From the IMG/VR virus record IMGVR_UViG_3300015360_000069, positions 1 to 47,184 of that record: DNA of 47,184 bases; one strand, given 5' to 3'. A model generated the notes under the pieces. It made no database searches. It saw nothing but the letters and a program-made list of their open reading frames with translations, and was not told the DNA's origin. Shown here in pieces: positions 1-47,184 of the stretch; the first letter of the stretch is position 1; each line of letters opens with the position of its first letter. The DNA comes from a virus. The position numbers and the translations under genes are program-made.

Positions 1-177
1 ACGTACAGCGTCAACGGCGAGCGGCGATCGTTCGCGCTGTTGCGTCCACTGGACGATGTCGCGGCGCAGGAGCGACTCCGGGAGGCCATCCTCGCCGCGT
101 ACGCCCAGGCGGCGGCCGACAAGGCCGGCGGCACCTTCCTCGATGAGCAGTGCGCCTCGCTGAACTTCACCCCGTAG
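1..177 (+). CDS. 3' part of a small hypothetical protein that begins at the other end of the window
   Basis: The frame is open from base 1 (T-Y-S-V-N-G-E-R-R) and stops at TAG 175-177, giving 58 residues without an initiation codon. It is in phase with the open frame that runs off the right end (47032-47184). Joining the two across a circular junction gives a 109-residue protein with no stop between the halves. The C-terminal part is alanine-rich and helical (around R-E-A-I-L-A-A-Y-A-Q-A-A-A). No known family was recognised. It would be the first gene of the rightward operon. Confidence 0.7.
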   Translation, partial: TYSVNGERRSFALLRPLDDVAAQERLREAILAAYAQAAADKAGGTFLDEQCASLNFTP

Positions 178-261
178 CGTGCTTCAGGTTGGGCGCGTCG
201 CTCTCGCGGGCGGCGCGTCCAGCCGGGCGCATGGTGCGAACCGATACGAAGGGGTGATCTG

Positions 262-681
262 ATGGGATGGCATGGGCCGGTGGGCGGATACAAGAGCGTG
301 AGTCAGGCAATCGCGGACAACTTCGAGCCGGGCTCGATCCTCGATGAGCGCGGCGACGCGCGACCGGGCGGCGGTGTCGGTTGGGTACTGCTGTCGGGCG
401 CGGCGATGCAGGACGGGGCGCCGCTGATTGTGTGCGTGCTGGTTGAGGGCGGAATGGTCAAGCTGATGGATTCGACGATGGGCCCGTACTACTACGACGC
501 GCCGATCGCGTGGCTGGACCTGGTCCCGGTGCGGGACTCGTGCGGAGGCAGCGAGCACGGATGGCGCGCCGAGGTGCGAGCGCGGGCGGCGGGTCAGCCG
601 GTGCGGACGGTGCGCCGCGGCTCGATGCTGATGGAGTCGGCGATCGTGGTGCCGGCGGAGGGGGTGAGCTGTGACGACTAA
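262..681 (+). CDS. Hypothetical protein, 139 aa
   Basis: ATG at 262 follows a strong ribosome-binding site, AAGGGGTGATC, which matches an extended stretch of the 16S rRNA 3' end. The protein is soluble-looking, with a central segment rich in glycine and hydrophobic residues (G-W-V-L-L-S-G-A-A) followed by a tyrosine triplet (Y-Y-Y). No family was recognised. Its last codons overlap the GTG start of the next gene by 11 bases, so the two are probably translationally coupled. The rightward early-type operon context is the only functional hint. Confidence 0.75.
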   Translation: MGWHGPVGGYKSVSQAIADNFEPGSILDERGDARPGGGVGWVLLSGAAMQDGAPLIVCVLVEGGMVKLMDSTMGPYYYDAPIAWLDLVPVRDSCGGSEHGWRAEVRARAAGQPVRTVRRGSMLMESAIVVPAEGVSCDD

Positions 682-1141
682 GGCGGTCGAGCACGACGAC
701 GACGAGCAGCCGACCTGCCCGGAGTGCGGGCCCGGCGAAACGCTCGAAGGTCAATACATGGCGGACGCGAGCGAGGAGCGCGGCGAGTACGACGGCTTCC
801 TGTGCGGGCGCTGCCGCGGCTACTGGACGGCCGCGGAGCTGGACGCGACGAGCGGCTATCGCCAGGCGTTCATTGATGGCGACGCGGTCGCCGAACGCAT
901 CCGCGAGCAGGCCGCACGGCGGGCGCCGGTGAACCTGTTCGCGAGCGGCGCCAAGTTGATCGTGCTGCTCGATGGTCTGGTGAGCTTTGCGGCGCTGGCC
1001 GACACGATGCTATCGGCGACCGACGCGCGACGCGGTGCGGCGTACTGCCGGGCGCAAGCGGGCCGCGAGGACAACTCGATCGCGTTCTTCACGGCGGCGG
1101 CGGAGATGCTTGACGCCATCGCGGCGGAGTCGGACGAGTGA
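671..1141 (+). CDS. Hypothetical protein with N-terminal zinc-ribbon-like cysteines, 156 aa
   Basis: GTG start at 671, preceded by GGAGGGGG. After an acidic stretch (H-D-D-D-E) there is C-P-E-C near residues 16-19 and L-C-G-R-C near residues 45-49. Two CxxC knuckles about 27 residues apart are typical of a zinc ribbon. The rest is helical and alanine-rich, and the tail is acidic. The stop overlaps the next GTG by four bases (GTGA, 1138-1141). Zinc binding is inferred from cysteine spacing only. The molecular role is unknown. Confidence 0.75.
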   Translation: MTTKAVEHDDDEQPTCPECGPGETLEGQYMADASEERGEYDGFLCGRCRGYWTAAELDATSGYRQAFIDGDAVAERIREQAARRAPVNLFASGAKLIVLLDGLVSFAALADTMLSATDARRGAAYCRAQAGREDNSIAFFTAAAEMLDAIAAESDE

Positions 1142-1440
1142 CGGCGCGCGATCGGTTCTGGCATTCGGTGACGTTCGGCCAAGGCCAGCGGGCGCGCGTG
1201 CAAACGGTCATCTACTGGACGACGCCAGGCGCCGCGGCGCGCGAGTTGGCCGCGGTACGCGCGTCGCTTGTCGTGGCCGCTGGTCAGGGTCGCGGGTTGC
1301 AGGTCGCGACGATGGCGGCCTGGTCGCGCGACGCGATGACGCGGCACCGATGGCGGGCGCTGACCTCGGCGCGCGATCGGCTGTACGCGATGCGCCAGGC
1401 GAGGGAGGCGCGCGTGCTGCGGTGCCGGGTGCCGGCGTGA
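1138..1440 (+). CDS. Hypothetical basic protein, 100 aa
   Basis: The GTG start at 1138 sits in the GTGA overlap with the upstream stop, and its own stop overlaps the next GTG in the same way. The product is arginine-rich (for example M-T-R-H-R-W-R-A-L and R-D-R-L-Y-A-M-R-Q-A-R) and could bind nucleic acid, but no motif proves this. No family was recognised. Coupled starts at both ends support it as a real member of the rightward operon. Confidence 0.65.
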   Translation: MTARDRFWHSVTFGQGQRARVQTVIYWTTPGAAARELAAVRASLVVAAGQGRGLQVATMAAWSRDAMTRHRWRALTSARDRLYAMRQAREARVLRCRVPA

Positions 1441-1664
1441 AAGACGACGACGGCGGGCGGCTGGTGCTGTTCGCTGGGGCGGTGACTACCGCGGACGTGT
1501 TGCGCGAGGTGCGCGCGGCTGACCGCATGCGGCGACGGTTGGAACAACTCGAAGGGGTGAACGATGGCGAACTATTGGATGCAGGCGAACAACGGCGACG
1601 GCGACGTATTCACGACGGCGGATCCGTCCCATCATCCGGGAAGCAAGCGGATCGCGAAGGCTGA
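1437..1664 (+). CDS. Small hypothetical protein, 75 aa
   Basis: GTG at 1437 overlaps the upstream stop as GTGA. The N-terminal half (M-K-D-D-D-G-G-R-L-V-L-F-A-G) looks protein-like, and the middle is a basic helix (R-A-A-D-R-M-R-R-R-L-E-Q-L). Its last 100 bases overlap the next gene in another frame, so the C-terminal end (R-R-R-R-R-I-H-D-G-G) is constrained by, or is a by-product of, the gene at 1564. Support is the coupled start alone. It may be a short genuine protein. Confidence 0.5.
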   Translation: MKDDDGGRLVLFAGAVTTADVLREVRAADRMRRRLEQLEGVNDGELLDAGEQRRRRRIHDGGSVPSSGKQADREG

Positions 1665-2346
1665 AGGGGTGAGGCTCGATCGCGAGCAGTCGCGCGCAAC
1701 GCTGCGGGCGTTCTTCCCGCCAGGCTCAACGGCGTACACGGTCCTCCGCCATGTTTCGGCGTCTGGGATGTCGAGGCGGATCGGCGTGCTGTTCGCGGAG
1801 GGATCGAGGGTGCGCGACGTTTCGCACCTGGTCGCGCGTGCGCTCGGCGACAAGTTGAGCGACAAAGGCGGGATCGTCGTCGGCTGGTGCGGGATGGATA
1901 TGGGCTTTCACCTGGTCCATAACCTGTCGTCGGCGCTCTGGGGTAACGGGTACGAGTGCCTCGGCAAAGACGCGGACGGCCGGCGGTGCTGCCCGTCGAA
2001 CTATCACAGCAACCACCACGACAGCGTGAGATGTGAAGGCGTCGAGCGCGGCGGCGAGCGCTTGCGGTGCTATCAGCCGAACGTCTGGAACTCCCGTCAC
2101 GACGTGCCGGCGGGCTGGCCGCGGGTCGAGGTGCTGCCGGGGCGACTCGGCCAGGCGGACGGCGGAGCGGTCGCGGTCCTTGCGGCGTGCCTGTTCGCAC
2201 CGGCGGACGCGATGACCGAGGACGGCACGACGCGCGAGATCTGCCCGGCCTGCAAGGGTCACGGCTACCTACCGAACCCGGCAGGCCCGGAGCGCTTCGA
2301 CCTGGTCCACGCGGACGGCTACGCGCTGCGTCACGAGTGGGTGTAG
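1564..2346 (+). CDS. Conserved phage protein of unknown function (R-H-V-S-x-S-G-M-S-R family), 260 aa
   Basis: ATG 1564 follows the strong site GAAGGGGTGA. Residues about 47-72 read T-A-Y-T-V-L-R-H-V-S-A-S-G-M-S-R-R-I. This resembles a signature I recall from small conserved hypothetical proteins of many tailed phages, usually seen without assigned function. Further on are several Cys/His-rich stretches (R-R-C-C-P-S-N-Y-H-S-N-H-H) and a C-terminal C-P-A-C-K-G-H-G knuckle like half of a DnaJ-type zinc motif. Metal binding is therefore plausible. It is the largest protein of the rightward operon. Confidence 0.75.
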   Translation: MANYWMQANNGDGDVFTTADPSHHPGSKRIAKAEGVRLDREQSRATLRAFFPPGSTAYTVLRHVSASGMSRRIGVLFAEGSRVRDVSHLVARALGDKLSDKGGIVVGWCGMDMGFHLVHNLSSALWGNGYECLGKDADGRRCCPSNYHSNHHDSVRCEGVERGGERLRCYQPNVWNSRHDVPAGWPRVEVLPGRLGQADGGAVAVLAACLFAPADAMTEDGTTREICPACKGHGYLPNPAGPERFDLVHADGYALRHEWV

Positions 2347-2349
2347 GTC

Positions 2350-2613
2350 ATGCTCTACGAACTCACCAGCAATGCGGATCACGTCCGCATCATCGAGGGC
2401 CCCGCGCATCGTCGCGGTGCCCTTCCTATCGCGCTCACGGTCTGGATCGGCGAGGTGTGGCTACCAAGCCTGATCGCTCCGCGAGGCGCGAGAATCACAC
2501 ACGCGGACGTTTGCCACATCGAGCCCACGAAGCTATGGCGCGGCGGCGTGGCGGCGATGGGCAAGACCTCGCACGTTGCGCGCGTCTATCGGCCATCAGG
2601 CGGCGACCAGTGA
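2350..2613 (+). CDS. Hypothetical protein, 87 aa
   Basis: ATG at 2350 lies three bases after the preceding stop, with a weak TAGGT upstream, so translation probably depends on coupling. The first half is a mixed beta-like segment (I-A-L-T-V-W-I-G-E-V-W-L-P-S-L-I). There are no transmembrane segments or cysteine motifs and no recognised family. The stop overlaps the following GTG start by four bases (GTGA). Confidence 0.6.
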   Translation: MLYELTSNADHVRIIEGPAHRRGALPIALTVWIGEVWLPSLIAPRGARITHADVCHIEPTKLWRGGVAAMGKTSHVARVYRPSGGDQ

Positions 2614-2849
2614 CGGGCGACCAGGGCAACACGCGCGAGGCCATCACGCGGCGCATTCGAGAGCCGCGCGAGGCGGTCAAATGGTGGGCCGTGAAGCACT
2701 CTGGGTGCATCTGGATGGTCACGAGCCGGATAGCGGGCCAGGTTCCGAGTGAGTCGCGCGAGGGCGTGCGGTTCGCGCTCGTCGTCGGTCCATTCAACAC
2801 GAGACGCCAGGCGCACGGGTGCCGGCTGACCATGAGGGGGGAAGCATGA
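2610..2849 (+). CDS. Small basic hypothetical protein, 79 aa
   Basis: GTG at 2610 is in a GTGA overlap with the upstream stop. It opens with a charged helix (R-E-A-I-T-R-R-I-R-E-P-R-E-A) and then a tryptophan-containing beta-like core (V-K-W-W-A-V-K-H-S-G-C-I-W-M-V). Its own stop overlaps the next start (ATGA, 2846-2849). No family was recognised. The start was chosen from the overlap. The same frame is open far upstream, but that part is antisense or shadow to other genes. Confidence 0.6.
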   Translation: MTGDQGNTREAITRRIREPREAVKWWAVKHSGCIWMVTSRIAGQVPSESREGVRFALVVGPFNTRRQAHGCRLTMRGEA

Positions 2850-3484
2850 CGATCACCAACACGCGGAGCGAACTATCGGAGCGGCTCGGGCTACTGGTGG
2901 AGGCCGTAGGCGCGGCCGAGTACCGACACCAGAACGAGCGGTGGAACTACGTGCAGGCGCTGACAATGGCCTCGGCGTCGCTGCTGGCGTTCGGGCTCGG
3001 CTGGGTCCAGACGGCGGAGGCGGCGCGACTGTCGAACGTGCGGCGCGCGTGGCACGATCCGGTCTACGCGCTGCATGGGCTGGGCGACCTTGACGGGCGG
3101 GCGACACTGCGCCAGGCGTGCGGGCTGTGGCTCGGGCTCGCGCGGTCGAGCGAGGCGGCAGGCCATCGCGAGGCCTTCGGCACGTACGCGCAACACCACG
3201 CGCGGCTGATGGAGTGCGAGCTACCAGCAGCCGGCGGGCCGCGGGCGGATTGGCTGCGGCTGTTCGGCGTGCTCGAACGTGCCGACTACGGCAGCGGCGA
3301 GAGCGTCGCGAGCATCCTGCTTGCCTCGGCGCTGAACGATGGGCGGGTGACAGATGCGGAGCTGAGCGACGCGCGAGCGTTCGCGCTGGCGGCGCTGGCG
3401 GATGTCTTCGACCAGGTCCGCGAGGTGCTCGCGGTCGCGTACAACATGACACCACGTACGGCGCCCGATCCGCCGGTCGAGTGA
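2846..3484 (+). CDS. Hypothetical helical protein, 212 aa
   Basis: ATG 2846 was chosen over an in-frame ATG at 2819 because it is preceded by GAGGGGGGAAG and forms an ATGA overlap with the upstream stop. The protein appears all-helical, with alanine-rich stretches (A-L-T-M-A-S-A-S-L-L-A-F-G-L-G-W) and W/H-containing segments. The hydrophobic stretch near residues 35-50 is short and could be a buried helix rather than a membrane span. No family was recognised. The stop overlaps the following mini-gene (GTGA). Confidence 0.7.
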   Translation: MTITNTRSELSERLGLLVEAVGAAEYRHQNERWNYVQALTMASASLLAFGLGWVQTAEAARLSNVRRAWHDPVYALHGLGDLDGRATLRQACGLWLGLARSSEAAGHREAFGTYAQHHARLMECELPAAGGPRADWLRLFGVLERADYGSGESVASILLASALNDGRVTDAELSDARAFALAALADVFDQVREVLAVAYNMTPRTAPDPPVE

Positions 3485-3555
3485 CCGATGGTCACGTTCT
3501 GACGTTCCTGCTATCGCTCGTCGGCGTCCTGCTGATGCGGTACTCTGAACGCTGA
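3481..3555 (+). CDS. Possible 24-aa membrane micro-protein
   Basis: GTG at 3481 overlaps the upstream stop by four bases, the same junction as elsewhere in this operon. The 24 codons encode a short hydrophobic helix (L-T-F-L-L-S-L-V-G-V-L-L-M) ending in a basic tail (R-Y-S-E-R). This is the usual layout of a single-pass micro-protein. It lies just before the operon terminator. Evidence is only the start overlap and the hydrophobic pattern, so it may be untranslated. Confidence 0.4.
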   Translation: MTDGHVLTFLLSLVGVLLMRYSER

Positions 3556-3569
3556 ACGGCTCGCCGTTC
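3554..3569 (+). repeat. Short inverted repeat GAACGGC / GCCGTTC
   Basis: A perfect 7-bp inverted repeat with a 2-bp centre (3554-3560 and 3563-3569) begins at the stop codon of the 24-codon gene, just ahead of the main terminator. It could form a small hairpin that stabilises the mRNA end, or serve as a binding site. Confidence 0.5.
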
Positions 3570-3587
3570 CGTCGTCACCCCGACGCG

Positions 3588-3627
3588 AAAGCCCGGCATC
3601 CTCCCGCAACGGAGGGCGCCGGGCTTT
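3588..3627. terminator. Bidirectional rho-independent terminator between convergent operons
   Basis: Perfect 10-bp arms AAAGCCCGGC (3588-3597) and GCCGGGCTTT (3618-3627) enclose a second stem CCTCC/GGAGG. A-runs and T-runs flank both sides, followed by CACCTTTT on the + strand. It sits exactly where the rightward operon (ending 3555) meets the leftward operon (ending 3635), as expected for a terminator used in both directions. Confidence 0.85.
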
Positions 3628-3634
3628 CACCTTT

Positions 3635-4027
3635 TCAGGCGGTCGCGCGTCGCGCTGGGCGGAGGCGGCGATGCGGGCGCCGCGGTGCCGGCGGGCCGTC
3701 GCGCTCCCGCATCATCCACTCCCGCGAGGTGTCGCAGGCGGCGCGCAGTGACGGCGACCAGGTCGCGCGCTGGGCCAGGCGCCAGGCTACGCCGTTGGGG
3801 CTCGTCGCGTGGTCCTTGCGGACGTAGAGCCGGACGCGCCACGGGTCGTGGGCGGCGGCGGCGCGGTGCCAGTCGAACTCGACAAGCAGGCGGTGCGCGT
3901 AGTCTGGGCTGACGTAGTCGGCGCGTTCGAGGAAGAGCACGCGATCGCCCTCCTCACTCTTGCCGAGGGCGCGCGAGGTTATGTGGCGATCGACCAATTC
4001 GGCCGGCGGCTGTGGCGGCGGGATCAC
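3635..4027 (-). CDS. Hypothetical basic protein after the endolysin, 130 aa
   Basis: GTG at 4027 overlaps the endolysin stop (GTGA) and has GGAG upstream within the endolysin end. The start gives M-I-P-P-P-Q-P-P-A-E-L. The middle carries W/R-rich segments (D-P-W-R-V-R-L-Y-V-R-K-D-H) and the C-terminus is a strongly basic P/R tail. There is no transmembrane segment, so it is not an obvious holin. It is the last gene of the leftward early transcript, ending eight bases from the shared terminator. Confidence 0.65.
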   Translation of the reverse strand: MIPPPQPPAELVDRHITSRALGKSEEGDRVLFLERADYVSPDYAHRLLVEFDWHRAAAAHDPWRVRLYVRKDHATSPNGVAWRLAQRATWSPSLRAACDTSREWMMRERDGPPAPRRPHRRLRPARRATA

Positions 4028-4581
4028 TGCATCATCTCCAGGTGCGGGCGGTCGCGCAGGGTCGGCCAGTCGCCACCCCACACCAGGCCGTGAGACTTGC
4101 CGAGGGTGCCGAGGAGCGACCACGGGTGCAGCTCCGCCCACGACAGCGCGCCCTTCACGTCGAGGAAGCACAGATCGACGGCGCAGCCGAGCCCGCGCCA
4201 CGGTCCCTCAACCGCTACTTGATGGTTCGACCGCCGCTTGATGCCGTCCAGGTGCGTCACGATCTTGCCGGGCCTCTTCGGGTCGCGGCCCTGGGCGTAC
4301 AGCTCCTGCTGCTCCTTGTCGGAGCGGACACCGCTGGAGACGACGAGCCGGTCGCCGGTCGTGTGGAACATGGCCGAGATGATGGCGACCACCGCGGTCT
4401 GCATCGGCGGCGCGATGCCGCGCAGCTTGGCGAGCGTCTTCGGGTACTCGAGATGCACCTCGAGGTCGGCCTGGGCGGCGCGCAAGGCCGTCACCGCTGA
4501 TTCGACAACGCCCTCCTTGGTCGCGGCGGCGGACTCCTGCACGTCCTTGATGTGCGATGCGAAACCGCTGAAGTCAGACAA
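4024..4581 (-). CDS. Endolysin, M15-family peptidase (D-Ala-D-Ala carboxypeptidase / L-Ala-D-Glu endopeptidase type), 185 aa
   Basis: The residues match the zinc peptidase family M15 (VanY-like and phage L-alanyl-D-glutamate peptidases). S-S-G-V-R-S-D near 82-88 is followed by zinc ligands His120 (S-N-H-Q), Asp136 (G-C-A-V-D-L) and His180 (R-P-H-L-E-M), and G-L-V-W-G-G-D-W matches the conserved core. The role would be cleavage of peptidoglycan stem peptides at the end of infection. The first 60 residues form a helical extension. The start is TTG 4581, which follows a GGGGG ribosome-binding site and overlaps the upstream stop by eight bases. An upstream frame extension would run into the resolvase gene. 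No signal peptide is visible, so export would need a holin. Confidence 0.85.
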   Translation of the reverse strand: MSDFSGFASHIKDVQESAAATKEGVVESAVTALRAAQADLEVHLEYPKTLAKLRGIAPPMQTAVVAIISAMFHTTGDRLVVSSGVRSDKEQQELYAQGRDPKRPGKIVTHLDGIKRRSNHQVAVEGPWRGLGCAVDLCFLDVKGALSWAELHPWSLLGTLGKSHGLVWGGDWPTLRDRPHLEMMQ

Positions 4582-5014
4582 GGCGCTCCCCCTTTCGACG
4601 GCCGAACTCCGCGATGAGCAGCGCGTCGGCGATGGCATGCGTGATTTTCAGGCTCGGGAACAGGGCCTGGGCCCGTGCCTTGCTGATGTTCTTGTCACCG
4701 CCGGTGCGGCACTGCATCACGTTCTGCCACTTCACCGGCGTCACCGCGTCGTAGGGGATCTCGAGCGCGGTCAGCGCCAGGCGCAGCCGGCCGTCGCTCT
4801 GGCCCATTTTGAACGCGGACTGCGAGCCGTTCTTGGGCATCGCGTGAATGAGTTCGAGGTAGGCGTGCGCGCCGCCGGCCGCATGCGGGCGGAGCAGGTC
4901 CACCAGGTCGCGGTCGGTGTCGGGCATCTTCCCGACCCAATGCACGTACCCATCGGGCTCGAGGATGGCGACGCCACCGCTGACACCAGGGTCGATGCCG
5001 ATCGTCCTGGTCAT
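4574..5014 (-). CDS. RuvC-like Holliday-junction resolvase, 146 aa
   Basis: The RNase H-fold start T-I-G-I-D-P-G-V-S-G-G (Asp8) is the signature of RuvC-type resolvases. An acidic residue follows in Y-L-E-L (Glu54), and the end H-A-I-A-D-A-L-L-I (His126, Asp130) matches the family's C-terminal active-site strand and helix. Phage members cut branched DNA during recombination and before packaging. ATG 5014 forms a TGATG overlap with the upstream stop. The stop lies inside the start of the endolysin gene. It fits with RecT and the YqaJ exonuclease encoded upstream in the same block. Confidence 0.85.
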   Translation of the reverse strand: MTRTIGIDPGVSGGVAILEPDGYVHWVGKMPDTDRDLVDLLRPHAAGGAHAYLELIHAMPKNGSQSAFKMGQSDGRLRLALTALEIPYDAVTPVKWQNVMQCRTGGDKNISKARAQALFPSLKITHAIADALLIAEFGRRKGERLV

Positions 5015-5256
5015 CACTGCACGTCCTTCCAGCCGGCGGCGTAGTCGTCCGACGCGCCCGGCCAGGTGAAGTTCCACTCGCGGCCGTACCGCGCGATCTC
5101 GTCGGCCCGCTGCTCGGCCTGGGCCTGCGCCTCGGCCGCGCGCAGATCCTCGGCAGTCGGCGACGTGACGTTGTAGATGACGCCGTGCGTGGACCAGGCG
5201 GGGTTCGCCAGGCGCAACCGCGTGTCGTCACGGAGCCACTTCGGAAGCCACAGCAT
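5014..5256 (-). CDS. Small hypothetical protein, 80 aa
   Basis: ATG 5256 (M-L-W-L-P-K-W-L-R-D-D) is preceded by AAAGGAG at ideal spacing, so it is preferred over the in-frame GTG eight codons upstream. The N-terminus is amphipathic with three tryptophan or leucine pairs, and the middle is a charged helix (E-D-L-R-A-A-E-A-Q-A-Q-A-E-Q-R-A-D-E). No family was recognised. It overlaps the previous gene by 29 bases and the resolvase start by one base. Confidence 0.65.
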   Translation of the reverse strand: MLWLPKWLRDDTRLRLANPAWSTHGVIYNVTSPTAEDLRAAEAQAQAEQRADEIARYGREWNFTWPGASDDYAAGWKDVQ

Positions 5257-5809
5257 TGGAGTCTCCTTTCGTTGTGACACCTGGTCCGGGCGCCTTGTGG
5301 CCCTTGACCGGAAAGACGTGCGCGCACTCCGGGCACTTCACATGCGCGCCGCTGTAGCCGTCACGCTTGCGCTCCACCACGAGCGTCCGCCGCGGGTTGC
5401 TCGAGGGCCTATCGACGCCGACCAGGCCGCGCGCAGTCGGCGGGTGCAGGTCGAAGTAGTGTTCAACGTCGTTCGCGAACCAGTGATTTTCAATCGCCAT
5501 CGAGAGCACGAGTAGCCGCGAGGTTTCATCCGGCTCGCGGAGCAGCGCGCGATGCGTGTCGAAGGACAGCAAGTCGTTGTTGCGACCACGCGGGAACGCG
5601 CGCCCCACGCGGCAGTAGTTCTCGAGCGTCGGCCGGGCACGCTGGAGAATGACCATCGAGCGCGCGAAGCACGGGTCGAAGGCCTTGCCCTGCCCCTCGG
5701 CGAGCCACCAGGCCATCTCCCAATTCGAGTTCTGCTCGCGACGCGCCACGAGCTTGCCGGCCTCGAGCCATACGGCCTGCTCATCCTCGACTCGGAGTCG
5801 CGCCGTCAC
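5228..5809 (-). CDS. Putative DNA-associated protein with C-terminal zinc knuckle, 193 aa
   Basis: GTG 5809 overlaps the preceding stop (GTGA). The middle, from W-E-M-A-W-W-L through F-P-R-G-R-N-N-D-L-L-S-F-D-T-H-R-A-L, resembles a helical segment I recall from phage and plasmid partition-type DNA-binding proteins, where L-S-F/W-x-H-H is followed by short helices. Near the C-terminus K-C-P-E-C-A-H-V-F-P-V-K-G-H could bind zinc. The DNA-related role is an inference from this weak resemblance and from the replication-gene neighbourhood. The first codons up to V-E-D-E-Q-A-V-W-L were retained because the overlap fixes the start. Confidence 0.6.
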   Translation of the reverse strand: MTARLRVEDEQAVWLEAGKLVARREQNSNWEMAWWLAEGQGKAFDPCFARSMVILQRARPTLENYCRVGRAFPRGRNNDLLSFDTHRALLREPDETSRLLVLSMAIENHWFANDVEHYFDLHPPTARGLVGVDRPSSNPRRTLVVERKRDGYSGAHVKCPECAHVFPVKGHKAPGPGVTTKGDSNAVASEVAP

Positions 5810-6189
5810 TTGAACACGTCCAGATGCAGGAGCAGCACCAGGTCGTTGATGCGGCGCGCGTGCTTGATGCGGAACACGAGCGTCGGCGGCGTGCCCTCGG
5901 AGAGCCCGCTCGCCTCGCACACCAGATGCACGTCGGCGCCCCTTGGCGGGAGCGTGTCGCGCCACGAATGCGTCACGACGACGGCCCGCACGTCGCCGCG
6001 GAAGACGTCGAACCACTGGTCCGGCGAGAGCGCGTACTTCCACGGGAGCGGGCACCATGGCGGCGGCGGGCCGGCGTCCTCGAGGATGCGCGCCACGATT
6101 GCGTCGAAGCGACCCTCCACCACCTTGAGCACTCCCTGCTTGGTCTGCTCGAGGAACACCACGAGCTGTGCCTGCTGAATGTCGTTCAT
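5806..6189 (-). CDS. Hypothetical protein, 127 aa
   Basis: ATG 6189 follows AGGGGTGAACG, the same extended ribosome-binding site seen at several other genes here. The N-terminal helix (Q-Q-A-Q-L-V-V-F-L-E-Q-T-K-Q-G-V-L) leads to a W/P-rich centre and a beta-like C-terminal half (R-A-V-V-V-T-H-S-W-R and A-D-V-H-L-V-C-E). No family was recognised. It lies between a helicase-loader-like gene and the zinc-knuckle gene it overlaps. Confidence 0.65.
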   Translation of the reverse strand: MNDIQQAQLVVFLEQTKQGVLKVVEGRFDAIVARILEDAGPPPPWCPLPWKYALSPDQWFDVFRGDVRAVVVTHSWRDTLPPRGADVHLVCEASGLSEGTPPTLVFRIKHARRINDLVLLLHLDVFK

Positions 6190-6198
6190 CGTTCACCC

Positions 6199-6750
6199 CT
6201 ACCGCTGGAACTTCACAAGCTGGCCCCGGCGGTTCGGGCTCCAGTTGTTGCCTTGCTTCTCCTCCGACCGCACCACGCCGGCACGGTTCTGGAGCGCCTT
6301 CCACTTGAAGACCGGGTTGTGCTCGCGACAGGAGCACGCGCCGGCCCACGAGTACACCTGGTCGCCGGTGGGATCGTCGGGTCGGATGTCGCGCTTCTCC
6401 CGAGCCGGCGCCACGCGAATGACCGTGCCTGAGTCTTGGCACTCCTCGCACCAGGGCTTGTCGCCAGGCTGCATCGGCGGCGGGCCTGCCATCTTCGCGC
6501 CGTCACGCTTGCGGACGATGGCCTCGCACTCTTCGACGATGTCCACCGGGTGCGGGAACTTCCGCAGCTTCTTCTGGAGCTGGTAGCACGCGGCCTCGAC
6601 GTCCTCGATGTCGTACTCCTCGAGGGCCTTGAAGTAGAGCAGCACGCGGGCGTTGTCCAGCTCCTTCTTCGGGTCGCGCATGAAGAGAATCGCGTGCAGC
6701 CCGAGCGCCGCTTTCAGCCGCGGCTCGCACGTCGGATCGAACTTGTTCAC
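6199..6750 (-). CDS. Helicase-loader-like replication protein with zinc-binding cysteines, 183 aa
   Basis: GTG 6750 overlaps the upstream stop (GTGA). Residues about 32-70 (A-R-V-L-L-Y-F-K-A-L-E-E-Y-D-I-E-D-V, then K-F-P-H-P-V-D-I-V-E) fit the pattern of phage replisome-organiser or helicase-loader/inhibitor domains, in which a Y-x-A-L helix pair is followed by F-P-x-P and another helix. The second half has W-C-E-E-C and C-S-C-R-E-H, suggesting one zinc site. No ATPase motif is present, so it is not a DnaC-type loader. A role in recruiting the host helicase is inferred from this and from the initiator-like gene at 7232. Confidence 0.6.
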   Translation of the reverse strand: MNKFDPTCEPRLKAALGLHAILFMRDPKKELDNARVLLYFKALEEYDIEDVEAACYQLQKKLRKFPHPVDIVEECEAIVRKRDGAKMAGPPPMQPGDKPWCEECQDSGTVIRVAPAREKRDIRPDDPTGDQVYSWAGACSCREHNPVFKWKALQNRAGVVRSEEKQGNNWSPNRRGQLVKFQR

Positions 6751-6965
6751 AGCGCGGCCTCGAGCCGGTCGAGCGACGCCAGGTAGTGCTGGGACTCGCG
6801 GAGCATCGCGCGGGCGTGCCGCGTCACCCACCAGCGGACCAGGAGGTTCCGCCGCTGCATCGGCGGCTCCTGCGCGTGGACGAGAGCGATGAAGTCTCGC
6901 GCGTCGTTGGCAACGGCGAGCCACTGTCGCCGGCAATCGTGAATCTGCTGCTGCTGCTCGCTCAT
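6747..6965 (-). CDS. Small hypothetical helical protein, 72 aa
   Basis: ATG 6965 lies in an ATGA overlap with the preceding stop and is preceded by AAGGGGTGA. The in-frame sequence farther upstream only shadows the preceding gene. The product begins M-S-E-Q-Q-Q-Q-I-H-D-C-R-R-Q-W-L and appears to form three charged helices. No domain was recognised. It is coupled to the loader-like gene by a GTGA overlap. Confidence 0.65.
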   Translation of the reverse strand: MSEQQQQIHDCRRQWLAVANDARDFIALVHAQEPPMQRRNLLVRWWVTRHARAMLRESQHYLASLDRLEAAL

Positions 6966-7231
6966 GCTGGTGTCACCCCTTCGCGTTCGCGTTCGCGTTC
7001 GCGTTGTCGTTTCGCCTGCGCCTTGCGTTCCAACGGCGTGTAGCCCTGCTCGTCGTACTCGCCGCGGAGAATCGCCTGCCGCATCCACTCACAGGCCGCG
7101 TCCACCTCCGCCTCGCATCGGTGGCAGTGATGCTGCCCGGTCCAGCCCTCGCCCGTCTCGCCGTACGCGCACACCGTCACGATGCGCGCCGTGTCACTGT
7201 CACCCCACAGAAACCCCTGCTGCTCTGCCAT
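6962..7231 (-). CDS. Hypothetical protein with Cys/His cluster and an Arg-Glu repeat tail, 89 aa
   Basis: ATG 7231 follows GAGGGTAG. Near residue 34 there is H-H-C-H-R-C-E-A-E-V, a possible zinc-binding half-site. The tail R-Q-R-E-R-E-R-E-R-E-G-V is encoded by a hexanucleotide repeat of TTCGCG units on the + strand (about 6970-6995), which also touches the ribosome-binding site of the next gene. Function is unknown. The stop overlaps the next start by four bases. Confidence 0.65.
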   Translation of the reverse strand: MAEQQGFLWGDSDTARIVTVCAYGETGEGWTGQHHCHRCEAEVDAACEWMRQAILRGEYDEQGYTPLERKAQAKRQREREREREGVTPA

Positions 7232-8167
7232 CTACCCTCGCAGTCGTCGCTCACCCCGCGCCGCGCCTGGGAGCATGCCCTCGAGGTCAAACATCGAGCC
7301 CTCCGTGTTGAGAGCCTCGACCACGTCCTGCGTCCGCTGCGACGCGCCAGGCATCGGCGCCTTCGGCGGCTCCTCGAGCCATCGCTCCTCGTTCAAAAAC
7401 TTCGCGCTGTCCACCACGAACCCATCGGCCCACCGCTGCGACGCCTTCCAGCGCTCGAGGCCCTCCATGACCTTGTCGAACGGCGGCTTGCGCTTCATCC
7501 ACGTCTCCTTCGTGCGGGTCCGCGAGCTTTTCCCCTTCGCGTGGTACGCGGCCCAGAAGCGGTCGAACTCCTCCACGCGCCGGTCGCCAATCGAGGCCGG
7601 GCGCACCGTCAGCGCCAGGGTCGGCGGCGGGCCCTCGCCCTCCGTCAGTAGCGCCGGCTGCTGGACGTCGATGTCGAGCCGGTCCTCCTTCCGGCGGCGG
7701 AGCGGCGGCGACGGCGTCCCCTCGCGTCGCTCCTCGAGATGCAGGAGGCCGACGTAGCGGTCGAAGAACGGGCCCAGCCAGGGATTGCGCGGGCACCGGC
7801 CGTACCACTTGTTTGCCGCCAGGCTCATGTTGTCGCGCGACGCCAGCGGTCGCCCTTCGTTGAGCACCTGTTCCGCGGCCATGTTGACCACCCAGACCCA
7901 CTCGGTCGCCGGGTCATAGAGCGCGAACTCCATCTCCCCGAGGGTGGCGAGGTTGTCGCGCACCTTGCCGGCGGTCGTGTTCAATTCCTGCGCGGCGACG
8001 CTGACCGACAGGTGGTAGACGCCCCACGGGTCGGCCAGCGCGCGGTCGTTGCTGAAGAGGAACAGGGCCAGCAGCCTTGCCCATCCAGACGGGTCACGGT
8101 CCCGGAGCGCGCGCCCCGTCTCCCCGGACCCCCAGAACGTCGAGCGGATCCTGTTGTGCGAGCGCAT
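7232..8167 (-). CDS. Putative phage replication initiator / primosomal protein, 311 aa
   Basis: The N-terminal 110 residues have the winged-helix pattern of phage replication proteins (T-F-W-G-S near 10-14, then a helix rich in alanine and leucine, W-G-V-Y-H-L-S-V-S, and T-T-A-G-K-V-R-D-N-L). The C-terminal part starting E-E-F-D-R-F-W-A-A-Y-H-A-K-G-K, followed by an R-W-A-D-G-F-V segment and F-L-N-E-E-R-W, matches the DnaT/replisome-organiser-like C-terminal domain common in such proteins. It would recognise an origin or recruit the host helicase. No helicase or primase motif is present. The start is ATG 8167 with GGAG upstream. The start of the preceding frame supports no alternative. Confidence 0.7.
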   Translation of the reverse strand: MRSHNRIRSTFWGSGETGRALRDRDPSGWARLLALFLFSNDRALADPWGVYHLSVSVAAQELNTTAGKVRDNLATLGEMEFALYDPATEWVWVVNMAAEQVLNEGRPLASRDNMSLAANKWYGRCPRNPWLGPFFDRYVGLLHLEERREGTPSPPLRRRKEDRLDIDVQQPALLTEGEGPPPTLALTVRPASIGDRRVEEFDRFWAAYHAKGKSSRTRTKETWMKRKPPFDKVMEGLERWKASQRWADGFVVDSAKFLNEERWLEEPPKAPMPGASQRTQDVVEALNTEGSMFDLEGMLPGAARGERRLRG

Positions 8168-8185
8168 GGTCGTCTTTGCTCCCCG

Positions 8186-8428
8186 CTACTTCTTCAGGAG
8201 CTGATCGACCAGGGAGCGGACGGTCTCGAGGCCCTGGTGGATGGCCTCAACGACGCGCTGCTTCTCCCGCTGGTGCCAGCCGCTGCGGCACCGGGAGCCC
8301 GAGCAAAACCTCGGAGTGATTCCGTTGTGGTTCCGCGGCGGCGGCAATTCGTCCCCGCAGAAGTCGCAACGGCGAACTGAAGGAACCGTGTGAACGGTTC
8401 CGGGTGCTTGATTCGACCCATCGAGCAT
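8186..8428 (-). CDS. Small treble-clef/zinc-finger protein, 80 aa
   Basis: ATG 8428 follows ACGGAG. The core is C-D-F-C-G-D-E-L, then about fifteen residues later R-F-C-S-G-S-R-C-R-S-G-W-H-Q-R. This C-x2-C...C-x4-C arrangement, with R-F-C-S and a W-H after the last cysteine, is common in small phage zinc fingers, usually of unknown role. The C-terminus is a helix (V-V-E-A-I-H-Q-G-L-E-T-V). DNA or RNA contact is plausible but not shown. Confidence 0.75.
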   Translation of the reverse strand: MLDGSNQAPGTVHTVPSVRRCDFCGDELPPPRNHNGITPRFCSGSRCRSGWHQREKQRVVEAIHQGLETVRSLVDQLLKK

Positions 8429-8448
8429 GTCTCCGTCCCGCCGTGGTC

Positions 8449-8880
8449 CTAGTTGTCCACGCTGAAGAGGGCCCCGGCGTCCGCGACGGCAAGGCGTTTG
8501 ACCCTGAAGATCAGCTCGGCGACGGTCGTCGCTGGTCGCTTCATGAAGGCGAAGTCGAGCAGGCGGGCGAGCGCGGCCCGTTCGGCGGCATCGTCCTCGA
8601 CCGGCTCGCTCTCGGCGATGAGTTCGGCGTAGCCCGTCGCGTGCGTGAGCAGCACGCTGATGAGGGCCTCGCCGTCCTGGTGGCGGAGGTCCATCAGGCA
8701 CAGCTTCGACAGGAGGCAGAGCACGGCGCCCTGGGGGTCGTCGCGCTCGAGCAGGGAGAGCGCCACGTTGATAGCGTGCGCCGTATCCGGGCTGGTGACA
8801 TCGCGGACGGCGTCCAGGTCGGCCTGGTTGAGCGGCGTCGCGTCCGGCACGGAGAGATGCTTCACGAGCTGCGGGCTCAC
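8449..8880 (-). CDS. Hypothetical helical protein downstream of RecT, 143 aa
   Basis: GTG 8880 overlaps the recT stop as GTGA, so the two are translationally coupled. The product seems all-alpha with long leucine-rich helices (I-N-V-A-L-S-L-L-E-R and L-C-L-L-S-K-L-C-L-M-D-L) and no catalytic motif. Proteins coupled to RecT are often accessory recombination factors, but this sequence was not recognised and such a role is a guess. Confidence 0.65.
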   Translation of the reverse strand: MSPQLVKHLSVPDATPLNQADLDAVRDVTSPDTAHAINVALSLLERDDPQGAVLCLLSKLCLMDLRHQDGEALISVLLTHATGYAELIAESEPVEDDAAERAALARLLDFAFMKRPATTVAELIFRVKRLAVADAGALFSVDN

Positions 8881-9803
8881 TGCTTGAGCTCAACGGGGAC
8901 GGCTTCCTTCGCGGCCACCTCGGCATCGAGCCCGGCCAGGTCGTCGTCCTGCTGCTGGTCCTCCGCGGCGCCGGTGCGCTGTGCCAGCTCCCCCTTGAGG
9001 GCGTCCACGCGGCTCGGACGGTCCATCGCCTTGACCGTCACCGCCTCGCCGTCACCGAGCTTCGTGCCGGCCGGCAGCTCGAGGTTCTGTGACAGGCCGA
9101 GGTCGGCCGCGTTGTCGAGGTCGAGCAGGCGCGACATGGCCTCGCTGCTCTTCGGCAGGTACTTCGAGATCTTGCGGATGGTCGTCTTGAGCGCCATTGC
9201 GTCGTAGTCGCTGACCCACGGGCCCGAGTCCTTGGCGCGCGACCGCTGCCGGTGCTCGTCAATCTCCGCCTTCGGCATCACCTCGAGCTGGAGCCCGCCA
9301 CCGCGCAACCGCGCCACGGCGTAGGCCGCGATGAAGTTGCCCGGCTTCTCGTGGGCGAGCATCCAGTACGGCTTGTGGCTGACGCGCGGCTGCGAGCCGA
9401 ACTCCACATCGAACTGGTCGTTCTGGTAGACGGCGCGCGGGTGCAGGTCCAGCGTCGCGCGAGCGCGGTCGATGAGATTCCGATACCCCATGTAGCCGGG
9501 GATGAACGTCGCTTCGTACTTGCCAGTGCGGCCGTTCTTGAATGGGATGAGCCAGGCCTCCTGCATCGGCCCGCCGAGGGTGAGCCCGAGCTTCAGCGCC
9601 TCGAACACGCCACCCATGAGCGACTCGTGGGTGCATTGCACCAGCTTCTCGTCGTAGCAGATCGCGTTGAACGCGATGCGGAGCAGGCGCGACGGGTCGC
9701 CCAGCGTCCGCGGCACGGCCTTCAGGATGTTGTCGTGGTTGATGGTCAGGAGCTGCTGCACGCCTTTGCTGCGCTCGTCCAGTCGGACTAGTTGATTCGC
9801 CAT
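8877..9803 (-). CDS. recT: RecT-family single-strand annealing protein, 308 aa
   Basis: The protein follows the RecT pattern: an N-terminal segment with P-R-T-L-G-D-P-S-R-L-L-R-I-A-F-N-A-I, then E-A-L-K-L-G-L-T-L, W-L-I-P-F-K-N-G, A-T-F-I-P-G-Y-M-G-Y-R-N-L, and later A-M-A-L-K-T-T-I-R-K-I-S-K-Y-L-P. These match family core positions of RecT/Redbeta annealases. It would coat and anneal single-stranded DNA made by the YqaJ-type exonuclease encoded at 12881. ATG 9803 was chosen because upstream in-frame sequence is shadow and AGGGA precedes it. The C-terminus is acidic and variable, as is usual for the family. Confidence 0.9.
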   Translation of the reverse strand: MANQLVRLDERSKGVQQLLTINHDNILKAVPRTLGDPSRLLRIAFNAICYDEKLVQCTHESLMGGVFEALKLGLTLGGPMQEAWLIPFKNGRTGKYEATFIPGYMGYRNLIDRARATLDLHPRAVYQNDQFDVEFGSQPRVSHKPYWMLAHEKPGNFIAAYAVARLRGGGLQLEVMPKAEIDEHRQRSRAKDSGPWVSDYDAMALKTTIRKISKYLPKSSEAMSRLLDLDNAADLGLSQNLELPAGTKLGDGEAVTVKAMDRPSRVDALKGELAQRTGAAEDQQQDDDLAGLDAEVAAKEAVPVELKQ

Positions 9804-9861
9804 GTGATTTGTCCCTGGGGAAAGGGAGCCCGCCGAGACGGGCCCCCGGTACTGCCCTACC

Positions 9862-10569
9862 CTACTCTTCGCTGTCTTCTGGGTCTTCGATGCTGCTGTC
9901 GCCGGGCGTCTCCTCCGCTGCATCCAGCGGGAGTTCTGGCGCGGCGTTGTTCTCGCCCTCGAGCGGTAGCTCCGCCTGGTCGCCGACGTCGTGCATGCGG
10001 CGCAGCGCGTGGAAGATGGCCGTGTCCACTTCCTCGACTCGGTCCTTCGCATGCTTGGCGGCGAGCTTCGCGCTCTCGTACTTCGACCGCGCCGTCACGG
10101 CCTGCTCGTACAGCTCACCGAGCCGGGCCAGGAGCGCCTTCGGGAGCGGCGGCGGCTCCCACGTCTGGAACAGCATCTGCTCGGCCCGATACCAGGCGCC
10201 GACGTCGCTGTCGCGGTCCTCGAGCTGCATCACCGGCAGGGCGCCGGTCGTCTGCTCTTCGGGCTTGCTGCATCGACGGACGCCTGCGAGCGCGCCGTTG
10301 ACCAGATCGATCGCCACCAGGTCGCCGGTCTTCACATGCCGGCGGAACTCCCGGTGGAACGTGAAGTGCGCCATCAGTAGCGGCGTTTCTCCTGCCACAC
10401 CGTCGAGCCCCTCGGCTGCTGCGCCGTCAGTCGCACCGGCGAGGGTCGATCCCCCGTCGTTCTCCGTGGATGCTGGTGGAGTCGATACCGGAAAGCCCTC
10501 GTCGGCCGGCACCTCCGCGGTCGGCTGTGGTCCTGCCTGGTCGTCGTCACCCCGTCGCTGCTTTGCCAT
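9862..10569 (-). CDS. Hypothetical protein with acidic tail and coiled-coil segment, 235 aa
   Basis: ATG 10569 forms a TGATG overlap with the preceding stop and has GAGGTGA upstream. The first 60 residues are low-complexity (A, P, T, E, G), followed by a beta-like domain (F-T-F-H-R-E-F-R-R-H-V-K-T-G-D-L-V-A-I-D). A charged helix (S-K-Y-E-S-A-K-L-A-A-K-H-A-K-D-R) and a very acidic tail follow. No family was recognised. Its place just ahead of recT suggests a DNA-metabolism accessory protein, but that is inference. Confidence 0.65.
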   Translation of the reverse strand: MAKQRRGDDDQAGPQPTAEVPADEGFPVSTPPASTENDGGSTLAGATDGAAAEGLDGVAGETPLLMAHFTFHREFRRHVKTGDLVAIDLVNGALAGVRRCSKPEEQTTGALPVMQLEDRDSDVGAWYRAEQMLFQTWEPPPLPKALLARLGELYEQAVTARSKYESAKLAAKHAKDRVEEVDTAIFHALRRMHDVGDQAELPLEGENNAAPELPLDAAEETPGDSSIEDPEDSEE

Positions 10570-10757
10570 CAGTACGTCACCTCGTCACCTGCGTTGTAGT
10601 CCTCGGCGTCGAACGGCGGCGCCGTCAGCTCACCGAGACAGTTGGGTGTGGCCTCACACTCGAAGGTGTGCTCGCCGTCTGGAAGGGTTTGCGGCTCGTC
10701 GCACTCTGGACAGGCCACCTCCCACATCGCGCCCTGCGTAGACCTGGTCGCCTTCAT
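10569..10757 (-). CDS. Small zinc-ribbon-like protein, 62 aa
   Basis: ATG 10757 overlaps the preceding stop by one base (TGATG), and the stop overlaps the next start in the same way. It contains V-A-C-P-E-C-D-E near residues 14-21 and F-E-C-E-A-T-P-N-C-L about 20 residues later, which fits a four-cysteine zinc ribbon. The C-terminal half is acidic (D-A-E-D-Y-N-A-G-D-E). Function is unknown. Confidence 0.65.
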   Translation of the reverse strand: MKATRSTQGAMWEVACPECDEPQTLPDGEHTFECEATPNCLGELTAPPFDAEDYNAGDEVTY

Positions 10758-11131
10758 CAGTGCGCCGCAACGATTGGCGTGTTCTCGCCGTCGTCCTTCG
10801 CCTGGTGCTGGGCCTCGGCCGCGGCCTTCTCGCGGGCCTTCTTCTGGGCCTTGGTTTCGCCCTCGCGCGGCTGGTAGTCGCCGTTCACGCCGGCCGCGGC
10901 CTCGGCGTGGCCCTTGTGGTAGTCACGCGCCTCGACATCGAGCGCGGACGTCACTTGCCGGCGGTGGTCCTCGAGCTGGTCCTGGGCCTCCGCGAGCGTC
11001 ATGCCCGTGGTGCCGACGAACTCGCAGCCATCGCGCCAGTGGGCGAAGGTCTTGAAGCCGTCCGCGACGCCGTTGAAGTAGCTCGTCGCCTCGGCCGTGT
11101 TCGCGAAGCCTCCGGTTTTCACTCCATACAT
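10757..11131 (-). CDS. Hypothetical protein, 124 aa
   Basis: ATG 11131 follows AGGAGGG. It opens with M-Y-G-V-K-T-G-G-F-A-N-T-A-E-A, and its central charged helix (T-L-A-E-A-Q-D-Q-L-E-D-H-R-R-Q-V) leads to a K/E/A-rich tail (T-K-A-Q-K-K-A-R-E-K-A-A-A-E). It is the first gene after a 220-bp non-coding gap and so may head a transcription unit that includes recT. No family was recognised. Confidence 0.7.
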   Translation of the reverse strand: MYGVKTGGFANTAEATSYFNGVADGFKTFAHWRDGCEFVGTTGMTLAEAQDQLEDHRRQVTSALDVEARDYHKGHAEAAAGVNGDYQPREGETKAQKKAREKAAAEAQHQAKDDGENTPIVAAH

Positions 11132-11351
11132 GCCATGCCCTCCTGTTGATTGGTTGACGACCCGACCGAATCACGCACCGCTCGGTCGGAACACGGCCCC
11201 AGCAACTCGCATCGCTCCGCTACTACCCTCAGCGCTCGTTGGACGGGGATTGCACGGCGGATCCGGGCCGCGCTGCGGAATTGCAGCGATGGCCCCCGTG
11301 GTCCTCGGAGCGCCTCAGCCTTCGCTGAAACGACCGTGTCGCTTGCGTCTG
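11132..11351. promoter_or_regulatory. 220-bp gap with inverted repeat; probable leader/operator region
   Basis: No gene is supported here. It holds a perfect 8-bp inverted repeat, CCGACCGA (11162-11169) and TCGGTCGG (11182-11189), 31 bases before the start of the gene at 11131. It also holds a small hairpin TCAGC-CTTC-GCTGA (about 11315-11328), whose sequence is echoed with two changes at 11370-11385. No convincing -35/-10 pair was found on the - strand. A regulatory role is inferred from position. Confidence 0.4.
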
Positions 11352-11540
11352 TTAGACCGGAACGGCCATCAGCCTACGCCGAAACAGATCGTCGGCGGGC
11401 TTGGCCTCGAAAAGCCGTGCAGGCGAGTCCGTGCGGCGGCGACGGCGAGGCATCTCGCGGTAGCGCGCGTGCGCCAGGTCCACCGCGAAGAGTGCCGTTG
11501 TGACCAGGCTCATGCCGAGGATGACGATCACGTTGATCAT
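11352..11540 (-). CDS. Small single-pass membrane protein, 62 aa
   Basis: ATG 11540 forms an ATGA overlap with the preceding stop and has GGGAGAA upstream, so it is preferred over earlier in-frame starts. Residues 2-21 (I-N-V-I-V-I-L-G-M-S-L-V-T-T-A-L-F-A-V) form a transmembrane helix, followed by a strongly basic cytoplasmic segment (P-R-R-R-R-R-T). Such small proteins occur widely in phage early regions. No specific function was recognised. It is too early in the map to call a holin. Confidence 0.65.
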   Translation of the reverse strand: MINVIVILGMSLVTTALFAVDLAHARYREMPRRRRRTDSPARLFEAKPADDLFRRRLMAVPV

Positions 11541-11962
11541 GCTGAGTTCTCCCATCGTTTGCGCTCGCGACACATGCCGCGAGTCTCCCCTAGACGGTAG
11601 CCCCTTCGTCGTCCCATCCGGTAGGCCGCAATGGGGTCGAGCTGCTCCCGCTGGATGGTGTCGATGTCGGCCAGCTCAGCGCGCCTCGAGGTCGCCTCAG
11701 CGCTCGCCGCGCGCATCGCATCGGTGTGCTTGTCCGCGCGGGTGATGCCGATCAGCACCCCCTTGCAGTTGTTCGAGCAGGTCTTCCTGTACGAAAACAT
11801 CGGCGACGCGAGCTGGCAGACCAGGCAGCGACGGAGGTACAGGTACTGCGTGCGGTCGGCGAGCAGCGAGCAGGCCACCGGGTACGGCACCAGCGCGTCG
11901 GCCGGCACCGCATGCCACGAGCCCCACGGCGAGAGCGTGCGGACGCCCTTCGACCGGCTCAC
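11537..11962 (-). CDS. Hypothetical zinc-finger protein, 141 aa
   Basis: GTG 11962 follows AAGGTGAGC and comes five bases after the preceding stop. The central motif R-C-L-V-C-Q-L-A-S-P, then about twelve residues, then K-T-C-S-N-N-C-K-G, is a four-cysteine finger resembling those of small phage DNA- or RNA-binding proteins. The C-terminal third is basic (R-M-G-R-R-R-G-Y-R-L-G). Nucleic-acid binding is likely but inferred. The stop overlaps the membrane-protein start. Confidence 0.65.
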   Translation of the reverse strand: MSRSKGVRTLSPWGSWHAVPADALVPYPVACSLLADRTQYLYLRRCLVCQLASPMFSYRKTCSNNCKGVLIGITRADKHTDAMRAASAEATSRRAELADIDTIQREQLDPIAAYRMGRRRGYRLGETRGMCRERKRWENSA

Positions 11963-11966
11963 GCGC

Positions 11967-12272
11967 TCACCTTGTGCCAGGCGCCGGTTTCGGCCAGGCC
12001 ATCGGGTTGCCGCCGCGGTCGCACAGCGCACAGCACGAGTCGTCCTCATCGCCCTTCGGGTTGCCGCCGACGACGCCGGTGTCGAGGCACTCCGCGCAGC
12101 CGAACGCCTTCGCGATCAGCGCGTTGTCGAAGTTCGTCTCCACCTCGCCCTCGTTCGCGTGGTAGATGTCGCGAAGGAGCGACTCGAGCAGCCAGATGCG
12201 CTCCGTCCGCTCCTCGATCACCAGCTTCGCGACGGCCGACCGCGCCTTCAGCATCATCACTTCTTCGCTCAT
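11967..12272 (-). CDS. Small protein with helical N-terminus and C-terminal zinc ribbon, 101 aa
   Basis: ATG 12272 is in an ATGA overlap with the preceding stop and has GGAGG upstream. An N-terminal coiled helix (K-L-V-I-E-E-R-T-E-R-I-W-L-L-E-S-L-L) precedes G-C-A-E-C-L-D-T-G and, after an acidic loop, S-C-C-A-L-C-D-R-G-G. That gives two CxxC knuckles of a ribbon. No family was recognised. It is one of a run of zinc-ribbon genes in this block. Confidence 0.65.
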   Translation of the reverse strand: MSEEVMMLKARSAVAKLVIEERTERIWLLESLLRDIYHANEGEVETNFDNALIAKAFGCAECLDTGVVGGNPKGDEDDSCCALCDRGGNPMAWPKPAPGTR

Positions 12273-12508
12273 CGCGCTCGCCTCCATTTGTCCGCGTCCG
12301 GGCACGTCACGAAGTGGCTCGCGCTCGTCAGCAGGTAGGCCTTGCTGACGCCCTCGAGAAAGCTCTCCTGCACCTCGAGCGACGGGTCGCCATTGAACGG
12401 CATCCACTCCCCAGACGCGAGCCGGTAGAACGTCACGGGTGCCTTGCAGGAACGGCACGTCTGCTTCGGGCGCCTGGTGCTGGCGTCCACCTCGAGCTGC
12501 GGGGTCAC
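12269..12508 (-). CDS. Small zinc-ribbon-like protein, 79 aa
   Basis: GTG 12508 overlaps the upstream stop (GTGA) and the stop overlaps the next ATG. Residues 18-21 are C-R-S-C, followed by a beta segment (A-P-V-T-F-Y-R-L-A-S-G-E-W-M-P-F), and H-F-V-T-C-P-D-A-D occurs near the end. This Cx2C...HxxxC arrangement can hold zinc and is seen in short phage proteins. Function is unknown. Confidence 0.6.
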   Translation of the reverse strand: MTPQLEVDASTRRPKQTCRSCKAPVTFYRLASGEWMPFNGDPSLEVQESFLEGVSKAYLLTSASHFVTCPDADKWRRAR

Positions 12509-12738
12509 GAGTACGCCCGGTCCTTCGCCCGCTGCCGCGCGTCGATGCGCTCGTCGGCCTCGGCCTCGCGCGTCGCCCGGTCCTCGGCGGCGAACTCGGC
12601 GCGGCGCTGCGCCAGGTACTCCGCGTCCTCGCGCCGGTGCTCCGCGCGCTCCTCGGCCGTGAAGCCCCAATCCATGTAGGCGTCAATCGACGCCAGGAAC
12701 GCGGCGCGGTTCTTCTTCTTCAGTTCTGCAAGGTCCAT
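12505..12738 (-). CDS. Highly charged helical protein, 77 aa
   Basis: ATG 12738 follows AAGGGGTGACGG, so it is preferred over the GTG three codons upstream. The sequence is dominated by E, R, A and D (E-E-R-A-E-H-R-R-E-D-A-E-Y-L-A-Q-R-R-A-E) and should form one long helix or coiled coil. No motif or family was recognised. It is coupled downstream by a GTGA overlap. Confidence 0.6.
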   Translation of the reverse strand: MDLAELKKKNRAAFLASIDAYMDWGFTAEERAEHRREDAEYLAQRRAEFAAEDRATREAEADERIDARQRAKDRAYS

Positions 12739-12762
12739 GTCCGTCACCCCTTCGCCCTTCAG

Positions 12763-12879
12763 TTACCGCACTCGGATCCCGGCTTTTCGCATCCGCCGCC
12801 TGAACCACCAGTCCTCGACCCAGAGGTAGGCGAACGGCGACAGGACGCCAGCGACGTAGAACGCGATGGCCTCGAGCAT
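12763..12879 (-). CDS. 38-aa membrane micro-protein
   Basis: ATG 12879 is preceded by GAGGGGG inside the end of the exonuclease gene, and the frame ends at TAA 12763-12765. The peptide begins M-L-E-A-I-A-F-Y-V-A-G-V-L-S-P-F-A-Y-L-W, a single membrane helix, and continues with a basic tail (F-R-R-R-M-R-K-A-G-I-R-V-R). The good ribbon of ribosome-binding site, hydrophobic helix and positive tail, together with an otherwise empty gap, support a real gene. Function is unknown. Confidence 0.6.
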   Translation of the reverse strand: MLEAIAFYVAGVLSPFAYLWVEDWWFRRRMRKAGIRVR

Positions 12880-12880
12880 T

Positions 12881-13900
12881 TCACTCGTCCCCCTCGTCGC
12901 CCTCGGCCCCGTGCCGGCGCAGCACGCGGAACTCCGACTCCCGCACCTGGTGCGCCCGGCGGGTCTGATGGCGCCAGGAGTACGTCACGCCCTCGAGCAC
13001 GCCGACCGTCGCACCGCCGAGCGCGGCCTTGAGCTGATTGCTGGCCGCGCCCTTCAGCGCCTTCGCCTCCTTCGCGAGCGCCGATGCCAGCCGCATGTCC
13101 TTGTCCCACTGCGCGGCCTCGGCCGGCAGCTCCACCACTTCGCCCGTGTCCTTCGGGTACAGGCGCCCGAGCAGCTCCTTCGTGCTCTCGCTGCCATCGA
13201 CCGGCGGCGGGTTGCCGTTCAGGCAGCGCTCCCAGAACTCGATTTCGAGCTTACGGAGCATCGCGATCAGCTCGTCGTCGCGCTTGATGTCGGCCCACAT
13301 AAAGCGGTTGCCGCCGACCAGGGCCGCGATGCTCGCCCACTCGGCGCCCGTGACCATGAGCTGATGCTGGACCTGCACGGTGTACTCGATGGGCGGCTCC
13401 TGCGTCTCCTCCCAGAGCCGGCCCTTCGAGATGTCCACGTTCTTGACTTCGAGCACGCCAGGCTTGTAGAACACCGGCGGCTGCACGCGCTCGAAGCCGT
13501 CGTCGGCGACAGGCGTGAGCTGGTCGATGGGCAGCACGGTCGCGTCGGGCGAGGCCACCAGGAACGGCAGGGCGCCATCGCGCGCCAGGACGAAGCGGGC
13601 GGGCCCGATGACGTCGTGGTGGTCCTGCGGCTCGAGCAGCGCCGTTGCTGGGCCCACGGCGCGATGCGTGACGCGCTCGTAGCCGGCGATGATGGCGGGC
13701 TCGAGGGCCATGCCCCACTCGACAAACTCCACCTCACCAGGCGAGGGCTGGCGCATGCCGCGCTTCTCGTAGTAGAGCGTCAACGGGCTCTTCCACTTGC
13801 TGAGCCCGAGGATGACCGGCGCGTCGCTGCTGCCGATGCCAGTGCTGCGGGCGCCCAGCCACTGCGCGCGATCCGGGTACGTCTCAATCGTCGTTGCCAT
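12881..13900 (-). CDS. YqaJ-family viral recombinase (alkaline exonuclease), 339 aa
   Basis: The lambda-exonuclease/YqaJ fold residues are visible: G-I-G-S-S-D-A (21-27), Glu67 in M-A-L-E-P, Asp119 in A-S-P-D-A-T, and Glu151 and Lys153 in L-E-V-K-N. A later V-Q-H-Q-L-M-V-T-G matches the conserved Q-x-Q helix. Such enzymes digest one strand of double-stranded DNA ends, making the single strands that RecT anneals. The start is ATG 13900 after AGGAGAG. It lies 3 kb upstream of recT in the same direction, so the pair is in one block but not adjacent. About ten unrelated small genes lie between them. Confidence 0.9.
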   Translation of the reverse strand: MATTIETYPDRAQWLGARSTGIGSSDAPVILGLSKWKSPLTLYYEKRGMRQPSPGEVEFVEWGMALEPAIIAGYERVTHRAVGPATALLEPQDHHDVIGPARFVLARDGALPFLVASPDATVLPIDQLTPVADDGFERVQPPVFYKPGVLEVKNVDISKGRLWEETQEPPIEYTVQVQHQLMVTGAEWASIAALVGGNRFMWADIKRDDELIAMLRKLEIEFWERCLNGNPPPVDGSESTKELLGRLYPKDTGEVVELPAEAAQWDKDMRLASALAKEAKALKGAASNQLKAALGGATVGVLEGVTYSWRHQTRRAHQVRESEFRVLRRHGAEGDEGDE

Positions 13901-14123
13901 CGTCTCTCCTGCTACGTTCCGTCCGGTGAAGCTCCTCGCGGAGCCGGCAGGCCTCCTGCCGCAGTGCTTCGTTGATCACCCCGTACACATGCCGCGGCGT
14001 CATGTTGAGCACCGTAATCGTGCTCCCTCTGACAAACCGCGGCCTCCCCGTTGTCGCCTCCCGCGCCAGGAGCTGCACGTAGACCGTGGCAGCGTAGGGC
14101 GTCTTATCTTTTCGCCGCGGCAC
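13884..14123 (-). CDS. Small basic hypothetical protein, 79 aa
   Basis: GTG 14123 (no good ribosome-binding site) and a 20-base overlap with the upstream gene. The sequence is basic at both ends (P-R-R-K-D-K and R-T-E-R-S-R-R-D-D), with a central helix pair (M-T-P-R-H-V-Y-G-V-I-N-E-A-L-R) that could be a DNA-binding motif. It overlaps the exonuclease start by 17 bases. The start is uncertain, since no ATG is available near the N-terminus. Confidence 0.5.
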   Translation of the reverse strand: MPRRKDKTPYAATVYVQLLAREATTGRPRFVRGSTITVLNMTPRHVYGVINEALRQEACRLREELHRTERSRRDDGNDD

Positions 14124-14304
14124 GTTCGCGAGCCTCGCGTTCGACCTGCCGCCGGCATGCGAGGAAATGCTGGTCGTCCTCGAGCCGGCCGTTGTCGATG
14201 GCGGCGTTGCGTTCCTTCTTCGTGAGCCGCTCCCGCGCGTACTTCGCGAGCCGCGGCACGCCGACCTTCAGCGCGAGCTTACCGACCGTGAGCCACAGGC
14301 CCAT
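14104..14304 (-). CDS. Small basic protein with hydrophobic N-terminus, 66 aa
   Basis: ATG 14304 follows AAGAGG inside the end of the helix-turn-helix gene. It begins M-G-L-W-L-T-V-G-K-L-A-L-K-V-G-V, an amphipathic or weakly hydrophobic stretch, and ends in a basic charged helix (R-R-Q-V-E-R-E-A-R-E-R-A-A-A-K-R). No family was recognised. Confidence 0.55.
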   Translation of the reverse strand: MGLWLTVGKLALKVGVPRLAKYARERLTKKERNAAIDNGRLEDDQHFLACRRQVEREARERAAAKR

Positions 14305-14596
14305 TGCGTTGCCTCTTCTTCCCGTTCTCGTCGCGGACGCGCCATGCCTTGATCTGCATCGGCGCCTGGTGGTTTCTGAGGAAGGCCTCGCACGCGGCCA
14401 GCGTCGTACCGTGAGGCACGGACTGGCCGTTGACGAGCCGCTTGAGTGTCGAGACGCTCACCTCGTGTCCGGCGTGGTAGAGCATGGCCTCGAGGGACTC
14501 GAAGGACAGCGCGTTCTTCTCGCGGAAGATGGCGACCGCCTCAGCGACCTTCTTCGCTCTCGCCTGCCGTTTCTCGGTGAGCGTCGGTTTTGCCAT
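14279..14596 (-). CDS. Putative helix-turn-helix regulator, 105 aa
   Basis: Residues about 28-70 (S-F-E-S-L-E-A-M-L-Y-H-A-G, then E-V-S-V-S-T-L-K-R-L-V-N-G and P-H-G-T-T-L-A-A-C) fit a lambda-repressor-like helix-turn-helix, in which the recognition helix is S-V-S-T-L-K-R-L. The basic tail could add DNA contacts. It is encoded third after the operator-bearing promoter at 15185-15213, so it is a candidate for the protein that binds that operator, though no binding data exist. The start ATG 14596 has a weak ribosome-binding site. Confidence 0.55.
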   Translation of the reverse strand: MAKPTLTEKRQARAKKVAEAVAIFREKNALSFESLEAMLYHAGHEVSVSTLKRLVNGQSVPHGTTLAACEAFLRNHQAPMQIKAWRVRDENGKKRQRNGPVAHGR

Positions 14597-14599
14597 TGG

Positions 14600-14908
14600 T
14601 CAGAGTCGGACGGTGAGGGCCTTCACGATGGCCTTGAAGAGCCGAGCGCGACGCTGCTCGTCGGGTGTGCCGCCGGCCTGGTCAGCGTCGGTGCCGTGAA
14701 TCTCCTTCAGCACCATCGTTTCCCAGCGGTCGCGCGTGTCGGCGTCCATCGACGGGTAGGGCTCGAGCGCGACGTAGTCCTCCTCAGTGACTTGCCCGCC
14801 CTGGTCGAACACATGGGCGGCGGCGTAGCAGACGGCGGCGATGGCGGCGATGTTGTGCTTGGGCATTGGTCCTCTTGCGTGTGGTGGTGGGACTTGGTAG
14901 TCGTTCAT
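14600..14908 (-). CDS. Hypothetical protein, 102 aa (alternative start at 14866)
   Basis: ATG 14908 lies three bases after the acb2 stop. An internal ATG at 14866 has a better AAGAGGA ribosome-binding site and would give 88 residues beginning M-P-K-H-N-I-A-A-I-A-A-V-C-Y-A. The rest is an acidic, helix-rich protein (T-E-E-D-Y-V-A-L-E-P-Y-P-S-M-D). No family was recognised. As the second gene of the promoter-proximal unit it should be expressed early with acb2. Confidence 0.55.
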   Translation of the reverse strand: MNDYQVPPPHARGPMPKHNIAAIAAVCYAAAHVFDQGGQVTEEDYVALEPYPSMDADTRDRWETMVLKEIHGTDADQAGGTPDEQRRARLFKAIVKALTVRL

Positions 14909-14911
14909 GGC

Positions 14912-15136
14912 CTAGACGGCGCCGACGAGCACGATGGCAGCGTTGGCGGTCATCACGGCCTCGCGGACGTGGCGGATCGCGGCCTGCTGGTCCGCGCACT
15001 GCGGCGTGTTCTCGATGATGGCCGCGGCGAGCGCCCTGCCGGCCTCGCGCACGGCGATGAGCTGCGTGTTGGCGAGCCCGCTTGGCGCGTGGTACGTGAA
15101 GACGTCGGCGAGGTTGTTCCTGGTGACTGGTGACAC
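14912..15136 (-). CDS. acb2: Acb2-family anti-CBASS protein (cyclic-nucleotide sponge), 74 aa
   Basis: The protein reads F-T-Y-H-A-P-S-G (13-20), A-V-R-E-A-G-R-A-L-A (28-37), then I-R-H-V-R-E-A-V-M-T-A-N-A-A-I (54-68). This matches the signature I know from Acb2 homologues: F-x-Y-H-x-P, then R-x-x-A, then E-x-V-M-x-A-N-A-A-I. Acb2 proteins bind cyclic di- and trinucleotides that CBASS systems use to trigger host death, and related members also blunt Thoeris. Length and all-helical hairpin design agree. GTG 15136 follows GGGAG with an 8-base spacer. It is the first gene after a strong promoter, fitting an early immune-evasion role. Which nucleotides it binds cannot be read from sequence. Confidence 0.8.
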   Translation of the reverse strand: MSPVTRNNLADVFTYHAPSGLANTQLIAVREAGRALAAAIIENTPQCADQQAAIRHVREAVMTANAAIVLVGAV

Positions 15137-15152
15137 TCGGTTTCTCCCTGGA

Positions 15153-15173
15153 GATGTAGGCCGTACATCGGCC
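15153..15173 (-). promoter_or_regulatory. Overlapping palindromes in the acb2 leader
   Basis: Two nested perfect inverted repeats lie between the promoter and acb2: GATGTA (15153-15158) with TACATC (15164-15169), and GGCCG (15159-15163) with CGGCC (15169-15173). They share sequence, so a transcript could form only one at a time, or a dimeric protein could bind here as a second operator. Function is unproved. Confidence 0.4.
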
Positions 15174-15184
15174 CGCGGGGAGCC

Positions 15185-15213
15185 ACTCTACAGCCAGTGT
15201 CACTTCGTGTCAA
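15185..15213 (-). promoter_or_regulatory. Sigma70 promoter for the acb2 / early leftward unit
   Basis: On the - strand a perfect -35 hexamer TTGACA (15213-15208) is separated by exactly 17 bases from TAGAGT (15190-15185), a four-of-six match to TATAAT. Transcription would begin roughly 48 bases before the acb2 GTG. It lies beyond a terminator-like hairpin that ends the preceding unit, as expected for a new transcription unit. Confidence 0.7.
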
Positions 15214-15222
15214 ATGACACTG
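15195..15222. promoter_or_regulatory. Operator-like nested palindrome covering the -35 box
   Basis: The outer arms are CAGTGTCA (15195-15202) and TGACACTG (15215-15222). A further GTGTCA (15207-15212) pairs with the same TGACAC to make a second palindrome, GTGTCA-AA-TGACAC. The TTGACA -35 box lies within it, so a bound repressor would block the promoter. Two more GTGTCA copies occur in the large intergenic region (46045-46050, 46061-46066). Confidence 0.6.
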
Positions 15223-15231
15223 CGGCACACA

Positions 15232-15276
15232 CACGAAAGGCCCGTCCCCAGGGCGTACCAGGGACGGGCCTTCGTG
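15232..15276 (-). terminator. Terminator hairpin downstream of the gene at 15339
   Basis: Near-perfect arms CACGAAAGGCCCGTCCC and GGGACGGGCCTTCGTG (one extra A in the left arm) form a stem of about 16 bp with a 12-base loop. Read leftward, the stem ends in CCTTT and then CGTGTGTG, a short T-run. It lies between the unit ending at 15339 and the promoter that starts the acb2 unit. Stem sequence GAAGGCCCG recurs in the hairpin at 37683. Confidence 0.7.
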
Positions 15277-15338
15277 TTCGCAGCACCAGGGGGGGGGAGT
15301 GGTCACATGGCGAGCGCAGCCTACCACACCCCTCCGCT

Positions 15339-15563
15339 CTAGGCCTCGGGTGCGGGCTCCGCGGGCGTGTCCTTCTCGGCGGCGATGGCCTCGAGCTGGT
15401 CGGCAATCGCGTCGAACTCCTCCGACAGCTTCAGCTCCTCCCCGGCGTTCAGACCGTCCGGGTTCAGGACGGCCTCCTTCAGTGCGCGGATGCGCGCGGC
15501 GATCCCGTTGGTGGCGGTGTTGATGCGGTCGCGAATCACGTCGAACGTGCTCTTGTCAGTCAT
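15339..15563 (-). CDS. Small acidic helical protein, 74 aa
   Basis: ATG 15563 follows GGGAGAAACC, so earlier in-frame ATG codons were rejected. The chain M-T-D-K-S-T-F-D-V-I-R-D-R-I-N continues into a leucine/glutamate-rich helix (L-S-E-E-F-D-A-I-A-D-Q-L-E) and ends in an acidic E/P/A tail. No family was recognised. It is the last gene before the terminator at 15232. Confidence 0.65.
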   Translation of the reverse strand: MTDKSTFDVIRDRINTATNGIAARIRALKEAVLNPDGLNAGEELKLSEEFDAIADQLEAIAAEKDTPAEPAPEA

Positions 15564-15585
15564 TGTTGGTTTCTCCCGCGGAAGG

Positions 15586-16272
15586 CTACCAGCCATTGCG
15601 GAGGAACTCAATCCAGCCGCGGTGCCGCCAGTGATAGAAGAGGCTCGGGTCGTTGAGGATGCCGCTGTGCCCGATGCCCGGCACCTCGTCGTACCAGTTC
15701 TCGGAGCCGAAGTGGCGCTCGATGCGCACCTGCCCGTCGCCGATGCTGCCCCAGATCGCGGTCGTGTCGTACTCGCCGCGGACGTGCAGCCACTGCCCGA
15801 TGTTCGGTCGCGCCTGCTCGATGATGTCGCGCATGTCGCCCCTGATGGGCGTGCCGACCGTCACGAGCCGGTTGATTTTCAGGCCTCCCAGCGCGCACGC
15901 ATAGAAGACGACCTGCCCGCCGTGACTGTGTGCCACCAGGTTGCGTTCCGGCAGCTCGATGTAGTCGTCGCTCTCCTGCACGGGCCAGAGGTAGTACGAC
16001 AATGCGTAACCGCCAGCCATCCAGTCGCGATGCTTGTCCTTGAGGCCCAGCCAGCGGCGCCAGAAGCGATGGCCGTTCAGGTCGGTTGACCAGGTGAACG
16101 GCCGACGCTCGCTCAGGTGACAGAGGCCCTCGCGGTACATGAAGCGTTCGAACGTGCTTCCTGGTTGCCACCAGAGGCCCGTCTGCTCGCCGTCGTCGCC
16201 GTGCGTGCCTGGTATGGACACGTAGCACGCGCGGACGACGCGCTGCTCGGGCTGCGCGACGTCAGTCCTCAT
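15586..16272 (-). CDS. Alpha/beta-hydrolase (esterase/lipase-like), 228 aa
   Basis: The fold is suggested by I-P-G-T-H-G-D (20-26, oxyanion-type loop), the nucleophile elbow A-H-S-H-G-G with Ser116, a beta strand L-V-T-V-G-T-P (136-142), Asp169, and a late G-I-G-H-S-G with His202. Together these fit a Ser-Asp-His triad in which the classic GXSXG is AHSHG. Phage enzymes of this fold can act as tail-linked esterases or, as LysB, cut envelope esters at lysis. This one lies between lysis-type membrane genes and the early region, so either is possible. ATG 16272 overlaps the upstream stop (ATGA). No signal peptide is visible. Confidence 0.75.
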   Translation of the reverse strand: MRTDVAQPEQRVVRACYVSIPGTHGDDGEQTGLWWQPGSTFERFMYREGLCHLSERRPFTWSTDLNGHRFWRRWLGLKDKHRDWMAGGYALSYYLWPVQESDDYIELPERNLVAHSHGGQVVFYACALGGLKINRLVTVGTPIRGDMRDIIEQARPNIGQWLHVRGEYDTTAIWGSIGDGQVRIERHFGSENWYDEVPGIGHSGILNDPSLFYHWRHRGWIEFLRNGW

Positions 16273-17051
16273 CCTCGGAGGCGACGGTGCACCTTGCAGC
16301 CGAGGTCAAGCTCGTTGTTGGGATCGGCAATCGCGGTGGCGAGCGCGGCGACCACTTCCTCGGCAATCGAGGCGTCGTCGGTGCCGACACCGAACAGTCG
16401 CTTCGTGAGCGTGTCGAAGGCGCCGTTCGGGTCGAGCGTGTTGCGGGAGAGGTCGCCGAGCTGCGACGCGAGCGCGCCGATGCCCGTGAGGATGTTGGCG
16501 TTCTGCATCTCGAGCGCGCCGATACGCGCCTCGAGGCCGGCGATGTCGCGTGGCGGCGGCGGAGGCGGCGGCTGCGGCGGTGGAGGCCCAGGCGGCGGTG
16601 GCGTGGTGCCGGGCCGCGAGCCGCCCTGTGGCGTCGGGTGCACGTAGCAGCCGGCCTCGCGCTTGTCGAGGGTCGCCTGCGTCACGTCGCCGAAGTACGG
16701 GCGCCCGCCCTGGTTGCCCGCGCTGTCGGGTCCGGCGCTGGCGATGACGTCGCGAATCTCGACGCCGGGGAAGCGCCCACTGGTGTCGGGCGCGGACCCA
16801 GACTTGCCTGGTAGCGCGATGATGTCTTCGCTGAGGTCGTGCGGGTTGCCGCGCTTGCCGTTCATGCCGGCAGGGATGCCCAGCTCGCGGAGTCGAGCGC
16901 AGACACGCTGGCAGTAGGCCTCGCGCTGTTGCTTGTCGCCGCGCTGCGGGTTGTGCGCGGCTTGCCAGTCAGACGGGTACTCGTTCTTGATGTCCTCGAG
17001 TACGCCCTCGATGACGTTCCGCCTGTCGTCCCACTGCGATTCGTAGCCCAT
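16269..17051 (-). CDS. Hypothetical protein with polyproline linker, 260 aa
   Basis: ATG 17051 (M-G-Y-E-S-Q-W-D-D-R) was chosen over the in-frame GTG four codons upstream, which lacks a ribosome-binding site. The N-terminal 140 residues carry a tryptophan-rich helical region (D-W-Q-A-A-H-N-P-Q-R-G), then a run of about 18 mostly proline residues near 155-170. A coiled C-terminal region (A-G-L-E-A-R-I-G-A-L-E-M-Q-N) follows. A linker between two domains is typical of virion or lysis accessory proteins. It is coupled to the hydrolase gene and may work with it. Confidence 0.65.
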   Translation of the reverse strand: MGYESQWDDRRNVIEGVLEDIKNEYPSDWQAAHNPQRGDKQQREAYCQRVCARLRELGIPAGMNGKRGNPHDLSEDIIALPGKSGSAPDTSGRFPGVEIRDVIASAGPDSAGNQGGRPYFGDVTQATLDKREAGCYVHPTPQGGSRPGTTPPPPGPPPPQPPPPPPPRDIAGLEARIGALEMQNANILTGIGALASQLGDLSRNTLDPNGAFDTLTKRLFGVGTDDASIAEEVVAALATAIADPNNELDLGCKVHRRLRG

Positions 17052-17072
17052 CGCACCACTCACTTGCAGGAA

Positions 17073-17108
17073 GAGCCGGCTCGGGGAGTCTTTCCTCGAG
17101 GCCGGCTC
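17073..17108 (-). terminator. Hairpin, possible terminator or attenuator
   Basis: Perfect 8-bp arms GAGCCGGC (17073-17080) and GCCGGCTC (17101-17108) enclose a 20-base loop that can extend the stem. It lies in the gap between the genes ending at 17140 and starting at 17051. Leftward, the stem is followed by TTCCTGC, a poor T-run, so it may only slow or stabilise transcripts. Confidence 0.45.
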
Positions 17109-17139
17109 GTTATGGTCGGGATTGTACGCCTGGTTGCGG

Positions 17140-17475
17140 CTACTGCGGGCATCCCCACTTGATGTCGGGGTGTGAGGCCACGACGCCGCGCTTCAGCGGC
17201 TCGGCGTAGATGGTCGCCCAGGCCGGGCACCAGGCCACCGAACACTCGATCGTGACGACCGCGTTATGCACCGTCCACAGAGGCATCGGTGCCACGTCCG
17301 CCAGATTGAGCTCCCAGCGCTCGCCGGGCCCCAACGTCGCCGACCAGGGCCGCGGCTGCTGGCCGATGAAGCGCGTCGTCACCGTCACGGTGATCGGCGT
17401 GCTGCGGTGCGGGTTCGTGCCGGCGAGCCACGTCGTTCTGAAGACGCCCCCTCGCCACTCGCCGGCCTCACCCAA
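17140..17475 (-). CDS. Hypothetical beta-rich protein, about 111 aa, TTG start uncertain
   Basis: The open frame has protein-like beta composition (I-T-V-T-V-T-T-R-F-I-G-Q-Q, W-E-L-N-L-A-D-V-A and A-V-V-T-I-E-C-S-V-A-W-C). No ATG is available except far upstream in shadow. TTG 17475, preceded by AGTAGG, falls six bases after the stop of the exported gene and is the simplest start. Frameshift fusion with the exported gene is an alternative, because the frames overlap for some distance. No family was recognised. Confidence 0.45.
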   Translation of the reverse strand: MGEAGEWRGGVFRTTWLAGTNPHRSTPITVTVTTRFIGQQPRPWSATLGPGERWELNLADVAPMPLWTVHNAVVTIECSVAWCPAWATIYAEPLKRGVVASHPDIKWGCPQ

Positions 17476-17480
17476 CGTGC

Positions 17481-17909
17481 CTACTGCGGGGGTGTACCCC
17501 TGCGGAGATTCGGCGGGGCAGACGGGGTTCCCGCCGGTGAAAAAGGGAGGCTGTTGGAATGCTGCGATACCAGTCCCGACGCTGACTTCGCCCGGACGCT
17601 CAAGAAGAAAGGGATGGCCGGGAGCTGACCGCCCGGCAGCGTCAGTGTGGTGACGTTGCCCACGTCCCAGGTCTTGATGCTGACGTTCGTGCCGCTGGCG
17701 ACCTGGACGACGGTCGCGGCGACAGCGGTGTAGCCGACGATCGCGTCCTCGGGCGCGGTCGTGGTCGGCACGGAGGCGTCCCAATAGACCGTGGTGTTGC
17801 CGGTCGGCGTGAAGACCACCGGCGGCGTGCCTGGTGTGACCTGCGCGCTCGCCGGCAGCGCGAGGGCCAGTAGTAGGCCCAGCGCCAGTACAGATGCTCG
17901 TGTTCTCAT
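17481..17909 (-). CDS. Exported fibronectin-type-III-like protein, 142 aa
   Basis: ATG 17909 follows AAAGGGG and lies in an ATGA overlap. The N-terminus M-R-T-R-A-S-V-L-A-L-G-L-L-L-A-L-A-L is followed by P-A-S-A-Q, a signal-peptidase I site. The mature part has a Fn3-like pattern: strand V-G-Y-T-A-V-A-A, then F-F-L-S-V-R-A-K-S-A-S-G, ending S-A-P-P-N-L-R. Export to the periplasm during infection is inferred. No lipobox cysteine is present, so it is not an outer-membrane spanin. Confidence 0.65.
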   Translation of the reverse strand: MRTRASVLALGLLLALALPASAQVTPGTPPVVFTPTGNTTVYWDASVPTTTAPEDAIVGYTAVAATVVQVASGTNVSIKTWDVGNVTTLTLPGGQLPAIPFFLSVRAKSASGLVSQHSNSLPFSPAGTPSAPPNLRRGTPPQ

Positions 17910-18268
17910 CGTTGACCCCTTTCGAGCCGATCGCGGTAGGCGCGTCGCTCTTCTCCTCGCCGGTCCTCCGCCTCTTTCACCAGGCTCTGAAGCAAGGTGC
18001 GAATCTCGGTGGTGTTGGTGTTGATGCCCCTCAGCTCGTGGTCCTGGTCCTTACTCGCCTGCTCAAGCGCCAGCACGCGCTCGAGCATGGTAGTCGCGTT
18101 CACCTCCATCAGTGACAGGCGCTCCTTGACGGCGAAGAATGCCAGCAAGGCCGCGAGTCCCCACGCGGCAACGTGCGGCCACAGGCGGTCGAAAACCGCG
18201 AAGACGCGGTCGGTGACGCCGAGCCGGTCAACGCTGTCGGGTGCGGGTGAGTCGTTCGCGATGGGCAT
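17906..18268 (-). CDS. Single-pass membrane protein with coiled-coil domain (lysis/spanin-like candidate), 120 aa
   Basis: ATG 18268. A hydrophobic segment around residues 33-51 (V-A-A-W-G-L-A-A-L-L-A-F-F-A-V) follows a short N-terminal part and precedes a long charged helix (M-L-E-R-V-L-A-L-E-Q-A-S-K-D-Q-D and beyond) with heptad spacing. This layout resembles inner-membrane spanins and some phage holin-like proteins. Its overlap with the exported gene and its position beside the second membrane gene support a lysis cassette, though the endolysin lies far away. Confidence 0.55.
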   Translation of the reverse strand: MPIANDSPAPDSVDRLGVTDRVFAVFDRLWPHVAAWGLAALLAFFAVKERLSLMEVNATTMLERVLALEQASKDQDHELRGINTNTTEIRTLLQSLVKEAEDRRGEERRAYRDRLERGQR

Positions 18269-18599
18269 CTTGGAGTCGTCTCATGGCGGCTGGGTCGCGG
18301 CCGACCATGACTTGCAGCGTGTTGTTGATCTCGTGCAGCGAGCGGCGCACTCGCCGTAGGTTAGAAATGACCCAATAGAAGAACGCAGCCAGCGGCACCA
18401 TGATGACGACGAATAACAGCCCGAGTTCGAGGCTATTCAGTGTCATTCCGACCATGCTGCCCCCGACAGCCGGCGGAAGCGCCACTACCATCCAGCCGGC
18501 CTGTTGCAGCTCCATCGCGGGTGCCTTGAGCAGCGCCCAGGGGCTCGCCAGTGCGTCTACCTTGCGGACGACGTCACTGAAGCTCGAGGCGAGATTCAT
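18228..18599 (-). CDS. Membrane protein, holin-like candidate, 123 aa
   Basis: ATG 18599 follows GGAGGAGCG and overlaps the giant-protein stop (ATGA). A strong transmembrane helix lies around residues 58-78 (L-G-L-L-F-V-V-I-M-V-P-L-A-A-F-F), and a weaker hydrophobic stretch around 35-52. The C-terminus is basic (R-R-V-R-R-S-L and R-E-R-L-T-R-T-R-Q-R), as in many holins. The assignment as holin is an inference from topology and position only. Confidence 0.5.
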   Translation of the reverse strand: MNLASSFSDVVRKVDALASPWALLKAPAMELQQAGWMVVALPPAVGGSMVGMTLNSLELGLLFVVIMVPLAAFFYWVISNLRRVRRSLHEINNTLQVMVGRDPAAMRRLQDAHRERLTRTRQR

Positions 18600-21500
18600 C
18601 GCTCCTCCTGCTGGAAGCGCTCATCGAACTCCGCGCGACGACTGAGCGGCACCTGGCGCCGGGCGCGCTCGAGCGGCGAGCGCTTGCGGTCACGGAGGAA
18701 GTCGCTCTGCTGACGCCGGCTGAGGGCGCGCATGGCCTCGCCCGCGGCCTCGTTGTCGTCCTGCGCGATGGCGAGCCCGGCCTTCCGGCGGGCCTGGCGC
18801 GAGTCGATGCCCGACTCCCGGCGCGACTCCTGTGCGAACTCGTACATCTCGCTCTCCTGCTTGCGAGTTTCGGCCCTGTTGGTCGTCTCGATGCCAAAGA
18901 GCGAAAGCAAGTCCTCGTCCTCTGACACCTCGCGGAGTTGCTGGCCTTTCCTGCCGACGATGGGTCGCGCTTCCCCCGACCTGTTCAGGATGGCTGCACC
19001 CTTGTTGATGTACCGCGGGAAGACGCGGTCCTCGGTGCCGCCAATCTCCATGTGCTCTTCGAAGTCGTGGTCCGGGGCGCCGACCGCGTGGTCGATGACG
19101 TCCAGCGCGATGCTCGGGCCCGGCAGTCCGCCCATCCTCGGCCAGAAGAAATTCATCCACTCGACGCCACTGATGGCGCTCGCACCGACGATGCCGGTCG
19201 CCATGCCCAGGAACCGCATCTTGACCTTGGCGTCCGGGTGCGTCGCGACGTCCTCGAGCATCGACGCCCACAGGGTCGGGTACTTCGTGAAGACCTTCAG
19301 CGGGCCCAGGTTGCGGTGGAACGGGTTGGAGCCCAGCTCGCCGGCCACGCCCTGCGTCTGCCCGATGAGGGTCCGCGCGAAGTCCTCGGCCTTCTCCTTG
19401 CTCATGCCGCGCTTGGCGGCGTAGTCCAGCGCGCCGGCCCAGGTCGCCCGCCGGTTGCCCGAGTCCGACCAGGACATCGGCTTCTGGCTCAGGTCGAGGT
19501 ACTTCTCGACCCAGGGGTGGAACAGCTTCTCCTCGTCGTGGCCCATCGGGCGCGCCACGTTGAGGAACTTCAGCTCCTGCCGGCCGGCGGTCGTGTACGC
19601 CTTCACGATGCCCTTGACGGTGCTCTTCACGCCGATCTGCGGGATGTTCATCAGCGCCTGCGTCATGTTGGCGAGGCCCGAGTCGAGGGCCCAGCCGAGC
19701 AGGTTGTGGTAGATGGCGTTGGTCGCGATGGCGTTCGCCTGGCGGATGGTCTTGACGCTGACCTTGCCGCTCGTCGCCTCGCTCACCTGGCGCTCCATCC
19801 ACGTCGGCTTGTTCGACAGCTCGTCATGCAGCGCGTCGATGTACTTCATCCGCCGGTAGTGGCCCTTGTTCGCGCTCTTGCGGGAGTCCACATCGAGCGC
19901 CGTGAGGGCCTCCTCGAGCTTCGCCCGGCGAGCGACGCGGGCCTCGAAGACGGTGTCCGCGCCGTTGTCGATGTTGCGGATGTCCTCCATGATCGGCTCG
20001 ATGTGCTTCCACAGGTCGGGCACGACCTTGTCGGGCGACCAGAACTTCATCGCGAGCCCGGAGATGTCCTTGTCCAGCGACGGTGCGCGGCGGACCTGCG
20101 TCACGGCGTTGTACTCGCCGCGCGACAGGAGCCGGCCCGTTTCCATCGTCTCCTTGAGGGCCTTGGCGAACGTCGGGGCCTTGCCCTTGAGCGCCCTGGC
20201 GAGGCCTGGCAGCTTGCCGGCGCCGTACCCAGCCGCGGCGCCGAGCACCATGTTGTCGAGGAACGACGCTTCGTCCTCCTCCGACGTGGCGGCACCGTAG
20301 AACGCGCCGCCGGCCGTACGGACGGCTGACCACACGGCCGCGGGGTTCTTCTTGTACAGGTTCTCGAGGCCTTCCATGCCGGCGCCGAGGCCCTCGAGCT
20401 TCAGCGAGCCGCTCTCGTCTTCGAACAGCCGCTGGACAATCTTCGTGGCGCGCTCGAGCACGTCGTCGGCGGAGTCCTCGAGGGCGCCTTCCGACCGACC
20501 CAGCGCTACGGCCTTGGGGTCGTTGACGCCTCCACTCGGGGTGTCGCCGAAGAGCCCGCCGGACTGGAAGAGGTCTTCGTCGCCGCTGTCCGGGCGTCCG
20601 ACTCCACCAGCGACATCACCCGCTCCTCCTCCTGGTCCGCTCGGGGGTCGGCCGGTGTAGTCGGCGTCCAGTGCTTCTGCGATGCGGTCGCTGGCTTTGC
20701 CGAAGCTGATGCGTCCTGCTTTGTAGTCATCGAAGGCCTCCTGGATGGCGGTCCTGGTGTACGAGCCCTGCGCGTTGCTGAACTTCGACCACAGCTCCTC
20801 GGCGCGGCCGGCGGCACTCGCCACCTTGCCCGCGGCGTCTCGGTCGATCTTGGTATCGCCGACTGACTCGAGGGTGTCGGCCGCGGAGCCGGCCTTGCCG
20901 AACAGGCGGCGGTTCGTGCGGAACGACGAGATGACGCGCTCCTTGAACGCGACCAGCTCCTTGAACGTGTCATCGACGGTGGTGTTGCCGAACATGTCCG
21001 TCTGCACGCCACCACTTCGCAGCTCCGCGGCCTGCGCGAGCAGGGCCTCGGCCTCGGTGTTCGTGCGCGGCTTGTGGCGATCGAGCTGCTGAATCAGCCC
21101 CTCTTGCAGCTCGGGCCGATACGCGCTGACCATGCGGACAAAGCGCGGGTCGAGGTCACTGTCGATGTAGTAGTCGAAGGCCTTGTCGGAGAGCTTCGCG
21201 ATGTCGCGACCCTGCTTGAACTTCTCCCCGGCGTCCTTCTCGATGCGGCCGATGCGGCGCTGCTCGGACGGCGTCAGCTCGCCCTCGCGGAGCACGCGAG
21301 CGATGTCGCGCGGGTCCGCGGTGTTGTGCATCATGTTGGCGAGCGCACCCTGGCGTCGGGCCCGCTCCACCGTCACGCCCTCCGACTCGTTGAGCACCCG
21401 CGCGTTGAGGTCGGGCACGTCCTTGCCCGCGGCCTTCAGGTCTTGCGCGAGGCCGACGCGCTGATGGCCGTCCACGACGTACACCGAGCCATCGAGACGA

Positions 21501-24500
21501 CGATGCAGGAGCACCGGCGAGAGCAGCGCCTGGTCGGCGTCCCACTCCTCCACGCCCTTCAACTTCGTGCTGCGTCCGCGGCTGTCGCTCTCCCCCTTGA
21601 ACTGGTACTCCTTCGGGGAAACCTTGATGTCCTCGGGCGCGATGCGCTCGTAGTCAGTCGCGCTGGTCTTCGGCGTCGCGGATGGCTCGATACCGGCGTT
21701 GGGCGTCGCGCCGCCTGGCGAGTTCGGCGTCTCGGGCGTCGAAGTCGTCGAGGGCTTGGAATCGGTCGAACCACTCATCGGCGGGTTCGACGTGGTCGCT
21801 GCGTCGGGCGCGTCCGCGGAGGGCCTCGAGGGCGCCTCCGCTTGGGGAGGGTTTGCCGGCGGCACCTCCGGGTCGCTCGAGGGGCGCAGCTCCATGTCGC
21901 CACGCATGCCCGATGCCTTGGGCGCGTTCCACACGCGACGGCCGGCGTCGTTCTTGGTCTGCGTCCATCCCAGGTTGCGGAGGATGCCGCGGCGCGTGTC
22001 GCGCACAGCCGCGTCGGGGTCGAGGTCGCGGTCGAGCATCTCGCTCTTGTTCGCCTCGGGCACCCACTGGCCGCGCTCGGCGGTCGCGGCGGTCGCACGC
22101 TGTGAGCCGGCGTCGGCGACGATGCCACGCTGGGCGCTCTCCGTGCTCTCGCCGCGGAGGATGGCCTGCGCGGCGCCATCGACATCCTCGGGCGTGAGCT
22201 TGGACCCAGCCGGGATCTTGAAACTCCACTTCTGCTTCCACGGCAGGTAGCGGAAACCGTACTCGGTGAGCGCGGCGCGAATCGACTCGTGCGGGGCGCG
22301 CTCGAAGGTGACGTCCACGGCGTCGTTCTCGCCGAACTTCGTGCGCTCCACTCTGGGCGGCGTCGTCGGGCCCACGGCGGGTTCCTCGGGCGTCGCGGCT
22401 ACGGGCTCCGGTGCGTCCGCTACAACGGCTTCAGGCGGCTGTCCGGCCGCTGCCCTGGCCTCCGCCCTGGCCGTCGCCGCAGTCTCGCGCTCGGCCTTCT
22501 TGGCAGCGATGCCCGCGAGGCGCTCCTGCTCCTTCGCCTGCTTCGCGGCCACCTGGCTCTCGCGCACCTCGGCGAGTTCCTTCGACCAGGTCTTCGGCGT
22601 CTTGCCGCCGTTGGCCTTCACGACCTGGTACGTGCCGTCCGCCTTGCGGATGACCAGGTTCTTGTTCTTCCCCGGCTCCTGGCTGCGCCAGTCGTCGCCG
22701 AGCTTCGCGAACTTGCCGGCCTGGTTGATGGTGCCGGGCGTGTCGCCGTCGCCGAGCACGATGCCCTCGGCCTCGGGGATGCTCGCGGCTACTGCGGGCG
22801 CGGCGGGCGCGGGCGTCTCCGGTGCTGCGGCCACGGGAAGCGGCTCGGTGTCGAACAGCTCCTCCTTTCGCACGGGCGGCGTCGGGACGTCCTCGAGCAC
22901 GATGCGGTCAAGCTCGGAGGGCTCGGCGCCGTTGAGCACCGGCGGCTCAACTTCCGCTTTTGCGGTCGGCTTTGCGGTGGGCACCTTGCCGCCGTTGTCC
23001 TCCTGAATGGTGTAGCTGCCATCGGCGTTCCTGATGGCGAGCGTCTGCCCTTTCTGCGGATGCACGTCCACGCCGTCAACGCCGAGCACCGGCGTCTCGC
23101 GGCCGGCGCGGTCGAGCATCACGCGGGTCTGCCCTGCGGCCTTCAGGCTCCGGGCGCGGTTCATGGCCTCGGTGCTGGCGCCCGACTCGCCACTCGCGTT
23201 GTTCTGCGTCGTCGCGGCCTCGGGGTCGAGCAGCTCCACGACGGGGTCTTCGACGGGCGCGGGCGCCGCGGCGGCGTCCTGATCGTCGGCCTGGCGCAGC
23301 AGGGCCTCGAGTTCTTCGTCGCCGAAGGGTGCGGCCTCGTCGGAGGCAACAGCCAGCGGCGGGGTCGGGTCTGGTGCGAACGTCGTGCCGGGCTCGGCGA
23401 TGATGCCTGGCGCCGGCTGCATGTCCTCCTGCGGCGAGGCGAAGCGGGTCGTCTCCGAGTCCGCGCGCACCACGGGCACGTCGGGCGGCGGCGTCGCGCG
23501 CTCGGCCCGCACCTGGTTGAGCAGCTCCGCCATCAGCGGGTCGTCCATCGCGGACGGCGGTGCGATGGGCTGCGCGGCGCGCGGCGCGCTCGCGGACATC
23601 TCCGGGCTGAAGTCGGCGAACTGCTCGGGCGACATCCGAATCGGCTGCGGCTTGCCCTGGTAGAACACCTCGATGTTCTTGCCGTCGAAGCGGACGCGCT
23701 CGGGCGTGCCGAACAGCGGGTTGGACATGCCCTTCGCCAGCGCGGGCGGCACCGGCGCCTCGAACGGCTGCATGACCATCGGGCCCTCGGCCGCGGTTGG
23801 CGCAACAGGGTCCGGGAGGTTGTTGACGTCCTCCATCGCGGCGAAGAACTCGTCACGCGCGGGGTTGCTGATGCGCGCGTCGCGCTCGGGCGGCACGAAG
23901 GGCTCGGCGGTCTGCGCGGGCGGCGAGTCGGCGGCGAAACGGCCTCGAGGTAGCTCGGGCCCGGTGGGCGGCGGAGACGGGACCGGCAGCGGCGCGGGCG
24001 GGTTGGCGTCCAGCTCCGCCAGCATCTGCTCGAGCGACGGGCCGGCAGGCGGTGCCATGCGCGGCGCCGGCACGCCTGGCGGCTGCGCGGTCGGGTCGCC
24101 GGCCGGACCCTGGTACGGGTTGCTCGGGTCGAGGATGTCGGTGATGACGGGGCCCTGCCCTGGCGCGACCTGCGTGCCGAGCACCTCGGGCGGCGCCTGG
24201 GGCGGCAGTCTGCTTTCCGGCATCGCGAACGGATGCGCGGGCGGGTTGTTCTGCTCGAGCAGCTTCGGGCCCGTGGGCGCCTCGGGCGTCGCCGTGCGCT
24301 GCCGCGGCGCGGAGCCTCGCACGGAGCCGGGCCTGGTCCCGGGCGTCTCGTTGAACCAGGCGGAGCCCTGGTCGGCGAAGGCCTGGTCGGTTTCCGGTTG
24401 CCACGGCGCGGCGTCGGGCTGCTTGGGCCACGACGACACCGGGCCCTCGGCGGGCGTCGGGCGAGCCCGGAGGCCTGCACCTGTGACGGCGGATCCGGCG

Positions 24501-25225
24501 CGCTTGCCGAGCGCCAGCATCGCGCCGATTGGGGCGCCCATGCCGACACCGAGGCCGGCGTCCAGCATCAGGCCGTCACGGTCGAAGGCAGCGTCGATGT
24601 CGCCCGCGTCGAACGCGCGAGTGAATGCGCCCTGCGCCACGTTCGGCACGGCGCCCTCCACCGACCCAGCGAGCGCACCGACACCAGCGCGCGTCACCTT
24701 GCCGGCGAGCTTGGCGGCGAGCGAGGTCGCGGCAGAGGCCGGCGCGTCCTTCAGCATGCCCGTCAGCGGGTTCATGCTGGCGATTTTCCCGAACGCGGTC
24801 GAGGTCGCCACCTTGCCGATCGAGCGCGTCACGTCGCCGAGGGTCGAGCCACCTTGCGCGAGCGGCTTGCCGTCCAGGTGCGCGATGGCCTCGAGGCCCT
24901 GGGCGATGCCTTCGCCGATGCCGGCGCCCATGCCGGTGAAGCCGCTGGCAACGCGAATCGGCGTGGCGGCGGAGTCGGCGAGCGCGCCGACCACGCCGAC
25001 GTCGCTCTGCCACGCGCGCTTGAGTGGGTTCTGCTGCTGGCGAAGCTGACTCGCCTCGATGTCGGCCCTCGCGCGGCCGGTGGCATCGGGGTCGCTCGGC
25101 AGCGAGCCGGCGAAGTCCTTCGTGTCGGCGAGGAGCTGGTCCACGTCCCAGATGTCCTGGGGCGCGGTGGGCATCTTCGTCGGCCGATTCTTCAGGGCTC
25201 CGAGGGCGGTCAGCTTGGGTGGCAT
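18596..25225 (-). CDS. Giant ejected-type (polyvalent) virion protein with DdrB/ParB-like domain, 2209 aa
   Basis: By far the largest protein. The N-terminal third is alanine/glycine-rich with hydrophobic glycine stretches, then a long proline-rich linker (about residues 260-450). Two related short modules, N-A-D-G-S-Y-T-I-Q-E-D-N-G-G-K-V-P near 725 and K-A-D-G-T-Y-Q-V-V-K-A-N-G-G-K-T-P near 860, look like an internal repeat. Near 990 is Y-G-F-R-Y-L-P-W-K-Q-K-W, a small domain of a known repeat type. Around 1190-1500 is a ParB-like domain with V-V-D-G-H-Q-R-V-G-L near 1250, resembling the DdrB-ParB domain of P1-type antirestriction proteins. The rest is helical. The role inferred is ejection with DNA, protecting or modifying it. 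It starts directly after the upstream TAA. Confidence 0.7.
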   Translation of the reverse strand: MPPKLTALGALKNRPTKMPTAPQDIWDVDQLLADTKDFAGSLPSDPDATGRARADIEASQLRQQQNPLKRAWQSDVGVVGALADSAATPIRVASGFTGMGAGIGEGIAQGLEAIAHLDGKPLAQGGSTLGDVTRSIGKVATSTAFGKIASMNPLTGMLKDAPASAATSLAAKLAGKVTRAGVGALAGSVEGAVPNVAQGAFTRAFDAGDIDAAFDRDGLMLDAGLGVGMGAPIGAMLALGKRAGSAVTGAGLRARPTPAEGPVSSWPKQPDAAPWQPETDQAFADQGSAWFNETPGTRPGSVRGSAPRQRTATPEAPTGPKLLEQNNPPAHPFAMPESRLPPQAPPEVLGTQVAPGQGPVITDILDPSNPYQGPAGDPTAQPPGVPAPRMAPPAGPSLEQMLAELDANPPAPLPVPSPPPTGPELPRGRFAADSPPAQTAEPFVPPERDARISNPARDEFFAAMEDVNNLPDPVAPTAAEGPMVMQPFEAPVPPALAKGMSNPLFGTPERVRFDGKNIEVFYQGKPQPIRMSPEQFADFSPEMSASAPRAAQPIAPPSAMDDPLMAELLNQVRAERATPPPDVPVVRADSETTRFASPQEDMQPAPGIIAEPGTTFAPDPTPPLAVASDEAAPFGDEELEALLRQADDQDAAAAPAPVEDPVVELLDPEAATTQNNASGESGASTEAMNRARSLKAAGQTRVMLDRAGRETPVLGVDGVDVHPQKGQTLAIRNADGSYTIQEDNGGKVPTAKPTAKAEVEPPVLNGAEPSELDRIVLEDVPTPPVRKEELFDTEPLPVAAAPETPAPAAPAVAASIPEAEGIVLGDGDTPGTINQAGKFAKLGDDWRSQEPGKNKNLVIRKADGTYQVVKANGGKTPKTWSKELAEVRESQVAAKQAKEQERLAGIAAKKAERETAATARAEARAAAGQPPEAVVADAPEPVAATPEEPAVGPTTPPRVERTKFGENDAVDVTFERAPHESIRAALTEYGFRYLPWKQKWSFKIPAGSKLTPEDVDGAAQAILRGESTESAQRGIVADAGSQRATAATAERGQWVPEANKSEMLDRDLDPDAAVRDTRRGILRNLGWTQTKNDAGRRVWNAPKASGMRGDMELRPSSDPEVPPANPPQAEAPSRPSADAPDAATTSNPPMSGSTDSKPSTTSTPETPNSPGGATPNAGIEPSATPKTSATDYERIAPEDIKVSPKEYQFKGESDSRGRSTKLKGVEEWDADQALLSPVLLHRRLDGSVYVVDGHQRVGLAQDLKAAGKDVPDLNARVLNESEGVTVERARRQGALANMMHNTADPRDIARVLREGELTPSEQRRIGRIEKDAGEKFKQGRDIAKLSDKAFDYYIDSDLDPRFVRMVSAYRPELQEGLIQQLDRHKPRTNTEAEALLAQAAELRSGGVQTDMFGNTTVDDTFKELVAFKERVISSFRTNRRLFGKAGSAADTLESVGDTKIDRDAAGKVASAAGRAEELWSKFSNAQGSYTRTAIQEAFDDYKAGRISFGKASDRIAEALDADYTGRPPSGPGGGAGDVAGGVGRPDSGDEDLFQSGGLFGDTPSGGVNDPKAVALGRSEGALEDSADDVLERATKIVQRLFEDESGSLKLEGLGAGMEGLENLYKKNPAAVWSAVRTAGGAFYGAATSEEDEASFLDNMVLGAAAGYGAGKLPGLARALKGKAPTFAKALKETMETGRLLSRGEYNAVTQVRRAPSLDKDISGLAMKFWSPDKVVPDLWKHIEPIMEDIRNIDNGADTVFEARVARRAKLEEALTALDVDSRKSANKGHYRRMKYIDALHDELSNKPTWMERQVSEATSGKVSVKTIRQANAIATNAIYHNLLGWALDSGLANMTQALMNIPQIGVKSTVKGIVKAYTTAGRQELKFLNVARPMGHDEEKLFHPWVEKYLDLSQKPMSWSDSGNRRATWAGALDYAAKRGMSKEKAEDFARTLIGQTQGVAGELGSNPFHRNLGPLKVFTKYPTLWASMLEDVATHPDAKVKMRFLGMATGIVGASAISGVEWMNFFWPRMGGLPGPSIALDVIDHAVGAPDHDFEEHMEIGGTEDRVFPRYINKGAAILNRSGEARPIVGRKGQQLREVSEDEDLLSLFGIETTNRAETRKQESEMYEFAQESRRESGIDSRQARRKAGLAIAQDDNEAAGEAMRALSRRQQSDFLRDRKRSPLERARRQVPLSRRAEFDERFQQEER

Positions 25226-26164
25226 TTACCTGATGACTCCGTTGCGGAGGAGGATGTCCTCGGCCTGGGCTGGGTCGATCTCGTGCTGCTGGGCGAACGT
25301 CTGGATCTGGAGCGTGCGGATGTCGGGCTGACCTGGCTGCTGGCCCTGGGCCTGCGGCGGCGCGGTGCCGGGCGCCTGGCGCTGGTCGAAGCCGAGCGAG
25401 CCCATGATGCGCTGCGCCTGGGTCTCGTAGTTGCCGCGGGCCTCGGCGTCCGGGTCGCTCGCGGGCGTGCGGCCACCGAGCAGGCCCCACAGGCGCGTGA
25501 TGCCGGGGTTCTTCGCCGCGGTCGGCTGGCGCAGTCCGCCCTTCAGCCCCGCGATGGCCTCGAGCGCCTTGCTGCCGCCCGTGAGCCGGGATTCGGCGAT
25601 GTTGGCCTCGGCCTCGAGGCGGCCCTGCTCGGTGCGCGTCTTGGCGTCGGTGGCGGCGCGGAAGTAGTCGGCGTTCGCCTTCGCGATGCTCCCGGAGTTC
25701 TGGGAGTCGTAGAGGCGCTCCTTCGTGGCGATGTCGTCCTCGCGAACGCGCGTCACGTCCGGGTTGAAGTGGAGCCCGGCCTCGGCGCGCACCTTCAGCG
25801 CGTTCATCGAGTTGAGCACCCGCTGCTTGTGCATGCTGTCGGCCTCGAGCATGCGGCGGTCCACTTCGGCCATCTCGTTTTCGCGCTCGAACTCCTGCTC
25901 GAGCAGGCCGGTGCGCTGCGTGCGGCCGGCGGCGTCCATCGCGGTGCTGATGGCCTCTCGTCCGCTGGTGAAGCCGCGCTGCTGCACGCCGGCCAGTCCA
26001 GCGTCGCTCAGGCTCTGCACGCGGTTGGTGAGCATCGGCGTGACACCTCCGCCGGCCTCGACCGCGATGCCCTGCTCGTCCACGTTGATGGTGGGTTTCT
26101 TGCGCGCGTTCAGCGCGGCGATGCGGCTATTTCCGGTTGCGGTTGGGATCGTCCCTGCGAACAT
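25226..26164 (-). CDS. Putative internal virion protein, 312 aa
   Basis: ATG 26164 follows AAGGAGAAAAC. After a short N-terminal part, the chain is dominated by a charged alanine-rich helical region (A-N-A-D-Y-F-R-A-A-T-D-A-K-T-R-T-E and L-E-A-E-A-N-I-A-E-S) typical of podovirus internal or ejection proteins. It then has a low-complexity Q/P/A stretch near the C-terminus. It ends directly at the start of the giant protein. The role is inferred from position and composition. Confidence 0.6.
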   Translation of the reverse strand: MFAGTIPTATGNSRIAALNARKKPTINVDEQGIAVEAGGGVTPMLTNRVQSLSDAGLAGVQQRGFTSGREAISTAMDAAGRTQRTGLLEQEFERENEMAEVDRRMLEADSMHKQRVLNSMNALKVRAEAGLHFNPDVTRVREDDIATKERLYDSQNSGSIAKANADYFRAATDAKTRTEQGRLEAEANIAESRLTGGSKALEAIAGLKGGLRQPTAAKNPGITRLWGLLGGRTPASDPDAEARGNYETQAQRIMGSLGFDQRQAPGTAPPQAQGQQPGQPDIRTLQIQTFAQQHEIDPAQAEDILLRNGVIR

Positions 26165-26318
26165 CGGTTTTCTCCTTCCAACGAGATGCCGCGCCGCGGC
26201 TGGCCTGCTTGCGCGCTTCTTCTGGGGTCCACTGACGCGACGCACCCGACGCATGCCCGGCACGCCCCGCAGCGGAGGCATTGCCGGGGAGCGTGAAACC
26301 GGGCCGTCGCCGCGTCAT
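26127..26318 (-). CDS. Small basic protein, 63 aa
   Basis: ATG 26318 lies in an ATGA overlap with the upstream stop. The product is Arg/Ala/Gly-rich (M-T-R-R-R-P-G-F-T-L-P-G-N-A-S-A-A-G), with a W-T-P-E-E-A-R-K-Q-A-S-R motif and a basic tail. It overlaps the next gene by 38 bases. A DNA-binding or packaging accessory role would fit but is not shown. Confidence 0.5.
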   Translation of the reverse strand: MTRRRPGFTLPGNASAAGRAGHASGASRQWTPEEARKQASRGAASRWKEKTDVRRDDPNRNRK

Positions 26319-27055
26319 CGTCGGCCGGCGAGTGCGGTGAGGGCTGGAGGCTGCGCGGCCGGCGCGGGCATCGGCTGCTGCTGCGCGGCTTGCGCTTTGC
26401 GGCGCTGCTCGAGGAGCCATGCGTCGCCCTCGGTCTGCATGTGCTGCTGTTCGCGAATCTGCTGGGCCTCGCCGTCCGCGGCCTGCATCTGCTTCTGGTA
26501 CGCCTGGTGCTGCCCGTACTGCTGCTGGCCGAGGGAGCCCGCGAGCTGACGGACGCCCTGGCCGGACAGCGACGTGCCGCGGGAGCCGTACCCGCCGCCC
26601 TGCTGCATTGGCGTCGGTTTACCGAGGCTCATGTTGTTCGCGAGGGCCGACGCGCTGTGCATGTCCAGCGCTGTCGTGTTGTCGAAGTCGCCGTACGGGT
26701 TGTGGGCCTCGAGGGTGCCCACTTTCCGCATGGCCTGCGCCTTGATGTCACCGGAGGCCTGCGCGAGCGCCTGGCGCTCTTCCTCTTCCTGTAACTCCGC
26801 GTTGATGAGCAGTGACTCTGGCGCGTAGGGCTTCATGCCCGTGGTCTTCGCGCGCTCGCGCAGCGCCATCAGCGCGGCCTGGTTGCGCTTGTCCGTGGGC
26901 GAGGACTCCTGCCCTGCCCGCGGGCCGGCGCCGAACGTCCGCAGGCTGGACAGCGCGCGGTTCGCGCCGCGATTGACGAGGTCCTGCTGCTTCGTCGCCG
27001 CGCTCTTGCGCGGCTCGAAGGGCGTCGCCGAGTCGGGGAAGAAGTTGCGATTCAT
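26315..27055 (-). CDS. Putative internal virion protein, Q/A-rich, 246 aa
   Basis: ATG 27055 is in a TGATG overlap. Begins M-N-R-N-F-F-P-D-S-A-T-P-F-E-P-R. The middle is a charged helix (L-Q-E-E-E-E-R-Q-A-L-A-Q), then Gly/Gln-rich low complexity (Q-Q-G-G-G-Y-G-S-R-G and Q-Q-Q-Y-G-Q-H-Q-A-Y). No family was recognised. Its location between tail genes and the giant protein suggests a virion component. Confidence 0.55.
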   Translation of the reverse strand: MNRNFFPDSATPFEPRKSAATKQQDLVNRGANRALSSLRTFGAGPRAGQESSPTDKRNQAALMALRERAKTTGMKPYAPESLLINAELQEEEERQALAQASGDIKAQAMRKVGTLEAHNPYGDFDNTTALDMHSASALANNMSLGKPTPMQQGGGYGSRGTSLSGQGVRQLAGSLGQQQYGQHQAYQKQMQAADGEAQQIREQQHMQTEGDAWLLEQRRKAQAAQQQPMPAPAAQPPALTALAGRR

Positions 27056-27912
27056 CAGTACCTCGGCTGGAACATGCCGAACAGGCTCGGCACCATCGAC
27101 ATCAGCGGGTTCTGGTACGGGTTCAGGAGCGCGTTGTAGTCCTGCCCGCGCTGCTGCACCTGGCTCGAGAGGTCGCCCGAGCGCGTGCCGAGGTCCTGGC
27201 TGCGCTGCGTGATGCCGGCGCCGAGGTTGCGGTCGTCAATCTGGTCGTGGCGGTCGAGGCGGTCGATGGCCTGGTCGCGGACAACGTCGCCGAGGCCAGA
27301 GGCCGTGTTCGCCACCAGCTCGCGCGTGTCCTTGGCCTCGAGGCCCGAGCCGGCGCGTCCGCCCGCGGTGCTGCGGTCCTTCAGGGTCGAGAGCGCGGCG
27401 CCGCCAATCTTGCCGATGCGGTCCTTGGCGCGACCGAACGCTGCGGCCTCGGCCGGCTCGCGGTCAGCCATCGTGCTCGGCACTTCGCGCGGAGGCGCCG
27501 CGCCTGGCACCTCGCGGGCGAGCGGGTCCGCGGGTCCGCCCATCGTCCCGAAGCCCTTCATCATGCCGAGCAGCTTCATCATGTTCTGCATGGCGAGGTC
27601 GTTGAGGTTGGTCGGCGACCCTGCGTTCCACGTCGTGCCGCCACCGAAGCTGTTCTGCGTCGGCGAGTAGGGCGTCGCGTTGCCGGTCGGGTCCACGCCC
27701 CAGGTCGTGCCATTGGGCGCCACGCCGGGGATCGGCGCCTGGCCGGGCGTCAGGCCGAAGGCGCCCGGCGTCCCGACGCCGGGGTTGTACCCGCCATTGG
27801 TCGGCGCGGGCGCCGCGAACGGCGTGCTGGTGTTGGTCCCCGGCGTCGCCGGAGTCGGCGCGGGCCGGCCCATGCGCGGGATGAACTTGCCGGCGTTGTT
27901 GCTGACGGGCAT
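27055..27912 (-). CDS. Putative internal virion protein, Gly/Pro-rich, 285 aa
   Basis: ATG 27912. The N-terminal 100 residues are Pro/Gly/Thr/Asn-rich (G-Y-N-P-G-V-G-T-P-G-A-F-G), followed by a methionine-rich segment (Q-N-M-M-K-L-L-G-M-M-K-G-F-G). A helical region with R-D-Q-A-I-D-R-L-D-R-H-D follows, and the tail ends F-G-M-F-Q-P-R-Y. No family was recognised. Virion role inferred from neighbours. Confidence 0.55.
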   Translation of the reverse strand: MPVSNNAGKFIPRMGRPAPTPATPGTNTSTPFAAPAPTNGGYNPGVGTPGAFGLTPGQAPIPGVAPNGTTWGVDPTGNATPYSPTQNSFGGGTTWNAGSPTNLNDLAMQNMMKLLGMMKGFGTMGGPADPLAREVPGAAPPREVPSTMADREPAEAAAFGRAKDRIGKIGGAALSTLKDRSTAGGRAGSGLEAKDTRELVANTASGLGDVVRDQAIDRLDRHDQIDDRNLGAGITQRSQDLGTRSGDLSSQVQQRGQDYNALLNPYQNPLMSMVPSLFGMFQPRY

Positions 27913-27914
27913 GG

Positions 27915-28058
27915 CTACGACCTCCCCACCAGGAACGCGACGACCAGGAGGAGCAACGCGACGCCGTAGAACACGGTCGAACGCGCCGGAAACGCCAGCC
28001 CGCCAATCGCGAAACCACCAGAGAGCAGGAGCAGGATCAGGAACAGGGAGATAGGCAA
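27915..28058 (-). CDS. Small two-pass membrane protein (DUF3309-like), 47 aa
   Basis: TTG 28058 follows GAGGG. The chain M-P-I-S-L-F-L-I-L-L-L-L-S-G-G-F and V-F-Y-G-V-A-L-L-L-L-V-V-A-F-L gives two membrane helices joined by a short loop containing P-A-R-S. Size and pattern resemble the DUF3309 type of very short bacterial membrane proteins. Its role could be holin or tail-associated. The start is not certain, since a GTG lies further upstream. Confidence 0.55.
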   Translation of the reverse strand: MPISLFLILLLLSGGFAIGGLAFPARSTVFYGVALLLLVVAFLVGRS

Positions 28059-28098
28059 TGGGCCCTCGTTTCGTGTTGAAAGTACCACACCGGCTGTG

Positions 28099-30579
28099 TT
28101 AGGCCGACACCGCCGCGAAGTCGTCGACAAACACAGCGCCGGCCGTCCCGGTGCAGTCGACGACGACCTCAAGGACCGCATCCTCCTGGACCGCCGCCGA
28201 CGCACCCGTCAGCACTTCCCAGGTATCCGCGCCGACGCTCAGCGTGTCGAGCACTACGTCCTTGTCGATGCCCGCCGCCCCGTTGGCTTTCAGCACCAGT
28301 CGTGGCGCGGCGCCGGTGTACGCGGCGTTCTTCTGGACACTCACACTGAAGGTGCAGACCTGCCCGCTCGGCACCGCCGTGCCCATGCGCTGTGACTCGC
28401 ACCGGCGCCGCGCGTGCTCCGGCGTCATCTTGATCGAGGGGCTGGCGGCGCCCACGGTGGACGTTTCGAGCGTGGTCTGCCCGTAGCCGAAGTGCCGGAA
28501 GGTATTCACTGCCGTCACGTCGTCTCGCCGCTGAATCGCCAACGTCGATCCCGCCTCAAGCGCCGTCGTCGCGATCTCGGTGGCCGCGCCAAAGAGGCAG
28601 CCGGACACGAGCACGTGCTGCCGCTTGGTGGTGATGGACGGGTTCACGTCCACGGTGGCCGCGATGCGGTTGCCGGTGACCTGGGAGAACTCCACCCCGT
28701 GGACCACCACCCGCGTCGCGTCGTCCTCGCCGGCTGTGAGGTTGAGGTTGGCCGACGTCGTGAATCCGGTTTCCGACGCGAACACGCCGCCGTGGATGCG
28801 CACGTAGGAGTCATCGACCAGCATCCCGGCGCCGGCGTTGCCGTAGAATTCGCAGTCCTCGAAAAGCACGTCGTAACTGTTCACGACAATGGCGCCCTCA
28901 TTGCCATTGCGCCAGAACTTCGACCTCACCACGCGCGCATCTACGTGGTCCTGCGACAGAAAGAGCGCGGTCGCCGCTCCAGTGCCGTGTGAGTAGAACT
29001 CACAGTCGGTGATCTCCAGCGCCGCCAGCGGGCCTCCGAGGAATAGGCCGAGGCCGCACCCCGAGATGCGGGTCCGCGTAAGGGTGAGTGCCCCGCCACT
29101 TTGGAGCGTGATCGAACCCGCCGCGTTGTTCCGGCCAATCAACACGCAGTCGGTCAGCGCGAGCGTGTTGGTGGTGGCGCCAGCGTTGGAGATGAAGGCC
29201 CCCGCCGATGTCCCGCCCCAGTTCCAAGCGACACAGGACGCAAAGGTAAGGGTGGACGCCCCCAAGAAGACCGGCGCGAACACGTCGTCCTCGCAATCGA
29301 CGAACGCGCATCGCGAGAACGACAGCACCGACGCGAGGCCAACGTCGAACCCCACGCGCCCATTGAAGCCGTGGTAGCGGAAGGTTGCCCACTCAGCAGT
29401 GATCGTGGCGCCGCGCAGGTAGCCGTAGGTGGACGCCGTGGCGGTCACGTTGCGGATCGTGACAAGGCGCGAGAGATTGATCACGTCGGCCTGCGTCTCG
29501 AAGGCCGCGCTGCCCACGTGTAGATTGCTAAGGCCCGAGGCGAAGGCGAGGCTGGTTCCCGCGGCGTCCGCATTGAGATCGCGAGTCTCACCCTGCACGG
29601 CGTTGCGCTGCGTGGGCGCGATGGCGATTGCGTTGCCGGACTTCCATCCGGTCGTGTCGGCGACCGTGAGGCCCGTGGCCGCGATGGCGGCGTCGGCCGT
29701 GAGGCGCGTGGAGACGACGCCTGTCGCCCAAGGGTCGCTGCCGTAGATATTGACCGTGGAGTACCAGCAGTAGCCGAAGTCGGCATCAAGGGCGCAGTCG
29801 AACTCCAGCAAGAACGTGCTGGACGCCGGTAGGCGGGCGCCACTGGTCCCCAGCGACAGCAGGCCCTCTTGCCACACTTGCATGACACCAGAGAGGCGCA
29901 GGACGTAGTTGGTGGAGGCGGTCGTCTGGAGCGTCAACGTGCCGCCCTTGCTCACGCCGAGGCTGGCGAGAATCAGGCTTGCGCCCCCGTAGTCGGTCGA
30001 GGCGGTCCCGTTGTACGTGACGACGCGATCGGTCTTCGTGCCCGCGGCGGTCCACTGGCCGCCAATGAACATGGAGTCGCCGGCGGCGGGCGCACCGGTC
30101 GTCGTGGTGCGAAGGAGGCGTGACCAGTTTGCGCCCGTGCCGTCGCGGAACAGATTTACCTGCGTCGCGACAGAGGTGGTGGCCTGCAACGTGTAGGCGG
30201 TCGCCGCCACGAGCGTGACCGCACTCGTGAACTGGAAGAAGACCCATCCCAGGCTGCATCCCGAGAACGTGTTCGTCGGCGATTGGAGGTTGTTGGGGAT
30301 GTCGGCGACGTTGATCGTCACCGTCGTTCCAGCCACAGCGACGCCCGCGTTCGCGAGGCGCACTGACATCGTGCCGCTTGGGGACGAGGCGCGCGAGGCC
30401 ACCTTGACCGCGATCCCGTCGAGGACAATGGCCCCCGGCGTGAACGCGGCCGAGGAGACAAACGCCGTGGTCAGGACCGTGTTGGCGTTTTGCGCGTCGA
30501 GCAGGGCAGTGGCGTCACAGAGGCCCCAGGTCGCCGCGGCCGTCCAGTCCCCGTCCGCGCGGGCGTGGAGGTTCGCCAT
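28099..30579 (-). CDS. Tail-spike/tail-fibre protein with beta-helix and C-terminal jelly-roll-like domain, 826 aa
   Basis: ATG 30579 follows GAAAGGACTGAG. The central part (about residues 370-640) has repeated short strand-turn units (for example L-S-F-S-R-C-A-F-V-D-C, L-A-L-T-D-C-V-L-I-G, L-T-R-T-R-I-S-G-C and L-F-E-D-C-E-F-Y-G-N) typical of right-handed parallel beta-helices in phage tail spikes. The last about 120 residues resemble a carbohydrate-binding jelly-roll (F-S-V-S-V-Q-K-N-A-A-Y and V-L-E-V-V-V-D-C). It should bind, and may degrade, host surface polysaccharide. No catalytic pair could be identified by eye. Confidence 0.75.
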   Translation of the reverse strand: MANLHARADGDWTAAATWGLCDATALLDAQNANTVLTTAFVSSAAFTPGAIVLDGIAVKVASRASSPSGTMSVRLANAGVAVAGTTVTINVADIPNNLQSPTNTFSGCSLGWVFFQFTSAVTLVAATAYTLQATTSVATQVNLFRDGTGANWSRLLRTTTTGAPAAGDSMFIGGQWTAAGTKTDRVVTYNGTASTDYGGASLILASLGVSKGGTLTLQTTASTNYVLRLSGVMQVWQEGLLSLGTSGARLPASSTFLLEFDCALDADFGYCWYSTVNIYGSDPWATGVVSTRLTADAAIAATGLTVADTTGWKSGNAIAIAPTQRNAVQGETRDLNADAAGTSLAFASGLSNLHVGSAAFETQADVINLSRLVTIRNVTATASTYGYLRGATITAEWATFRYHGFNGRVGFDVGLASVLSFSRCAFVDCEDDVFAPVFLGASTLTFASCVAWNWGGTSAGAFISNAGATTNTLALTDCVLIGRNNAAGSITLQSGGALTLTRTRISGCGLGLFLGGPLAALEITDCEFYSHGTGAATALFLSQDHVDARVVRSKFWRNGNEGAIVVNSYDVLFEDCEFYGNAGAGMLVDDSYVRIHGGVFASETGFTTSANLNLTAGEDDATRVVVHGVEFSQVTGNRIAATVDVNPSITTKRQHVLVSGCLFGAATEIATTALEAGSTLAIQRRDDVTAVNTFRHFGYGQTTLETSTVGAASPSIKMTPEHARRRCESQRMGTAVPSGQVCTFSVSVQKNAAYTGAAPRLVLKANGAAGIDKDVVLDTLSVGADTWEVLTGASAAVQEDAVLEVVVDCTGTAGAVFVDDFAAVSA

Positions 30580-30604
30580 CTCAGTCCTTTCGTGTCCCGT
30601 CGAT

Positions 30605-30835
30605 TTACGGCCGTGCCCCGGATGGAGGCAAGCCGTCGCACACCATGCGCGTCTCAGGGACCAGCATCAGGCCACGGGTCGGGTCGAAGCCGGCCGACAC
30701 GGCCAGCTCGTGATACCGGTGCTCGCAGAGGCCAAACAGGGTCTTCGCGCGGGACAGGGCGTCCGTCGCCGCTTCCAGGCCCGCGCGGGCATGGCAGAGG
30801 TCGGCGAAGGTCTGCGGGTTGAGGACGGCCTGCAT
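30605..30835 (-). CDS. Small protein between fibre genes, 76 aa
   Basis: ATG 30835 is in a TGATG overlap and has GGGAGTGATC upstream. The chain M-Q-A-V-L-N-P-Q-T-F-A-D-L-C-H-A-R-A-G-L-E is helical with several Cys/His residues (L-C-E-H-R-Y-H-E-L). It ends in a P/G-rich tail. A role as tail assembly or chaperone factor is possible but unproved. Confidence 0.55.
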   Translation of the reverse strand: MQAVLNPQTFADLCHARAGLEAATDALSRAKTLFGLCEHRYHELAVSAGFDPTRGLMLVPETRMVCDGLPPSGARP

Positions 30836-31137
30836 CAGATCACTCCCCATGGTTGCCCATTGAGCCAATACCGCAGCGCGCCGTTGCCGGTGCCCCCGGC
30901 TGCGGGTGCCGCCCATTTGACACCCGCGGTCGTCGCGGCGTCCACGGTGAGCACTTGGCCGGCGGCGCCGACCGGGAGCCGCTGAAGGCCCTGCGCGCCG
31001 TAGACCAGGATGTCGCCCTTCGTGGTGAGGTAGTTCTCGATGATCAGCAGGCGCTTGTAGAGGTCGTCGAACAGTTCGTCGATGTCGGCTTCCTGGCCCT
31101 CGCGGTCGATGGTGTGGAACTTCGCCTTGCCGGCCAT
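30835..31137 (-). CDS. Tail-fibre-like stalk protein, 100 aa
   Basis: ATG 31137 is in a TGATG overlap. Residues about 38-76 carry the phage stalk signature T-T-K-G-D-I-L-V-Y, then L-Q-R-L-P-V-G-A-A-G-Q-V-L-T-V-D and G-V-K-W-A-A-P, seen near the ends of many fibre proteins. A preceding helix (D-E-L-F-D-D-L-Y-K-R-L-L-I-I-E-N-Y) could trimerise. It probably links the nozzle to the spike. Confidence 0.7.
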   Translation of the reverse strand: MAGKAKFHTIDREGQEADIDELFDDLYKRLLIIENYLTTKGDILVYGAQGLQRLPVGAAGQVLTVDAATTAGVKWAAPAAGGTGNGALRYWLNGQPWGVI

Positions 31138-32978
31138 CAGCGCCTCCCCAGGTGTTCGACCGTGTCGATGGCGAAGCCGCGCAGCTCGACGCGCTGGTCC
31201 GCCTCGTTGTTCTCGAACGTGAGCTGGCAGAAGCGGCCGATGCCGAGCCGGCCGTTGCGTTGGCGGTCAGCGGTCAGCGCGGACGAGATGTCGCCGCGAA
31301 TCGGCAGGAGCGCGGTGATGGTGCCGTTGGCAGGGGTCGCCGGCACCAGCGCGCCGATGTTGAACGTGAACGCGGTGCTCGAGGTGCGGACGATTTCCCA
31401 GATGCCGTTGTAGTCCGCCTCGACCGCGCCGGCAATGGTGATGGCCTGGCCGGTGCCGAAGTGGTGCTGGCCGTTGGTCTGGACCGTTACAATGGCTCCG
31501 ACGCGCGACATCGAGACGACCGCCACCGTGCCCTGCGGCGCGTCGAGGTCGCCGACCTTGGCCTTGATGGTGAGCGTCCCCGCGGCCTCGGCCTGCGCGT
31601 GCACTTCCAGCTCGCCCCAATACTTCTCGATGTCGGGCTCGGCCTGGCACATCGGGTTGGTCTCGGCGATGAACGCGACCGGGCTCGAGCCGTCATTGAA
31701 GGTCGCGCGGTTCTTCAGCCACACGCCGCCGAGGCTGCTGCCGACCGCCGGACGCGACCGCCCGGTCGTGTCGTCCAGTACGCCCGCGCACGTCGGCACG
31801 AAGGCCTCAGTGCGGTGCGGGCCCAGCCACTCGCCGGTCTGGAGGTCGAGCGAGAGCCAGCGGTCGAACACGAGCGAGTCCGTGCTCGGCAGGTACAGCT
31901 CGTAGGTGTCGAGCTTCTGGTTCCAGTGCGCGAAGGCGCGCTCGGCGAGCGAGAGGTTGAAGACGCCACCGTTCGCGGCTGCGGCCTCGTTGAGCCACGT
32001 ATGGACGCGCTCAGCGCTCATGTTGACGAGTCGGCCGTCCCAGCGGTAGACGCCGTCTTCCGCAAGGAAGTAGACGTCGCCGCGGATGGTCACACAGGAG
32101 TCGGGCGCCCACACGCCGACCGTGCTCGGAATGTCGGTCAGCCCAAAGTCGTCCGGGCCGTCGCCGGTGATCTTGTGCAGGCTGCGCCGCTTGCCGATGA
32201 ACAGCTCGTTCTTGCGCGGCGCGAGCGCGGTCACGCCGACGAAGTCCGTGCCCTCGCCGCCGGCCACCAGGTAGTAGTCCTCGTTCCAGCCGTACTGGAC
32301 GCGGTTGCCGCTGAAGTGGACGCGATCGGGGTACAGGTCCGAGACGGCCCACAGCCGGTCTTTCCACGTCGTGATGCGCGTGAACCTCGAGGCCGCGGTC
32401 GAGCCGAACGCGGGTCCGAGCGACTCCTCGGCTGGAAACAGGGCGAGGGCCTCGTCGGTGTTGTTGTCGGTGTAGGCGGTGGTCCCGTTGTCGGGAATCG
32501 TCGCCACCAGGTAGAACGCCGAGCCGCCGCCCGAGGCCGTGCGGTAGATGCGGCGCGCGTTGACGCCGGTGTCCGGGCTGGCCGTGAGCAGCGTGAGCGA
32601 CGCCTGGTTGCTCGAGAGCGTCAGCTCCGCGCTCACCGGACTCAGGTCGCTCTCGGCGATGACGACGTCGCCTTCCATGATGGCGTGCGTGAACTTCCAG
32701 TAGTAGGCGCCCGTGAGACTCCCTGCGCCGCCCGAGGCCACACCTGGCGCCGCGTTCGGGCGCCGCGGCTGCAATAGGCGGGGAATCACGTTGGCATCGA
32801 TCTGGATGTTCGGGTTGACGCCGTTGACCAGCACCAGGCGCCGATTGAGGATGGTCCCGCGCACCGGCAGGAACGTCGAGACAGTCACGCCTGGCGGGAG
32901 CGAGATGGTCGTCTGCGTGCCGTCCGGGTCCACCCGGTAGAGCGCGCCGTTGGCCTGCACCAGTCCGTAGGAGGGCAT
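31137..32978 (-). CDS. Tail nozzle / stabilisation-type protein, 613 aa
   Basis: ATG 32978 follows TGAGG. The N-terminal and central parts have the repeated blade-like strands of podovirus tail-nozzle proteins: L-V-Q-A-N-G-A-L-Y-R-V-D-P-D-G, then I-T-T-W-K-D-R-L-W-A-V-S, L-F-I-G-K-R-R-S-L-H-K-I and V-Y-F-L-A-E-D-G-V-Y-R-W-D-G. A C-terminal beta domain contains I-T-I-A-G-A-V-E-A-D-Y-N-G. It would form the distal part of the short tail tube. It follows the tail adaptor gene by one unknown gene. Confidence 0.7.
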   Translation of the reverse strand: MPSYGLVQANGALYRVDPDGTQTTISLPPGVTVSTFLPVRGTILNRRLVLVNGVNPNIQIDANVIPRLLQPRRPNAAPGVASGGAGSLTGAYYWKFTHAIMEGDVVIAESDLSPVSAELTLSSNQASLTLLTASPDTGVNARRIYRTASGGGSAFYLVATIPDNGTTAYTDNNTDEALALFPAEESLGPAFGSTAASRFTRITTWKDRLWAVSDLYPDRVHFSGNRVQYGWNEDYYLVAGGEGTDFVGVTALAPRKNELFIGKRRSLHKITGDGPDDFGLTDIPSTVGVWAPDSCVTIRGDVYFLAEDGVYRWDGRLVNMSAERVHTWLNEAAAANGGVFNLSLAERAFAHWNQKLDTYELYLPSTDSLVFDRWLSLDLQTGEWLGPHRTEAFVPTCAGVLDDTTGRSRPAVGSSLGGVWLKNRATFNDGSSPVAFIAETNPMCQAEPDIEKYWGELEVHAQAEAAGTLTIKAKVGDLDAPQGTVAVVSMSRVGAIVTVQTNGQHHFGTGQAITIAGAVEADYNGIWEIVRTSSTAFTFNIGALVPATPANGTITALLPIRGDISSALTADRQRNGRLGIGRFCQLTFENNEADQRVELRGFAIDTVEHLGRR

Positions 32979-32985
32979 CGAGGCC

Positions 32986-33705
32986 TCAGAGCGCGAAGAG
33001 GCGGACCATGCCGAACGACGTGAGGTCGGTGCTGGCGCCGAGCAGGTTCAGCGCGCCGCCGCTGTTCTGCATGACGCGCATCACCAGGTAGTCGCCCGCG
33101 ACCATGTTGATGAAGCCGACCGCCGAGTACGTCGTGCCCAGGTTGGCGTCGCCGACCGCCGCATCGGGCGTCTCCTCGGCGATGCCGACGCGGGTCACGA
33201 TGCCGTTCTTGAAGACGTGGGCCGCAGTGCGCCCACCGACCGCGGCGCGGCCTCCCCACGAGCACGTCGCGACGAACAGGTAGATGCCGTCGCCGCCGGC
33301 CGGCACGGTGAAGCGCTCCGGGTTGACCGCGGTGTCGTGGAAGCCGCCGATGTCGAAGTCCTCCGAGTCGAACGTCACCGTCTCCATAACCGCCGTGACG
33401 GTCGCTTCGTTCGCGCTCTTGAAGGCCTTGCAGTACATGGCAGCTCCGGGGACGATTGGGTCGCCCGTGGTGGGGTTGGTGGAGGGCGCCGGCCGTAGCG
33501 CCACGTTCATCAGCATGAGCACTGCCGCGGCGCCGGTGTCCTTGAGCAGCTCCTGGCCGTAGCGCTTCGCGATGCCGCCGGCCTCGCCGAGCACGTTCTT
33601 CATCACGTTCTGGCCGAGCACCAGGGAGCCGTCCTCGAGGTGCAGCGGCGAGGCCACGACGTTGACGCCCTTTGCGCCCAGGTCGAATCGCTTCTCCTTG
33701 CTCAC
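32986..33705 (-). CDS. Putative tail or neck structural protein, 239 aa
   Basis: GTG 33705 overlaps the adaptor stop (GTGA). It begins M-S-K-E-K-R-F-D-L-G-A-K-G-V-N and includes beta-rich segments (G-I-Y-L-F-V-A-T-C-S-W-G and Y-S-A-V-G-F-I-N-M-V-A-G-D-Y). The second half resembles small jelly-roll-like domains found in tail proteins that carry soluble ligands. Position between adaptor and nozzle supports a tail role. Confidence 0.6.
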   Translation of the reverse strand: MSKEKRFDLGAKGVNVVASPLHLEDGSLVLGQNVMKNVLGEAGGIAKRYGQELLKDTGAAAVLMLMNVALRPAPSTNPTTGDPIVPGAAMYCKAFKSANEATVTAVMETVTFDSEDFDIGGFHDTAVNPERFTVPAGGDGIYLFVATCSWGGRAAVGGRTAAHVFKNGIVTRVGIAEETPDAAVGDANLGTTYSAVGFINMVAGDYLVMRVMQNSGGALNLLGASTDLTSFGMVRLFAL

Positions 33706-34403
33706 CAGCGCTCCTCGAACATGGCCGTGACGACGTTGTCCTCCTGCTCGTCTCGAGGCGTGATGGCGGCGAGGATGACGTCCATCTCGCGCTGGAACAG
33801 GTTCAGCCGCGTCGTGTCGGGCTCGGCGCTGCCACGCTGCCGGCCGAGGGCATGCGCGGACGTCCAGAACACGAGCGCCTGGTCCAGCTCGCCGGGCAGC
33901 GGCACGACGCCCGTCGCCGTTAGCTCCGCGCCGATGGTCGGGCGGAACGAGATGGACAACGGGATGGCCGCGCTGACCGTGGGCGCCACGCGAATCGTCG
34001 GCGCGGCAACCGGCGCGCCCGCACCCGTGAGCACATAGAAGATGGTGCCCGGCTGCGAGGGGTCTTGCGCCTCGGTGATGCGGCGCGCGTTCTGGAACTC
34101 GGCATGCGTCCACGGCTTGCCGATGAAGGTGATGGGGTGCGCGACCATGTCCGTGGGCTCGATCTGGAAGAGCACGGACAGGTTGTCAGGGACGCCAGTA
34201 ATCGTCGTGCCGTTGGCCGCGAGCGAGGCCGCGACCGACAGCTCGAACTGGTACTCCTGGTTGGTCATGCTGATCTGGCGCCACGCATCGCGAATGCCGC
34301 GATTCATGTACCGGAGCAGCTCGGCGTCCGACCAGAAACGCGGAACGGCCTCGTTCAAGGCGTCCCGCGTCATGTTGAGGATGGTCTGGAGGGTCGTCGC
34401 CAT
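33702..34403 (-). CDS. Tail adaptor / head-to-tail connector protein, 233 aa
   Basis: ATG 34403 directly follows a TAA. The N-terminus L-Q-T-I-L-N-M-T-R-D-A-L-N-E, then R-F-W-S-D-A-E-L-L-R-Y-M-N-R-G-I-R-D-A-W, is the pattern of podovirus connector proteins (L-x-x-x-R-x-x-W-S-D-x-E-L-x-x-Y-x-N-x-G). They sit between portal and nozzle. The C-terminal helices (L-D-Q-A-L-V-F-W-T-S-A-H-A-L-G) also match that group. Exact family left open. Confidence 0.7.
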   Translation of the reverse strand: MATTLQTILNMTRDALNEAVPRFWSDAELLRYMNRGIRDAWRQISMTNQEYQFELSVAASLAANGTTITGVPDNLSVLFQIEPTDMVAHPITFIGKPWTHAEFQNARRITEAQDPSQPGTIFYVLTGAGAPVAAPTIRVAPTVSAAIPLSISFRPTIGAELTATGVVPLPGELDQALVFWTSAHALGRQRGSAEPDTTRLNLFQREMDVILAAITPRDEQEDNVVTAMFEERW

Positions 34404-35015
34404 TTACGGCACTTCGGCCCAGAACTGCAACCGGAGGCCGTGCGTCCCCGTGCCGGCGGTGAAGTTGGCCGCGCTGTTCAACACGCAGCCCAGCACGCTA
34501 CTCGCCGCCGGCAGCAGACACCGGGCATCGGAGGTCCAGACGTTGTTGTTGGAGATGACCGCTGGGACCGCGACCCGCTTTTTGGCCGTGAAGGGCAAGA
34601 CGATGTTCAGCACGTTGCCCGTCGTCCCCGACGCGCTGATGTCGCTGGTCACCAGGTCCAGCGAGTACCACCGTACCTTGCCGATGCTCGCGTAGTGATG
34701 CGAGATCACGTCGCCCGACTCGACCGTCCACGTCTTGTCGCCGCCGGTTAGGTAGAAGTTGCTCGCCAGAAACGACACATCGGCGGTCGCCCCGACCGCG
34801 CCGGTGATGCTTCCGCCGTTGACGCCCTCGAGCGTGCCGTCCGTCTTCAGCACGAAGTAGGGCTTGCCATCCACGATCAACTCGACCGCGCGGTTGTCGC
34901 CCGAGCCGAGCTGGACAGCGCCCGCGGTGGTGCGCGTGTTGGTCTGCGCGCCCAAGTTGGCCGCGACCATGGCCGCGATGATGAAGGTGACGATACAGGC
35001 GGTGCGTGCGCGCAT
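34404..35015 (-). CDS. Exported protein of unknown function inside the structural block, 203 aa
   Basis: ATG 35015 follows GGAGAG. The first 23 residues (M-R-A-R-T-A-C-I-V-T-F-I-I-A-A-M-V-A-A-N-L-G-A) form a signal peptide with an L-G-A-Q cleavage site. The mature part is beta-rich (Y-F-V-L-K-T-D-G-T-L-E-G-V, a motif of tail-fibre-like domains, and L-Q-F-W-A-E-V-P). A secretion signal on a gene within the virion operon is unusual. It may decorate the host envelope or be a virion protein with a hydrophobic start. Confidence 0.6.
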   Translation of the reverse strand: MRARTACIVTFIIAAMVAANLGAQTNTRTTAGAVQLGSGDNRAVELIVDGKPYFVLKTDGTLEGVNGGSITGAVGATADVSFLASNFYLTGGDKTWTVESGDVISHHYASIGKVRWYSLDLVTSDISASGTTGNVLNIVLPFTAKKRVAVPAVISNNNVWTSDARCLLPAASSVLGCVLNSAANFTAGTGTHGLRLQFWAEVP

Positions 35016-35032
35016 GTGCTGTGGCTCTCCGG

Positions 35033-35434
35033 TCAGAGTTGGGATGGGACGAGCACGGCGCCCGGGCTGAGGCGCTCGTAGCCCTCCACGACGACGTTGC
35101 CGGCGACACCCGCGGTGCCGCTGACGTTGAGGCCTTCGCCCGCCGGGAGCGCGATGCCCTCTTCGGAGTCGAGCAGGACGTTCATGCCCAGGGGTGCGCT
35201 CGCGCCAAGCACGCCGACAACCGCGGCCGTTGCGCTCGAGGCGAAGGTGATCGCCTGCGCGGCCACCGTCGAGACGTGCACGGCGATGCGCTGGATGTAG
35301 ACCGTTTTTTTCGCATTCAACGGCACTGGGATGAGCGGCGTGCGGTCAGGGTCAGTTACGGCCAGCAGGTTATAGCTGACCGACACGTCCGTGAACATGC
35401 GGCGCTGCTCGCGAGCCTTGACCGAGTTCGCCAT
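35033..35434 (-). CDS. Putative small virion protein (decoration or fibre related), 133 aa
   Basis: ATG 35434 is in a TAATG overlap. A beta-rich chain (K-T-V-Y-I-Q-R-I-A-V-H-V-S-T and A-I-T-F-A-S-S-A-T-A-A-V-V-G) with a final strand V-V-V-E-G-Y-E-R-L resembles small jelly-roll or immunoglobulin-like decoration domains. The 35434-35826 gene has similar composition, so the two may be related. No certain family. Confidence 0.55.
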   Translation of the reverse strand: MANSVKAREQRRMFTDVSVSYNLLAVTDPDRTPLIPVPLNAKKTVYIQRIAVHVSTVAAQAITFASSATAAVVGVLGASAPLGMNVLLDSEEGIALPAGEGLNVSGTAGVAGNVVVEGYERLSPGAVLVPSQL

Positions 35435-35826
35435 TACAGCGCCTCAGCGCCGAGTAGTGGACGCACCACGAGCACGAGCGAGCCCGACAGCGCGTCGCCA
35501 GCACCCGTCGTGACGACAGACTTCAGCACGTCGCCCGCGGCGAATGTGGACGTGGTCGGGGTCAGCGCCGTGACGGTGTCGCTGGTGACGGGATCCACCG
35601 AGGCGGCGAGGACGCTCGAGGCGCCTTTGAAGAGGTCCACCCTGGCACTGTCGTCGGCGTCGGTGACGACCGCGGCGTAGATGTGGGCCGAGACGATCTT
35701 GCCGGCGTAGGGTGCGCGCCAGCCGTCGATCTTGACGGCGGTGAGCGAGGCGCCCGCGAGGATGGAGAGGGTGACGGTTTCCTGCGCGAAGGTCGCGTCA
35801 GTCTTGATGTTGCGCGAACGAATCAT
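35434..35826 (-). CDS. Putative small virion protein, 130 aa
   Basis: ATG 35826 follows AAAGGGC. The chain is beta-rich (K-I-V-S-A-H-I-Y-A-A-V-V-T-D-A-D-D and G-S-L-V-L-V-V-R-P-L), with the look of a jelly-roll decoration or fibre-tip domain, like its neighbour at 35033. It begins a run of genes after a hairpin, so it may be at the start of a sub-transcript. Confidence 0.55.
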   Translation of the reverse strand: MIRSRNIKTDATFAQETVTLSILAGASLTAVKIDGWRAPYAGKIVSAHIYAAVVTDADDSARVDLFKGASSVLAASVDPVTSDTVTALTPTTSTFAAGDVLKSVVTTGAGDALSGSLVLVVRPLLGAEAL

Positions 35827-35872
35827 GGGGTGCCCTTTCGGCGTTGACGGTCCCTACTACCGTGGTGAGTTC

Positions 35873-35905
35873 GGCGCCGAGGGTGAAGCCAACTCCCTCG
35901 GCGCC
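35873..35905 (-). terminator. Strong hairpin after the 35953 gene
   Basis: Perfect 11-bp arms GGCGCCGAGGG (35873-35883) and CCCTCGGCGCC (35895-35905) enclose an 11-base loop. It lies 47 bases beyond the leftward stop at 35953. There is no T-run, so it may be an attenuator or mRNA-processing site rather than a full terminator. Confidence 0.5.
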
Positions 35906-35952
35906 TTGTCACCCGATCCCGCGCGTTTCCAGGGCCACGCGGGGCAGTGCGT

Positions 35953-36417
35953 TTAGGCGGCGCCGACGATGGCCCAGCCGACCGGCGCATCGGCTACCAG
36001 GCTCTTGCTGTTGCCGTTGACGGAGGTGTGCGCGCCGACCGTGAGGCCGGTCGCGAGCTTCAGGCCGTTCGGGAACGACATGAGCACTTCCTGCCCGCCG
36101 CCGCCGGTGCCCACGAGAATCACAGCGACGTCGGCCGCAGCCGCCGCCACCGTGGCGTGGTCGCTGCCCTTGCCCCACGAGCTGACGGTGCTCGCGGCCG
36201 GCTTCTTCAGGTACAGGCCGTACAGCTTGCACGCGACGTCGGCGACGACCTTGTCGGCCGTCTCGAGGCCACTGATGGCGACGAATTGCAGGTCCGGGTT
36301 GTTGAGGACGTTGATGTGGTCCCACATCGCCTTGAGCTGCTGGGCGATGTGACGACCCTTGAGGTCTGCGAAGGTGCGCTGCCGCACCAGGTTGGCTGCT
36401 TCGACGGTCAAGGCCAT
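35953..36417 (-). CDS. Putative virion decoration protein, 154 aa
   Basis: ATG 36417 follows GAAGGAGAAC. An N-terminal helical region (N-L-V-R-Q-R-T-F-A-D-L-K-G-R-H-I-A-Q-Q-L) leads to an alanine/valine-rich centre and a beta-like end (N-G-L-K-L-A-T-G-L-T-V-G-A-H-T). Good ribosome-binding site and place between capsid and tail genes point to a structural protein. Family unknown. Confidence 0.6.
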   Translation of the reverse strand: MALTVEAANLVRQRTFADLKGRHIAQQLKAMWDHINVLNNPDLQFVAISGLETADKVVADVACKLYGLYLKKPAASTVSSWGKGSDHATVAAAAADVAVILVGTGGGGQEVLMSFPNGLKLATGLTVGAHTSVNGNSKSLVADAPVGWAIVGAA

Positions 36418-36480
36418 GAGGTGTTCTCCTTCCGCCCATTCGCTCGTCGCGGGGGTGCGGATTTTGTTCGTGGATACTGC

Positions 36481-37056
36481 CTACCGGCTCCCTGTGAAGA
36501 CAGCCGAACCGCCTCGCTTCGCACTCAGCGCACCGTAGGTGCCCGTTGGCCGGGGGGAGGCGCCCCGCACTTCGTTCATGTGGACGGTCGAGCCGCCCTG
36601 CTTCTTGATGACGCGGTAGCCGTGCCCGGCGAGCTGGTCGGCGCCGTCGCGAATCTCCCGGTCGGTGCGGCGCTCGTCGTTGGCCTCGCGCTCATCGAGG
36701 TGGTCGGCGACGGCGTCGGAGTTCTTGAACTTCCACTGGTCGTACTCGGGAATCTCGAGCAGCACGCGCGCCCAGGCCATGTCGAGCGAGGTCGGGAGCA
36801 CGCTCTTCCACGGCGCGAGCCGGTGCGCGACCAGGATCTCGGTGTCCGGGAAGCTCTTGATCACCTTCCAGATGTCGCGCTGCCGTGTCCGCCGGCAGAG
36901 GCGATAACACGGCTCACTGATGCTCGGGAAGATGACCAGCTCGCTGTCGAGCGCCGCGAGGCTCTCGAGGAACGATGCGGGCGGTTCCTGCAAGTTGAAC
37001 GGGTTGGAGGTGCGGAGGTAGTTGCGCCGCACCACCTGGCTGTTGAGGGTCTGCAT
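36481..37056 (-). CDS. Hypothetical virion-block protein, 191 aa
   Basis: ATG 37056 is in a TGATG overlap. The first half (L-E-S-L-A-A-L-D-S-E-L-V-I-F-P-S, then R-D-I-W-K-V-I-K-S-F-P-D) is helical or mixed. An Asp/Arg-rich helix (D-H-L-D-E-R-E-A-N-D-E-R-R-T-D-R-E) and a Gly-rich end follow. No family was recognised. It is coupled to the gene at 37056-37652. Confidence 0.6.
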   Translation of the reverse strand: MQTLNSQVVRRNYLRTSNPFNLQEPPASFLESLAALDSELVIFPSISEPCYRLCRRTRQRDIWKVIKSFPDTEILVAHRLAPWKSVLPTSLDMAWARVLLEIPEYDQWKFKNSDAVADHLDEREANDERRTDREIRDGADQLAGHGYRVIKKQGGSTVHMNEVRGASPRPTGTYGALSAKRGGSAVFTGSR

Positions 37057-37652
37057 CAGGCGTTGCCGAACGTCGCGCTGCCGCCCATGTCGTCGCCCTG
37101 CAAGCCGAACGGGTTGTTGTGGCCGAGGCTCTGGCGACCGCCGTACATCGCGTAGCGGTTCTTCTGCGGCGAGCGGCGCGTGCCCGGCACGTACTGGTGC
37201 TTCACGTTCTGGCGCTCGGGGTCCATGTCCTTGCGCGAGACGAGTTCGACGGCGTCGAGGTCCTGCTCGGTGTGCTCGATGGGGTGTCCCCACTCAGGCA
37301 CGCAGACGAGCGGCTCGAAGTCGTTCGGGTTGAGGTGATTCAGCGTGCCCATCTTCGGGTTCTGCCGCATGGCCGCTTCCGCGGCGAAGTAGGGCATCGG
37401 GTAGAGGAACACGTCGCCGTGACGTCCGGCGCCGACGATGCGGCGTTCCGTGACCGTCTCGAGGACCGCCTCCTTCGTCTCGTTGTCGATGATCGGGTTG
37501 CCCTTGGCGTTGACCTTTGGGCGCTCCACTTCGATGACCGTCTCGGTGAAGCCGGGCGGGATGACGTAGGGGAAGCCGTCCCAGGTGCATTCGATGGGCT
37601 TCGTGGTGCGGTTGAGGACGTGGACGATCTTGATGTTGCGAGCGAAGGACAT
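37056..37652 (-). CDS. Hypothetical virion-block protein, 198 aa
   Basis: ATG 37652 follows AGGGAGC. The sequence starts M-S-F-A-R-N-I-K-I-V-H-V-L-N-R-T-T and has a beta-like region (G-F-P-Y-V-I-P-P-G-F-T-E-T-V-I-E-V-E). A His/Asn-rich segment then leads to a Gly-rich tail. It is separated from the major capsid gene by a hairpin, and might be a capsid accessory or neck protein. Not recognised. Confidence 0.6.
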   Translation of the reverse strand: MSFARNIKIVHVLNRTTKPIECTWDGFPYVIPPGFTETVIEVERPKVNAKGNPIIDNETKEAVLETVTERRIVGAGRHGDVFLYPMPYFAAEAAMRQNPKMGTLNHLNPNDFEPLVCVPEWGHPIEHTEQDLDAVELVSRKDMDPERQNVKHQYVPGTRRSPQKNRYAMYGGRQSLGHNNPFGLQGDDMGGSATFGNA

Positions 37653-37682
37653 CGGTGCTCCCTGGAATGAGCGGTGGATATG

Positions 37683-37726
37683 CGAAGGCCCGCCCACCCT
37701 CTGCGGGCGAAGCGGGCGGGCCTTCG
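37683..37726 (-). terminator. Long hairpin downstream of the major capsid gene
   Basis: Perfect 13-bp arms CGAAGGCCCGCCC (37683-37695) and GGGCGGGCCTTCG (37714-37726) enclose 18 bases. It lies 22 bases beyond the capsid stop. The stem shares GAAGGCCCG with the hairpin at 15232, suggesting a common terminator type. The T-run is weak, so partial read-through to the next genes is likely. Confidence 0.65.
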
Positions 37727-37747
37727 TGATGCAGCGCGACGGTCGGC

Positions 37748-39058
37748 TTAGGAGCCGGCCTCGCGGACGACGATGAGGGACTGGCCCGTGATCCCATCGA
37801 GGCGGAAGCCCTTCGACGGGTTACGGAAGTGGTTCTGGTAGCGCTTGCGATACCAGGCTTCCACGGCGTCGCGGGCGCTCGTGCCCGAGCCGACGCGCGT
37901 GAAGACGTTGCCGTCCGTGTCGAACCACGAGCCGGCGTCGCTCACGTAGCGGACGCCATCGACGCCCTTCGTGTCGAAACCGAACAGGGTCGCCAGCGCG
38001 TGCGTGCGGATGGCCTTGACCGGCACTCCGCCGAACGGGATGTCGCCCATCGTGAAGCTCGAGGTGCCGGCGTCGGGCTTCATCAGGTTGCTGCCGCTGT
38101 ACCGGCGATCCGGATGCGTGATCTGGATCACCAGGCGACGCACGCTGTGGTGCGCGGTCATCCGGTCGATGACGCCACCGAGGCGCTGGTCCACGACGTC
38201 GGCGACCTGCTGGAAGAGGTCTTCCGAGAGGGTGCCGGTCGAGGCCTTGACGTAGCCCTGGTACTGCGTGTAGCTCGCGCGGTCCACACCGAAGTAGTTC
38301 GCTCGGTAGGTGCCGTCGTCGATGAGGGCCTGAAGGCCGTACGCGGCATGCTCGAACGACGTGTCGAGGATGTCCGTCACCGAGGTGTTGGCGGCTTGGA
38401 CCAGGAAGTCGTTGTCGGCCCAGGTTGCCGGCGGCGCCGTGGTGAACGTGATCGTGGTGCCGTCGCTCGAGAGCGAGGCCACCTTGCGAACGCCCGCCCG
38501 GAGGATGTTGGTGCTCGGATCGACCGCGCCGACGATGATGCCGGGGAGGAAGAAGCGATTGCCGAAGTCGTCGCCCGTGATGCCACCAGGCGCATCGACG
38601 GTCATCGCGGCGGCGCCCGAGGGCGTGGCGTCGTCGATGAGCGCGAGGATCCCGCGGCCGTCGCTGGTGAAGGAATACTCCTCCATGCGCGCGATGTCGT
38701 CGATGATCCGCGTCATCTCGTCGCGGCGAGCGGAGCGGAAGGCGCCCTCGCTCTTCATCGTGTCTTCCATGACCTCGGTGGTCATGCGGACGCGCGCCAT
38801 CAGCTTGCGCTGCCCGATGCTCACCTTGACCGACCCCTGCTGGCCGGCGTCGGCGAACGCGCCATCTTCGCCCACCCACATCGGCGAGATGTTGCGGGTC
38901 GTGTGCGCGTTGTACGTGACGTCGGACCCCGCGAACTCGGCCTTTTCGAACTTGAAGAGGTCGGTCAGCGGGTACTTCTTGTTGGTCATCTCCGCGACGA
39001 AGGGTTCGAACTTCGTCTTGTAGAGGCCTGCAAGATTCTGGGTATCGGCTCCGGGCAT
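37748..39058 (-). CDS. Major capsid protein (HK97-fold type), 436 aa
   Basis: ATG 39058 follows AGGAGCG. It has the size and placement of a phage major capsid protein, immediately after the scaffold-like gene, with N-terminal V-T-Y-N-A-H-T-T-R-N-I, an E-loop/P-domain-like core (M-E-E-Y-S-F-T-S-D-G-R-G, then G-V-D-R-A-S-Y-T-Q-Y) and a late G-V-P-V-K-A-I-R-T-H-A. Known HK97-fold proteins share low sequence identity, so the call rests on gene order and length. It would form the icosahedral head. Confidence 0.8.
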   Translation of the reverse strand: MPGADTQNLAGLYKTKFEPFVAEMTNKKYPLTDLFKFEKAEFAGSDVTYNAHTTRNISPMWVGEDGAFADAGQQGSVKVSIGQRKLMARVRMTTEVMEDTMKSEGAFRSARRDEMTRIIDDIARMEEYSFTSDGRGILALIDDATPSGAAAMTVDAPGGITGDDFGNRFFLPGIIVGAVDPSTNILRAGVRKVASLSSDGTTITFTTAPPATWADNDFLVQAANTSVTDILDTSFEHAAYGLQALIDDGTYRANYFGVDRASYTQYQGYVKASTGTLSEDLFQQVADVVDQRLGGVIDRMTAHHSVRRLVIQITHPDRRYSGSNLMKPDAGTSSFTMGDIPFGGVPVKAIRTHALATLFGFDTKGVDGVRYVSDAGSWFDTDGNVFTRVGSGTSARDAVEAWYRKRYQNHFRNPSKGFRLDGITGQSLIVVREAGS

Positions 39059-39091
39059 GCTGCTCGCTCCTGTTTGAACGGAAAAGGCGGA

Positions 39092-40039
39092 CTAGCCCGC
39101 CGAACGGAGGCGATTCAGCTCGCCCCACGCTTCGCCGAAGACGTCCCGTTCAGCCCCTGGCTGTTGGACGACCGGCGCTGACTGCTGCGGCGAGGGAATG
39201 GTGCTGCCACCCCCACGCGGAAGCGCTGACACACTGGCGGCGCGAGTTGCGACTGCGGCCTGGCCCTGGCGACGCGCCGGGGCCACGAAGCGTGAGCGGA
39301 AGTAGTTCGCGAAGTCGTTGACGACGCGGATGTCGCCGGCCTCGTAGCGCTCGAGGGCCTTGCGATTCTCCGGGCGTCCGGCCCAGAGCTGGAACTGGTC
39401 GCTGAGCATGTCCTCGTCAGCGCGCGTGACGTCCTTCGCCTCGAGCCCGTAGGCGTCGGCGTAGAAGCCCTTCAGCGTGTCGATGGTCTGCTCGGCGTAG
39501 CCCTCGTAGAAGGCCTTCACCGTCTCGGCGTGCTGCGGCGCGGCCTGCAAGATGGTCTGGAGCGCCGCGGCGTTTTCCGGGTTCTGCATCAACTCGATGA
39601 GCACGCCCAGGGCCGGCACGCGCGCAATGAGCTGCTGCTCGAGGAGTACGTCCTTCGGGTCGCGCTGCGGCGCCGCGGGCGCGGCTGGTGCAGCGGCGGC
39701 GGGCGTGCGCTGCTCGTGGAGCTGACGCGCGATGGTGGCGAGGAGCTGTGTCTGCTGCGCCTGAAGCACTTCCTGTGGCGTGAGCTGTGGCTCGGCGACA
39801 GGAGGAACCGCGGGCGCACCGGGCGCCGCGGGTGTAGCGGCCTCGGTGGGCGCCGCGACGGGGCTCGTGAACGGGGCAAACAGCGGGTCTGACGGGAAGG
39901 TTTCGACCGCAGCCGGTGGCGGTGCGGGGGCCGCGGGTGACGCGGGCTCGTTGCCTGCCGCCGTCGCGCTCGGTGGAGCTGGCGCGGACGGAGGCGTGGC
40001 CGGTACGCTCGTCGGAACGTCGAAGTCTGGAAATTCCAT
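39092..40039 (-). CDS. Putative scaffolding protein, 315 aa
   Basis: ATG 40039 (M-E-F-P-D-F-D-V-P) was chosen over an in-frame GTG 17 codons upstream that lacks spacing for a ribosome-binding site. The first 130 residues are Ala/Pro/Thr-rich. A helical region follows (L-T-P-Q-E-V-L-Q-A-Q-Q-T-Q-L-L-A-T-I and Y-E-G-Y-A-E-Q-T-I-D), typical of head scaffolds placed just before the capsid gene. No protease domain was found. Confidence 0.65.
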   Translation of the reverse strand: MEFPDFDVPTSVPATPPSAPAPPSATAAGNEPASPAAPAPPPAAVETFPSDPLFAPFTSPVAAPTEAATPAAPGAPAVPPVAEPQLTPQEVLQAQQTQLLATIARQLHEQRTPAAAAPAAPAAPQRDPKDVLLEQQLIARVPALGVLIELMQNPENAAALQTILQAAPQHAETVKAFYEGYAEQTIDTLKGFYADAYGLEAKDVTRADEDMLSDQFQLWAGRPENRKALERYEAGDIRVVNDFANYFRSRFVAPARRQGQAAVATRAASVSALPRGGGSTIPSPQQSAPVVQQPGAERDVFGEAWGELNRLRSAG

Positions 40040-40119
40040 GTTGTGTTGAGCTTCCGTAATGGCAGAGCCGAGAGGATGGTGGAGCGACACCCCCCGGCTG
40101 TCAATGTTGAGGCATCGAG

Positions 40120-42507
40120 CTACTCGGGCCCGTGGCCCTGTGCTCCCTGCCCGTTCCCGGAGGGTTCGTCGGCCGCGCCGCCCTCACGGTTACTGTGCCC
40201 GAGGTCAGAGGTTCCTGGCCCTCCGCCCTCCGCTGCGGCCTGCTGCGCGGCGGCTTGCGCCATCGCCATATCGTGCTGCCCGATGAACATATCGAGCGCC
40301 TGGCGCAGCGGCGGCTTCTCGCGAATCATCTTCTGCACGCGGTCGCCGTTCGCCCACTTCTTGTGCTCGGTCGAATGCACCATGTCGTCGTGCTCGATCG
40401 CTCGCGTGCCCGGCATCGGGAGCGTCGGCTGTGGCGGCATCGGTATCGCCTGGCCCGTCGCCGGATCCACGGCGGGCTGCTGCGTCGCCGGGTCAATCAT
40501 CGGCAGCGGCTGGCCCATCTCGTCCACGGACGGCATGAACTGCACGTTCTTCGCCCAGGCCTCCCACTCGGTCTGCTCGGCGCGAGCGCGACGCACATGC
40601 GCGTCCAGCGCCGGCATCAGCTTCTGCTGGCCGAACGTCTGGAGGATGACGTACGCCGTTTCCGGCATCTGCGGGTTGATGACGCCGAGCTTCGCGAGCT
40701 GCTCGACCGCGGCGCGCTGGCCCAGGTTGGTCTTCGGCACCTGTGAGCCGTCTTCGACCGTGAACGTCACGTTGCCCGACAGGTCCGCGGCGCGGAACAG
40801 TTGCAACGCGCGCTCGCCGTCCGGGCCCGCGACCGACTCCCAGCGTTCGACCGGGCCGTACACGCGCTCGAGTTCGATCCAGATCGCGAACAGGCGCGAG
40901 TACGAGTCGCCGCGCTCCATCAGCACCGGCGTGAAGCGTGACTGCGAGCGCTCGACCAGGAGCTGCAACGCGCTGAAGGCCTCGATGCCCGTGGGCTTGC
41001 TGCCCTTGATGACGTCGTAGGTGCCGGTGAGCGCCTCGATGTCGGCGATGAGCTGCTGGCGGAAGTTGACCAGGCTCGAGGGAATCTGCGCGCCCTCGAT
41101 GCGCTCCGGTTTCGGGTTCTGCCCGCTGCCGGCGACCGGGTTGTACACGAGCGTCAGACCGGGCTCGCCGGTCTTGCGCTTCGTGTCGGCGCCTCGAGGC
41201 TCAATCCACACCGGGTTCGACATCCGCAGCGCCATGAGCTGCATCAGCGAATCGAGTTGGTTGATTTGGTCGTTCTTCTGCGTCACCAGGTCGATGGGCG
41301 AGGCGCCCCACAGCCGGCCTTCGACGCGCTCGTAGACCATGTGCACGAAGGGCCACAGCGGGTCGCCGTGCAGCGTCGCGTACGGGAGCTTCCGGGTCGC
41401 CGCCGAGGGCTCGGTCAGCATCGTGATGTTGCCGCCGTTGCCGACGTAGCGGACCCAGAGGCCGTTCTCGTACGGGTCGCAGGGCTTGAACCAGAACTCC
41501 GACTCCACGGTGCCATCGGTCAGCGTGCCGGCGCCGTCGCCGTGGTCGCTCAGGTTGCCGTGGTTGTTGTCGGTCAGCGTCGCCAGCCGGCGGAGCGTCT
41601 GAATCGAGCTGTCGGAGGGCGTTTTCTCGAACGCGACCTGGTGCTCGTCCAGCCACGCCTTGCCGAGCACGCGCTGGTAGTACCAGGACGTGCGCCAGCG
41701 CTTACGAATGCACCCTGGCGCGTCATCGAGCGAGGTGTACGAGTCCGGGCAGAAGAACTCGAACGGCGAGATGATGTCGGTCGCGCCTTTGCCCTGCGAC
41801 ATCCGGCTCTGCACCGGGTTGCCCTGCTGGTCCACGGCGGGCTCGAACATCATCGAGCCGCAGCTTGGGCATTTCTGGCCGGCGTCGATGATGGCGCTCG
41901 GCGCGAAGACGTTCTGGCAGAGCGAGCACTTCTCGTGCGGGATGAGCACCACACCGTGCCGCGAGTCGGGATCCCACCAGGGATGCAGGATGACGTTGCC
42001 GGTGATGATGTGCCAGAAGTTCGCGCGCATCCACATGCGGCGGCTGTCGTGCTCCCGCTTGATGGGCTCCTCGAGCAGATTCACGAGTTCGGCCGTGACC
42101 ATGTCCTGCTCGCGGGTGCCGTTGGCGCTCGCAATACCCGACAGGTCCACGGTGGCAAAGACGCTGTTGATGGCGTCGTAGACCTCGCTCACCTTGTTCG
42201 TGACCGGCTTGGGCACCCACTTCGCGAGCCGCTTGTCGCGATACCCGCCGCGGGCCTCCTTCGTGATCCACTGCCGGCCGGCGCGGTAGTAGAGATTCTT
42301 CGTCCAGGTGTCCTCGTGCTGGGTCCGCCCAGAGACGGCCTCGCGCTCGTAGGCGTCGATGAACGTCTTGATCGCCGCGTCGTCCTCGTACGGACTGATT
42401 TTGCGCTCGGGGATGTTCTCCCCAGGCGCCGCGAACAGTTGCTGCGAGAACTCGGCGAGCCCAGGAGGCTCGGGCGAGTTGGACGGCGGGATCACCGGAG
42501 TTGCCAT
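40120..42507 (-). CDS. Portal protein with zinc-ribbon insertion, 795 aa
   Basis: ATG 42507 follows AAGGA. Portal-like core segments include W-V-P-K-P-V-T-N-K-V, then W-G-A-S-P-I-D-L-V-T-Q-K-N-D-Q-I-N-Q-L-D-S-L-M, and I-E-A-L-T-G-T-Y-D-V-I-K-G. These match the wing-to-clip regions of podovirus portals, and the length fits. Unusually, residues 194-216 hold C-S-L-C and, 16 residues later, C-P-S-C, a full zinc ribbon. The C-terminal tail is Gln/Ala/Gly-rich. It forms the dodecameric DNA entry ring and seats the terminase. Confidence 0.85.
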   Translation of the reverse strand: MATPVIPPSNSPEPPGLAEFSQQLFAAPGENIPERKISPYEDDAAIKTFIDAYEREAVSGRTQHEDTWTKNLYYRAGRQWITKEARGGYRDKRLAKWVPKPVTNKVSEVYDAINSVFATVDLSGIASANGTREQDMVTAELVNLLEEPIKREHDSRRMWMRANFWHIITGNVILHPWWDPDSRHGVVLIPHEKCSLCQNVFAPSAIIDAGQKCPSCGSMMFEPAVDQQGNPVQSRMSQGKGATDIISPFEFFCPDSYTSLDDAPGCIRKRWRTSWYYQRVLGKAWLDEHQVAFEKTPSDSSIQTLRRLATLTDNNHGNLSDHGDGAGTLTDGTVESEFWFKPCDPYENGLWVRYVGNGGNITMLTEPSAATRKLPYATLHGDPLWPFVHMVYERVEGRLWGASPIDLVTQKNDQINQLDSLMQLMALRMSNPVWIEPRGADTKRKTGEPGLTLVYNPVAGSGQNPKPERIEGAQIPSSLVNFRQQLIADIEALTGTYDVIKGSKPTGIEAFSALQLLVERSQSRFTPVLMERGDSYSRLFAIWIELERVYGPVERWESVAGPDGERALQLFRAADLSGNVTFTVEDGSQVPKTNLGQRAAVEQLAKLGVINPQMPETAYVILQTFGQQKLMPALDAHVRRARAEQTEWEAWAKNVQFMPSVDEMGQPLPMIDPATQQPAVDPATGQAIPMPPQPTLPMPGTRAIEHDDMVHSTEHKKWANGDRVQKMIREKPPLRQALDMFIGQHDMAMAQAAAQQAAAEGGGPGTSDLGHSNREGGAADEPSGNGQGAQGHGPE

Positions 42508-42519
42508 GCGGTCGAGTCC

Positions 42520-43230
42520 TTACGGGATGTCAGCGAACGGGTCGGCCGGCTGCGACTCCTGGCTGTCGCCCCCGGTGGGGGTTTCCTCGAACAATTCCGC
42601 GGCCTCGCGCAGTAGCTCGCCGGCACCGGCGGGTCGCTGTGCGGCCTCGCGCTCGCGCTTCTGGCGCAAGGCGTTGATGACGTCGCCCGCGGTCTTACCC
42701 TCGGGAATCGGACGTCCACCGACGATGCCGTCGATGCCAATCGGGCCCGGCGGCGGCGCCATCGTTACGTCGGGCGCCTCGAGCTGGAAGGCCGGCACCG
42801 GGTGCGTGCCCTGCCGGTTGTCGAGACGGTCGATGAGACTCCCGCGCTCGATGGCAATCGCGTTGATGTGCGCGACCGCCCACTGCGTCGTCGCCTGGTA
42901 GGTCGCGTTGTGCCGCTCCACCGTGACGAGACGCTCGAGCAGCCCGGCCTGCGCCTCGGCGCGGTCGCGGGCGTCGCCCAGCATGTCGTAGAGCTGCTCG
43001 TTCTTGGACTCGAGGCTCGAGATGAGCGCTCGCTGCTCGTCGGCGAAGCGGCCCATCGCCGCCATCTGCTCGGTGAGCACCGTCTTATCGGTGCGGAGCC
43101 GCTGCTGCTCGTTCCACGCATCGTTGCGCTCGAGCCGCGCATCGACCACCTCGCGCTGCACCTCGGCGAGCCGGTCCTGAAGGTCTTTTTCTGCGCTGCG
43201 CGACCGCAGCATTTCCATCAACATCCCCAT
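42520..43230 (-). CDS. Coiled-coil protein between terminase and portal, 236 aa
   Basis: ATG 43230 follows CAGGGGTGAC. The first 110 residues form a long coiled coil (S-A-E-K-D-L-Q-D-R-L-A-E-V-Q-R-E-V and beyond), followed by Pro/Gly-rich and acidic segments. A protein with this layout between large terminase and portal occurs in several phages as a possible packaging or head factor. Exact function unknown. Confidence 0.65.
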   Translation of the reverse strand: MGMLMEMLRSRSAEKDLQDRLAEVQREVVDARLERNDAWNEQQRLRTDKTVLTEQMAAMGRFADEQRALISSLESKNEQLYDMLGDARDRAEAQAGLLERLVTVERHNATYQATTQWAVAHINAIAIERGSLIDRLDNRQGTHPVPAFQLEAPDVTMAPPPGPIGIDGIVGGRPIPEGKTAGDVINALRQKREREAAQRPAGAGELLREAAELFEETPTGGDSQESQPADPFADIP

Positions 43231-43244
43231 GCGTCACCCCTGCC

Positions 43245-44735
43245 TTACTGGTAGAACTCCATCAGGTCGGTGCCCTCACCCCAGGCGCCGCCCTGGTCCC
43301 CGCCGCCGAGCATCGCCTGCATGTCTGAGAGGTTGCCCGACACGCCCTCGGCCTCGAACTCTCGAGCCCGCGCCAGGCGTTCCCGCTCCCACTGCCCCGG
43401 AAGCTGGACGGCGTCAGGAGTATCGGCTGAGTCACTGACGATGTCCATTTCCGGCAGCTCGGGCCACGTCATGAGCGCGTACCGGAGCGCGTCCGGGAGG
43501 TCGTCGTTGATCTTGATGACCGCCTCGGTGAGCATCTCCCCGAGCTTGTTCTCGTTCTCCTTCCAGCGGTAGCTGCGAAGGTCTTTCAGTGTCTCCACAC
43601 ACCGCGAGGCGACGAAATACAGCTTCTTGTGCATCATCCAGCTCGAGACGCGCTGAATGCCCGCCACCACCGCGTTTTCGGCCGGCGTGAAGAACTCGCC
43701 CATCTGCCCGAACTCGAGCATCGTCTGTCGCTGCGATTTGTCGATCGCGCGGCACAGCACCGGCAGCGGACGCTCCGGGCTGAAGGCGTGCAGAATCTGC
43801 TGAATCTCGTGCCAGTGCTGCCCCAACGTGCGGTAGCGCTTCTTGTACTCGAAGACCTGCACGAGCCCCTTCGGCGTCGGCACCATGCCGATGACCGCGA
43901 ACGGATGGTCCGCGCCAGGGTCCACGCCGAGGATGATGCCGCGGCTGTGATGCACGCGCGGCCACTCCGGGATGAAGTCGCGCACCGCCATGTCCGACAG
44001 CTCGAGGTCCGTCGTGAGCACCGAATCGCCGTAGATCTGGCCGGCGAACGTCACGAAGTCGGCCTCAAACTCCTGCCGCGCGAAGATGGGGTCCATGCGG
44101 CGACGCCAGGCCGCGACAATCTCAGGCCGCAACAGCGGGTTGTCGAGGGTTTTGTACTTGCACGCCCAGACGCCAGGGTCGCCCTCGGTCGCCGGAATCC
44201 AGAGGTCTTTCCAGCACCAGTCGAAGCCGTTGGGCGTCGTCGTGTGAATCGCCACGCCGTCGCGGTCGGCCAGCGCCGGCATCATCGTGTGCCAGGCGAG
44301 CTGCGCGATCTTCCGGCTCTCGTCAATCCACGCGAAGTCGAGCCCAGGCCCTCGAGCCTTGTTCGGGTCTTCCAACGACCGAAAGGCGACGCGCGTGTCG
44401 CCGACGATGTAGAGCGTCTGGTGCTTCTCGCTCCAGTCCTTGATCCAGCCCTTCGGAATGGCCTCGAACACGGCCGGCTTGACGAAGTCCTCGAGGTCGC
44501 CGTACGTCGGCGCACACACCCAGCCGAACTGCTTCGGCTTGCGCGCAATGAGCTTCGGCACCGCGATGCTGCCGGCGCGGGTTTTCCCGCCACGTCGGCC
44601 GGCAAACAACGCCAACTGTGTAAACGAGGGCCCGCCATCGGCCCGTGTCTGGGTCAGCGCATCGAAGAACGCATGCTGGAAGCGGTTGTACTGAAGTTGC
44701 AGCGTGCCGTCAGAGCCGGCCAGGCCCTTAGCCAA
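43245..44735 (-). CDS. Large terminase subunit (ATPase and nuclease), 496 aa
   Basis: Walker A-type A-G-R-R-G-G-K-T (45-52) and Walker B L-D-F-A-W-I-D-E-S (132-140) mark the packaging ATPase. The nuclease active site includes Asp272 in L-G-V-D-P-G-A and Asp411/Asp412/Asp415 in N-D-D-L-P-D-A-L-R. It translocates DNA into the head and cuts concatemers. The start is TTG 44735, which overlaps the small terminase stop by eight bases (TTGGCTAA), since no ATG fits. Confidence 0.9.
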   Translation of the reverse strand: MAKGLAGSDGTLQLQYNRFQHAFFDALTQTRADGGPSFTQLALFAGRRGGKTRAGSIAVPKLIARKPKQFGWVCAPTYGDLEDFVKPAVFEAIPKGWIKDWSEKHQTLYIVGDTRVAFRSLEDPNKARGPGLDFAWIDESRKIAQLAWHTMMPALADRDGVAIHTTTPNGFDWCWKDLWIPATEGDPGVWACKYKTLDNPLLRPEIVAAWRRRMDPIFARQEFEADFVTFAGQIYGDSVLTTDLELSDMAVRDFIPEWPRVHHSRGIILGVDPGADHPFAVIGMVPTPKGLVQVFEYKKRYRTLGQHWHEIQQILHAFSPERPLPVLCRAIDKSQRQTMLEFGQMGEFFTPAENAVVAGIQRVSSWMMHKKLYFVASRCVETLKDLRSYRWKENENKLGEMLTEAVIKINDDLPDALRYALMTWPELPEMDIVSDSADTPDAVQLPGQWERERLARAREFEAEGVSGNLSDMQAMLGGGDQGGAWGEGTDLMEFYQ

Positions 44736-45408
44736 GCTCGTCTCGGTCTACCGCGACGTCCAGCCGATGCTGCTTCGCGATACCGACGACACCCTCGAGG
44801 TTCTGTGGCGGGCCACCGACGCTGATGATGACGCCGTCCGCATCGACAATCTGGACGTTCAACGTGGTCGGCAAGCGGCCGTCCACCGGCGCATCGGCGT
44901 TCCGCAAGATGCCCGTGCCGCGCAACGTCGCGAGCGTCGCCTCGAGGTTCTTCTGCTTCAGGTGGACCTCGAGGCCTTCCACCGCCAGGCCCACAAGATT
45001 GTCCTCGACGTACTGCCGCGCCTGGTCGATGGCCGGCAACGCCAACTTGCGCTCGCGGGCCACCGACAGCCAGGAGCGCACCACGCCAATCGGCACCCCC
45101 ATCCGCCGGGCGATGGCGCCGAGCTTCATGCCGTTGGCCTGGTACACCTTGATGGCGAGCACCTTCTCGCCCAGCTCGAGGTCGGTCAACGCCTTGATGC
45201 CCAGAAACTCCGACAGCTCCATGCCCTTGTACGGCCGCAGGCCCTCCGGGTTGCGCGCATCCACCGGGCCCAGGTCGCCGGCCTTCGCCGCCTCGAGCGC
45301 CTTCGTCTCCCCCGAGCCCTTGTCGAACCGGTCCCCGCGGCCACCGACCCGCCGCGGGAGGCCCGCCCCGTGGACCTCGCGAGCGCCGCCGTCCAAGCGC
45401 TCAGCCAA
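44728..45408 (-). CDS. Putative small terminase subunit, 226 aa
   Basis: TTG 45408 overlaps the upstream stop by eight bases (TTGGCTGA). A helix-turn-helix pattern A-I-A-R-R-M-G-V-P-I-G-V-V-R-S-W-L lies around residues 97-113, then a helical oligomerisation-like segment (A-R-Q-Y-V-E-D-N-L-V-G-L-A-V-E-G-L-E). Together with its place before the large subunit this fits a DNA-recognising small terminase. The function remains inferred. Confidence 0.65.
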   Translation of the reverse strand: MAERLDGGAREVHGAGLPRRVGGRGDRFDKGSGETKALEAAKAGDLGPVDARNPEGLRPYKGMELSEFLGIKALTDLELGEKVLAIKVYQANGMKLGAIARRMGVPIGVVRSWLSVARERKLALPAIDQARQYVEDNLVGLAVEGLEVHLKQKNLEATLATLRGTGILRNADAPVDGRLPTTLNVQIVDADGVIISVGGPPQNLEGVVGIAKQHRLDVAVDRDELG

Positions 45409-45598
45409 GTACCCACACCGCCAAGATGCCCACCGCCGCCACCAGCCCCCCAAACAGCGCGCCCAGCACGAACGTCCCCGCGTTCCGGTCCAGCGTCAAC
45501 TCCCGCAGCTCGAGCGCACTCGGGAGACGCCGCCGGTCGCCCCGCACCCGCCCCAGCGACGCCCACCACTGCCGGCGCACCTCACGGGCGTCAGACAC
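45401..45598 (-). CDS. Small membrane protein, 65 aa
   Basis: GTG 45598 overlaps the preceding stop by eight bases (GTGTCTGA). A basic N-terminal part (R-R-Q-W-W-A-S-L-G-R-V-R-G-D-R-R-R) is followed by a transmembrane helix (F-V-L-G-A-L-F-G-G-L-V-A-A-V-G-I-L-A-V). Function unknown. It might be a holin or packaging-associated protein. Confidence 0.6.
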   Translation of the reverse strand: MSDAREVRRQWWASLGRVRGDRRRLPSALELRELTLDRNAGTFVLGALFGGLVAAVGILAVWVLG

Positions 45599-45821
45599 GC
45601 GCCCGCACCTCGAAGACCATCCCCGGCCGCGTCAGCGGCACCGCCACGCCCCGTTCGACCACCACCGCACTCCCAGGGCTGCTCAACGGCTCCCGCACCG
45701 TCACCCGCACGTCCGCCGCCCGCCCAAAGCCCGCCAGCAGCACCAGCGCGCCCTCATCGACAGCCTCCCGCATCGTCTCGAGCCGCTTGCCGTTCAGCAC
45801 CAGGTGCGTTGCCTCAGCCAT
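45591..45821 (-). CDS. First gene of the leftward late operon, small hypothetical protein, 76 aa
   Basis: ATG 45821 has only a weak ribosome-binding site (GGCGGCG). The beta-rich chain (R-V-T-V-R-E-P-L and S-A-V-V-V-E-R-G-V-A-V-P-L) has no recognised family. It is promoter-proximal to a 1.2-kb region without genes, so it begins the whole late transcript. Confidence 0.6.
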   Translation of the reverse strand: MAEATHLVLNGKRLETMREAVDEGALVLLAGFGRAADVRVTVREPLSSPGSAVVVERGVAVPLTRPGMVFEVRARV

Positions 45822-45942
45822 GACGCCGCCGAGTCTAGCACCGACCCCCCGCCTCGCGCGGATCCCCTGACGATCAAGAGTGTTAGTTCTTTCAAGATCT
45901 ACAGACTAAAAGAGAGAGATCTGTATATAGGCCCTTCGGACC

Positions 45943-45970
45943 CCCTTCGAAGGGTGTCTCGATACCCTTC
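45943..45970. repeat. Nested inverted repeats upstream of the late operon
   Basis: A 12-bp perfect palindrome CCCTTCGAAGGG (45943-45954) overlaps a stem GAAGGGT (45949-45955) with ACCCTTC (45964-45970). They sit about 120 bases before the first late gene. The two structures are mutually exclusive, so it may be an RNA switch or a protein-binding site. Confidence 0.5.
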
Positions 45971-46008
45971 CATTTCCCTTTCTTTCTAACCACTTACGAA
46001 AAACCCTT

Positions 46009-46026
46009 CCCCTAGAGGTCTAGGGG
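46009..46026. repeat. 8-bp perfect inverted repeat CCCCTAGA / TCTAGGGG
   Basis: Arms CCCCTAGA (46009-46016) and TCTAGGGG (46019-46026) flank a 2-bp centre. It is preceded by a run of A residues on the + strand, so it could act as a terminator or operator. It occurs within the A+T-rich stretch ahead of the late operon. Confidence 0.5.
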
Positions 46027-46044
46027 AGCAAGTTGAGTCGCCCC

Positions 46045-46066
46045 GTGTCACCAGTACATTGTGTCA
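46045..46066. promoter_or_regulatory. Two GTGTCA motifs matching the acb2 operator
   Basis: GTGTCA at 46045-46050 and 46061-46066, 16 bp apart start to start, repeat the motif of the operator at 15195-15222. The second, read on the - strand, is TTGACA, but no matching -10 box follows. It may bind the same regulator. Confidence 0.35.
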
Positions 46067-46071
46067 ACCCC

Positions 46072-46090
46072 TTGATACGAGACGTATCAA
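46072..46090. repeat. 8-bp perfect inverted repeat TTGATACG / CGTATCAA
   Basis: Arms TTGATACG (46072-46079) and CGTATCAA (46083-46090) with a 3-bp centre form a 19-bp dyad of the size expected for a dimeric regulator. It lies next to the GTGTCA pair in the large intergenic region. Confidence 0.55.
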
Positions 46091-46184
46091 CCTGCCTCCC
46101 CCTCCAGATGCCCTCGACCACCCACTTCGGGCACTTGCCAGAGAACCACAAACCCACGTAGGGTGAACCCCAGAAGAGAGAACG

Positions 46185-46216
46185 CAGGTTCGACTCCTGC
46201 ACGGTCCACCGCAGGG
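46185..46216 (+). other. tRNA T-arm-like sequence, possible degenerate tRNA remnant
   Basis: GCAGG-TTCGACT-CCTGC (46185-46201) has the exact 5-7-5 layout of a tRNA T-arm with the invariant TTCGA core, and is followed by seven bases and A-C-C like an acceptor end. No matching 5' acceptor strand, D-arm or anticodon arm was found upstream, so it is not a complete tRNA. A further GCAGG (46212-46216) could pair instead with CCTGC, giving an alternative hairpin. It might be a remnant or an attachment-type core. Confidence 0.35.
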
Positions 46217-46746
46217 CCGTTCGACCGGAGTCGGTCCCGGTACGCTCTTCAGAACAGCCTGGTAGACCCAGAACGGAGACACGCCGCGTCACGGGGCGCT
46301 CCGACAGTGGTCACCAGGACGTTCGACCTCCGACGTGGACGGGGAAGAACGCCCCAAGGTCAGAGCCGTGGGCCCACAGCTCGCCAGCACCCCAAGGCAT
46401 CACGACCCGACCCACGCGGAGGACGTCTCGGCCACTCCCAAGGCCTCGAGATGTTCCGAACCGTTTCGTTTCCAGCCTTCAGGACCGCTCCCCCTGCCCC
46501 CTTGGGGGGGTGGGAGTCCCGTCGAGGGGGTCTTTCCGCTCCGCGGGGTTGTTTCCGGGCGCTGCCCTGGGGTGTTTCCGTCCGCGCTGAGGCGCGCTCG
46601 GTGTGCGTTTCCACGCATCGTCTCGCATCGCAGGCTCCCGGCTCGCGTCCAAGCGTCGAGGCCTGGCGCCTTGCCTCGCACGTCGAGGCCCTCGGCCCTC
46701 CGCCTCTCGCCCTGCCAGCGTCGAGGTGCTCGGGCTGCATTCGGGT

Positions 46747-46777
46747 ATCTGGCACATATTCGGTCATCTGACACATA
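46747..46777. repeat. 12-bp direct repeat, 19-bp period
   Basis: ATCTGGCACATA (46747-46758) and ATCTGACACATA (46766-46777) differ at one base and start 19 bp apart, about two helical turns. This is the spacing of adjacent protein-binding sites. It is about 250 bp upstream of the rightward operon start, but could also be an origin iteron. Role unknown. Confidence 0.5.
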
Positions 46778-46906
46778 AGCGCGAGGCATGCGCACGCCTG
46801 GTTCTCGGTCATTCGCCTAATACCATGCCTCGGGCGACTTGCGTACAGAATGGTGACAGAAAGCACGGTATTGTAAGACATCCTGAGCCGAGGTAGGGCC
46901 TACATG

Positions 46907-46919
46907 CTACGCCGCGTAG
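46907..46919. repeat. Short inverted repeat CTACG / CGTAG
   Basis: CTACG (46907-46911), three bases, then CGTAG (46915-46919). It lies about 110 bases ahead of the first rightward gene and may be part of its leader. Confidence 0.35.
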
Positions 46920-47031
46920 AGCCGGCGGAGCGGCACGTAATCCGCAAGAGTACGGCAGCAGTGCCGGTCGAGGTGTTCGGGGGACATGTGGAGCTTCCCT
47001 GGTTCGGTTGGCTACCTGAAGGGGTGACTTG

Positions 47032-47184
47032 ATGGCAAAGCGAGAGCAGGCGGAGTCGGGTCGGTTTAATCGGAGTCGGGCGGAGGTGCGCGGCGGGATG
47101 GCGCGTGCGGCGTTGTGCGTGCTGGTGGCGGACGCGGCGTGGCTGAGCCCGTGCGAGTCGGCGGAGGTCGAGCGGTACATGGTG
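47032..47184 (+). CDS. 5' part of the first gene of the rightward operon, continuing at base 1
   Basis: ATG 47032 follows the strong ribosome-binding site GAAGGGGTGAC, used at several other genes here. The chain begins M-A-K-R-E-Q-A-E-S-G-R-F-N-R-S-R and stays open for 51 codons to the window end, exactly in phase with base 1. With 1-177 it forms a 109-residue basic N-terminal/alanine-rich C-terminal protein. Function unknown. Confidence 0.75.
   Translation, partial: MAKREQAESGRFNRSRAEVRGGMARAALCVLVADAAWLSPCESAEVERYMV

Follow-up and report, generated by a model that had tools for sequence, protein, structure and literature searches.

The window, meaning the whole stretch of DNA analysed, is an entire virus record of 47,184 bases with about 66–73% GC. 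Its leftward late genes end at 15339, and beyond them lie a control region and an early unit that contain the following features. Several assignments draw on L105, a locus in a 51.6-kb record of a related phage whose head protein (L113) is 91% identical to that of the window, its RecE 64% and its RecT 76%.

15237–15272, no strand: strong hairpin (12 of 12 arm positions paired), probable terminator, between the late-gene end and the early promoter
15195–15222, no strand: candidate operator, inverted repeat CAGTGTCACTT-6-AAATGACACTG over the −35 element (0.00 expected)
15185–15213, minus strand: sigma-70-like promoter TTGACA-17-TAGAGT (10 of 12 matches; mean 0.0 in shuffles)
15143–15157 (endpoints approximate), minus strand: leader with Shine-Dalgarno region (CATCTCCAGGGAGA), from the alignment with L105
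14912–15136, minus strand: gene of a probable Acb2/Tad1-hairpin sponge, 74 amino acids, GTG start (PF24729, codon usage, AlphaFold2, Foldseek)
14600–14866, minus strand: second gene of the unit, function not assigned, 48% identity with the gene that comes first after this promoter in L105
14279–14596, minus strand: small CI/XRE-like helix-turn-helix (HTH) protein, candidate regulator of the operator (HTH_3 below cut-off; 58% identical in L105)
12881–13900, minus strand: RecE-like exonuclease (phrog_434, 8e-74; YqaJ)
8877–10052, minus strand: RecT-family annealing protein (TIGR00616, 2.7e-39; phrog_148, 1.8e-57)

The original prediction had placed the 74-residue gene first in an early leftward unit that heads toward an HTH protein, an exonuclease and RecT, and this arrangement was confirmed. 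The hairpin at 15237–15272 separates the gene from the late genes, the promoter and a Shine-Dalgarno region (CAGGGAGA) precede its GTG, and it is followed on the same strand by the second gene, the CI/XRE-like protein, the RecE-like exonuclease, RecT and a DnaD-like loader. RecT lies ~5 kb from the sponge gene, and its true start is probably further in than that of the ORF as listed. Comparison with L105 also suggests that the second gene probably starts at an internal ATG at 14866 and not at 14908. The stretch around the hairpin folds with −39.9 kcal/mol (z −4.3); the terminator scan did not list the hairpin because it has no long T run.

The promoter had further been called repressible, which can be upheld as far as probable regulation: pattern and conservation support a strong sigma-70-like promoter that is probably repressible, given the repeat over the −35 element, its core in L105 and the CI/XRE-like protein in the operon. 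This operator core (15197–15217), in which TGACAC units stand 10 bp apart, matches L105 at 21 of 21 bases and occurs once in each of the two genomes, and no further copies of the repeat were found elsewhere in the genome, leaving a single site. As the outer palindrome arm is not conserved in L105, where only the part with the TGACAC units is kept, binding to direct repeats is as likely as binding to a palindrome. The candidate regulator was predicted by AlphaFold2 with a pLDDT of 86–89 over residues 11–70, and Foldseek matched it to TP901-1 CI, P22 C2 and other XRE domains (probability up to 0.98). Because a direct scan for relatives of the HTH protein found none, its role as regulator is argued from one homolog and the fold.

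A coding gene of the hairpin family

The region 14912–15136 is a real gene read in its true coding frame. Its translation, VSPVTRNNLADVFTYHAPSGLANTQLIAVREAGRALAAAIIENTPQCADQQAAIRHVREAVMTANAAIVLVGAV, contains the predicted F-x-Y-H-A-P and E-A-V-M-x-A-N-A-A-I motifs as F13-T-Y15-H16-A-P18 and E59-A-V-M62-T-A-N65-A-A-I68. Under a codon model derived from the securely identified genes of the window, the frame reaches log-odds of +45 with a third-position GC of 0.95, while all five ORFs overlapping it on either strand score clearly negative. In relatives, too, the gene is overlapped by antisense ORFs; we rejected these as a mirror of the conserved coding strand.

Membership of the product in the Acb2/Tad1 hairpin family is supported by Pfam PF24729 (Acb2_Tad1_hairpin), which matches residues 14–68 with 33.9 bits (E 3.7e-8; curated gathering cut-off 27 bits) and scores 33.5 bits in the gene's own full record; T4 Vs.4, a tested Acb2, matches the same family with 71 bits. 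The product is thus an additional member of an already known family. It is also matched by phrog_1454 (4e-10; function not assigned there), whereas PADLOC and NCBIfam searches returned no match. The two motifs had been read as signatures of Acb2 proteins: the family stands through Pfam, but the motifs belong to a subfamily, since the tested T4 Vs.4 has GYKP and EASMWACRAVF instead. Neither phmmer with the protein nor hmmsearch with the subfamily profile (alignment A1, 46 sequences) found an Acb2 chain among PDB sequences, both returning chance helical proteins, and hhalign of the subfamily against the T4-type family profile gave a probability of 11% (E 0.0027). The tie of the subfamily to the tested proteins runs through Pfam. 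The profile of a bridging alignment (A3) did find Vs.4 and p26 in PDB but was discarded as not independent, because A3 includes T4-type members.

AlphaFold2 on A1 (monomer; pLDDT 94) places helices at residues 9–12, 20–43 and 48–69 and no strands in the product, and this predicted fold, a short helix followed by a hairpin of two helices, is the Acb2 architecture. The first PDB match in Foldseek is 9ptq, “Acb2 homolog 43 in complex with 3'cADPR” (rmsd 1.2 over 55 columns, TM 0.68/0.72, probability 0.94, E 1.2), followed by T4 Vs.4 (probability 0.57–0.63 for two chains), and in the viral library each of the first eleven matches carries the name Acb2/Tad1 hairpin (probability 1.00, TM 0.74–0.86 by query length). 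The structural comparison that had been proposed as a check therefore returned the expected helical hairpin. As the PDB E-values (1.2 and 2.3) are weak, which is expected for a 74-residue hairpin and not decisive by itself, we place the weight on Pfam, fold and ranking jointly. Among the solved relatives, Acb2 homolog 43 is a 76-residue chain similar in length to the product but only 14% identical, and it lacks F-x-Y-H in the aligned stretch. T4 Vs.4 and the PaMx33-type Acb2 p26 are likewise small phage genes encoding a short helix and an anti-parallel hairpin (PF24729 in T4 Vs.4), although T4 Vs.4 is 16% identical to the product, whose hairpin loop is shorter. With Tad1 the product has in common the C-terminal hairpin domain to which the Pfam family name refers, whereas the N-terminal beta-sheet of Tad1 is absent from the predicted model.

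Relatives and a related phage without the gene

By tblastn, 112 relatives were found in viral contigs, and scanning bacterial and archaeal genomes gave 11 loci, which lie in metagenome-assembled genomes (MAGs) of Acidobacteriota, Planctomycetota, Caulobacterales and others; the nearest among isolates belongs to Tunturiibacter phage Tunturi_1 (48%). In A1, residues D49, R55, R58, M62, T63, A64, N65, A66 and A67 are invariant, and F13, Y15, H16, P18 and R30 nearly so, the invariance of the VMTANAAI stretch being partly an artefact of the search patterns. Mycobacterium phage Myrna gp211 and Lactococcus phage 1706 orf70, found by other routes, retain MTANAGV and MFANAGI. Together with Tunturi_1 gp101 they have the same F-x-Y-H-x-P-type motifs, reach 68–107 bits with the A1 profile and are annotated as hypothetical; Myrna gp211 differs from the 74-residue product by a C-terminal extension.

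Across phages the genes sit in unrelated neighbourhoods, and a search for a conserved partner gene around the relatives found none, the best-shared groups being genes of single phage lineages. Several relatives have genes of replication, recombination or packaging type within a few kb, and 1706 orf70 directly follows an exonuclease gene.

The clearest comparison is offered by L105 (4555–4800, against 14867–15215 of the window). It has the same −35/repeat core with the conserved TTGACA and a matching leader, CATCT-CCAGGGAGA, and this leader runs directly into the homolog of the window's second gene, the sponge gene being absent. PF24729 and A1 searches found no match in the L105 record, which may be incomplete but fully covers the site. 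The two phages thus differ by a segment of ~280 bp that holds just the sponge gene and was either gained in the window phage or lost in L105. Clean absence at the same site, combined with unrelated neighbourhoods elsewhere, is the pattern that an exchangeable counter-defence gene would leave, and the pair points to a slot for such genes that lies behind the conserved early promoter and leader and ahead of the first core gene. L105 in turn carries a different extra gene (4962–5303, 113 amino acids) between the second gene and the HTH gene, which the window lacks; the early operon seems to be modular. Immune evasion as the opening task on entry, which had been proposed from the arrangement of the unit, would go further than gene order, and the phage of L105 manages without the gene.

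Pocket residues and candidate ligands

Taken together, the gene probably encodes an early-made signal sponge of the Acb2/Tad1 hairpin family that binds a nucleotide second messenger. The small all-helical protein would be made first, from the early promoter, and would bind a messenger that a host abortive-infection defence produces upon infection, holding it without cutting so that the host effector stays off. Oligomerisation, binding and sequestration are assumed here by analogy with the family, and the CI/XRE-like protein, encoded two genes downstream, would probably tune the unit through the repeat over the −35 element.

Sponges of the hairpin group can hold different kinds of signal, and Acb2 homologs vary in range; Tad1, which shares the hairpin domain and has an N-terminal beta-sheet, sequesters gcADPR as well as CBASS nucleotides (PMC12043709). 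In T4 Acb2, Y8A disrupts cyclic-dinucleotide binding and F82 stacks on the ligand (PMC12657218), while T68M lowers binding (PMC12657230). The joint alignment pairs T4 Y8 with Y15 of the product, K23 with R30, T68 with R55, W76 with T63 and F82 with V69. The lysine at the K23 position reportedly lies in the cyclic-dinucleotide pocket of PaMx33 Acb2. The conserved Tyr and Lys pocket positions of Acb2 are therefore present in the product, Lys as Arg, and conservation is among the strongest at positions that correspond to ligand contacts: of 67 distinct relatives, 63 have Y15, 65 have R30 and 66 have Arg at R55. The T68 position is Thr in both T4 Vs.4 and PaMx33-type p26 but Arg in the product. 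Although loss of the F82 aromatic might suggest a changed ligand, we rejected this argument: the residue at that position is small in p26 too, and p26 is a tested CBASS sponge. This leaves T68 to R55 as the telling change. Two tested proteins are too few to make this Thr family-defining, so the change lowers the case for a CBASS Acb2 and not that for a hairpin sponge. As judged from the alignment, the frame of the pocket is retained and its lining is altered.

The altered lining and the 3'cADPR-bound nearest fold make CBASS just one of two live targets. The product had been predicted as an Acb2-type anti-CBASS protein, of which the hairpin family holds, but the label “anti-CBASS” overreaches; the best reading is a nucleotide-signal sponge with a CBASS or a TIR/Thoeris ligand, a CBASS cyclic di- or trinucleotide being slightly ahead of a cyclic ADP-ribose signal. 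We put a strict CBASS sponge, an Acb2 binding cyclic di- and/or trinucleotides, at somewhat under an even chance. It is favoured by PF24729 in common with T4 Vs.4, by the retained Y8/K23 positions and by the Acb2/Tad1 names of the viral structural neighbours, and is weakened by the Arg that replaces the Thr of both tested binding sites, by the Thoeris signal in the best PDB fold and by a subfamily profile that has no direct sequence link to tested Acb2. That same 3'cADPR complex, the changed pocket and the breadth of Tad1 argue for a sponge of a TIR/Thoeris signal (2'cADPR, 3'cADPR or a related ADP-ribose derivative) or of both kinds, a reading we hold to be possible but less probable: 9ptq is distant in sequence and without the Y-H motif in the aligned stretch, a fold does not fix the ligand, and the product has no Tad1 beta domain.

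A hairpin reused for another early-phage role such as DNA metabolism or regulation, with signal binding lost, appears unlikely. The replication, recombination and packaging type genes near several relatives and the exonuclease gene before 1706 orf70 are what such a role might predict, but these neighbourhoods are not common across relatives, L105 lacks the gene at this site, and the ligand-contact positions are among those best conserved. A fortuitous match to a hairpin of two helices, or an ORF that is no gene, might be suspected from the weak Foldseek E-values that short helical proteins give; codon usage, a Pfam score above the curated cut-off and many relatives in independent contigs already refute this reading, which we consider extremely improbable.

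If the sponge reading is right, the record adds a counter-defence gene of known family to phages that infect mostly uncultured bacteria, a setting in which signal-based immunity has received little study; through the conserved but altered pocket one could ask directly which alarm molecules these hosts employ. Tentatively, the F-x-Y-H-x-P/MTANAAI proteins might form a widespread branch of hairpin sponges whose pocket (Y15, H16, R30, R55, R58, T63 and N65) has been rebuilt for a signal other than that of the tested Acb2 proteins, for example a TIR-made ADP-ribose derivative or an undescribed messenger.

Late genes and other regions of the record

The late genes include the following, all leftward:

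43245–44735, leftward: terminase
40120–42507, leftward: portal
37748–39058, leftward: major head protein
31137–32978, leftward: internal virion protein

Among some 50,000 phage records the major head protein finds a single, distant match (34%), and the terminase reaches ~28% identity in its best matches among phage records, which indicates that no close relative is cultured. The sponge-gene region has no DNA similarity to isolated phages, and tRNA and Rfam searches of the window found none.

Four other regions are recorded here as observations. On the minus strand, a single ORF of 2209 amino acids (18596–25225) that has a strong coding signal and matches no Pfam family lies in a podovirus-like structural region, and an 826-residue protein (28099–30579) with a right-handed beta-helix region is a likely tail spike. 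At the end of the late unit, 15586–16272 (minus strand) has a weak alpha/beta-hydrolase match below cut-off, is 64% identical in L105 and perhaps encodes a lysis or host-envelope esterase. At the left end, four coding-like ORFs (262–3484, plus strand) run opposite to nearly all else and have no clear family; one of them, 1564–2346 (plus strand), matches phrog_12365 (function not assigned there).
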